IMG/VR virus record: IMGVR_UViG_3300009705_000030
Coordinates: 1 to 44,320 of that record
DNA from: a virus
Strand: one strand, 5' to 3'
Length of the DNA: 44,320 bases
Shown here: one piece after another, positions 1 through 44,320 of the stretch
How the letters are laid out: every line of letters starts with the position of its first letter
Numbering within the stretch: position 1 is the stretch's first letter
Notes under the pieces: model-generated
Database searches by the model: none
Seen by the model: only the letters and a program-made list of their open reading frames with translations
Told to the model about the DNA's origin: nothing
Program-made: the position numbers and the translations under genes

Positions 1-128
1 GAACGAGGCAGCAGAACAACTTAAGTGAGCTTAAAAATTGGGGTATTTTTTCTATTGGTGTTGTAGTAACTATTGGGGCATTTTTAGCCGCAGATAGAAT
101 TGGGGACACTATGGAGACTACTTACTAA
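1..128 (+). CDS. C-terminal end of a small membrane protein (5' end outside window)
   Basis: Only the last 41 codons are visible, read from position 3 and ending at TAA 126-128. The peptide has a short polar helix (QQNNLSELKNWG), one hydrophobic segment (IFSIGVVVTIGAFLAA) long enough to cross a membrane, then a polar tail (DRIGDTMETTY). This layout resembles holins or XhlA-type membrane-anchored proteins that often sit beside tail genes, but the fragment is too short to assign a family. It ends 45 bases before the first fibre gene on the same strand, so it is probably in the same transcription unit. Confidence 0.5.
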   Translation, partial: TRQQNNLSELKNWGIFSIGVVVTIGAFLAADRIGDTMETTY

Positions 129-173
129 TTATTTAAATATGTATGACATTAAAGTACATAATTGGTGGGTTAA

Positions 174-3100
174 ATGGCTAAATCAAAATATCCTGAAAAA
201 ATAGATACATCTGTTGAGCTCCCACATGTGAGGGACAACATTTTAGAGATTGGTTCTGATGTAATTAATAGCATAAGAACCGCTATATTTCAAATTGAAA
301 AAACACTTGGGGTTAATCCTCAGGGTTCGGTTGGTAACAGCGTATCTTCGAGGATATCAAGAGCGCTAGACTCTCGTGGTAATCTAAAAAAAGAGGCATT
401 GGACAGGGCTAACATATTATCCGGCCCAATCATTGACGCAGATGTATCTAAGGTTGCTGCAATACAGGAATCTAAGCTCAGGCTGGACTTTCCAACTCAG
501 CTTTTGCAAGATGAGGTATCTATCTTAAATAGGCAGATAGGGTCTATAATTGCGAAAGTTGATGAGCTAAATTATATCTTATCCACTCATGTTAGCATTG
601 AGGCGACAAACAGACACAAGGCTAAGGCTATAACCGTAGAGGCAATCGGGTCCTCTGGAAGCTCAACTTCTACAAACTCAGTGGAGGAGTCAACGCTTCA
701 ATCGGTGCTGGATGATATATACAGTTCGCATATAAATTATGATGGAATAGGCATATCTGAAGAAAACAGCTCTCATGAAGCAAATCAGGTGTTTTTTGAT
801 AGCACAAACATAACTCAGGTAACTAGCGAGGATGATGTTCAGGGTGCGATAGAGGATATAGCTTTAGCGTCATTTTTTCAAGCTGTAGAACATCAGGATT
901 TATTTCATACCAATGGCGCTCTGAACAATTGTGTGATAACGAGAGACTCATCATCAGATTTTGGGGTTGAAATATCTGAGGAAACATCGGTTTCCTTCTC
1001 AATGCCATCCTCTACTGACTCATCAAAGGTTTCTGATGTAACCTTTGGAAGTCCAATAAGTATAAGTGGAGTGGAAGCCTCTAAGTCAGATATACTTACT
1101 TTGGGTGACGGCATTACTTCGTCCAACTATGAGATTGAGAGCTTCACCCTATCCTCTGATTTGTCATCGATAGAGAGTGTTAGCATATTCGGCTCATTTG
1201 CCGAAGACTCATCATCGGAGTCTGTAGGCTCTATGAGTAGGAATACGAAGACTAGTGGGAATATAACTTCACTGCTATCCACAGCAAGGGAGGTCCCAGA
1301 CCTTACATCTTCATCCTATTTGGTTCAAATATGTAATCCGAACTCTTCGGCTATAATCACTAATGAGATAAGGCCAGCTGCGCTGAACGCGCTGAGCAGC
1401 GTGGAGATATCCGTTGATGGTGGAGATTCGGTATCATTAGATGTGTATAACTCTAGTTTTGAACAACAAAGCCTGGACACTATTGTATATAAAATAAACG
1501 AGCAAATTGCTGAAAATTCTTATAACTTTTCAGCTTACAGGTTGGATAAAGACAATGGAGGGTCTGAGCTTGTCATTGCACATAATCTTCCATCTTCTAA
1601 GGATTTTGATTACACACTTGAAGTAACTGGCGGCTCGCTCGACGGAATGGGGCTTTCTAGTGACTCTGGAGTTGTTAAGGCTACTTATGGAAATAAATAT
1701 TTTATTCAAGGTTACCCATATCAGGGCTTGAGTCAGAAGATTGATGTTTATGGTTCAGACATGTCCTTCTCCTCCGGAACAAACTATATAACATCAATAG
1801 GTGGAGATTTAGACTTTAAGGAGAACAAAATATACTCCGGAGACTTGATCACAATAATAAATTCTGATGATGATAGTGGAACATATGTTATATCAAGTGT
1901 AAGCTCAGAGCAGATTGTCTTGGCAGAGCCGGTCTCATCAGTAGGCTTCTCTGGTTCATCAACAGACGAAACAAGGTTTTTGATTTATAGAAACTCCGTT
2001 TCTCTTTCGTCTATGGAATTTGACGAAATTGACTCATCTACATCAGGAATGGTGCTTGATATATTCTTAGATTCTAACCAAGAAGTGTATTTGGATAAAA
2101 GGATTGAGTATGTATCTCATGTAAATACAAAATATCAGTCATTGGTAACTATTGTTGATTTTAGTGGGGATGATTCTAGCATAGAGTTATCTATGGTCGC
2201 TTCAATCAATTCGTCTGGAAGCGTCCAGATCATATTAGATGGCGGAGATCCTATAGTTCTAGCCTCTGACAGAGTGTACCAGAGTATAAGATCTGGAAAA
2301 CACAACATATCATTAAAATTACTTATAGATAGGGTTAGTGATATACTGTCCGAAATATCAGCTAGCTCTACTTCGCAACTTGAATTTTCAGTATATGTCT
2401 ACCCTCCTGTAAATAAAGACACTAATCTTCATATATCCAGAGTTAGTTATGACAACTTTAGAGGTGAGATAACCGGTGGGGGTTCTAGATCATACTCTAA
2501 TGATAAGCAGACTAGGCGGATCATAAGAACTCTAGTTAGCGGAATTACCGGAATTGACGATATAGCATCAAGCGTAAAAGAAGAGTTGGTGTATAATAGG
2601 TTTTCCGAAACAAGAAGTGATGGCGTTGTCTTTGGCCTTGAGATATCCAATGTTACGTTAGATATGTCTACTGCATCAGAAATATATGAGTTTGACATAT
2701 CGGCTGGCGCGGCATATGTTTCTGGAAAGAGATTTGAAGTACCGCTAATAGAAGGATTTTTATCCGGGATACCAAGTGCTGGCGGCGACTCTGTTGATAA
2801 TTTTTATATAGCGTTAGACGAATATGGAAATATAGTCGCATTACCGGCTGCTGGCAGTAGCGGTTCAAGCCCCTGTTCTAGTCCGTTTGGAGCTAGCGGA
2901 TTTGCAATTCTAGGCTCTGTGGAAAAATCTGGAGGTGTTGTTACAGGATATGACCTAAGACTCCTTATAAGCGATCTGGATAGCAAGGTTTTAAACGCAA
3001 TTTCAGTCAGCCCCCTACCAGGAATGGGGCACTTTAGAGATATATCAAAAGCTATTAAGTATGCAAAAAGATTTTCTGATATATATCCAGGAGCTGGAGT

Positions 3101-5687
3101 CCCAACGATACGTTTGAAGTCAGGTGTACACACTATTGTTTATGACGTTGGAGTCATGTTTGCAGACACATCTAAGCAGCAGGTATTTGATAAAGCATAT
3201 GAAAGCGGAGCATGGATAAACTTTCCGGTTAATATAGTAGGAGAGGGTGACTCTACTGTATTGGACATAATGAGAACATATGTCGATTATCCGGCGACCA
3301 GTGATGACAGGAAAGGTGCCGGTGCTATAAAGAACGATGGCTACATACACATAGCCGGCCCAGGCCTATCTGCCACTACGCCTACAGCTGATGTAAATAC
3401 CCTTTCCAATGGAAAGGTTTTGTTAAAAGATTTTTCAATGCGACTGTCTGGAATTAGGATTTTAGACCCAATGATTAGCGATGGCGATGGAGTCTCTTAT
3501 AATAGCCATGTAGTGATTGACAATGTAAAGTTTGACTTTTCGGAAAAAACTGATTTTGGAAAGCATAACATGGGAATAGTTGTAGCCAATGTTGATTCAG
3601 ATGAGGATGATCGAGTTGGTAATATAACTATACAAAATTGTAAATTTATAAACAGCCTTACTCGTCTTAAAAAGTGGGAAGCAAATAAGTGGTATTATTT
3701 TAAATACAATAATAACTTTTTAGACACTCTTGGTGACGAGCAGGCTTATCCCATATATCAAGATACGCAGGAGGGTGATGATTATGACCACATTATGCAG
3801 GCAGATCGTTATCATTATACCAGCTCTGTTACATCAACTGGTATAAGTGGACAAGGGAGAAATGGAAGGTATTCTGAAAGTCAGTTTATTACTGCAATTG
3901 GAAATGTCGTATCTGGAGATTCTGGCCCATACTGGGATCCGAAAAACAAAGTAGGATTCGGAACAGTTATTGCAGAGGCAAATACCTATATTGACAACTT
4001 AGAGGTTCCATACTGGCTAGAAACAAAGGGTTCGGTCTCATTTTCTGATAATACTGATGGTGATGAAACGTTTAGTAGTTGGCTTGACTCTACGTTTTAT
4101 GGCGATGTTAAAGCGTACGGTGACACTATCATAGGCAACTCGGAATCTGATAGTCTAACGGTAATTGCAAAAACTTTCTTTAACACAAAATCTACAAAAG
4201 GAATTGGAATCGGAGTAGAAGATTTCCTTCCCCATGCTGATGGTGGCTCCGTTGTTCATATTCATGAAGACACATCCAATAGAGCTTATGTTAGATTTAC
4301 AAATACTACTACTGGAAAAACAGCGGCTGACGACGAGACGGCGGCTGGGGTCGGCGGGCCTGGAGTTCTAATAGGGATGAACGCCGGTGAGGATGCCTTC
4401 CTTGGGAACCTCTCAAGGGGCAAAGACATCCGCCTTCAGACTACAGATGATGATGGTAATTCCAAATCAAAGTTTAGAGTAGGCGGAAAAGGCTGGACTT
4501 CAATGCGTTCCGGCGGGGTTGACGGTGATAAAGGCTTCACTTATTCTTCTTTGGGTGATGAAGCAGCAGTGCCTCTTGACGTAAGGGGTTGCAGAAGTGG
4601 CGGTTATATTGCTTCAATTTTTAATTCTGCAGAGGAATTCAATGACGCGGATCTTGGAGTATATGAAGGAAGCGTGTTATTGCTCGGAGTTAATGGATAC
4701 AGGCCAAGCTATAAATCAAATTGGATAAGGTTTACCGCGCAAGATGGCAAAAATAACCCAAGTATCGAGAGGGCCGATACCGTTGGAGGTGTAAGGGGAA
4801 CCCTTGGAACAGTAGGGAATGATGGCGTAGATATAAAAGCAGCGTTTTTTAACTTCTGTCATACAGAACAAGTTCCAGTGGGTAATACGCCTGTCGACGG
4901 GTCGGGGTCTCCTCTGGGTCCAGTATTTAAACACCTAGCCAGGGTTAAAGGCACACTTGGTGGAATGGTTGATTATGTATATACAACTGCCCCGGCAATC
5001 GATACCCCTAGGTGGAGGGCGACCGGTGATGACGATTCAGATACCGGAGAAACCCTGTCTGATCGCACCAAATGGCTAAATCCAACCACCAGGCCACACC
5101 CTATGATTATTCTCGGTGGGAATAGTGCTAATGATTATAACAATGGACACTCTCATTACTACTCAAAGGCATACGGAGGAAGGGGTGTTCAGTACTATAC
5201 TGGAGCCCAGGATTTCGGAGAGTGGTTAAAAATAGGTGATATAAATGAGTGGCCAGAAATCCTAGAGAAGGAGCTAGAGAAGGACGATGACGACTCAGAT
5301 ATTGTAATTATAAATAGAGAGATATTTGGATTAGAGGAGGGGATGGTTGTGTATATAAGAGAGGCTATAATATACAGAAGTGGACCTGGAACCCCGATGG
5401 TTATAACAAATAGAGCGGCACTAGTTGGCAACGCTTCATGGAAAGATGATGGATATTCCGGAGAGGTCGTCTCTTTTGTAGGGCAGGTTCCCGTTGTCGT
5501 AAGGGGTGGATCTAAAGATGGAGATTATTTAATTCCAGAGGAAAATCACTGCATCCCTATAAGTAGGGATGATATTACATTTGAGCAATATAGGAGAGTT
5601 ATCGGAACTGCATGGCGAACTGTTAATATTCCAGAAGAAGATGACGGAGAGTTCGTAAAAGTATTGTGCGCAATAGGTATTAAATAA
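174..5687 (+). CDS. Giant tail fibre/spike protein with beta-helix and chaperone-like C-terminus
   Basis: This 1,837-residue structural protein is probably a host-binding tail spike or fibre. Residues 1-150 form a helical attachment domain (DTSVELPHVRDNI, IFQIEKTLGVNPQGS) of a kind common in virion proteins. A fibre-type motif (SHEANQVFFD, then VQGAIEDIA) lies near 200-225. Residues 250-900 are Ser/Asp-rich and beta-rich. From about 945 (HFRDISKAIKYA) to 1290, repeated short hydrophobic strands (VNIVGEGDSTVLDI, NITIQNCKFINS) suggest a right-handed beta-helix. Residues 1340-1640 look like a trimeric stem. The end, from about 1678 (AQDFGEWLKIGD, then ALVGNASW), resembles Peptidase_G2-type intramolecular chaperone domains that trimerise fibres and may be cleaved off. 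The ATG at 174 follows a GGTGGG ribosome site. The stop overlaps the next start (TAATG). Fibre identity is fairly sure; the receptor is unknown. Confidence 0.75.
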   Translation: MAKSKYPEKIDTSVELPHVRDNILEIGSDVINSIRTAIFQIEKTLGVNPQGSVGNSVSSRISRALDSRGNLKKEALDRANILSGPIIDADVSKVAAIQESKLRLDFPTQLLQDEVSILNRQIGSIIAKVDELNYILSTHVSIEATNRHKAKAITVEAIGSSGSSTSTNSVEESTLQSVLDDIYSSHINYDGIGISEENSSHEANQVFFDSTNITQVTSEDDVQGAIEDIALASFFQAVEHQDLFHTNGALNNCVITRDSSSDFGVEISEETSVSFSMPSSTDSSKVSDVTFGSPISISGVEASKSDILTLGDGITSSNYEIESFTLSSDLSSIESVSIFGSFAEDSSSESVGSMSRNTKTSGNITSLLSTAREVPDLTSSSYLVQICNPNSSAIITNEIRPAALNALSSVEISVDGGDSVSLDVYNSSFEQQSLDTIVYKINEQIAENSYNFSAYRLDKDNGGSELVIAHNLPSSKDFDYTLEVTGGSLDGMGLSSDSGVVKATYGNKYFIQGYPYQGLSQKIDVYGSDMSFSSGTNYITSIGGDLDFKENKIYSGDLITIINSDDDSGTYVISSVSSEQIVLAEPVSSVGFSGSSTDETRFLIYRNSVSLSSMEFDEIDSSTSGMVLDIFLDSNQEVYLDKRIEYVSHVNTKYQSLVTIVDFSGDDSSIELSMVASINSSGSVQIILDGGDPIVLASDRVYQSIRSGKHNISLKLLIDRVSDILSEISASSTSQLEFSVYVYPPVNKDTNLHISRVSYDNFRGEITGGGSRSYSNDKQTRRIIRTLVSGITGIDDIASSVKEELVYNRFSETRSDGVVFGLEISNVTLDMSTASEIYEFDISAGAAYVSGKRFEVPLIEGFLSGIPSAGGDSVDNFYIALDEYGNIVALPAAGSSGSSPCSSPFGASGFAILGSVEKSGGVVTGYDLRLLISDLDSKVLNAISVSPLPGMGHFRDISKAIKYAKRFSDIYPGAGVPTIRLKSGVHTIVYDVGVMFADTSKQQVFDKAYESGAWINFPVNIVGEGDSTVLDIMRTYVDYPATSDDRKGAGAIKNDGYIHIAGPGLSATTPTADVNTLSNGKVLLKDFSMRLSGIRILDPMISDGDGVSYNSHVVIDNVKFDFSEKTDFGKHNMGIVVANVDSDEDDRVGNITIQNCKFINSLTRLKKWEANKWYYFKYNNNFLDTLGDEQAYPIYQDTQEGDDYDHIMQADRYHYTSSVTSTGISGQGRNGRYSESQFITAIGNVVSGDSGPYWDPKNKVGFGTVIAEANTYIDNLEVPYWLETKGSVSFSDNTDGDETFSSWLDSTFYGDVKAYGDTIIGNSESDSLTVIAKTFFNTKSTKGIGIGVEDFLPHADGGSVVHIHEDTSNRAYVRFTNTTTGKTAADDETAAGVGGPGVLIGMNAGEDAFLGNLSRGKDIRLQTTDDDGNSKSKFRVGGKGWTSMRSGGVDGDKGFTYSSLGDEAAVPLDVRGCRSGGYIASIFNSAEEFNDADLGVYEGSVLLLGVNGYRPSYKSNWIRFTAQDGKNNPSIERADTVGGVRGTLGTVGNDGVDIKAAFFNFCHTEQVPVGNTPVDGSGSPLGPVFKHLARVKGTLGGMVDYVYTTAPAIDTPRWRATGDDDSDTGETLSDRTKWLNPTTRPHPMIILGGNSANDYNNGHSHYYSKAYGGRGVQYYTGAQDFGEWLKIGDINEWPEILEKELEKDDDDSDIVIINREIFGLEEGMVVYIREAIIYRSGPGTPMVITNRAALVGNASWKDDGYSGEVVSFVGQVPVVVRGGSKDGDYLIPEENHCIPISRDDITFEQYRRVIGTAWRTVNIPEEDDGEFVKVLCAIGIK
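600..642 (+). repeat. 43-base exact direct repeat, copy 1 (fibre gene 1)
   Basis: These 43 bases are identical to 6113-6155 in the second fibre gene, inside a longer diverged repeat spanning roughly the first 480 bases of both genes. It encodes EATNRHKAKAITVE at the end of the attachment domain. The match marks a gene duplication or a recombination-maintained 5' segment. Confidence 0.9.
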
Positions 5688-8600
5688 TGTCGAAATCAAA
5701 ATATCCAGACAAATTAGATACATCTGCAGAAATACAGCATGTAAGAGACAATATAACCGAAATAGGCTCTGATGTTGTAAACAGCATAAGGTCAGCCATA
5801 TTTCAAATTGAAAAGACCCTCGGGACCAACCCTCAGGGGTCAATTGGAAATACCGTGTCTAATCGTCTAAATAGAGTTTTGGACGATAGAGGTAATATTA
5901 AAAAAGAGGCATTGGACAGGGCCAACATATTGTCTGGCCCCATTATTGATGTTGATGTATCTAAGGTTGCTGCGATACAGGAGTCTAAGCTCAGGCTGGA
6001 CTTCCCGACTCAGCTTTTGCAAGATGAAGTATCTATTTTAAATAGACAGATAGAATCTATAATTGCAAAAGTTGATGAACTAAACTATATCTTATCCACT
6101 CATGTTAATCCAGAGGCGACAAACAGACACAAGGCTAAGGCTATAACCGTAGAGGAGGCTACCGATTTTTCATCAAGCTCCTCTGCCACAACTTCATTTA
6201 CAGAACAAGACCTTCAAAGCTTTATTAACAGCTTGTATTCTTCTCATATAAACTATACAGGGGAGTCGATATCTTCTATAAATAGATCTCATGAGGCCAA
6301 TCAGGTATTCTTTGATAATACAAATGTTTCAGATATAATAAAGAAAGAGAGTGTTCAGGGCGCTATAGAGGATATGGCAGATCTCGAAGGGGTCGCCCTT
6401 AGGGATAATACGCTTAACCTAAACTCTAATGGAATCATAAGGTCTGGTTCGGTAATAGACGGCTATGAAAATCTAGGTGTGGGATCAGAGATAATCTCAT
6501 CATCTGAAGTTAATTACGAGGCTATTACTGGAAAGTCGACTACAAGATTTTATTTTACAGACAACCCAACACCAATAGAGTCTATTAGTGAATTTGATTT
6601 ACTCATACTTTCTGGTTCAACTACTGATGAGAACAATATATCATATTCAATAAAAAGCTTTTCACTTAATGGTAGCGGTGAGCTTGTATATGTGGACGTA
6701 TATGGATCTCCAGTCTCTGAAAGTGAGGCGGGAATATTTGGCTCAATATCTAAAAGAATATACAGATCATATAATTCAAATGGCTTGAACTGCACCGTTA
6801 GATATAGAAGGAATAAGACAAACACTCCAGATGTTCAGGTTTCAAGCCCAGATTCTGCTACGATAATAACAAGGGGTGTTAACCCATCTGCACTTACGGA
6901 AGATTCTGGCTCGTTTAATATATCAATAGACAGTGAAGAAGAGGTACAAATAGAGGTATATGACTCTAATTATAGCTCTCAATCCTTAGATACTATAGTG
7001 TCTAAAATAAATAAATTTTCTATAGAAAATCATTTAAATATAATGGCATATAAGATAAAAATGTCAAGATGTTATGAGCTTGCAATATCTCATAATATGC
7101 CGAATAATTCTTCTGATATAATAAACAGAACTCTTAAAATAAGTAGCGGCACGTCTAATGATGGGACAGCAGAGCTTGGAATGCTTAGCGTTCTAGACAA
7201 AGAATTTGAGGGAACTACCGGAAATGCATATCATATAAACGGATTGCTCATATCTAGTTTTGGAAAGATAAAGTCATATAGCTCTTCTGAGGTCCAAATC
7301 TCTGCAGATTTAACTATAAGCTCAACTAGTGGCGTTGACTTTATTACAAGTAATATTAGAACTGGAGATTTGGTAATAATAACAAAATCCACTGATCCGT
7401 CAGATGATGGAACATACAGAATACTAGAGGCTACCCAGTCGGTAATAACTCTCGATTTTGATGGAGGATCCTTCTCCGGAGAGTTAGATGGTAACTCTAT
7501 TGTCCATGTAATAAGATGCTGTGCGTCAATTAGCGAATTAGAGTTTAATGAACTTGGCCCGATATCATCTGGGCCGACCCCAACGGTCGGCAGCGTATTG
7601 TTTGACGTATTTATAGATGAAAATAATGATATAATGTTCAGAAGAAGGCTTGAGCAGTCCGGGATTCTTGCGGACTCTGGTTTTAGGGCGATTATTGTTG
7701 ATGTTTCTAAGAACTTTATAGTATCCGATGAAGTTGCCACCATCTCTGTGAGTAGCTCTAATGTCGCAACCCTGTCTGGACCTGGGTTTGTATCTTCTGG
7801 CCCTCCAGTTCAGGTAGGCGCAGATGGTCTATACAAAGTATTCGCATCCGATAGAATGTCATATATAGTGTTACAGGTTGAGCACTCCTCTCCCCCAACG
7901 TCTACTATATTTACAGAAATCTATGGTTTTAACGAGTCATCATATAGCGGAATAACGTTATCAAGGGGGGCATTCGCAACATCAATAGGGAGAGTTATAT
8001 CTACCTCAACAGTATCTGCAGAGAATAAAAATGGAGTTCCTGTTGTTTTGGACAAGAGAACTACTGGAACCATAGACCATACTATTATCAGTGAAACATT
8101 CTTGGAAAGATATATACAGGGCCCTAGAAATGAGCTTAGGGGCTCTGGAATAATAAGAGGCTGCAATGTGAGCGGCGTATTAATAGATAGTGATGCCATA
8201 GGCAATGTTGCAAAATTTACGGTATCGGCGGGTATTGCGATAGTAAACGGAATAAGGTATGAGTTTGAAGGCGTAGAAGATTATATTCAAAGAGTCGCCG
8301 GAGGAACCTTTTATGTTGCAATGGACTCAGATGGATGCATAATAACGGGATACGAATCTAGCTCAATATCTCCATTTTCAGATATGAATGTTGCACATTT
8401 AGCAAGAGTAAAAGTAGATACACTTGGGTCTGTTCCAAGCATAATAACGATATATGATTTAAGACTTTTTATAGATAATATTGACTATAAAATTATTTCA
8501 GACATAACAGTTTCAAACGATACAAGATTTAGTCACTTTGTAGATATAAAAAGCGCCGTTAGATATGCGATGATGTTTGATAAAATGTTTTCCAGTTTTA

Positions 8601-9901
8601 ACGCAACACCATCTATACTCATAAAAGAAGGCACTTATTATATAGATGAGCCAATAATGATACATAAAGATATATCTATAAGCGGGGTTGGTCCGTCAAC
8701 TATAATAAAGAGAAGTGCTTCTTTTCGATCATTATGTTCACTCTCAAGCGTTAGCGATTATATACCTAATGCATATAAATCATTATTTATAATAGGGCAG
8801 TCAGAAGATATAGAGTTAGGCACCTATTCCACTTTAGATTCAAGTAAGATAATTAATGGAGTTACGCTTAAGGACTTTGTGTATGATTGTGGAGGGTCTG
8901 TTAGCGGGGTTGCTTCTGTAGTTTCAATTGCACAAAAAGAAGTCGGGACAGAACGGTTTATTTTTAAAAACATAAGTTTCATTGGACCAGAGAATGCTCA
9001 AAATGACTCAGTCGGATCAGCATGTGACTTTGAATATATGGTCACCCTCATGAGACAACCGTCCACAACTGATGATTCAAAAATGTTCTCTGACGATGAT
9101 GTAAAGAATTCAGACGGGAGCAGGAGAATATTTAGAGGCTTGGAGGTGAGTAATTGTAGGTTCAAAAGAATGGGCTGTGGAGCGTCAATAATATGTGTAG
9201 GGGGACTTTTAACATACTCTACAATTAGCAATAATATTATAACGGATCTTCCTATAATAACTGGAGACTTAGAAATTCCAACTGATAAATCCTTATCCAT
9301 TCCCGTCGAGTCATTTGAGCACTGGAGCCGGCCCGGAATCCCTAACTTCAGAACAGATAATTACCCCAGAGACTGGTTCTTCGGAATGATAAGTGCAGGG
9401 CATGGGTGGAGGGCAGATACAGAGGATGGTAATAAGTATAGAGTATCGCTCGGAGTTGGATGTTCCGAAACATCAAACACTATAGTCGTTGGAGAGGCCG
9501 TTGACAATGTTACAGCCGAACATATTAGCGATACCGTAATATGCTCAGAGTTATTCAGACAAGGCATGATGAATGAGTCAATATACGAGGCAGATAAACT
9601 TTTTGGCAGAATTATGGAGAAGTCCAACAAGGAAGCATTGCATGGTTATAGAATGTGGGCAACTCCAATAGTATCCGTAATGAAAAAATCAAAGGTATTT
9701 ACAAACATTGTTTCATGGATAGCAATACCATGGGCTTATCAAATGGCATATGAAGTTGGAGCAACAGATAAAGGCAATCGATTAGGAAAATTACTAATGG
9801 TATTAGGAATTCCAATGTCAAAAGTCGTATATAAATTAAGCTTAGTAAAGAAAAAATTATTTAAAAAAAGAATTCCATTTAAAGATGTTCAGAATTTTTA
9901 A
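5687..9901 (+). CDS. Paralogous tail fibre/spike protein with a different C-terminal module
   Basis: This 1,404-residue protein is a full-length relative of the preceding gene. Residues 1-165 are nearly identical in places (same NPQGS, KKEALDRANILSGPIID and QESKLRLDFPTQLLQDEVS stretches). The VQGAIED motif lies near 225 and the beta-helix entry (SHFVDIKSAVRYA) falls at about residue 949, the same position as in the paralogue. The two diverge after about 1240. This one lacks the stem and chaperone-like end and instead carries about 120 residues starting at ICSELFRQGMM (1284), helical, with aromatic motifs (HGYRMWATP, IPWAYQMAYEVG) and a basic end (KKKLFKKRI). I cannot name that module. The start overlaps the upstream stop by one base, so translation is probably coupled. 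It may share the same attachment site or form a mixed fibre with its paralogue; that is inference. Confidence 0.7.
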   Translation: MSKSKYPDKLDTSAEIQHVRDNITEIGSDVVNSIRSAIFQIEKTLGTNPQGSIGNTVSNRLNRVLDDRGNIKKEALDRANILSGPIIDVDVSKVAAIQESKLRLDFPTQLLQDEVSILNRQIESIIAKVDELNYILSTHVNPEATNRHKAKAITVEEATDFSSSSSATTSFTEQDLQSFINSLYSSHINYTGESISSINRSHEANQVFFDNTNVSDIIKKESVQGAIEDMADLEGVALRDNTLNLNSNGIIRSGSVIDGYENLGVGSEIISSSEVNYEAITGKSTTRFYFTDNPTPIESISEFDLLILSGSTTDENNISYSIKSFSLNGSGELVYVDVYGSPVSESEAGIFGSISKRIYRSYNSNGLNCTVRYRRNKTNTPDVQVSSPDSATIITRGVNPSALTEDSGSFNISIDSEEEVQIEVYDSNYSSQSLDTIVSKINKFSIENHLNIMAYKIKMSRCYELAISHNMPNNSSDIINRTLKISSGTSNDGTAELGMLSVLDKEFEGTTGNAYHINGLLISSFGKIKSYSSSEVQISADLTISSTSGVDFITSNIRTGDLVIITKSTDPSDDGTYRILEATQSVITLDFDGGSFSGELDGNSIVHVIRCCASISELEFNELGPISSGPTPTVGSVLFDVFIDENNDIMFRRRLEQSGILADSGFRAIIVDVSKNFIVSDEVATISVSSSNVATLSGPGFVSSGPPVQVGADGLYKVFASDRMSYIVLQVEHSSPPTSTIFTEIYGFNESSYSGITLSRGAFATSIGRVISTSTVSAENKNGVPVVLDKRTTGTIDHTIISETFLERYIQGPRNELRGSGIIRGCNVSGVLIDSDAIGNVAKFTVSAGIAIVNGIRYEFEGVEDYIQRVAGGTFYVAMDSDGCIITGYESSSISPFSDMNVAHLARVKVDTLGSVPSIITIYDLRLFIDNIDYKIISDITVSNDTRFSHFVDIKSAVRYAMMFDKMFSSFNATPSILIKEGTYYIDEPIMIHKDISISGVGPSTIIKRSASFRSLCSLSSVSDYIPNAYKSLFIIGQSEDIELGTYSTLDSSKIINGVTLKDFVYDCGGSVSGVASVVSIAQKEVGTERFIFKNISFIGPENAQNDSVGSACDFEYMVTLMRQPSTTDDSKMFSDDDVKNSDGSRRIFRGLEVSNCRFKRMGCGASIICVGGLLTYSTISNNIITDLPIITGDLEIPTDKSLSIPVESFEHWSRPGIPNFRTDNYPRDWFFGMISAGHGWRADTEDGNKYRVSLGVGCSETSNTIVVGEAVDNVTAEHISDTVICSELFRQGMMNESIYEADKLFGRIMEKSNKEALHGYRMWATPIVSVMKKSKVFTNIVSWIAIPWAYQMAYEVGATDKGNRLGKLLMVLGIPMSKVVYKLSLVKKKLFKKRIPFKDVQNF
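6113..6155 (+). repeat. 43-base exact direct repeat, copy 2 (fibre gene 2)
   Basis: Second copy of the sequence at 600-642, in the same codon frame and at the equivalent place in the paralogous fibre gene. Flanking bases differ immediately outside the repeat. The surrounding 480 bases are similar but carry many third-position changes, so the exact stretch stands out as a possible recent conversion tract. Confidence 0.9.
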
Positions 9902-9982
9902 GAAAATTGGTATAGAGTAGCTCATGCGCACCATGGTACAATAGTAAGTGCATATAGTTGAGTAATAATAAATTTTTATTTA

Positions 9983-9990
9983 TATAAATA
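9983..9990 (+). promoter_or_regulatory. Possible late promoter box (TATAAATA)
   Basis: The 116-base gap after the second fibre gene contains TATAAATA, the T4 late-promoter -10 consensus, 28 bases before the next start. The gap is one of few non-coding stretches here and could start the neck-sheath operon. There is no convincing -35 box, and the same octamer also occurs by chance inside a coding region near 19044, so support is weak. No terminator hairpin is visible in the gap. Confidence 0.25.
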
Positions 9991-10017
9991 TTAATATTCT
10001 AACAAGGGTTGTTAATT

Positions 10018-10494
10018 ATGGCTAAATCAAAGGAACAGTCGGCAATAGATGCTATCTACGCTTTAGTAGATAGGGTAGATCTTCTTGATAAGAAAATTGA
10101 AATTGTGGACACTAATATAAAACATTTGAATAATAAGGTGTCTCAGCTATTGACATCAAGTAAGCCAATAGCATTACCTTCTGCTAGGGCTTCTGCAGTT
10201 GCTGCTACTAGTGTCTCCACAGGATCGGAAAGTGTTGATAAGTTAGTCTTAGGTCCAGTGAAAGTTTTTGGCCGAATTGTTGATAATAATATGGTTCCGA
10301 TACCAGATGTAGCTATAAGCGTTTATGACAGTAGCAGCGATTTGATAAAAAGCGAGATATCAAATGCTGATGGTTACTGGGAAGTTAGACTTCCCGCTGG
10401 AAAGTATGGTGTGGAGTACTCACACTCTAGGTTTAAAACAATAAATAGAACAGTGAATCTTGAGAATGGGATAAAAACTTTTGAGGTTAGGTGA
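10018..10494 (+). CDS. Coiled-coil protein with transthyretin-like (carboxypeptidase regulatory-like) domain
   Basis: This 158-residue protein is probably a virion or tail accessory protein. Residues about 5-45 form a heptad-rich coiled coil (IYALVDRVDLLDKKIE, HLNNKVSQLL). An Ala/Ser/Pro-rich linker follows, then residues about 78-158 form a small beta-sandwich of the carboxypeptidase-regulatory/transthyretin-like type (VFGRIVDNNMVPIPDVAISV, NADGYWEVRLPAGKYGV). In phages such domains decorate fibres, whiskers or baseplates. I chose the ATG at 10018 because AAGGG at 10004-10008 is well spaced for it; an in-frame TTG at 10009 is too close to that site. The stop overlaps the next gene's ATG (TGATG style). 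Domain call is fairly sure; its place in the particle is inference. Confidence 0.6.
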   Translation: MAKSKEQSAIDAIYALVDRVDLLDKKIEIVDTNIKHLNNKVSQLLTSSKPIALPSARASAVAATSVSTGSESVDKLVLGPVKVFGRIVDNNMVPIPDVAISVYDSSSDLIKSEISNADGYWEVRLPAGKYGVEYSHSRFKTINRTVNLENGIKTFEVR

Positions 10495-10874
10495 TGTTCA
10501 CTATTAAATTTTTAGCTTCCAAGGGTGATCGAGGTTATGAGGTTAATAAAACTATAAAAAATATAGCAAATTACCTAAAAAACGATTTAAATAGAAGGAT
10601 AAAGTTTTTATCGGATAACTCCTCAATTGAGATTATTTCTGGTTCTCCTATTGAAAATACTGGAGACATGGTTGTAGAATTGTTAATAAAAAAAAGAATA
10701 GTTATTAATAATGATGATTTAAATGATAAGAAAAATTTAGACAGCTGTATATCTGAAATTAAAAACTTTTGTGATCAAGCTTCGAAAATAGAAGATGTTA
10801 GTTATATCCCATTACATTTTAGAAAGAAAAGAACCACAAGCTCGAAAGACGAGCTTGGTGACAAGGAAGAGTAA
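10494..10874 (+). CDS. Small protein of unknown function between fibre and neck genes
   Basis: This 126-residue protein is not recognised. It is mixed alpha/beta and Lys/Asp-rich, with a predicted strand at the start (MFTIKFLASKGDRGYEV), a central hydrophobic strand (MVVELLIKKRIVI), a helix (LDSCISEIKNFCDQAS) and a charged disordered end (KKRTTSSKDELGDKEE). No signal peptide or membrane segment is seen. Its ATG overlaps the upstream stop by one base and GAGG at 10483-10486 provides a ribosome site; a GTG one codon upstream is a less likely start. It lies between the coiled-coil protein and the putative tail terminator, so a small neck or assembly protein is possible, but nothing in the sequence proves it. 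Confidence 0.5.
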   Translation: MFTIKFLASKGDRGYEVNKTIKNIANYLKNDLNRRIKFLSDNSSIEIISGSPIENTGDMVVELLIKKRIVINNDDLNDKKNLDSCISEIKNFCDQASKIEDVSYIPLHFRKKRTTSSKDELGDKEE

Positions 10875-10879
10875 TAGAG

Positions 10880-11689
10880 ATGATGGATAATCAAGCATTG
10901 CCCGGAGCTGCGGGAAGTGGAGATCACAGGGTTTTCTCAAACTTTTTTTCTGATCATAATATAATTCAAAATGTTGCAATAGTTCAGCCAAAAAATCTTT
11001 TAATATCGGCAATGAGAGATATCTTTAGAGCTGATTCTATATTTACATATAGAGATGATAAGTATGGGTATCCTTTGACACCAAACTTAACTGGTATGGA
11101 CGTTGACTCCGTGCTAACAACAAAAATTTTAATAAGTGATGTTTATCGTTATGAGGTTAAATTTTTTCCAGCTATAGTTGTAAAGTCAAATGGCGGTACA
11201 TACAAGCCTTTGTCATTCAATCAAAATATGACATTGAAGCATAGGGAAGACATTATTGAGAATAATTACGGCTCTATAAGCAAAATAAAGACCCCGACAC
11301 ACAGAGTGTATGCGGGGATGTGGGAGCTTTCTTTCGACATCATGATATATTCAGAAAGTCATTCCGAATTGGAGGAGCTAACTGAAATTGCAAGTATGGC
11401 TCTTCAGTATTCTTTATGGCAAGATCTTAGGGCTAATGGTCTTTTTATAAAATCTTTGTCTATAGGTGCAGAAAATGCGGAGCCTTATGCTAATGATTTT
11501 GTTTATAGTCAGAATATTACACTGAGCACGCTTTCTGAGTGGAGGGTTGAGATTCCACTAGATTCTATTATTGAAAAATTAGTTTTCTATTTTGATTCAA
11601 CCAGGCATCCTGTTCCAGGACAGAAAACTCAAGCAGACGTTGCGGCCTTAAATTACAGTGATATTTTAGAAAAAACACAAATTAAATGA
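10880..11689 (+). CDS. Probable tail terminator / neck protein (gp15-like)
   Basis: This 269-residue protein sits directly upstream of the sheath, where myoviruses usually encode the tail terminator or sheath-stabilising neck protein. Its organisation fits T4 gp15-type proteins: an N-terminal helix (NLLISAMRDIFRAD), a beta section (DVYRYEVKFFPAIVVKS), then a strand-helix-strand core (MWELSFDIMIYSESHSELEE, EIASMALQYSLWQDLR) and a final strand (EWRVEIPLDSIIEKLVFYF). This is resemblance in architecture and gene order, not a motif match. Two ATGs stand in tandem at 10880 and 10883, both served by AAGGAAGAG at 10863-10871. It would cap the finished tube and contact the head completion proteins. 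Alternative: another neck or sheath-associated protein. Confidence 0.45.
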   Translation: MMDNQALPGAAGSGDHRVFSNFFSDHNIIQNVAIVQPKNLLISAMRDIFRADSIFTYRDDKYGYPLTPNLTGMDVDSVLTTKILISDVYRYEVKFFPAIVVKSNGGTYKPLSFNQNMTLKHREDIIENNYGSISKIKTPTHRVYAGMWELSFDIMIYSESHSELEELTEIASMALQYSLWQDLRANGLFIKSLSIGAENAEPYANDFVYSQNITLSTLSEWRVEIPLDSIIEKLVFYFDSTRHPVPGQKTQADVAALNYSDILEKTQIK

Positions 11690-11751
11690 GAATATAATTA
11701 AACTACTAATAATAATCAATGAATTGATATTGGAAACTCGGAGGGAACTAA

Positions 11752-14700
11752 ATGGCTAATATACCAGGAATTTCAGGTTATGTACAGCCCGGAGTGTTTG
11801 CTAGAGATAGGGTTATATCTAGAGGTGTATCCATTCCTGGCGGACTGCGCATTGTATGTGTATTGGGCGAGGGTCTTAAGGAAGAAACAGTGGTCTCTTC
11901 CGCGTTTGGAAGTGGCAAGGATGGTAACATTACTTACAGTCCAACCGGAACTGGCGATGGCAGATTTTTTAAGATTGCAAATGCGCCAGTTGAGTCGGGA
12001 AGGACAGAGCTTAGGTTGAATCAGAGCCTATTGTACGGTACAGAGGCGACCGTTGATTCTACAACTGGAAAGTGGGGAGCGTCCGGATTCGATTCAAAAT
12101 ATGATTATAGACTTGATGTTTCGAAGGGTGCTATTGAAATGCAAAAAGCAGCTTTGGCAGACCTAGATGGAAAGCTATATTCAGCAAGCTCTGGAAATAC
12201 CGGAAATGGAGTAGTAGCTCACCAGGGAACAACATGGGGTGTCGACTCTACAAATCTTATAAATATTTTAGATACGAATGCGATTGCTGAAAATTGGACC
12301 GCAAAGTGTGTAGGCACAGTTCGCGATTCGGCCGGAAATGTTATATCTGGGCAAAGCACCTTTACTGTCAGAGGAGAGGTCACCGGTGTTGTAAGAGACG
12401 CAAACGGGGTTCCTTATACGTGGAGTAGCAATACCGGAAGCCAAACGGGTGCAGACGGAGCAATGTCTGGTACTAAAGACCCGGTAGCAGACGGATATTT
12501 GGTTGCTACCAACTTTATGGCAGGAATAGGTATGACGAGCGGGGCGGTGACGGAAACCTCTGCGGGTTCTGCTGCAAAAACTGCAACATCAGCTGTAGGT
12601 ACGACTACTGACACTATATACATTGCTGCATTCGATCTTGTAAAACATGGTCAGGCATTAGCTGGTGATTACATATGGTTTAATGAGTTTTCAGCAACAG
12701 ACTATGGCGGTTACTCAAATCCAGCTAAAATTAAGTCAATTACGTTTGACAGTGATAATGATAGGTCTGTAATAACCACAGAAGAGGGAGCTCTTGCGGA
12801 AACGCAAGCTGATCTTATATGGTTTATTCATGCAACTAATTTGTTCGTACAGGGGGATAATAATGGCGATCTACATCATCTAACTGGTGGCAGTATCGAA
12901 GTTGCTACGGCTCCAACAAATTCCTTTACTTCTGCGGATGTCGGAAAGACTCTGATTATAAGTAGCGGAGTCAATGAGGGAAGATACACTATAACTGCAG
13001 TTACATCATCTAGGCGTTGTAGAGTTCAGAAGTACGGAGATAGTTCCTCTGGATTCCCCGTTGGCCTTGAGTCTATCTACAACGGAATGACTTCTGCTGG
13101 TGCTCGTTATCATTCAGACTCAACTGCCTCGTTATCGGATGGGCTACGCGATTCTTCTGGTGCATACCTTGGAATGGGCGTCTCAGCCGCAACGATCCTT
13201 TTTAATAGTGCTGGAGCCGGAACTCATGTTGAGATGGGGCTATCCCAGGTGAGTGTAACATATTATCTATTAGATACAAACGGTGTTCTTGAGTTTGCAG
13301 TAAAAGAGGGCGCCACGCCATTTGAGGTTGGTGACTTCTTCACGCTAAGGGTTCAGTCAAGAGTGCTTAGAAATGGTGACGAGCTTGAGGCAAGATATAT
13401 TGCTACTGAAGATCTTAACGATCCTGAATTTTTTACAAGTACTTCAGAATTATTTAAAAAGCATGGCACACCAAGTGCTACAAATACATTAGCTCTCGGA
13501 GCTCAAATGGCTTTTGAGAATGGAGCGCCTGGAATTTTGGCTCTTCAGTGTAAGCCTGCAATATCAAGAAGAACAGCAGAGACTCTTCTTGAGGCTGTTG
13601 ACTCAAATGGAGATGGCGGGATTCAAGTTTCGGTTGGGACAAACGCAGAAAGAGATGATCTTTACTTTCCAATACCAAGACCGAACTCTGGTCTTGGGCT
13701 CGGCAAGCCTGATACAGATACAGAGGTTAACATATTTGTAGTCAGAAGCGGAGTTGAGACACAGATATTTCCAAATAAATACGGATTCTATAACACCCAA
13801 CTTGCCTCTGGAATAGTAAATGAAACAAACACTTCACAGGTGAACTGGATTTCTGATTCAGATAATGCATATTCTTATACTATCGTCAGTACCGGAGTTC
13901 AGATCTTAGGAACTGGGTTTAAAGGCGTTTTGACAGGGTCATCGACCGCATCTGTTGCAAATGAAACAAGTACATTTTCAACGACTGAATTCAACTTTGA
14001 TTCAAGTCATGTTGGAGACATTATTGTACTTCAGTCTATTGAAGTGGAGGACACTTCAGATGGCGAAGGAACAAAGTATACTACAGAATCTGCCATCCAG
14101 ACTCAAACCGGACTTGATGACCATGAGATGACGATTCACTCGGTGTTGGATGATAATACCGTAGTTGTTTACGGACACGGAACTGGCACGGCTGATGTCT
14201 TAACATCGAGCTTTGTCGATGTTAAGTGGTTCTTAAAGAATGAAGCTGACACTACCAATACTGGAGCTGCATTGCTTCTTCACAAAGATTTAGCAACCAG
14301 CGGAACCATCAAAGAGGGCGATGGAATCAGGATCTCATACATTGATCAGAAGGATGCTGACCTTTTTGATACAAACTGGTTTAATGCATTCGAAAAGCTT
14401 GAAGCTCAAGACTGCCAGATAGTTGTTCCGCTCCCAACTCAGAATAGGTCTAAGATCTTTAGAGCCGCAGTTACACATTGTGAGCAGATGAGCACTATTG
14501 CAAACAGAAAGGAAAGGGTAGCTCTAATTGGAGCTCAGCAGGGCGTTACGGTTGCTGCACTTCTTGGAGAGTCTGAAATCGCAGTTGAGGATATTGGAAT
14601 TATTGAAGGAATTCAGGGAGATACCGCCGCTGAGATCTTGGCCGGAAATGTTGAAGACTTGGTTAACTTTAAGTTAAGCGATAATTACATAAGCAAGAGA

Positions 14701-15282
14701 TGTGTATATTTCTATCCAGACTCTATCGTTAGAAACATTAACGGTACAAATACAAACATTGATGGGTTTTATATAGCGGCAGCAGCTGGAGGTTGGCTAT
14801 CCGGAACACAAAATGTTGCAATACCTCTAACAAGAAAGGTTCTTACCGGATTTGCACTACTTAGAGATAAGGTGTATAGGCAGATTAGGCTAAATTCTCT
14901 TGGAAATGTTGGAGCCACAGTTCTACAGCCGGTAACTGGCGGTGGAAGAGTGCTGGCCGGAAGAACAACTAGTAATACCGGATATGTTGAAGATGAGGAA
15001 ATTTCAGTAGTTTTCATTAGAGATAGAGTTAAGCAGGTTCTTAGAGATAGTTTGGATGGGTATATAGGGACTGTTGAAAATGAAAACACACAAGGAGTTA
15101 TAGGCTCTAGGGTTATATCAATTATGTCAGCGTTAGTTAGCCAAGGTCTTGTTACGAATTTTGAAAACATTAAAGTTTCAAGGGATAAGGTAGATCCAAG
15201 GCAGTGGAACGTTTTCTTAAGGTTCCAGCCTGCATTCCCAATAAACTACATATTCATAGACATAGAGGTTGGAGTCCTCTAA
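11752..15282 (+). CDS. Tail sheath protein, enlarged by two insertions
   Basis: The contractile sheath subunit surrounds the tail tube and drives injection. The N-terminus (GYVQPGVFARDRVISRG) and C-terminus (TGFALLRDKVYRQIRL, VRDRV-like FIRDRVKQVLRDSLDGYIG, PRQWNVFLRFQPAFPINYIF) are typical of sheath proteins. Core segments appear near residues 543-603 (ATEDLNDPEFFTSTSELFKK) and from 873 (NWFNAFEKLEAQDCQIVVPL). At 1,176 residues it is about twice the usual size: beta-rich, Thr/Ser/Gly-rich insertions occupy roughly 60-540 and 640-860 and probably project from the sheath surface. A strong ribosome site, GGAGGG at 11740-11745, stands 6 bases before ATG, consistent with a high-copy protein. The tube gene follows after 15 bases. 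Confidence 0.92.
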   Translation: MANIPGISGYVQPGVFARDRVISRGVSIPGGLRIVCVLGEGLKEETVVSSAFGSGKDGNITYSPTGTGDGRFFKIANAPVESGRTELRLNQSLLYGTEATVDSTTGKWGASGFDSKYDYRLDVSKGAIEMQKAALADLDGKLYSASSGNTGNGVVAHQGTTWGVDSTNLINILDTNAIAENWTAKCVGTVRDSAGNVISGQSTFTVRGEVTGVVRDANGVPYTWSSNTGSQTGADGAMSGTKDPVADGYLVATNFMAGIGMTSGAVTETSAGSAAKTATSAVGTTTDTIYIAAFDLVKHGQALAGDYIWFNEFSATDYGGYSNPAKIKSITFDSDNDRSVITTEEGALAETQADLIWFIHATNLFVQGDNNGDLHHLTGGSIEVATAPTNSFTSADVGKTLIISSGVNEGRYTITAVTSSRRCRVQKYGDSSSGFPVGLESIYNGMTSAGARYHSDSTASLSDGLRDSSGAYLGMGVSAATILFNSAGAGTHVEMGLSQVSVTYYLLDTNGVLEFAVKEGATPFEVGDFFTLRVQSRVLRNGDELEARYIATEDLNDPEFFTSTSELFKKHGTPSATNTLALGAQMAFENGAPGILALQCKPAISRRTAETLLEAVDSNGDGGIQVSVGTNAERDDLYFPIPRPNSGLGLGKPDTDTEVNIFVVRSGVETQIFPNKYGFYNTQLASGIVNETNTSQVNWISDSDNAYSYTIVSTGVQILGTGFKGVLTGSSTASVANETSTFSTTEFNFDSSHVGDIIVLQSIEVEDTSDGEGTKYTTESAIQTQTGLDDHEMTIHSVLDDNTVVVYGHGTGTADVLTSSFVDVKWFLKNEADTTNTGAALLLHKDLATSGTIKEGDGIRISYIDQKDADLFDTNWFNAFEKLEAQDCQIVVPLPTQNRSKIFRAAVTHCEQMSTIANRKERVALIGAQQGVTVAALLGESEIAVEDIGIIEGIQGDTAAEILAGNVEDLVNFKLSDNYISKRCVYFYPDSIVRNINGTNTNIDGFYIAAAAGGWLSGTQNVAIPLTRKVLTGFALLRDKVYRQIRLNSLGNVGATVLQPVTGGGRVLAGRTTSNTGYVEDEEISVVFIRDRVKQVLRDSLDGYIGTVENENTQGVIGSRVISIMSALVSQGLVTNFENIKVSRDKVDPRQWNVFLRFQPAFPINYIFIDIEVGVL

Positions 15283-15297
15283 AATTAGGAGATAAAA

Positions 15298-15912
15298 ATG
15301 GCATCATACCCATCAACAGGAAGCATTTTAGACAGCAAGACCAGAACTGGTCTATCAACCCAAGTAATCATTATGGTAAATAATGAGCCAGTTGGCGCTG
15401 TGCAGAGCTTTCAAGAGAGTCAGACTAAGCCACTAAGGAGGCTTCAAGAGGTAGGTACAGACGGAATAGTCGAGATTGTTCCTCAGTCCGCAACAACTGT
15501 TGATTTAACTATTCAGAGAATAGTATTTGACGGATTAAGCATAACAGAGTCAATGGCTCGTGGATTTAGAAACTTGGCATCACAAAGAATTCCTTTTGAT
15601 ATTATGGTTATAGATAACTATACTGGAACTGGTGATGAGGCGGTTGTTACAACTTACAAGAACTGCTGGTTTGCCTCTATAGGCAAGACATATAGTGCTG
15701 GTGATTATATCATAACAGAAAACGCGTCTGTTCAGGCAGAGTTTATGTTTACTACAAGGGGCAACAAGCCCACTGCCGAGAGTCCGGGAACAGGTGGCGC
15801 CAGGCAGCTCGCAGGAACTCAGATTGATAATACTGAAAAGGCTGTTGATGCTGGCAAGGGCAGAAGAGGCCCCCTTGACTTCCCGGGACTTATATCTGCA
15901 GCGTATAGCTGA
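15298..15912 (+). CDS. Tail tube protein
   Basis: This 204-residue protein has the size and position of a myovirus tail tube subunit, immediately after the sheath and before the chaperone pair. It is mostly beta strands with the pattern of the tube fold (TQVIIMVNNEPVGAVQSFQE, EIVPQSATTVDLTIQRIVFD, TYKNCWFASIGKTYSAGDY, ENASVQAEFMFTTRG), ending in a Gly/Lys-rich tail that may be flexible. An AGGAGAT ribosome site at 15286-15292 fits high expression. Hexamers of this protein stack into the channel for DNA. A strong terminator follows the stop by about 22 bases, suggesting that sheath and tube form the highly expressed end of a transcript. Confidence 0.85.
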   Translation: MASYPSTGSILDSKTRTGLSTQVIIMVNNEPVGAVQSFQESQTKPLRRLQEVGTDGIVEIVPQSATTVDLTIQRIVFDGLSITESMARGFRNLASQRIPFDIMVIDNYTGTGDEAVVTTYKNCWFASIGKTYSAGDYIITENASVQAEFMFTTRGNKPTAESPGTGGARQLAGTQIDNTEKAVDAGKGRRGPLDFPGLISAAYS

Positions 15913-15934
15913 CACGTAAGAATATAGATAAATC

Positions 15935-15966
15935 AAAAGACCACCTACTTTGGTGGTCTTTTTTTG
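15935..15966 (+). terminator. Intrinsic terminator after sheath-tube genes
   Basis: GACCACC at 15939-15945 pairs perfectly with GGTGGTC at 15952-15958 across a 6-base loop; flanking A and T runs extend the stem by up to four A-T pairs. Seven T residues follow (15959-15965). It separates the highly expressed sheath/tube genes from the chaperone and tape measure genes needed in fewer copies. Confidence 0.9.
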
Positions 15967-15977
15967 TTTTAAAAGCG

Positions 15978-15983
15978 TATAAT
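15978..15983 (+). promoter_or_regulatory. Possible promoter -10 box before the chaperone genes
   Basis: TATAAT occurs just after the terminator and about 48 bases before the chaperone ATG, in a non-coding stretch where a new promoter would make sense. No good -35 hexamer is found 16-18 bases upstream, so the site is a weak candidate; it might depend on a phage-encoded sigma factor or be chance in AT-rich DNA. Confidence 0.25.
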
Positions 15984-16030
15984 GCGTAATAAGGTTAAGT
16001 ATTTTTATTTAATCATTAGGAGAAAAAAAA

Positions 16031-16495
16031 ATGGCAAGAAGAAAAGCTGACTTTGAAGAGGGCGATGATGACGCTAAAGTTGAAAATGACTTAGGGGTTA
16101 CAGAAGAATCTAACGATAAACTGTCTGGGTTAAGACAGTTAATATTCCTAGGAAGACAAGAGAGTATTGTCGATGTAGATGGCGTTAGTTTTAGTATAGC
16201 AACTCTTACTAGCGGACAACAAAGAAGCATGATGAAAGATGTTATGACCTTATCTGATGATGAAAGGGTGCCGAGTATGCGGGAGGCTGTTTTGAGCAGG
16301 GCCATTGTTTCTGTCAATGGAGAGCCGCTAGAGGACTTGTATGTGGGAGATGGCCTGGATAGCCTAACACCTCTTGAGAAGAGGGGTAGGCTTATTTCTG
16401 ATATGCAGTTTACTGTAGTAGAGAGGCTGTTTATTGAATATAACCAGATGGTGATTCCAGAAGAAGAAAAGAGTGACGAAAATTTAAAAAAATAG
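16031..16495 (+). CDS. Tail assembly chaperone, G-type (zero-frame product)
   Basis: This 154-residue protein matches the tail assembly chaperone G of lambda-like logic by position (between tube and tape measure), size and the frameshift site at its end. It has an acidic N-terminus (ADFEEGDDDAKVENDL), a conserved-looking middle (GVSFSIATLTSGQQRSMM, SREAVLSR-like MREAVLSRAIVSVNGEPL) and a helical end (MQFTVVERLFIEYNQMV). The strong AGGAGA ribosome site precedes ATG 16031. Most ribosomes should stop at TAG 16493-16495; a minority should slip at 16483-16492 into the -1 frame and make the longer fusion. In the family, G coats the tape measure and helps tube subunits assemble around it. Confidence 0.8.
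   Translation: MARRKADFEEGDDDAKVENDLGVTEESNDKLSGLRQLIFLGRQESIVDVDGVSFSIATLTSGQQRSMMKDVMTLSDDERVPSMREAVLSRAIVSVNGEPLEDLYVGDGLDSLTPLEKRGRLISDMQFTVVERLFIEYNQMVIPEEEKSDENLKK
16483..16492 (+). other. Programmed -1 ribosomal frameshift site (TTTAAAAAAA)
   Basis: In the zero frame the bases read T TTA AAA AAA TAG. This gives two overlapping canonical X XXY YYZ slippery heptamers, T TTA AAA (16483-16489) and A AAA AAA (16486-16492), one codon before the stop. Slipping at either gives the same protein and enters an open -1 frame that runs to 16944. A purine-rich stretch at 16461-16473 (AGAAGAAAAGAG) lies about 10 bases upstream and might act as a stimulator. I see no clear downstream hairpin. Confidence 0.85.
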
Positions 16496-16944
16496 CATCG
16501 GAACCTTTTAGTTGGCTTCGTTGGCAGCTGTGTAAAACCTGGAATTGCGCAGTTGATGATAAGAGGTTCCTCGATATAGACCCACTCCAATGGCGGTGGT
16601 ACGCCTCTATGTTATCTATGGAAAGAGAGAAGGACCTGGAACAGATGGTCAATATTGCGGATTATCTAGCGTCCTTCTGGAACGCGGAAGCTGTAATGAA
16701 GATCAAGGAGATTAGGGAACAGCAAGAAAGCGAGAGGTTTATGACCGATGAGCAGTTTGAGGATATGATTGAAAGCAGAGGATTCGAAGATAGCGACTTG
16801 GTCAAATCAATTATCGAATCTAATAAGGATTTACATGCTAATTATAAAGCACAAAGTATGGGCAATGATATAACCGGTAATCGATATAAAAGAATGCCGA
16901 GTGACTTATCAGATTTATCAGGCTATATAAAAGATAAGGACTAG
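16489..16944 (+). CDS. Tail assembly chaperone, T-type extension (made as G-T fusion)
   Basis: This -1 frame is open directly from the slippery site to TAG 16942-16944 and encodes 151 residues; the fusion from 16031 would be 304 residues. It opens with an aromatic, cysteine-containing segment (PFSWLRWQLCKTWNCAVDD, then DPLQWRWYASMLSMER), followed by helices rich in Glu/Lys (MKIKEIREQQESERF, EQFEDMIESRGF) and a polar end. In lambda the T part recruits tail tube subunits. The first in-frame ATG is at 16609, but it has no good ribosome site and would delete the most conserved-looking first 40 residues, so expression by frameshift is far more likely than independent initiation. The tape measure gene follows after 4 bases. 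Confidence 0.8.
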   Translation, partial: KIASEPFSWLRWQLCKTWNCAVDDKRFLDIDPLQWRWYASMLSMEREKDLEQMVNIADYLASFWNAEAVMKIKEIREQQESERFMTDEQFEDMIESRGFEDSDLVKSIIESNKDLHANYKAQSMGNDITGNRYKRMPSDLSDLSGYIKDKD

Positions 16945-16948
16945 GTAA

Positions 16949-18835
16949 GTGGGCAGGCAAGAAGACATACGAAGACTGGTTGACGGAGGAGCGTTTACAC
17001 AAGCCCAGGCCGAGGAGGCCGCAAACATCCTTAAGCCAGTTGGCGGAACTCTTGATAGTGTAGACAGAGCAGCGAAAAGAGGTACCGAAGCACTAGGCTC
17101 TTATAACCAAGCCTTATCTTCATCTAAAGGTGCTTTTGATAATTTAAATGAGTCGGCAATCAAATCAACACAGGGGTTTGGCCAGCTTGCAAAAGCGATG
17201 GGGTCACTAGGTGGAAACATCCCTGGTGTCGGTAAATTATTTGAAGGCCTGGGGGAAACGTTTAAGGGCGCCCTTTCCCTGGGCGGAATAGCATTCTCCG
17301 AGATAACAGACTTTGTAAGTGGCACGCTAGAGTCTGTAGATTCTATTACATCCTTTCACAGAGATCTAGACGAAGCAAATTTCGATCTTGCAAAATCTTT
17401 TGGAAAAACATTTGAAGACGCCCAATATTATACAGATAGATTTGTTAATAACATGGCCTCTTATTCAACTCTTGAGTTTGGATTTTTAAGCAAAGAAGAG
17501 TTGGCGGCATCAGCAAAGCAGTTTCAGCATATAGATGTCTCTATTGAGGATGCGATGTCAACGGTTAGGATCGGCACAAAGGATATGGACCTATATGCTG
17601 CAGCCGTATTGCAGGCTGGTGCTATGAATATGGAGCTTGGTCAATATACCAGAGCCCTTGAGACTGCTATGGCAAAACAGGGTCTTACGGGGCAGCAGGC
17701 CATAGAACAGCTTGCGACATTTTCAGATATTGCTTCAAAAACTGGACTAAACGTAGATACAGTGACTTCAACACTTAATAACGCTGCTTCTAAGTTTACG
17801 AAACTTGGAATGTCTGCGGACTTTGGAAGGCCACTCTTGGAAGGTCTTACCAACACAATGAAAGACCTTGGGTTGGGAATTGAAAACGCAACAGGCCTTA
17901 CTTCGGATTTATCCGGAGCCCTCGGAAAACTCACTACAGATTATGCAACAGCTTTCGTGGTACAGCAGAGAAGCGGATTGGATTTTGGAGGAGGCGGCGG
18001 TTTGCTTGGTGCTAGCATAGGGCTTCAGGCTCAAATGCTCGAAGCTGAGCAAACTGGAGATCAGGCGGGCATGTCAAAAATGCTTACTGGGGCTATGGCG
18101 GACACCTTACGGTCATTTACTGGGGGCGATATTGTTACCGCAAGTCAAGCTGCTGATGATCCTTCCAAGCAGATGGCTTTTTATTCTCAGCAGCAATTAC
18201 TAGGCAGTCAATTCGGAGTCTCGGATCCTCAAAGCCAAACAAGAATACTGGACTATTTGGATCGACTGGAGACTGCTAGGTCGACGGGAGATGAGGATGC
18301 TGCCACGCTGCTCGAAAGACAAATCGACGAAGAGATTGAGGGTAGGGATAAGACTCTTGGCGAAATGGAAAAACTAAATAGGCAGATAAACGCTATGCTG
18401 ATGCACTCCAGACTTCAGACTAGGGGTATTACTACGATGGCGATGGGTATGGGGGAGGCCGGAAGAACTGGCGTAACGACCCTATATGGAAAGGGTCTTC
18501 AGGCCTTAACAAAGGAGCTTACCGAAATGGACGATGAGGCAAATATCTTTATTCAGAGTGGTGATGCGTCTAAAGCACAAAGTGTTCTTGCTGACCCGGT
18601 AAAAAACATTGGAGATCTTCTCAAGGGGACTTTGATTGGCGGAGACCCCCTCGCAAATATTGGCGCATTTAATAGAGAAGGTGACAGGAAAATGGCACCC
18701 GGTGCAACTAGCTCATTGGATGTTCAACTCAATGGCGGCAAGCCAATAGTAATAGTATTACAAGATATAGATGGAAAGGTAAGGGGGACTCATGAGATTG
18801 ACTCTGAGCTTGAGTTCAAGGCAGGAAAAAGGTAA
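16949..18835 (+). CDS. Tail tape measure protein
   Basis: The gene follows the frameshifted chaperone pair, the standard place for the tape measure, which sets tail length and is extruded ahead of DNA. The 628-residue protein is largely helical and Ala/Gly/Gln-rich, with weakly hydrophobic amphipathic segments near 90-125 (GKLFEGLGETFKGALSLGG) and a repeated helical middle (QYTRALETAMAKQGLTGQQA). It ends in a small beta section (GGKPIVIVLQDIDGKVRG). It is short for a myovirus tape measure; by the usual 0.15 nm per residue it would give a tail near 95 nm. Translation begins at GTG with only a weak AGGTAA upstream, which fits a low-copy product. No lysozyme or peptidase motif is apparent. Confidence 0.75.
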   Translation: MGRQEDIRRLVDGGAFTQAQAEEAANILKPVGGTLDSVDRAAKRGTEALGSYNQALSSSKGAFDNLNESAIKSTQGFGQLAKAMGSLGGNIPGVGKLFEGLGETFKGALSLGGIAFSEITDFVSGTLESVDSITSFHRDLDEANFDLAKSFGKTFEDAQYYTDRFVNNMASYSTLEFGFLSKEELAASAKQFQHIDVSIEDAMSTVRIGTKDMDLYAAAVLQAGAMNMELGQYTRALETAMAKQGLTGQQAIEQLATFSDIASKTGLNVDTVTSTLNNAASKFTKLGMSADFGRPLLEGLTNTMKDLGLGIENATGLTSDLSGALGKLTTDYATAFVVQQRSGLDFGGGGGLLGASIGLQAQMLEAEQTGDQAGMSKMLTGAMADTLRSFTGGDIVTASQAADDPSKQMAFYSQQQLLGSQFGVSDPQSQTRILDYLDRLETARSTGDEDAATLLERQIDEEIEGRDKTLGEMEKLNRQINAMLMHSRLQTRGITTMAMGMGEAGRTGVTTLYGKGLQALTKELTEMDDEANIFIQSGDASKAQSVLADPVKNIGDLLKGTLIGGDPLANIGAFNREGDRKMAPGATSSLDVQLNGGKPIVIVLQDIDGKVRGTHEIDSELEFKAGKR

Positions 18836-18840
18836 ACATA

Positions 18841-19797
18841 ATGTCAAATACTATTTATGAAAGAAAAATAATGAAGTTCTTTCTTCCTGTTGATATAAGC
18901 TCAATAGGTAGCGAGGGTGTTGCGAGCAGAGAGATAGTTCCTCTGTATATAAACCCTCAGAGTATTCAAATTACAGAGGGAAAGCTGATATCTGATACTA
19001 TGACAAAGGGCGGGTATATAGTTCAATACTGGGGAGAAAGGCTTATAAATATAAATGTATCCGGAACTACTGGTTCCGGAGGAATTGAGGCTGTAAATAT
19101 ATTAAGAGATGTATATAGACATGAGCAGATAATATTTAAAGATCTTATGATAAAAAAAGCAAAAGATTTCCAGGAACAGTCTATAGATACACTAACAGAT
19201 GTTTCTTCATCGAATGCATCATCCGGTCTCCAATTATTTGGAGATGCTCTTACTGGAGGCGCTATATCAAACCTGATGGATGGAGTTAGTAACACTATTG
19301 ATTATATAACTGATGCAGCGTCAGGTCCCTCTAGACAAACCGCAGCCGAAACATTTCAGATGCCACCAACACTAGCTTCCTTTGCTACATCTATAGACTT
19401 ATATCATCATGGCGAAACATATAGAGGTTACTTTATTTCATTTGCATTAACAGAGTCTGCAAATTCTCCTGGTATTTTCGAATATAGCTTTCAATTTACT
19501 GCAACAAGAAAGAGTGGACTTAGAACAAACTTTATGCCATGGCATAGAAACCCAAGAGGTGTGGATGGCAGGCCTCAGAAGTCTCTTGGTCCCATGGCCG
19601 AAGATATGACAGATTTAGATAATTATACATTTCCAGTTAGCGAAGAGTATAAGAGGGCATATAGAACTGCGAGCGGGCTAATATCTCAAAAGCCTACATC
19701 TAGTTTTAATTCCAATGAAGGCTTAACAGGAGACTCCGGAGAGGATACAAATGAGCAGTCTCTGGATGTTTACGCGAGTCTTTCGGATAATTCTTAA
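18841..19797 (+). CDS. Baseplate/tube-end protein following the tape measure
   Basis: This 318-residue protein lies between tape measure and hub, where phages encode tube-initiator, distal tail or LysM-like adaptor proteins. The first third is beta-rich with a motif common to such adaptors (PLYINPQSIQI, GYIVQYWGERLININVSGTT). Residues 85-170 are a helical, Ser-rich insertion. Then a second beta section returns (SIDLYHHGETYRGYFISFAL, GIFEYSFQFTATR), and the C-terminal 80 residues look disordered. A clear AAAAAGG ribosome site precedes the ATG; it is 5 bases after the tape measure stop. It probably forms the ring joining tube and hub, comparable in role to T4 gp48/gp54 or to the adaptor of other injection machines. 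The exact family is not established here. Confidence 0.55.
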   Translation: MSNTIYERKIMKFFLPVDISSIGSEGVASREIVPLYINPQSIQITEGKLISDTMTKGGYIVQYWGERLININVSGTTGSGGIEAVNILRDVYRHEQIIFKDLMIKKAKDFQEQSIDTLTDVSSSNASSGLQLFGDALTGGAISNLMDGVSNTIDYITDAASGPSRQTAAETFQMPPTLASFATSIDLYHHGETYRGYFISFALTESANSPGIFEYSFQFTATRKSGLRTNFMPWHRNPRGVDGRPQKSLGPMAEDMTDLDNYTFPVSEEYKRAYRTASGLISQKPTSSFNSNEGLTGDSGEDTNEQSLDVYASLSDNS

Positions 19798-19833
19798 TTC
19801 TTTTAAAGACAAGTTAATATAAGTCACAGTAGG

Positions 19834-19839
19834 TATAAT
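19834..19839 (+). promoter_or_regulatory. Possible promoter -10 box before the hub gene
   Basis: TATAAT lies 15 bases before the hub ATG in the 51-base gap after the preceding gene. The -35 region 17 bases upstream reads AAGTTA, which is poor. It is listed because this is one of the few non-coding gaps in the run, but chance occurrence in AT-rich DNA is quite possible. Confidence 0.2.
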
Positions 19840-19848
19840 AATTATGCT

Positions 19849-22800
19849 ATGTCATTCAACAAAAAGTTAGAGAAAAAATACTCAAGTCTTATAGACAAGA
19901 TGGGCAATGTACAGGCCGGAGATTACTCTGTTTTCGTTGGCCAAAGACCAAGTGAATCTTATCTTACAGAGAGCGGGTATTCTGTTTTTTTAGAGCAGAA
20001 TAAAGCAAAGTCCATAACTCCGAAGACTAGAAACATAGTTTCTATGTCCCCCGATGCCACAATCTTGATCAAGAAAAAGGCGTTCTCCACCCTTGGTGGA
20101 TATAATGATTTACGCTTTATGGACAAAACAGAGAAAATGTTACTTAGGGCAACAAAGGCTTTGTTTGCATACAAAGTTGCCCAAATAAGGGCTTATGAGA
20201 GCTTGACCAAGTTTGAAAATCATTTTGATAAATATAAAGAAATTCACATGGGCCTATTGGCAGAAGCTTTAGACCAAACGAAATATATGGTATCCGGAGC
20301 ACAGGGAACCCTTACGGACAGGGAGGCGTCCGAGCTTAATAGGCTTAGGTTTACCATTTATTATGATTGGCAGGGCAAGATAAGCCTAGGAGAAGGGCTT
20401 ACTATGGATGAACAGAGTCAGTACGAAGAGGACAAGGCTAGGTTTGATGAATTATCGAAAAAAGCAAATGACGCTAGCAATATATCTGACTTTAGCAGTC
20501 TCGGCTCTACCTTTAATAGCCTAAAAAATATTGCTACTTCAACATTAGAAGACCTTGATTATGAGGCATATAGAGATGATGTTTTAGATATAATAAAAAG
20601 AAATGCTTTTTCTATAGACAGCAGGCTCACAACTTGGATAATAGACCCAGACAGTCTAGATAACTATGGAGTTGGACCAGGAACTGGAGTCATAGAGGTG
20701 TCTACATTTGCAAGCTTTTCAACCTCTTGCTCAATCGGCGCGGGCTCTATTGGTAGTGCAAGTATTCAGATTGAAGATCCATATAGGGTTATGACGATAA
20801 ATGATGATGATATAGAAATTGCAATAGAGGAGGCTTTGCAGGGAACTGTGGGGCTTTTTAATGACTTATTTAACGGAGGGTCTGGAACCCCTTCATTAGA
20901 TACTTCGTCTATGCTATCTGCAGCGTTAGAGCAGGGCGGGCTCGGCGGAATGGATGATTCTTTGGATATGGACAGAGTTAGGGATAGGCTTAGGACGTTT
21001 TATCTGGGCAAACCGTTTATAAACCCTGCAGATGGTGTTCATTTTTATATAAGAGGAAACAAGACTAAGCAAGACGACTCCAATCAGTTTGGCTCTGTTT
21101 GGAGCTCAAGAACCGGAGGGGAGTCGTCATTTGATGATTCATATCTTGCGATAGATGACAGTATACTAGAAGCAGAGAGAAGGCTTTATACCTCTGGAAG
21201 AATAGATTTTGAAAGTTATAAGAAGATAAGAACTTATTCTGATAATTCATTTGGGATGATTCATGTATTTGGAGGTTACGTTACAGATACTTCGGAATCA
21301 TTCAATGCGGGTAAGTGGTCGCTATCGATTAATTGCTCGGACAATATGGGCTGGCTTGATTGGTCTAAGTATGTTGAAAATCCAGCTCTTCAAGACGCAA
21401 AGGGTATCCTGGAGGATCCGCTTACCCCATACAAACTAAAAGTTGATGACTCAGGAAGGGTTATGGCAGAGGAGGGCCCAGAGCTTCTGAGTGAAAACAA
21501 GACCCTTCTTCAGTCTGGATTACTTTCTTATGGCTCAGGATTATTGGCAGGAAAGACAGCCTCTGAGGGGAATCTAATACAGGGACAGTTTTCTGGCTCC
21601 GGATCCTTGTATGGCGCAGGAATACTTCAGCACCCGAACGGGTTTGTGTATAGATGGAAGGATGGTATTATAACTGCAACAACCGAAGTTACAGTGATTG
21701 ATGAGAGATCAACTAGCGTTTCAAATACAAAAACTTTTAATCAGGGCTATGCTCTTGCAGCAACTGACACGCCACTTAGTAATTTGGACGTAGCAAACAT
21801 ACTGAGCCTGTTGATTGTTGGTGAGCCGTACAATGTACAAACCTACATGGAGCAAACTTTAGAGGCTATGACACGAAGTGCGACATCCGGACTAACGCTA
21901 AACCCAGCAGATCCTTTGACTGCGATTATAGAGACAACAAGAAGACAGAATTCTTTTTATGGAAACTTTAAGCCATATAGGAGAATTACGATGAGTAATG
22001 ATGTTGCGAGTAAAATATCAGCGGACTCTATTATGAAGAGCCAGGTTAATAGCGCAATATCCGGACTTCAATCTCGCAGGGCGGAGCTTAGAGCTCAGAG
22101 GTCAAAAATAATAACCGTAGATGAGTCAGATGTATCTCCAAATGAACAGGCCATTGCAAGCAATATTCTTGCCAACGCTTTGGATGTTGAAATAGATTCA
22201 ATAGGAAAGGGCATAGAGCAGCAGTTATCTTTAATAAATGAACAAGGGATCTTGAGCTCTGCGGAAGGAATACACATAAGTTTCAACCTAGATGGTTCTC
22301 CAAAAATTGTAAATTTATCTGAAGACATGAATGAGGATCCGTCTTTTACAAAGGCCGTATCCTTGGTTGGAGCACAAAGAAGAATAGAAGATGTTAGATT
22401 GAATCGAGATAAAAATCTTTTTATAGTTTCTGATCAATACGATAGCAGCACGGACATTAGGCCGTTTTTGTTAAAGCTTAGAGACTCTAGCTGGAACTTG
22501 TTTGATTCGTCATACACAAGTGTTTTGGAGAGGTGCAAGGCTGCTTGTAGTTATATAAATTTTGAATTTTTTTGTAATTCACAGGGTCATATTGAGTTTA
22601 GGCCTCCACAATGGAATAAAACACCATTAACTGTATTGGAAGGGTTATTTAAATTAAATGAAGAAAGGAAGGTAATACCAGACTTTCTGTCGAATGTTTT
22701 CAACACTAGGTCTGATTCTCTGAGGTTGGAAATACATTCTTTAAATATTAATATAGTTATAATATCATTATTAATGAATAAATATCCAGATAAGACTCTA

Positions 22801-24933
22801 ATACCGGGAGTTACCGGGGCTGCAAGGCCTGTTAATTCTGGAAAGAAGGCTCTAGAATTTTTTGGAGTTAGGATAAATGATGGAGCCGTAACCCTTGGCG
22901 GCCCAACATCTGGCATATCACAAGCGTTATTCGGAGAGGGTGAAAAGGCAAACTTCACTGTTGGTGGCGAAGGCGATCAGAGTAGCGGAAGTGGTATGTC
23001 GTTAAATGTATCATGGAGTGATGACGGAGATGTTTTATATGGTGATACGGAGACGGTTCTTGGAGATTTTGATCCGGTATTCCAAGAGACAACGCTTGGT
23101 GGAGCTGGGATAGGAGTTCATGACGGCGTTTTGAGAGCAGTAAGCCTCGGGTCTCATCCCGTTAATAACGATGAGATTGTGAGTGCGTCATCGCTAACTT
23201 CGCTCAGAAATACATTTAGGAAAAATTATGGCATGGATCCCGCAGCCGGATTAGGGGTGGGAGAGCAGGGTTTTCAGGATGAGGATTTTGTTAAGAAATT
23301 AGATAGTGATTCTCAAAAACTTACAAAAATAAATTCATTATTTCAAAAATTAGCCATTACGATTTCAAAAAGAGATAGCCTTGTTACAATTTTAAAAAGG
23401 AATCGGGAAAAATTAGATGAGATTGAAGCCATAGAGTCGATAGTTAGTGGTGAATTTACAGACGCAACATCTAGCAGCAGAGAGCCTGAGCTAAGCGTGG
23501 AGTTTTTAGGAATAGACTTAAATGAATCTTTGGATAAGATAAAGAAGGTCAAGTCATTATTAAATGGAGATATAGACAGTGATTCGTCGTCTTCGTTAGA
23601 CTATCTGATTGAAAATGATGAGAGGAATTTTTTAGGTGCAGGCTCTGGAAGAAGATTCGTAATTAATGATGATGAAATAATTTCTGTTACATTTACAGAA
23701 TCTCCGCCCAACGCCACAAGAATTGATGTTTTCGGTTCTGCGCCTCTTGGGCTTGAGGACAGCCTAAATAAGGGTATGGATGGTATGTATTTTTGGGCAG
23801 GAGCAACAGACTTTGATTTATGGAGGCAGTATGGGTATAAGCCAGAGACAATAAGATTGCCATTCTCTAACGATGCAGAGCTTCAGTCTAGACCATATGC
23901 AATACTGCAATTGCAATTAGAAAGAACAAAGATAAACAAAGCCAATGTGACAGTTGCCGGAAATGAGTTTTATCAGCCCGGAGACGTTGTCTTTATACCA
24001 GAAAAAGGGCTTCTGTATTATATAGAGAGTGTTCAACAGCAGTTTACATATGGCTCTAGCTTTCAGACATCATTGTCTCTGAATTATGGGCACCCTCCGG
24101 GACAATACTTGCCTAGCCCTCTAGATGTAATAGGTGGACAGCTGACAACCAACCCCCTAGGAGGAAGGATTCTCACGTATAGAGGTCAGAAAGAGGATGA
24201 TCTATACAGGGTTTTATCTCCAGATTGCGCAATAGTGTTTCCTCCAAATTATAATGGAGACATAGCAACACTTTTATCATATAGAAATAACCAAGAAAGA
24301 TTTTTTAATATAATGTTAGATTTGTCCGCATCAGTAATGGGCTCAAGGAAAATACTGATAAGAGGCTTTGCAAAAACTAGTGGAGATGAATCCAAGGTTA
24401 GGGATAATTTATCTGTAATAAAACAATTGCTTCAAGACCCGGTTCAGATAACTCAGACTAGCCCGGTGGGAGACCTGGCAGACGTATTTGGAGGTATGCT
24501 AAACGGCATTGGAGTTGGAGTGGGGACATCTAAGGGCACCTCGTCCATGATGCTTCCGAACGGACTTCAGGCCACACCGATAGACCCGTCAAATATAATA
24601 GAGCAGATAACACTTCTTACCGGAAGAAGCGACGAGTTTGGAGAGGCAAAAATACTTTGTATGGATAGGCTGCTGTATGGTTCCCACACTTTGGATGGGG
24701 ATAGCTCCGAGATGATACAGTTTGGAGGAGATTCGGATGAGCAATATACTGAGCAAGATTATGTTGCAATTTTTCCAAAAGATGGCCCAAGGCAGTCTAC
24801 ATGGTTAGATATTAGAGATAATCTAACGCAAATGTCTAACATAATTGAAATTGGAATTTTAAACATTCCGTCTACAAGTCAGTCATCTCAGAGTGGTAAT
24901 AGCACGTCTACGAGTGGAAGCATAATCAAATAG
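19849..24933 (+). CDS. Giant baseplate hub protein
   Basis: At 1,694 residues this is several times larger than usual hub proteins (gpD, gp27, gp44 types, about 350-450). Residues 1-260 are mainly helical and have no obvious hub counterpart. Hub-like beta domains begin near 264 (GVIEVSTFASFSTSCSIG, GSASIQIEDPYRVM), continue at about 397 (VHFYIRGNK) and 476-505 (GYVTDTSESFNAGKWSLSIN). A long middle contains a coiled coil at about 1150-1200 (KLTKINSLFQKLAITISKRD). The segment at 1366-1418 (TVAGNEFYQPGDVVFIPEK, YYIESVQQQFTYGSSFQTSL) is the typical last hub domain. A further 270 residues follow it. It should form the trimeric hub that adapts the six-fold tube to the three-fold spike encoded next. 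The ribosome site is weak. No peptidoglycan hydrolase motif is recognised. Confidence 0.75.
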   Translation: MSFNKKLEKKYSSLIDKMGNVQAGDYSVFVGQRPSESYLTESGYSVFLEQNKAKSITPKTRNIVSMSPDATILIKKKAFSTLGGYNDLRFMDKTEKMLLRATKALFAYKVAQIRAYESLTKFENHFDKYKEIHMGLLAEALDQTKYMVSGAQGTLTDREASELNRLRFTIYYDWQGKISLGEGLTMDEQSQYEEDKARFDELSKKANDASNISDFSSLGSTFNSLKNIATSTLEDLDYEAYRDDVLDIIKRNAFSIDSRLTTWIIDPDSLDNYGVGPGTGVIEVSTFASFSTSCSIGAGSIGSASIQIEDPYRVMTINDDDIEIAIEEALQGTVGLFNDLFNGGSGTPSLDTSSMLSAALEQGGLGGMDDSLDMDRVRDRLRTFYLGKPFINPADGVHFYIRGNKTKQDDSNQFGSVWSSRTGGESSFDDSYLAIDDSILEAERRLYTSGRIDFESYKKIRTYSDNSFGMIHVFGGYVTDTSESFNAGKWSLSINCSDNMGWLDWSKYVENPALQDAKGILEDPLTPYKLKVDDSGRVMAEEGPELLSENKTLLQSGLLSYGSGLLAGKTASEGNLIQGQFSGSGSLYGAGILQHPNGFVYRWKDGIITATTEVTVIDERSTSVSNTKTFNQGYALAATDTPLSNLDVANILSLLIVGEPYNVQTYMEQTLEAMTRSATSGLTLNPADPLTAIIETTRRQNSFYGNFKPYRRITMSNDVASKISADSIMKSQVNSAISGLQSRRAELRAQRSKIITVDESDVSPNEQAIASNILANALDVEIDSIGKGIEQQLSLINEQGILSSAEGIHISFNLDGSPKIVNLSEDMNEDPSFTKAVSLVGAQRRIEDVRLNRDKNLFIVSDQYDSSTDIRPFLLKLRDSSWNLFDSSYTSVLERCKAACSYINFEFFCNSQGHIEFRPPQWNKTPLTVLEGLFKLNEERKVIPDFLSNVFNTRSDSLRLEIHSLNINIVIISLLMNKYPDKTLIPGVTGAARPVNSGKKALEFFGVRINDGAVTLGGPTSGISQALFGEGEKANFTVGGEGDQSSGSGMSLNVSWSDDGDVLYGDTETVLGDFDPVFQETTLGGAGIGVHDGVLRAVSLGSHPVNNDEIVSASSLTSLRNTFRKNYGMDPAAGLGVGEQGFQDEDFVKKLDSDSQKLTKINSLFQKLAITISKRDSLVTILKRNREKLDEIEAIESIVSGEFTDATSSSREPELSVEFLGIDLNESLDKIKKVKSLLNGDIDSDSSSSLDYLIENDERNFLGAGSGRRFVINDDEIISVTFTESPPNATRIDVFGSAPLGLEDSLNKGMDGMYFWAGATDFDLWRQYGYKPETIRLPFSNDAELQSRPYAILQLQLERTKINKANVTVAGNEFYQPGDVVFIPEKGLLYYIESVQQQFTYGSSFQTSLSLNYGHPPGQYLPSPLDVIGGQLTTNPLGGRILTYRGQKEDDLYRVLSPDCAIVFPPNYNGDIATLLSYRNNQERFFNIMLDLSASVMGSRKILIRGFAKTSGDESKVRDNLSVIKQLLQDPVQITQTSPVGDLADVFGGMLNGIGVGVGTSKGTSSMMLPNGLQATPIDPSNIIEQITLLTGRSDEFGEAKILCMDRLLYGSHTLDGDSSEMIQFGGDSDEQYTEQDYVAIFPKDGPRQSTWLDIRDNLTQMSNIIEIGILNIPSTSQSSQSGNSTSTSGSIIK

Positions 24934-24945
24934 GTATATTTAGAA

Positions 24946-27333
24946 ATGTCAAGAATAAATAGAATGGGCAAAGTAGGGACGATACTTAAAGTTATCGACT
25001 CTGATGATAGAGGGCCTATAAAATACTCTATATCTGTAGATGGAACCTCCTATTCCAACCTCGAAGCCGTGAGCCTTGACCATGGCACCAATTCTGTATA
25101 TGATGAAGGTGACCGAGTGGCATGCAGTCTGGTAGATCCAGGCTCTGGGTTTGGATATATTATTGTCGGCCTTTTGCCAAATGTAAATCAGGGAAAGAAG
25201 GGTACTGACGCTAAGGCGGGAACCGTCCCCTTTTCAAGAAAGCTAAAAAGAGGTAGCAAGAGGGTTGGAGATTCGGAATCCTACTTTTGTGCAGATAAAT
25301 CCGGAGGGCTTAAAATTTCCAGCGGTATATTTGGTTCTACCTTATCTAGAGATAAGAGATCTGGGGTTTATTACTATGATGTATACGAAGGAATGTCTGA
25401 AAATACCTCTGCTTCAAAAACATACTCTAGGCCAGTCAGAAGAAGCCATGTGTCTACCGAGAGAGAATCTGTAGCGGAAGGTGCAGATACTAAATTTCAT
25501 ATAGCGTCAAAAAGAGTTGGGTTGTTTGAAGAGCAATCGAGGCCGACAAAGGTAGGTGGCATATTAGGAACCAAAAGAAACATTGAGCTTTCGGAAGTTA
25601 GATTCGTATCTCATGAGTTTTCCCAATCATATCATTTTTCTGGATTTGAAGATGAAATAGGCAAAATAAACGGAGAGCTTAACCTAAAACAAAGAAGCTT
25701 CTCCCCTCCATATCCCGGAATTTTGGGTGGGAAAAATAGAATAAAGGCTGCGGACAACCTGCTTCTTTTGGCTGAAAATGAATTAACTGAAACTATATAT
25801 GGTAATGTTGTTGATCTAAACAAGAATAAATTAGATATAAATTACAACCCCATACACCTTGGCTCTCCGCCAACCGATAGTGACGCTATGACTGAAGCAA
25901 AGCTGTTGTCTAGAAGGGGTCTTGGCGTTCACTTTCAGTTATCTACGAACTCTACACATTCTGAAACTAAAGAATATACTAGTGACAAAGGCTTTGTATT
26001 TTGCATGGACAAAGAGGGTGCATTCAGAATGCACGTTCCAAAAACAAGTGATACTGGAAATATATTATATCCAATTAGTGCCGATTTTTCAATGCATAAA
26101 AATGCGGTTGAAATGGAAACGCTGCCGCTACTAGAGTCTTCTGAAGAGGGGGTCCCGGTAACTCTCAGAGACCAGGATGGGAAAATTGTATTTCCTTCGG
26201 CAGATGAAAATACCGGAGAGGTTGTAAGTGATACACCTGGTTTGCGGCGAACTGGGATTTCTTATTCGAATAATAGTGGGTATTTCAATGCCGGACTGGG
26301 AGAGAACGTGGTAAGTGTAAATCACACAAGACACCACAATATGTATGCTGCGGCAGAAGCCTTGATAGCCAATACCATACATCATATTCTAATCCCAACT
26401 CAATATACTACTAATTACTGGATTGGGCCGGGAGGGCTTACTACTAGCGATCCTGGAGATAACCCATTATTTTTAAAGCTAAGCCTTGCAACTGATACCT
26501 CTAATTTAAACGTTTTTGAGGTTCCCTTTCCGGAGGGAACTGAGAGGACTGAGAATTTTAAAACGGAAGAGATTAGCCAGTTTCCACAATATGGGGGAAC
26601 AGTCGCTGTTGAGCCTGAATCTCCGGCTATGTATAATGGGGGAAAGCTCATTGTGGCCGGAAGCAAGACAAATTCACCTCGCTATACTAACGGCTTTTCG
26701 GTTTCTGATGGAAATGTGGTTCCAGATGAAGGGGGGCAGAAGACTGGCGGCAAGAGTGCTAATATAAACTTTGAAGGCTCTATCGACGTATCGGTTGGCG
26801 CAGATAATCAAGATATGAAAAGTATTGTTCTGGATGCCGCTGGCGCAATGATAGCCTGGCTGGGAAAAGATGCTAACGGAAGAAGCATGATAATGCAGAC
26901 AGATGGAGATATGCTGATAAACGTTGGCGGTGGCTACTCGGGTTCAGATCCCGAAACTTCAGCCTCAAGGGGGTTTAATGAAGGAAGGTTTGACTTGAGG
27001 GTTAATGTTACAGATAAGGGGTTTACAACGACAACTTTCGATCCAGTTACTGATGCAGACGGAAACGTTGTTCCTATAGACGTTGAAGGTGGAGATGGAA
27101 ACCCTCTATACGCCTCTGACTATATTATATCTATCGGAAAGCATGGAATGGTTATCGCCGGAATGAACCCTACTGCTAATATGATTATAAGGAATGATGG
27201 TAATTTGCTAATTGAGAGTGCATCTGGAGACCTAACTTTAAAAGGAAATATGGTTAGAATTGTAGAAGGCGCCAAGAAGCCGAGGGGTGCTGGAGAAAGC
27301 AAGACTTCTGGAAACGCTTCGGTGTCAACCTAG
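24946..27333 (+). CDS. Central baseplate spike protein
   Basis: This 795-residue protein follows the hub, as spikes do. Residues 1-75 look like the OB-fold of gpV/gp5/VgrG-type spikes (MGKVGTILKVIDSDD, LEAVSLDHGTNSVYDEGDRV, GFGYIIVGLLPN). The C-terminal 185 residues have short alternating strands expected of a trimeric beta-helix needle (VLDAAGAMIAWLGKDANG, MIMQTDGDMLINVGGG, MIIRNDGNLLIESASGDLTL). The intervening 500 residues are unusual for this family; they contain a histidine cluster near 459-482 (VNHTRHHNMYAAAEAL, then IHHIL). The protein should close the tube and pierce the outer membrane or wall. No apex HxH iron motif is visible at the very end (GAKKPRGAGESKTSG), so the tip may be completed by another protein. 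Confidence 0.75.
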   Translation: MSRINRMGKVGTILKVIDSDDRGPIKYSISVDGTSYSNLEAVSLDHGTNSVYDEGDRVACSLVDPGSGFGYIIVGLLPNVNQGKKGTDAKAGTVPFSRKLKRGSKRVGDSESYFCADKSGGLKISSGIFGSTLSRDKRSGVYYYDVYEGMSENTSASKTYSRPVRRSHVSTERESVAEGADTKFHIASKRVGLFEEQSRPTKVGGILGTKRNIELSEVRFVSHEFSQSYHFSGFEDEIGKINGELNLKQRSFSPPYPGILGGKNRIKAADNLLLLAENELTETIYGNVVDLNKNKLDINYNPIHLGSPPTDSDAMTEAKLLSRRGLGVHFQLSTNSTHSETKEYTSDKGFVFCMDKEGAFRMHVPKTSDTGNILYPISADFSMHKNAVEMETLPLLESSEEGVPVTLRDQDGKIVFPSADENTGEVVSDTPGLRRTGISYSNNSGYFNAGLGENVVSVNHTRHHNMYAAAEALIANTIHHILIPTQYTTNYWIGPGGLTTSDPGDNPLFLKLSLATDTSNLNVFEVPFPEGTERTENFKTEEISQFPQYGGTVAVEPESPAMYNGGKLIVAGSKTNSPRYTNGFSVSDGNVVPDEGGQKTGGKSANINFEGSIDVSVGADNQDMKSIVLDAAGAMIAWLGKDANGRSMIMQTDGDMLINVGGGYSGSDPETSASRGFNEGRFDLRVNVTDKGFTTTTFDPVTDADGNVVPIDVEGGDGNPLYASDYIISIGKHGMVIAGMNPTANMIIRNDGNLLIESASGDLTLKGNMVRIVEGAKKPRGAGESKTSGNASVST

Positions 27334-27374
27334 GTTATGAAAAATATAAAGTTACAGTATGAGGTTAATCTAAA

Positions 27375-30026
27375 ATGATTTTAGTAGGCGCAGTGCCAAT
27401 GAAGATTTCGGAAGACGCGGCTAGCTCAATTAGAGTTAGCTGCTTCGAGGCAGTTACTACTCAAGATATAACTGCATCTCCAGATTCTGGAATCCTATTC
27501 CCAAAGGCTGCTGTTAGCGCCGGAAAGCTTCCCCTGGTTGGCGGCGCTATTGTTAAAATTGGAACAGGTGGTCAAAATATACAAATTGTAAGATACGGAG
27601 GAACGGACGGTAGCATAGACGATGATAAGTGGGCGCCGCAAATAGATGAAGTAAAAGCAGAGTTTTCATCTATTGAGGGGGTTGTAAATGAGGTCGGAGA
27701 TAGCGCAAACTTATCAAATTTGGTTTCTGTAAGAAATAAAATAAATAAGTCACTATTTAATATATCAAAAAAAGGACTTACAAATTCAAACGTTAATGCA
27801 ACTTTCCGCGAAATACCTAGGGTATATATTTCTACTTATTATGGAGATATAGATACTATAACTCCAGAAGATGGAACTCATCCTGGAATTAATCATGAAA
27901 TAAACAGATTTGCAGAGTTAACATATATTCCACTAGATGTCTTTGGGAAGATATCTAGCATGCTAAAGGATAAGTTTAAAGACTTCTACGGAGTGACTGG
28001 AAAGACGTTCGGAGAAATAGGGGACTTCTTCGGAACAGATGGAGCCCTTGATTCTTCAAAGATAAATGATGAGATGATCAAAGGCTGTCTTCTTGAGTTC
28101 TTGCCAATATATAATATGTCAGAAGAGCAGATTATAAATGACAGCTTCAACCCAGATCTGGGTGGGTACTTTACGGTGTTTAGAGATAGCGCCGGAAACG
28201 ATACCATATATATAAAGATGCCGGATCTAACCGGAAGAGACTCTTCTGGCTTTACTTCTGATATATTCTCAGAGGACGAGCCCCCAATTCTTCTTATAGA
28301 GATGATAACTGACGATGGGGCTAGAAGAACCTCCATAGAGTACATGCCTCCCCCAGCATTGGAGCTTATAGAGGTTGGTTATGACCTGCCAACAGAATCT
28401 GATTCTCCTGATTTAAACATTGAGCTGTCTGGGCAGTTTTCAAACAACTCTGGCTCGAAGGTTTACCTATCTGTAATGGCAACTTCCTCTCTGGGCAGGA
28501 TTGCTGGGTTTAGAAAGACACAGGATAGTATGGTAGAGATATTCTCAGCACCATTACTGACTAAGCCGATGGAATCTGGAATTTGGGAATCGGGCGGTGA
28601 CGGAAAGGGGGTGTTTTCCGCAGACCATACAGAGGATATTGCTGGAAAAATAGGAGAGCTTTCCGCGTTACCGGATAATATATTTAACATATTTAAGCCA
28701 CGTGATACATCGGATGTAACCGAAATTACAGCATGGAATACTTTGGCAATTGGTGATAAATATAATATAGAGGTTACAGACCTGGGCTTTCCGCTATCTG
28801 TCTCATCTCAGCTATCTGGAACAATAATGGATATGGCAGGGGAAATGGGAAGGCCGGATTTGTTAATTTCAAATAGGGATATTCAAGCCTCGTCCGGATT
28901 TGCAAGGAATAATGATAAGTTCTCAAATCCAAAAGTCTATGGGGCTAGAGAGTTGCTAGCCTCTGCAAGGCCAAGCCTTTTAGACGTGTCTGAGCCACAA
29001 GTCCCTGCAGAGCCATTCTGGATAGAGGGTGACATAACATATGAAGAGGATTCTGAAACTGCTATAGCGACATTTAGTAAAGATAAGTTTGCAGATATAT
29101 ATTACCCCGGAGATGACGTTGGGACTTCAGAGTATATGTTTTCGATGTATATTATTGACAACATTGGGCAAATGGTAAGAGTTCCTGGTCCAAATATAGC
29201 GCTAACGGTCAAGAGCCCGGATCTTGATTCAATGAGCCCAAATGGATATTATGGAGGGCCTGTTGTTTCTTCAGACGGACAGCCTCAGTTTAGGTTTAAG
29301 TCAAGCACAAATGACTTAGACGGTATCTTTTCCTTTAAATTTTATAACGAAGACATGACCGAGGTGCTTGAGGTTAGGGAAAATATCCCTGGTGTCTTGC
29401 AAGACCAGGGCTGGTTTGCCAAAACATCTGGAGCGGTTACTGCTCAGATAGACTTGCCATTAACAACATTAGGTCTTGAGTCGGGAGCATACTTTGTTAG
29501 GGCGGTTAATAAATATGGAGCAGAAAGCGCGGCCATAAGAGTATACATTGCAGAGCCAGGAACTGAGAAATCGGACCTGCCGCCTGAGCCGGGAAAGAGC
29601 TATCTTTCATTCTTCAAAGAGTCAAAGAATTTGAAATTAGCCGGAATAAGCAAGAAGAATGACGAAACCGGGGTTAATGAGGCATCTGGTATTCCCATTC
29701 CCATGGACGGACAGAGTAGTAAGCTGAAGCTAAAGTATAAGGGCGGAGTATTTAAGAAGAACTCAAAAGTGCATTGTTATTTGGCATTTACAGATGAAGA
29801 TAGCGCAAAGCATTTTTCTGCGGAATCAGATATTGTGACCGTTGTTACAAAAACTGAAGATGGGCTAACATTATATATACCAAAAACACTGAAATATGTT
29901 TTAGACGAGGGTGCCGACTTTATAAGGCTTTCAAATAGGAAGGCCCAATTAATGCTACCTGGCACTAAATATGCAAAGTATAATTGGAATAGCGTAATAA
30001 GCGCAGAATCGGCCTATGTTTTGTAG
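27375..30026 (+). CDS. Large baseplate-region protein, upstream half of a probably split gene
   Basis: This 883-residue protein is of unknown function. The N-terminal 100 residues form a beta domain (GGAIVKIGTGGQNIQIVRYG). Residues about 545-735 have the rhythm of Ig/FN3-like sandwiches (PQFRFKSSTNDLDGIFSFKF, LGLESGAYFVRAVNKYG), followed by a Pro-rich linker (SDLPPEPGK) and another beta domain. The frame ends abruptly at TAG 30024-30026 in the middle of what looks like a strand (AESAYVL). The -1 frame is open across the stop and continues as credible protein into the next gene, so the two probably form one 2,405-residue protein disrupted by one missing base in the T run at 30019-30022. GAGG at 27361-27364 supports the start. 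Its place after the spike suggests a baseplate component. Confidence 0.6.
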   Translation: MILVGAVPMKISEDAASSIRVSCFEAVTTQDITASPDSGILFPKAAVSAGKLPLVGGAIVKIGTGGQNIQIVRYGGTDGSIDDDKWAPQIDEVKAEFSSIEGVVNEVGDSANLSNLVSVRNKINKSLFNISKKGLTNSNVNATFREIPRVYISTYYGDIDTITPEDGTHPGINHEINRFAELTYIPLDVFGKISSMLKDKFKDFYGVTGKTFGEIGDFFGTDGALDSSKINDEMIKGCLLEFLPIYNMSEEQIINDSFNPDLGGYFTVFRDSAGNDTIYIKMPDLTGRDSSGFTSDIFSEDEPPILLIEMITDDGARRTSIEYMPPPALELIEVGYDLPTESDSPDLNIELSGQFSNNSGSKVYLSVMATSSLGRIAGFRKTQDSMVEIFSAPLLTKPMESGIWESGGDGKGVFSADHTEDIAGKIGELSALPDNIFNIFKPRDTSDVTEITAWNTLAIGDKYNIEVTDLGFPLSVSSQLSGTIMDMAGEMGRPDLLISNRDIQASSGFARNNDKFSNPKVYGARELLASARPSLLDVSEPQVPAEPFWIEGDITYEEDSETAIATFSKDKFADIYYPGDDVGTSEYMFSMYIIDNIGQMVRVPGPNIALTVKSPDLDSMSPNGYYGGPVVSSDGQPQFRFKSSTNDLDGIFSFKFYNEDMTEVLEVRENIPGVLQDQGWFAKTSGAVTAQIDLPLTTLGLESGAYFVRAVNKYGAESAAIRVYIAEPGTEKSDLPPEPGKSYLSFFKESKNLKLAGISKKNDETGVNEASGIPIPMDGQSSKLKLKYKGGVFKKNSKVHCYLAFTDEDSAKHFSAESDIVTVVTKTEDGLTLYIPKTLKYVLDEGADFIRLSNRKAQLMLPGTKYAKYNWNSVISAESAYVL

Positions 30027-30154
30027 TCAATAAGGCGATAGACGAGATTGCAAGCCCAGGTTCTTCAGATACGTGGGCTACGTCTGAATCATACAAGGAT
30101 AATGGCTCTTATGCTTATTTTAAAATAACCGAGAGGGCGGACTCTGATAAAAAA
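29993..30154 (+). other. Coding-like junction between two halves of a split giant gene
   Basis: In the frame of the downstream gene this stretch is open from just after a TAG at 29990-29992 to ATG 30155, with no ATG, GTG or TTG start in it. It translates to credible protein (VVNKAIDEIASPGSSDTW, NGSYAYFKITERADSDKK). Adding one T to the run at 30019-30022 turns SAYVL-stop into SAYVFVVNKAID and joins both genes. The zero-frame codons TAT GTT TTG TAG do not form a canonical -1 slippery heptamer, so a mutation or sequencing/assembly error is more likely than programmed frameshifting. Confidence 0.6.
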
Positions 30155-33100
30155 ATGCCCCCCTTTGTAGGGCCTCCAATAATAACAAATATGGTTCTTG
30201 GTGACAAATCCGGTCCAAACAATGAAAGTGAGAGCAAAATAGTAAGAACATCTTCGTCTTCAGTGTCAAATACGCTGAGGGGCATGTTATCTAACTATGG
30301 GTTTGATCAGGCGGCTACTGGTCAAATTGTTGAAAGCACAAAACATTCTGCTATATCGAAGATACAGAGGGCCGTAATAGTCTTTAATGGTCATGATTTT
30401 AAAGCTAAGCATAAATTTAAATTCGGAACTCAAAAGATAAATAAAAAAAGAATTGGCAAAATCAGAGCGCTTTCTTCAGAACAGGAATCTGGCAAGCTGG
30501 TAGCTGGATTTAGAAATCTATCATCGTCTACAGATGGGTATATGTCAATAACTGTTGAGTCAAAATATAAAAAATTCAAAGTCACTATGACATCTGATAA
30601 GTTGTATATAGGACTTACGACCACAGATATTCCTAGCGATCTTTATACCATAGATCCCAAGACGGATTCCCTAATCCTATCATCTGCTTGGGTGAGTGAG
30701 ATAGTTACTGGAGACTCCACGGATGAAAAAGCGGCGTTTGTAGGAGAGGCTCCGTTTACAATTGCTGATGGGGCAGCACTTGGACATGGCTCGCTTCTAT
30801 TTGGGGAGGGAAATGGGTTGATGATAACTAGCGAATCTGCATCTGATGGGCCTATGGCTAACTCAGATTATGTACTACAGATTCCAGTTTCTATAACTCC
30901 AACTAACTTTGACTTTAAGATGATGATCGCAAAATCTTCAGATAGTGTAGAGGATTCCAGGGTTGGGTCTAAGTTATCATACTCAACCTTAATGAAGGGT
31001 GTAACAACTTCAGATATCTCCAGAATTGCTAGAGCTAAAGACCTGTTGGTGCCATCAACTGTTAAGTTGGATTCTGGAGTAGAGATACCAAGATCCGCAT
31101 ATTCTTTAGACAGTACAGAATCGGCAACAGCAAAATTATTTTTAAAAGCACAGGTATCAAACTATGCAGCAATAGAGTACAACATACCTGAAATAATCAA
31201 AGTCGTTAGAAAAAACAACAATGAGGTCTTTGAGGCTGGTGATTTTGAAAACCTAACGTTTGAAGCGAAAGAAAGGCTTATAGTGTATGTTAAGGGAGCG
31301 AGAAGATATGCTTCAATAACAATAAACGATATAAGATGTCGTGTCATATCCAGAAGGATGGAAAATGGTGTCCTTAAGGCGAAGATAGTGGTTCCAAAGG
31401 CTCTAGCATTTATCAATGTAGATGATTGTTTGACACTTGCTGCATCAAATTCAAATGCAGAGAGAAATAGAGTTAGGGCCCTCTTGGGTGACGGGTTCAC
31501 ACTAGATCTGGAGCAAATATTTGAAGATCTTATACTCGGGCCTCTTAAGGATAAGTTGGCAGATATAGAAGAACTTCTGAACAAACTGCTGGAGGGTCCA
31601 CTGCAGTTTATAAATGTCTTGATGGATAAAGTCGCCGCCTTGAAAGAGATCATACAAAGCTTTTGTGACATATCCTTCCATTTGACAGCAGAGCTTCAAG
31701 CACACCTCAGAGGTTTTCAGGTTCTTCTAATCCCGATTCAGGTTATCTTCTGTATTATAGATGTTATATGTGCGCTATTAAATCCATTTAAGCTGGCAAA
31801 AGCAATAATAAGGCTTTTTCAGTGTTTATTTGATTTGATATTATTATTACCACAGCTATCCGTGCCGGTAATGTTCTTAAGACTACTCCTGCACCTACTG
31901 GACCTTCTTGAGTGTCTTATCCAAAAAATACTTGGAATTATAACTGCAATAAACGAGATTATAAAAGCAATTGATAGGGCCATAAAGTACAAAAACTGGC
32001 CGGCAATAAAAGCGCTAGAAGAGGTTTTGTCCGAGTATCTATTTTCAGTTGAAGCTGATCTCCAGGTTCTTGAGCCTATTATAACAATTTTGGCAATATT
32101 TCTTCAGCTGCTTCAAATGTTCTTTAGATTCCCATGCGAAATAACGCCTGGAACTGGAGATGCGGAATGCGGAGTCGATGGAACAATATTGGCCGGAATT
32201 TTAGGAGGAAAGCTGGCCCCAGGGGGAAGCATAACTCCTGATATCGCGCTTCCTGTTGCACAATCTATAAGCGTTGAGCCGTTAGCGTTTATAAAGGTTG
32301 ATAATGAGCCATATCCGGATGCAGATAGTGGTGGTACGGACCTTATAGACGTTAAGGATAACTTGGGAACGACACTAATAAGGAAAGATTTCTCTGAAGA
32401 CGATGTTGTTGAGGCAGATGACCTATACGAAAGAGAGGAGGGTGATCTTCTAAGCGATGTTGGACTATTTATAGATGCTTTGGACATGGTGAAGATTGGC
32501 TCCGGAGATGAAGAGGAAGATACCTTGAGAATCAACTCTGTATATAACGATCCAGGTTCTGATTCTGCCAAGCTAGGGAAGAAGAACCACGGAACCTTCG
32601 AGGTTTCGTATTCTAAGTCAAAGAAGGGTGGGTCATGGAAAAAGTCAAATCCTGCAGCTGTAACATTTAAGTTCAATCAAAAGGGAAGAACGAATATTGA
32701 CTGGTGGTTTTTCAGAAAAGCTTTTGATCCGGATCAGACATTAGATTCTCCAATAACACTTCTTAATAAAAGTGGAGATGATATAAGCATTAGATCCTCG
32801 GGCAAGGGGAAGTTTGTTAGTCCTATAGATGGTCACGATGACTTCCTGGATTTCAATGGAGATACCGCATCCGTTAAGCCGCTAATACTTCCTATAGATT
32901 TTCCAATATATGAAGTAAACCCAGACACGGGAGAGTTGGATCTTATAGAAACCAGAACGGAGTACAAAACTTTTGATGGCATTCCTAGAATGGCTATAAT
33001 GGATGATCAGTTTAATCTTTATTATATAAAAGAAGACGGCATTGTATTCGGAGAAGACCCTGATACTGAACAAAATAATGTCATTCTTGAGATAAAAGCT

Positions 33101-34591
33101 GTCATGCAAAATCATCCTGCTGCTCCAAAACATGCTACATCAAGAGAGAGCATCGTAATGGTTAACGAAGTTGGTCTTGAATACTTGTTTACACACAAAG
33201 AGAAGAGAGGTGGCTTCTGGACGGGTGCGACAGCCTCTGGGCTTGCAGCATTGTTTGACGGCGACAGCTCTCCGGATGAGATAATCAGTGACTTATCTTC
33301 AGCACAATTCAAAGTATGCGATGACGGAAATTCTTATTTCAAGCCATTAGTCACTGCAGAAGGCTGGCCAGCAGATGAAGGTGGAATTCCAAAAAAACCA
33401 AATCTTAATAACAACGCTCATATCGCGCTTGTAACAGAGAAGGTTGTTGAGGACTTCATAAAGGTTGTTGATGGCGATGGGATTTCGGTCATTCCAGGAA
33501 AGGCCATTGATAATATTCCTCTATTAGATTTTCCAAAGCTATATTTTGTAGACGTAAGACAGGCGGAGGAAGAGATTCAGCAGATGTGCACAAATGCTAC
33601 GATTAATCAGTCAGCTATACCTTCCGAAGAAGATACATCTGCTGTAACAAAACTGATTGAGGAAGCTAGGGACTGTGTAGAGAAGTATCCTATAACAATC
33701 AAGGCCGCTACTTCGAAGGTTAGGGCCTCCATTGCGGCCTATCCGGAAACCAAATTGCTTCCCGATCTAATACCTATAGGGGACATTGTTGCTGCAGGAG
33801 AGGAGCTTCAATTGTGCATAGAGGATATAGCGAACAAAACTTGTGTTTTTGTTGTTAATGAGCTATCAACATCATTTAAGGTTCTTGAGGATGAAGACAT
33901 AACCCCTGTTGCTGGGTTCTCAACGATGATAACTCCGGCAGAAATAATAGCTGGGCCAGGAGTTGTTGGTGATGCGCCAGAAGAATATGGCCCAAGATAT
34001 ATTGGAGCAAGAGAGTACGCCTCTGGGGACGGTGACAGTGCGATCATAGAAATAGGAGAGTTTGCAACTATCGAATTAACACCAAGAGAGTGTTATGGGA
34101 ATGTAGCGCCAGGTTTGAAATTCGAAGAAAAGGTTGAGATGGAAATATTATCAGACGGAACAGGCTCTGCTAGGTTCATAGATTATGAAGAAGATGATGG
34201 TGGAACGGTTGCAAGATATCTTGCCAAAGGGAATAGCGTTTACGCTAGAATAACTTCAGACGCAATTGGTGAGATAAAGATAAAGGCATCTGTTTGTGGA
34301 AAGACAATTCAGGCGTTAGCGTTCTCTGGATTTGAAGATATAGTGGAAGAACTCTCATCTGCAGAATCCGCAGTTGATTGCATAGAAGATGGTGTAGACG
34401 CAGATATAATGTCAGAGGTCGAGACACCGCTCGGAGGCTTGTCTAGGGTAGATAGGGTTCTGAGTGTGTTCTTTGTCGATACCGGAAAGGGAGATGAGAT
34501 GCTCCTTTCGGACATGTCAAGCAAGGAGGATGATGATGCTCTCCTTGCCAAGTCTAATCCACAGACCTTTGGAACTAAGCTGGAGAATTAA
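30155..34591 (+). CDS. Large baseplate-region protein with hydrophobic helical domain, downstream half of a probably split gene
   Basis: This frame encodes 1,478 residues from the first ATG, but the frame is open 162 bases further upstream and the ATG lacks a well-placed ribosome site, so the true N-terminus is probably the preceding gene. Residues 1-440 are beta-rich. Residues about 447-665 are a long helical region with strongly hydrophobic segments (FQVLLIPIQVIFCIIDVICA, FQCLFDLILLLPQLSVPVMF, ILAIFLQLLQMFFRF) and seven cysteines, an unusual composition for a baseplate protein. The remainder is acidic and beta-rich with more cysteines, ending in an Ig-like stretch (EIGEFATIELTPREC). I recognise no family. 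The hydrophobic part could insert into the host membrane or act as a hydrophobic assembly core; both are inference. Confidence 0.6.
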   Translation: MPPFVGPPIITNMVLGDKSGPNNESESKIVRTSSSSVSNTLRGMLSNYGFDQAATGQIVESTKHSAISKIQRAVIVFNGHDFKAKHKFKFGTQKINKKRIGKIRALSSEQESGKLVAGFRNLSSSTDGYMSITVESKYKKFKVTMTSDKLYIGLTTTDIPSDLYTIDPKTDSLILSSAWVSEIVTGDSTDEKAAFVGEAPFTIADGAALGHGSLLFGEGNGLMITSESASDGPMANSDYVLQIPVSITPTNFDFKMMIAKSSDSVEDSRVGSKLSYSTLMKGVTTSDISRIARAKDLLVPSTVKLDSGVEIPRSAYSLDSTESATAKLFLKAQVSNYAAIEYNIPEIIKVVRKNNNEVFEAGDFENLTFEAKERLIVYVKGARRYASITINDIRCRVISRRMENGVLKAKIVVPKALAFINVDDCLTLAASNSNAERNRVRALLGDGFTLDLEQIFEDLILGPLKDKLADIEELLNKLLEGPLQFINVLMDKVAALKEIIQSFCDISFHLTAELQAHLRGFQVLLIPIQVIFCIIDVICALLNPFKLAKAIIRLFQCLFDLILLLPQLSVPVMFLRLLLHLLDLLECLIQKILGIITAINEIIKAIDRAIKYKNWPAIKALEEVLSEYLFSVEADLQVLEPIITILAIFLQLLQMFFRFPCEITPGTGDAECGVDGTILAGILGGKLAPGGSITPDIALPVAQSISVEPLAFIKVDNEPYPDADSGGTDLIDVKDNLGTTLIRKDFSEDDVVEADDLYEREEGDLLSDVGLFIDALDMVKIGSGDEEEDTLRINSVYNDPGSDSAKLGKKNHGTFEVSYSKSKKGGSWKKSNPAAVTFKFNQKGRTNIDWWFFRKAFDPDQTLDSPITLLNKSGDDISIRSSGKGKFVSPIDGHDDFLDFNGDTASVKPLILPIDFPIYEVNPDTGELDLIETRTEYKTFDGIPRMAIMDDQFNLYYIKEDGIVFGEDPDTEQNNVILEIKAVMQNHPAAPKHATSRESIVMVNEVGLEYLFTHKEKRGGFWTGATASGLAALFDGDSSPDEIISDLSSAQFKVCDDGNSYFKPLVTAEGWPADEGGIPKKPNLNNNAHIALVTEKVVEDFIKVVDGDGISVIPGKAIDNIPLLDFPKLYFVDVRQAEEEIQQMCTNATINQSAIPSEEDTSAVTKLIEEARDCVEKYPITIKAATSKVRASIAAYPETKLLPDLIPIGDIVAAGEELQLCIEDIANKTCVFVVNELSTSFKVLEDEDITPVAGFSTMITPAEIIAGPGVVGDAPEEYGPRYIGAREYASGDGDSAIIEIGEFATIELTPRECYGNVAPGLKFEEKVEMEILSDGTGSARFIDYEEDDGGTVARYLAKGNSVYARITSDAIGEIKIKASVCGKTIQALAFSGFEDIVEELSSAESAVDCIEDGVDADIMSEVETPLGGLSRVDRVLSVFFVDTGKGDEMLLSDMSSKEDDDALLAKSNPQTFGTKLEN

Positions 34592-34593
34592 TT

Positions 34594-36351
34594 ATGAGTA
34601 GCAACCTTGTTTCGAAGATAATAGAAGATATTTACATTATAATAGAAGACTCATTTGGCACAAACTTCGACAGAGAGCTGTTTGGAATGCTATTTGATCA
34701 AGCCGGAGACCCGTCTAAAATATTTAGCTCCATTCCTACGAGTATACAGAGGATTAGGTCCTCGTACCTTCCTGCGGATCTTTTCAGCTCTAATGTTGCG
34801 GCGCTTGGTGCAGCAGAGGCGCTTCTTGGAAATATGGGAGTAGCTTCTGAGATTTTTTCTGGAAATATATCAAATTCCCAGGCTCCAAAAGAGTCTAATG
34901 AAAATGCATTTATGAGAATGCTTGGCATGCCTATGTCGGACGCTGAAGAGTTGCAAAGTGGAGAGCTCTCGATATTGGATCATACAACTGGGGAGTTGGA
35001 GCAATCAGAGACGACAACTTTATATGCAGTGGAAACCAGGATATTGGACGAAAGAAGCAAGCCATTTGGCACAAGAGAGGTTGCAGTAAGCAGTAATTCC
35101 TTTTCGTTTTCTGGAGTAAAGGTTACGCCATTAACACAGGAAGAACTTGATGCAGCTTTGGATGATGAGGGGAGCGGTGTGCAATCCGCCGAAGAGCAGC
35201 TTGATAGCCTAGGGGGAGATGCGTCTGCGGCAATTGAGGCCGCAGCAGGGGGTGTAGCTCTATATACAGCAAGCCTTCTTGATATTGACCAGCCAAGTGG
35301 TTTTTTTAAATTTTCATACTTATTAATACCGCCAATACAGGATGCTAGAATCTCTAAATGCATTAACGAGCCAGGCAAAATAGTTGCAAAGCCATTTTCA
35401 ACAACCATGGGCAGAACGGTCAATCAGCAAAGAACAAAACAGTCGTTTTTAGAATCTGTTATAAGAATTAGACTTGATAGGGCGACGGGAACTCAGTGGT
35501 CAAGTCCGGCCGAATCTTTGAAAGAAAACAAAACAATTGACTTTGGGCTTGGAGATGATGACGATGAAAATAAAGTAAGGTATAGTGATGTAGTAAACGA
35601 ATGGGGAATAATTGAGAGTTTAATTATAACAAGATTAGACATAATGCTTCAAATTATGGCTGATGATATTTCAGAAAAAATTCATCACATTATGGAGAGT
35701 CAGGCCGAAGGCCTAATGCATATTGAGCGAGATAGGGAGCTTAACCCAGATACTCCATCTGAGAATAATACCCCGGGCGCAGATGATTCTTGCGCGGCAG
35801 CGGAGAATGATCGGAGTATCCTGCAGAGGCCGGAGCTGTCTCTTTTATTTCAGGCCAAAACAATTGAAGATGCTCTACTTTTATTTTTTGGAGGAGAGAA
35901 CTCGGCCTCTTTGGACCTTCAGTCGGAAACCCAAAGAAATTCCGGACTAAGAGATGGGCATCTTATGTCTCCGCTTATGTCGATAATAAGGTCTATATCA
36001 ACTGGAATAGACAATAGGATTGATGAAATAACAGAAGATCGCTGCGATGAAATACCCGCTACTCAAAGGGCGGTGAGTGATGCAAATACCACAATCGGGA
36101 TGACTACTGGAGTTGGGCCTATAGATATCGCGGTATTTACTTTAGCATTATTTACTTTAGATGAGGAGGCCTTACTTGGTCTTTTAACCAATGAGCAATA
36201 CGAAAATTTTATGAATATAGAGATGAGTTATATATCAGAAAATGATGGAAATGCTGAAAAGCAAGATATGAGGGAGTCTTTAAATGCACTTTCTGAGCAA
36301 ATTAGAGACTCTTATTTTTTATTTTTAAATTATCTTTCACAAGAGCTATAG
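34594..36351 (+). CDS. Large structural protein of unknown function
   Basis: This 585-residue protein is not recognised. The first 110 residues are helical (KIIEDIYIIIEDSFGTNFDR). Residues 145-225 hold a beta section plus an acidic Ser/Ala-rich stretch (LDAALDDEGSGVQSAEEQLD). The middle has mixed structure (FFKFSYLLIPPIQDARISKC) followed by helices (GIIESLIITRLDIMLQIMAD), an acidic Asn/Asp linker and a helical C-terminus (NALSEQIRDSYFLFLNYLSQ). The ATG lies 2 bases after the preceding stop with GGAG about 9 bases upstream, so the two are probably co-translated and their products may work together in the baseplate. A terminator follows the gene, marking the end of this module. Confidence 0.5.
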   Translation: MSSNLVSKIIEDIYIIIEDSFGTNFDRELFGMLFDQAGDPSKIFSSIPTSIQRIRSSYLPADLFSSNVAALGAAEALLGNMGVASEIFSGNISNSQAPKESNENAFMRMLGMPMSDAEELQSGELSILDHTTGELEQSETTTLYAVETRILDERSKPFGTREVAVSSNSFSFSGVKVTPLTQEELDAALDDEGSGVQSAEEQLDSLGGDASAAIEAAAGGVALYTASLLDIDQPSGFFKFSYLLIPPIQDARISKCINEPGKIVAKPFSTTMGRTVNQQRTKQSFLESVIRIRLDRATGTQWSSPAESLKENKTIDFGLGDDDDENKVRYSDVVNEWGIIESLIITRLDIMLQIMADDISEKIHHIMESQAEGLMHIERDRELNPDTPSENNTPGADDSCAAAENDRSILQRPELSLLFQAKTIEDALLLFFGGENSASLDLQSETQRNSGLRDGHLMSPLMSIIRSISTGIDNRIDEITEDRCDEIPATQRAVSDANTTIGMTTGVGPIDIAVFTLALFTLDEEALLGLLTNEQYENFMNIEMSYISENDGNAEKQDMRESLNALSEQIRDSYFLFLNYLSQEL

Positions 36352-36368
36352 TGGGTAGTGGCACATAT

Positions 36369-36404
36369 AGAACAGACAACTAGCTGTCTTGTTCTTTTCT
36401 ATTA
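36369..36404 (+). terminator. Intrinsic terminator before the wedge genes
   Basis: AGAACAGACA at 36369-36378 pairs with TGTCTTGTTCT at 36385-36395 across a 6-base loop, with one bulged T on the 3' side; TTTTCTATTATTTT follows. It lies in the 100-base gap between the unknown structural gene and the wedge operon and probably ends the hub-spike transcript. The gap holds no other clear feature. Confidence 0.7.
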
Positions 36405-36451
36405 TTTTATATGATAAACATGATGCTTGTTTAAGCAAATAGGATATAGAA

Positions 36452-36883
36452 ATGTCTTTTGATTTAAGAATTAGAAATGGTGATTTGGGCATAGATGCTG
36501 ATGGATCCATGAAGTTAGTTAATAATAATACAAAGTTAAGGCAAGATATTGTAAAAATACTCCTTACGGACCTTGGAGAGAATAAATTCCATAAGTTTTA
36601 TGGAAGCAGAGTTGGGGCTCTTGAAATAGGTGGAGTTACAGACAGAAGCATTATAGACTCTGATTTAGAAGCTTCGGTCAGGAGAGCTCTTTCTAACTTA
36701 ATATCTATGCAAAAAGTTCAATTAAAAAAGCAGTTTTTAACATCAGGTGAAAAGATATTGGAAGTTACTTCAGTTTCGGTAGAGAGAGATGGGGCCGATC
36801 CGAGAATGTATAATGTTTTTATATCTGTTTTAACTCAAAAATTAAGTACAATTAGTGAAGTAATAACTATAAGAATAGTTTAG
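36452..36883 (+). CDS. Baseplate wedge protein, gp25/gpW-like
   Basis: At 143 residues and placed directly before the J-like gene, this fits the gp25/W family, small wedge proteins that contact the sheath's first ring and trigger contraction. The N-terminal strand (MSFDLRIRNGDLGIDADGS) and helix-turn (DIVKILLTDLGENKFHKFYG) correspond to the family pattern of a helix ending in a 'LLT-PGE-----FG' turn. The C-terminal strand pair (ILEVTSVSVERDGADPRMYN, FISVLTQ) follows the family as well; DPR stands where many members have EPR. An AGGATAT ribosome site precedes the ATG. It starts the wedge transcription unit after the terminator. Confidence 0.75.
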   Translation: MSFDLRIRNGDLGIDADGSMKLVNNNTKLRQDIVKILLTDLGENKFHKFYGSRVGALEIGGVTDRSIIDSDLEASVRRALSNLISMQKVQLKKQFLTSGEKILEVTSVSVERDGADPRMYNVFISVLTQKLSTISEVITIRIV

Positions 36884-36891
36884 GAGATATT

Positions 36892-39800
36892 ATGGCTATA
36901 TTCAGATCTTTTAGTGAAATAGTATCTTCTATGATTGAAAGATTAAGGCTAACACAGCCGAATTTAGATACAAAGCCCGGAACTGTCGCTAGAGATTTAT
37001 TTATCGACATACAAGCAGACCAGATAGAGCGCCTGCACAAGGCCTTGTCGCTGATAAGTGAAAAACAATCATTTGGAACAGCATCTGGCAGGGACCTCGA
37101 CAGGCTTGCCAGGAACTTTGGAATATCGAGAAATAGCGGAACTCCATCAACAGGGGTCGTCGTCTTTACCACGAATGATGTAATTTCAGATGTTCCAATT
37201 CCATCTGGAACAATAGTTACAGCAAGGAATGGGCTAGCATATAAAACTATAGGTAATTATGTTATTTCTTCCGTAGAAAAAAATCTTTATGCGGCAAACG
37301 CAACAAGGCTTAGGAGCGCTTTAAATACGGCAGGAATAAATGATTCTTTCTCCTTAGAGGTTCCGGTTGAAGCCACGAGGGCTGGGCAGTCTGGAAACGT
37401 AAGTTCTTTGCAAATAGTTAGCCACAGCCTTGGTTCCTCGCTAAAGGTTATAAACCTGTCCTCTCTTAGTGGGGGGGTAAATAGTGAGAGTGATTTATCA
37501 TTTAGGGCTAGAATTTTAGCAGTGTTTAGTGGCTCTAATACGGGGACTGCCGCTGGTTATAGAAATGCAGCATTAGCCGTGAATGGAGTTTTAGATGTCC
37601 TAGTTGCAGAACCCGGAAGCACATTAATGCTCAGGGATGGCACAGAGACGATAGAGATAAATGACGGCTCATTCAGAATATTGAGTTCGGGAACTGGTGG
37701 AAAAGTAGATATGTATGTTCTTGGGACCAGGTTAAAAGAAAATATAGAGTCCTTCATATATACGGATCTTTCCGGCTCTGGGACTGCAGAAGATGATAGA
37801 AATGATGTCGTGCTCGGACTATCTGGAATACAAGATAGCTCTATATATAAAAACTTAACATCAGAAGAGAGGAGGGTATCTACTTTTAAAAGTGGAAACA
37901 TACCAGCCCAACCAGTTAATTCTGTGGTATCTGTCGTAGGAACAGAGTCTGGAATATTCTCATCAAAGGTAACGAACTCTGACGGGTCTACTTCTGGAAA
38001 TTATGAACTGCTGAAGGATGATAATCCGGAAACCGGAGGAAGTCCGTTCTGTTTTGATAAGCTACATTGGATATTAAGTAAAAAAAATGTAATTGCAGAT
38101 TCCCTAACAAAGGGGTCTTTCAATTCCGCAGATTCTCTTGGATTTTCAGATATACAGGGAGTGGATGAGGTATATCAGGATCTTGTAATTAGTGGAGAAA
38201 ATTCTAAAATCAACATATCAGACAGAGGGGTTGTGAACCTAAATCATGGGCCAGTTGTGACGGTCTCTAGGGTTACCAACAGAACAACTGGTGAGATTTA
38301 TGTGGTTGAGTCCCAAAATATAGATAGCACGTCTGGCCTTAACGAAGATGCTCAGGTTGTAATATCTGGAAAGAACCTACCTACTTCTGCGGATATACTA
38401 TCGGTAGACTACCTGTGGAGGAGATATTTTGATAAGTATATTGAGTATAATGGCGCAGAATCTAACTCAATATATAAGGATCCATACGTAACTGACTCAA
38501 TAGATTGGGGTGTTTCATCTGGAATATCCGGAGAAGAGGCTCTGCTCGCGAGGACGGCTGATGATCTTGAGTATCAGATATCTGCTCAGCACCCTATATC
38601 GAGAATATCTTCTTTATATTCAAAGGTAGTTGAGGAGCTAGATACAGAGGTGGTGGAGGTAGAGGAGTCCACATTTGTAGCAATTATATTGAACTCAGAA
38701 ATGAATGAAGTAAAGAATATAGTGTCCATAAGAACAGAGTCTGGGCTGGAGGCTTATAATACTAATAAGAGTGATGGGACATTTTCCTCTAGGACAATAT
38801 ACCTTCCAACTGACAGTCCGGTTGCCTCCGGGGAGAAAGTTTATGTTCATTATAATAAAAATGAATTATTTTTTATAGAACAAAGTGACGCTTCATTTTC
38901 TGAAAACTTAGTCACTCTTCCATCAGAAGATATACTTTCTGAAAATGGATTACTAGATCTAGTGGAAGAGATATCAGATTTAGATGATAATTTGCATATA
39001 GACTATATAGCGGATATTTCCAATGTTTTTCCTGAAACAGATTTTTCAGGATTTCCCATACGTGGAAATAACACCACAAACTCCCTTTTGAGCTCTGGGC
39101 TATCTCAAATAGACAACTCTTATCAGCCTTTATTGTACAACTTTAATGTTTCTGGGGCTGTTAGTGGAATCATGAGGTTTTGTCCATCTAAAATAAAATT
39201 AACCACAACAGGTGTGGTTAAGTCTGGAAAGGTTAAAGTTCTTGGAACAACTTTTACGAGAGCTGTTTTTGATGTTGATACTGCAATATCCGTAACTGGC
39301 TCGTCTTCAGGATACTCTGGAGACTTGACGTTTGATATAGGATCTGAGATTAAAGAGTTTTTCGGGTTAGGAGAGCTTCCGTCAAATATATCAATCGCAA
39401 GAGTGGATTCCGTAGCTAAGCTAGATGTATTTGGAAGCGAAGAAGGGCATCTTGATATACTGGGATACACTATTTCTAAAAACAACTTTGACACAAGGAG
39501 TTCTTTATCTGATCCGCTTTTGGATGCCGGATCTTTTGTAATAAAAGATACAACAAAAAACTCAGGTATTGATATAACCGGAGGAACAAAGCTAAGGGTA
39601 TCTGTGTTAATATCCAATGAGAATGATTTTGAAGAAATATTTTTTAGAAGAAACGAGTCAATATTTACTGAAAAAATGTTCTCAAGGATAGATAGAGTTT
39701 CGATACCATCTGGATTCAGAAATTCTAGCGGTGTTTTAATCGGTTCTATATCTGCACTCATCTCCAATCAGCCATTATCTGGAAGCGCCTATAACGCTAG

Positions 39801-40254
39801 CTATAACTTCTCAGCTCCAAAAGAAGGCGAGCGGATTACTGTAAGGTATAATAATAATATTATTTTGCCAAACGTAACGGCATCACTTGAACAGGTTAGG
39901 TCCATAACTGCAGATGTATTGGCGAAAGAAGCGTCAGAGATTCTAATAGACGTTGACGGTCAAATATTAATTAACGAAGATTCTATCAATAATTCTGCTA
40001 CTATTGTGGAGAACGTATCTAGTCAGATCACAAATTTACTAAACACATCCAGGCTTGGTTCCACTGTTGATTACTCAGATATAGTTTCCGCAGCAACCTC
40101 TGTTAATGGAGTTGATTCGATAAATATATCGAAATTTAATGTTAGCGGAGAGTCTGGTAAAAAGAGTTTTATAAAATCGTTAGACAATCAGACCATATCT
40201 GCAGGAACAATATTATTTGAATCTGTTACAAGAGAAAATTTTAGGCTAACATAG
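36892..40254 (+). CDS. Baseplate J-like wedge protein with large insertion
   Basis: The N-terminal 300 residues are typical of J/gp47-type wedge proteins: an opening helix (EIVSSMIERLRLTQPNLDTK), PGTVARDLFIDIQADQIERL, SGRDLDRLARNFGI, then the beta section VVVFTTNDVISDVPIPSGTI and the later motifs ESDLSFRARI and ALAVNGVLDVLVAEPG. The C-terminal J segment reappears at about 1030-1120 (SQITNLLNTSRLGSTVDYSD, SAATSVNGVDSINISKF). Between them lie some 700 extra residues of beta-rich sequence, giving 1,120 residues instead of the usual 300-500. The strong AGGAGAT ribosome site and 8-base gap link it to the gp25-like gene. In the family, six or twelve copies form the iris ring around the hub. Confidence 0.85.
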   Translation: MAIFRSFSEIVSSMIERLRLTQPNLDTKPGTVARDLFIDIQADQIERLHKALSLISEKQSFGTASGRDLDRLARNFGISRNSGTPSTGVVVFTTNDVISDVPIPSGTIVTARNGLAYKTIGNYVISSVEKNLYAANATRLRSALNTAGINDSFSLEVPVEATRAGQSGNVSSLQIVSHSLGSSLKVINLSSLSGGVNSESDLSFRARILAVFSGSNTGTAAGYRNAALAVNGVLDVLVAEPGSTLMLRDGTETIEINDGSFRILSSGTGGKVDMYVLGTRLKENIESFIYTDLSGSGTAEDDRNDVVLGLSGIQDSSIYKNLTSEERRVSTFKSGNIPAQPVNSVVSVVGTESGIFSSKVTNSDGSTSGNYELLKDDNPETGGSPFCFDKLHWILSKKNVIADSLTKGSFNSADSLGFSDIQGVDEVYQDLVISGENSKINISDRGVVNLNHGPVVTVSRVTNRTTGEIYVVESQNIDSTSGLNEDAQVVISGKNLPTSADILSVDYLWRRYFDKYIEYNGAESNSIYKDPYVTDSIDWGVSSGISGEEALLARTADDLEYQISAQHPISRISSLYSKVVEELDTEVVEVEESTFVAIILNSEMNEVKNIVSIRTESGLEAYNTNKSDGTFSSRTIYLPTDSPVASGEKVYVHYNKNELFFIEQSDASFSENLVTLPSEDILSENGLLDLVEEISDLDDNLHIDYIADISNVFPETDFSGFPIRGNNTTNSLLSSGLSQIDNSYQPLLYNFNVSGAVSGIMRFCPSKIKLTTTGVVKSGKVKVLGTTFTRAVFDVDTAISVTGSSSGYSGDLTFDIGSEIKEFFGLGELPSNISIARVDSVAKLDVFGSEEGHLDILGYTISKNNFDTRSSLSDPLLDAGSFVIKDTTKNSGIDITGGTKLRVSVLISNENDFEEIFFRRNESIFTEKMFSRIDRVSIPSGFRNSSGVLIGSISALISNQPLSGSAYNASYNFSAPKEGERITVRYNNNIILPNVTASLEQVRSITADVLAKEASEILIDVDGQILINEDSINNSATIVENVSSQITNLLNTSRLGSTVDYSDIVSAATSVNGVDSINISKFNVSGESGKKSFIKSLDNQTISAGTILFESVTRENFRLT

Positions 40255-40262
40255 AGGAAGAT

Positions 40263-43200
40263 ATGATATTTAAGCCAATAGCGTTTTCAATACCATCAAC
40301 TACGGAGTTAAAGGTAACTTTTAGTGAAAATGTATCATCTACTCTATCAAAAGATAATTTCAACGTAGAGTCTTTAAGCGGAAACTCCAAAGATTTGGAG
40401 GTAACTGGAATAGCTATATCAAATAGTGTTGTAGTTATAAAGACAAAGCCTCAGATATCTGGAAATTACTATTTATTAAAATTATTAGATACTGATGATA
40501 GCACGTTCAAAAGTGACAGATCGATAAGACTTCTAAATAGCGAGTCCATACGTCAATTATTTTTTGTAGGGGTAGACTCTATAAATCCGATAAGAGACAG
40601 AATTTACTCCCTAGTCCCAAAGATTTTTGATATAGAGAAAAACTCTATCGTGAAGAAGATATTATCTGCTCACGCAAATGAAATATTCAAAGCTCAAAAC
40701 TCTATAGGCCAGGCATTGAGCGATAACTATATATCAGTAAATATTTTGGACGAAAGGAGAGTTAGAACGTCATCTCCAAGAGATAGGCTTTCAAACGAGG
40801 GCGCATATTTTATAGATAGGGTTTCGAGTAGTGAGACCGCCACCGCGTCTGTAAAGGAAGTTATATCATTTTCAATAAACTCTGGCTTCTCAAGGGAGCA
40901 GACCACCCCCTCTCATCCGGTATCCCTAAGGAGGGTTATTGTACAGGATGAAGAAATATCTGAATTCTCAGAAGATAACGGATTTAAAGGATATTTGATT
41001 AGTTTCAAAAATAAGAACATATTAAAGTTGCTGTCACTTAAGCTCGTTAGAGCTGAAGACTCTGAGGACTGTGATGGAGTTGCTGGAAACGTATATGATA
41101 TAGAGAGGTTTAAATACGCAATATTGAGCAATAGACACGATCCGCTACACTCTTATTCATATTCGGAGCTAGATAGTAATCAGATTCTGTTATCAGAGTT
41201 TTCTGATATATATAGGCCTAAGGTTGGGGACAAGATAACCGCATCATATGTTTATAAAGATCTTGGAAAGTGTATTATAGAGGATACGGTTGATGTATAT
41301 AGAATAAAGGCTCAGGCCTCTGAGTCTATTCCTTCTAATATATCTAATTTCTTTTTAGATAATGCGCCAATAGTTAATGATTCAAATGACGTATACGACT
41401 TAGGTGGTGTGTCTTTTTATGAAAGTGAAAATAACAAAATATCTCCAGATGAGTTTATAGTTGAGTTAAAATTTGATATATCAAAACTTCCGAGTGAGCC
41501 AGGAGAGTACTCTGTAGATTATAAAACAGGTGAGGTTTTTGTCGTTGGTGCTGATGATGAAAAGCTGGGAACTGGGGATAACAATTACATAGCATCATAC
41601 TCATATAGACACAGCTTCGTAAAGGATTTGGACTATAGCATAGATAATAATGATTTTGTTGTAAATGATAGAAGATATTTGGCTGGAGAGGCGGCAAGTA
41701 TAGGGTTTAAGTATGACAAGGTATATGCAGAGGGCCAGGATTATAAAGTTTTATCACACGTTGAGTCTATCAACGAACCAGTAGATAATAATATAATTAC
41801 GTCTTTTAGCATAAAGCCAAAAAATACTCCGATAACTGATGTTTTCAGAATATTTAACCAGACAACTGGAGAGGTTTACTCTCCGCTGTATCATACAGAT
41901 ACAGAGGTTTTCTTCTCTGGTAATAGGTCTCCAGAGGTAGTTAACAATTATTTCGAAAATGCAAACTTTAAGAAGGTTATAAACGAAAACCTATCGGTCG
42001 TAGGAGAATTTGTATCCCCAGCGTTTTCATCTGAGATAACATCAAATTCCTCAAACAATAGCATTATGTTTGAGCCGGGAATTCCGTCTGAATTTATAAA
42101 CAAGAATTCTGAAGATTATTATATCAGAGTTGTTACCGATAGCTCTACACCAGTTGGAGTAGAGGACGTAAGCATTAAATTCTTTGGAGATGAAGATTCG
42201 AACGGAATTATAAACTCATTGGGAATTATATCATCTTATACCGCTCCAAGCGTGGGCACGAAGATTATAATAGGGATGAGGTGTTACACAATTAATCTTG
42301 ATAATAAATCCATATTGAATAATAGCATGGATGCGGTTGGGTCATCACTTAATTCGTCAATTACTTTTGATAAAGAAGATATCTTTGAAGAGGAGAAGTT
42401 TTTTAAACCCATCTTATCAACATATGGTTTTGCGGCAACAGAGCATGGTGGAATAGCATCCGTAATACAATCATCATTGAATGAGGATTTATATTCAAAC
42501 CTAACTAGGCTTAGGAGGTCTGGTGATTATTCAATAGATTATAAAAATGGAGTTGTTTACGTAGCTGTTGAGAGTAATGATACAACAGATTTGGGGAGCG
42601 CTTCTTACTCGTGTAATTCACATATTGTAAATAACAAAAATATAATAGGAGTTGGGTCTATTGTGAAAAAGATCTCATCTTCTGACTCTATAGAGTATGC
42701 TACAAAAAAATATGAAAATATTACATTTGGTGTCAGTGATATATCAATAAATGATCTGGAAAATACAACATATATGTTTAGTGCTGGAGATGAATATCCA
42801 AATTTAATTGGGGAGTATAAACAATCATGTGAGGTTCTTCCGGACTATACAGTTGTTGTTCCTACTGTTATATCATCTATAAATTCGATAAACAAAATAG
42901 ATGACTTGTTCGGAAGAAGTTTAGATAGCGAGAATAAGAATTTAAGAATTTTGGAGTCAGCTACAAAAGACTTATTATCATTATATGATAATGGCGGAAA
43001 AAATATATACGATCCTACGAAAAGCAGCTTCGCTAGCAATGTTATTGACTTAAAAACCCATAAGGATAAAATTATAAAAAAGAGGGGCGGCAAGTTAGTA
43101 TTTAAAATAAAAGATTCCAACATAGATTCCTTTTATGATGTAACGCTAATGAAAAACAGCTCTATAATTTTTGATGAAAAGTTAAATTTAGAGAAAAACA

Positions 43201-44320
43201 AAGATGTTTCTGTAATGCAGACATCAGTCCTATCCGACTCAAGGATGTTGGTGTATTTGCATCCAGATTTTTCTATTAAAAATATATACTTGGATAAAAA
43301 CTTTGTGCTTGATAGCGACTCAAACAGGTTTAAGATAGTTGACTCAAGCATTACAAACTCAACTATAACTATAGAGACCCCCGCCGAAGGAAACATTCTT
43401 AAGACTTCGCCAACCCTATCAGATAATGATACTATAGACATAATAACCAAGCCTACAATAAGTATATCTAAAAGCTCAATATCGGTAGAAATGGAGGACC
43501 TTGACTACATAAGTCCGGGAGATATAGTTAGGATAAAGTATATAAAAGAATCTGTTCCAGAAATAGGAACACCACTGTCTGTAGACTATAGGGCTGGCAA
43601 ATTATATTTTGATTATAATAATATTAAAGATGAGTTGTTTATATCATATGAATATGGTGATAACTCTATAGATTGGAGCATAGGTAGTGCGATTGACGAA
43701 GGAGAGGATTACTTTGTTACATATAAATATGGAGCCCTAAGGAGCGCACTGAGAAGGAATTTTGGAGCATTGACAAAAATTCCATTCTTTGAATCATTTC
43801 CATTGACTATAGATAGAGAGCTTTATAGGAGCGCACTTGAGGGCTCGCTCCAGGCGTTTGCCAGGGGGCCCACGATTCCGGCATTTGAAAAACTTGTAAG
43901 CTCATTTACGTCTATTGAGCCAACAATAGATGAAATGGTATTTGGAAACTGGATTTTAGGAAGAGACCATTTGAGTCCAGGCTCTGTAAATTACTCAGGA
44001 GACTTGAATTTCTATGACGGAAGATTTGATGATGGGTTGTATATATCTGATGAAAATGCAGTTTACATACCTAGAAACTCCAATATCAATCTGCAAGAAG
44101 GCACTTTTGAATCCTGGGTTAGGCCTGACTGGGCTGGAATAAATAATGATGCAACACTTACTTTTAATATTGAAAATTTTGGATATAAGGTCTTTTCCTT
44201 TAAAGGTGGAGAAGATCTGTTTAATCAAAAAAATAACTTTAATGTTATATCATCATCTGAGTCTTCCGGATCAGTTGATCACTCAGGAGATTCTGCTAGA
44301 ATAAATAATTATAAATCATC
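40263..44320 (+). CDS. Very large I-like/adhesin-type baseplate protein, cut by window end
   Basis: The frame opens at ATG 40263, with AGAGGAAG just upstream, and stays open for 1,352 codons to the window end. Residues 1-90 look like a bacterial Ig-like domain (PSTTELKVTFSENVSSTLSK). Residues about 105-185 (RDRIYSLVPKIFDIEKNS, SAHANEIFKAQNSIGQALSD) resemble tail protein I, which normally follows J, so W-J-I order is kept. Similar strand motifs recur near 414, 756 and 1107 (YSVDYKTGEVFVVG, YSIDYKNGVVYV, LSVDYRAGKLYF), suggesting repeated beta domains. Residues from about 1260 (FYDGRFDDGLYISDENAVYI, GTFESWVRPDW) look like a LamG/concanavalin-type carbohydrate-binding domain. It may join wedge and receptor-binding parts in one chain. 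The C-terminus is not visible. Confidence 0.65.
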   Translation, partial: MIFKPIAFSIPSTTELKVTFSENVSSTLSKDNFNVESLSGNSKDLEVTGIAISNSVVVIKTKPQISGNYYLLKLLDTDDSTFKSDRSIRLLNSESIRQLFFVGVDSINPIRDRIYSLVPKIFDIEKNSIVKKILSAHANEIFKAQNSIGQALSDNYISVNILDERRVRTSSPRDRLSNEGAYFIDRVSSSETATASVKEVISFSINSGFSREQTTPSHPVSLRRVIVQDEEISEFSEDNGFKGYLISFKNKNILKLLSLKLVRAEDSEDCDGVAGNVYDIERFKYAILSNRHDPLHSYSYSELDSNQILLSEFSDIYRPKVGDKITASYVYKDLGKCIIEDTVDVYRIKAQASESIPSNISNFFLDNAPIVNDSNDVYDLGGVSFYESENNKISPDEFIVELKFDISKLPSEPGEYSVDYKTGEVFVVGADDEKLGTGDNNYIASYSYRHSFVKDLDYSIDNNDFVVNDRRYLAGEAASIGFKYDKVYAEGQDYKVLSHVESINEPVDNNIITSFSIKPKNTPITDVFRIFNQTTGEVYSPLYHTDTEVFFSGNRSPEVVNNYFENANFKKVINENLSVVGEFVSPAFSSEITSNSSNNSIMFEPGIPSEFINKNSEDYYIRVVTDSSTPVGVEDVSIKFFGDEDSNGIINSLGIISSYTAPSVGTKIIIGMRCYTINLDNKSILNNSMDAVGSSLNSSITFDKEDIFEEEKFFKPILSTYGFAATEHGGIASVIQSSLNEDLYSNLTRLRRSGDYSIDYKNGVVYVAVESNDTTDLGSASYSCNSHIVNNKNIIGVGSIVKKISSSDSIEYATKKYENITFGVSDISINDLENTTYMFSAGDEYPNLIGEYKQSCEVLPDYTVVVPTVISSINSINKIDDLFGRSLDSENKNLRILESATKDLLSLYDNGGKNIYDPTKSSFASNVIDLKTHKDKIIKKRGGKLVFKIKDSNIDSFYDVTLMKNSSIIFDEKLNLEKNKDVSVMQTSVLSDSRMLVYLHPDFSIKNIYLDKNFVLDSDSNRFKIVDSSITNSTITIETPAEGNILKTSPTLSDNDTIDIITKPTISISKSSISVEMEDLDYISPGDIVRIKYIKESVPEIGTPLSVDYRAGKLYFDYNNIKDELFISYEYGDNSIDWSIGSAIDEGEDYFVTYKYGALRSALRRNFGALTKIPFFESFPLTIDRELYRSALEGSLQAFARGPTIPAFEKLVSSFTSIEPTIDEMVFGNWILGRDHLSPGSVNYSGDLNFYDGRFDDGLYISDENAVYIPRNSNINLQEGTFESWVRPDWAGINNDATLTFNIENFGYKVFSFKGGEDLFNQKNNFNVISSSESSGSVDHSGDSARINNYKS

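Follow-up and report, generated by a model that had tools for sequence, protein, structure and literature searches.

A hydrophobic helical domain of a central baseplate protein as a candidate membrane-insertion module in uncultured huge contractile-tailed phages

The 44,320-nt stretch of viral DNA analysed here (IMG/VR record IMGVR_UViG_3300009705_000030, positions 1 to 44,320; hereafter the window) encodes a large baseplate protein that contains a four-helix, very hydrophobic and cysteine-rich domain (residues ~503–662 of the ORF starting at position 30155), and this domain is shared with at least 81 related proteins from uncultured phages. Judging from sequence, and with a probability of roughly one-half, we propose that it serves a lineage of uncultured, contractile-tailed phages as the membrane-insertion module of a central baseplate protein; these are huge phages, as the records that bear homologues reach up to 481 kb. 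How DNA passes over the host membrane once the contractile tube has pierced the outer layers is an open question, for which the domain offers a testable candidate, being single-copy, highly conserved, spike-adjacent and absent from all of the cultured phages searched; moreover, its sequence signature could be used to find further phages of this kind.

The domain family and its genomic setting

Profile searches of IMG/VR, together with one contig from a GTDB genome, yielded 107 loci and 82 distinct proteins, which fall into two architectures. In group 1, to which the window protein belongs, ~1100–1600 residues precede the domain and the total length is ~2050–2770 aa. The compact proteins of group 2 span ~680–860 aa (mostly ~680–770, with one of 856): a Gly/Pro-rich start of ~60–80 residues leads into the domain, and this is followed by a C-terminal half that looks β-rich. 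The group 1 domain profile matches group 2 with E-values of 1e-15 to 1e-24, and it finds a single copy per record in all 19 of the long records tested. Within the 32 full-length group 1 proteins, the domain is the best-conserved part, with a mean pairwise identity of 45–74% per 50-residue block, as against 15–34% upstream and 26–50% downstream (62% over the last few residues). The sole hint of a host is a compact form (positions 10001–12196 of locus L135), encoded on a 383-kb contig that was binned with a Chitinophagales MAG and is probably of phage origin; 395 genomes of that phylum gave no other hit.

Beyond this family, four sequence queries detected no relative of the domain among 50,697 phage records, cultured phages included, and there was no credible match among plasmids, no credible profile match in Pfam or PHROGs, and no profile match to PDB chains at E 10. 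Profile searches of the tail regions of phage G, Tunturi_5, Phrappuccino, Myrna and LR745208 likewise did not find it. One homologue (L072) gave a PHROGs tape-measure match (8e-6), but this covered the greasy stretch only and was rejected as compositional.

The earlier note had assigned the hydrophobic region to a baseplate protein; the protein as called is incomplete owing to a one-base frameshift at ~30019. At this point, the window has TTTT where two records that are ~99.8–99.9% identical to it (L006 and L007) have TTTTT, and this homopolymer difference splits ORFs 27375–30026 and 30155–34591, which constitute one continuous protein in L006 and, until the contig end cuts it, in L007. Since neither these records nor the complete group 1 homologues are split (the latter being single ORFs of ~2050–2770 aa, with the exception of L065), the break is most likely an error in the window record or a rare variant. 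In L065 (8350–11748), the open frame runs for just 1133 aa to a stop, unlike its group 1 relatives, through either a frameshift or a split gene. Residue numbers given here are those of the window ORF, for which residue r corresponds to residue r+927 of the full protein.

The domain gene is part of a contractile-tail baseplate cluster, lying among genes for the hub, the spike, gp25 and gp6/J (Table 1). The order hub, spike, domain gene, pX, gp25, gp6 and gp7 is intact in 61 of the 82 cases, and at least one neighbour was not found in the other 21, mostly through contig ends. The closest cultured relative of the wedge protein is found in Bacillus phage G, with 29–32% identity. Additionally, the window encodes an unusually large tail sheath (11752–15282; 1176 aa; weak Pfam sheath C-terminal match) and two adjacent large proteins (174–5687 and 5687–9901) with very similar N-terminal ~150 residues, which look like a duplicated attachment domain on two tail appendages. 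The C-terminus of the second (9600–9901; residues ~1300–1404) combines basic and hydrophobic character and seems out of place in a tail appendage.

Table 1. Features of the window discussed in the text, in order of position
Feature	Position	Strand	Basis or remark
Tape measure candidate, 628 aa, without membrane-like segment	16949..18835	+	Position and composition
Hub-like gene, 1694 aa, upstream of spike	19849..24933	+	Putative function; weakly similar to gp185 of Bacillus phage G
Spike-like gene, directly upstream of domain gene	24946..27333	+	Putative, from gene order and sequence features; order hub, spike, domain gene conserved
Large baseplate protein, whole gene	27375..34591	+	~2405 aa; single ORF in near-identical record L006 (2405 aa)
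ORF carrying the hydrophobic domain, back half of gene	30155..34591	+	1478 aa
Helical hydrophobic domain, conserved, including its flanks (residues 437–700)	31463..32254	+	45–74% mean identity, 32 full-length group 1 proteins
Predicted helix 1, residues 503–541, contains FQVLLIPIQVIFCIIDVICA	31661..31777	+	AlphaFold2, 70-sequence alignment
Signature C-h-h-[D/E]-h-h-C (C533 to C539)	31751..31771	+	All 82 distinct homologues
Predicted helix 2, residues 544–562; contains conserved C557 and R553, the latter pairing in charge with D536	31784..31840	+	AlphaFold2
Predicted helix 3, residues 566–611, first half hydrophobic, second amphipathic	31850..31987	+	AlphaFold2
Predicted helix 4, residues 615–654, likely antiparallel to helix 3, second hydrophobic segment of the earlier note at its end	31997..32116	+	AlphaFold2
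Post-helix cysteines C661 and C672	32135..32170	+	Invariant across both architectures
pX, 585 aa, conserved immediate downstream neighbour	34594..36351	+	Gene order; not detected in locus L134
gp25-like baseplate protein	36452..36883	+	Putative, from size and position between pX and gp6-like gene
Baseplate wedge protein (gp6/J)	36892..40254	+	Pfam Baseplate_J, 3.6e-25

Membrane-like character of the domain

The region that had first drawn attention, some 220 residues long, is indeed strongly hydrophobic: the mean Kyte–Doolittle value is +0.89 over residues 447–662, where L/I/V/F/M/C make up 52% of the residues, versus 29% in the remaining protein. The surroundings are acidic (D+E 16%, K+R 10%), as had been stated, and both of the hydrophobic helices singled out at the time were located, at residues 521–540 and 645–659. 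Seven cysteines had been counted within 31495–32140; six are found there (residues 504, 533, 539, 557, 587 and 661), whereas the seventh, C672 at 32168, lies 28 bases outside. The peak 150-residue hydropathy mean of +1.14 exceeds both the maximum among 2000 shuffled versions of the protein (+0.97) and the maximum of +0.70 for 495 other large ORFs from related loci; even the homologue with the lowest 150-residue mean, at +0.76, lies above the latter.

All 82 homologues have between three and five membrane-like segments within the domain, the scores being simple window sums as opposed to the output of a trained topology predictor. On a Hessa-type scale, the compact group is clearly transmembrane (median −4.1), and group 1, with the window, is marginal (median +1.1). 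The compact homologues have unbroken hydrophobic stretches of ~20 residues (IFALIIMIISLLLLILALIEYII), with strongly negative insertion scores. In the window domain, the Wimley–White octanol sums are −9 to −13 in three segments, and the domain is poor in Trp and Tyr, with no aromatic belt. The helices are amphipathic, the polar face being a narrow strip, and for most of them the moment is above that of shuffles; those of group 1 contain conserved charges.

The variable columns of the helices are hydrophobic in 31 of 50 cases in group 1 and 32 of 49 in group 2 (62–65%), as compared with 10 of 41 (24%) in soluble control helices taken from the same protein (p 6e-4 and 1e-4, respectively). Such retained hydrophobicity at variable positions counts against a soluble bundle exposed to water. 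The same pattern, together with a hydrophobic single-chain surface, would also be expected if the helices were buried in an oligomer, and the main rival to membrane insertion is that they make up the hydrophobic interior of a trimeric or hexameric assembly that surrounds the spike or lies below it; there they would hold the baseplate together and never come into contact with a lipid membrane. The narrow polar strip of the amphipathic helices and the just marginally transmembrane score of the window's own group would suit this, as would the numerous conserved Cys, Pro and charge positions, which are compatible with tight packing; the ~20-residue hydrophobic runs of the compact homologues and their strongly negative insertion scores speak against it. 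We regard such a core as possible, if on the doubtful side; between the two options that the earlier note had offered, the membrane-inserting element is the better supported.

The tape measure contributes little to this choice. It had been described as short with few hydrophobic segments, and the 628-residue candidate contains none that are membrane-like; in 14 of these phages, moreover, the tape measure has no strong membrane segment. This fits the suggestion that a tape measure without a membrane part is the reason for the baseplate having one, but the tape measures of the cultured control phages Phrappuccino, Myrna and G likewise have no strong segments, and the contrast therefore carries little weight. 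Several cultured contractile phages lack the domain and have tape measures that are also devoid of strong segments; hence, the proposed function would not be general among contractile phages.

Conserved residues, predicted fold and proposed mechanism

Five cysteines (C533, C539, C557, C661 and C672) are invariant, or almost so, in both groups, as are C504 and C587 in group 1. In compact homologues, a C...CC....C cluster is seen past the helices (residues 239–257 of the L074 protein), and this is possibly metal-binding or disulfide-forming. Several polar positions of the helices rank among the most conserved. An opposite-charge pair, D/E at 536 with R/K at 553, is kept in 82 of 82 homologues and, given their near-equal distance on either side of the N543–P544 turn, the two side-chains probably face each other within a helix hairpin, as judged from this spacing; K/Q529 and D560 are further conserved polar residues in group 1.

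An AlphaFold2 model based on a 70-sequence alignment has a mean pLDDT of 73 and a pTM of 0.63, an earlier one from 11 sequences having been poor (pLDDT 57). The block-mean confidence is 73–97 at residues ~557–656 and 73–87 over most of helix 1, and it drops to 56–57 at the turn between helices 1 and 2 (residues ~537–556). The long helices 3 and 4 of the model are hydrophobic at the base and more polar towards the tip. The high confidence for these two helices in a single chain, and the short turns, which fit packed hairpins, are what a buried core would also predict; the lack of a similar fold among solved structures tells against that explanation. Foldseek returned Ig-like matches alone (filamin/invasin/S-layer type, E 0.005–0.05), covering ~100 residues, and none of the PDB structures matched the helices in fold.

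Some baseplates reportedly assemble at membranes, and the hydrophobic helices could serve as the anchor of a tail-assembly factor, a protein fixed to a membrane that would act as the platform for baseplate construction in the infected cell. The large β-rich and Ig-like flanks and the fixed place of the gene among virion structural genes are those of a virion protein, and we consider this role very improbable.

For the preferred reading, that of a membrane-insertion module, the following sequence of events may be envisaged. In the virion, the helices would be packed as hairpins, shielded by the β-rich flanking domains and by the spike and hub neighbours. Sheath contraction would drive the spike region into the envelope, the helical domain would become exposed and its hydrophobic faces would enter the host membrane, with D/E536 and R/K553 (and, in group 1, K/Q529 and D560) pairing inside the first helix hairpin. 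Alternatively, the conserved polar residues may border a narrow passage, should several copies come together. The hydrophobicity, predicted helices, conservation, single copy, gene order, cysteines, charge pair and hydrophobic variable surface are read from sequence; location near the spike, exposure upon contraction, membrane insertion, pore formation and virion copy number are all features that we infer. A bolder proposal, to which we give only tentative credence, is that the domain is a dedicated pore-former throughout a lineage of huge contractile phages, sited in a baseplate protein next to the spike and not reliant on the tape measure, and that its five conserved cysteines may act as a packing lock or as a redox or metal trigger; this would be a novel means by which contractile tails open the host membrane.

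The adjacency of the domain gene to the hub and spike genes would also befit a plug or gate, in which the helices seal the tail tube or the base of the spike and are shifted or expelled at ejection, membrane contact being incidental; indeed, the same helices of RcGTA that shut the channel have been proposed to penetrate the membrane as well (PMC7296036). Nevertheless, four helices and ~160 residues are far larger than the known iris helices, and the hydrophobicity of group 2 exceeds what a plug would need, such that we think this improbable.

Relationship to known ejection and pore proteins

A comparison with known ejection and pore proteins, as proposed in the earlier note, revealed likeness in the proposed function, but no sequence or fold relative was found in the PDB. 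In tape measures such as those of diffocin (CD1366), TP901-1, T5 (pb2) and Pam3, two to seven predicted membrane helices are believed to make up the ejection channel (PMC10996793, PMC5099701, PMC10038345). The domain shares with these the possession of several transmembrane-like helices (three to five per homologue); unlike them, it carries the segments in a baseplate protein, and the tape measure is a separate upstream gene, short and without them. Bacillus phage G, although the nearest cultured relative by its wedge protein, has no homologue of the hydrophobic domain in its baseplate region, as judged by profile search of the tail region.

A closer parallel is provided by RcGTA and the R4C megatron protein, in which a pore-lining helix is borne by a tail-tip protein distinct from the tape measure; this helical element, like the domain described here, is proposed to insert into a host membrane as a pore (PMC7296036, PMC10276861). 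No likeness to the RcGTA or R4C domain was detected by sequence (PDB profile, E 10) or by fold (PDB). Their iris/penetration domain is a ~46-residue N-terminal part of a hub-like protein in a non-contractile tail, whereas that of the window has ~160 residues in four helices, is encoded by a separate gene downstream of those for the hub and the spike, and belongs to a contractile tail; furthermore, it is internal in group 1, in contrast to the N-terminal position in the megatron. Because sequence, place and size differ, the domain is a member of neither the megatron nor the tape-measure class, and by analogy the likeliest interpretation is that it does, in a contractile tail, the job of the tail-tip helix of RcGTA and R4C.
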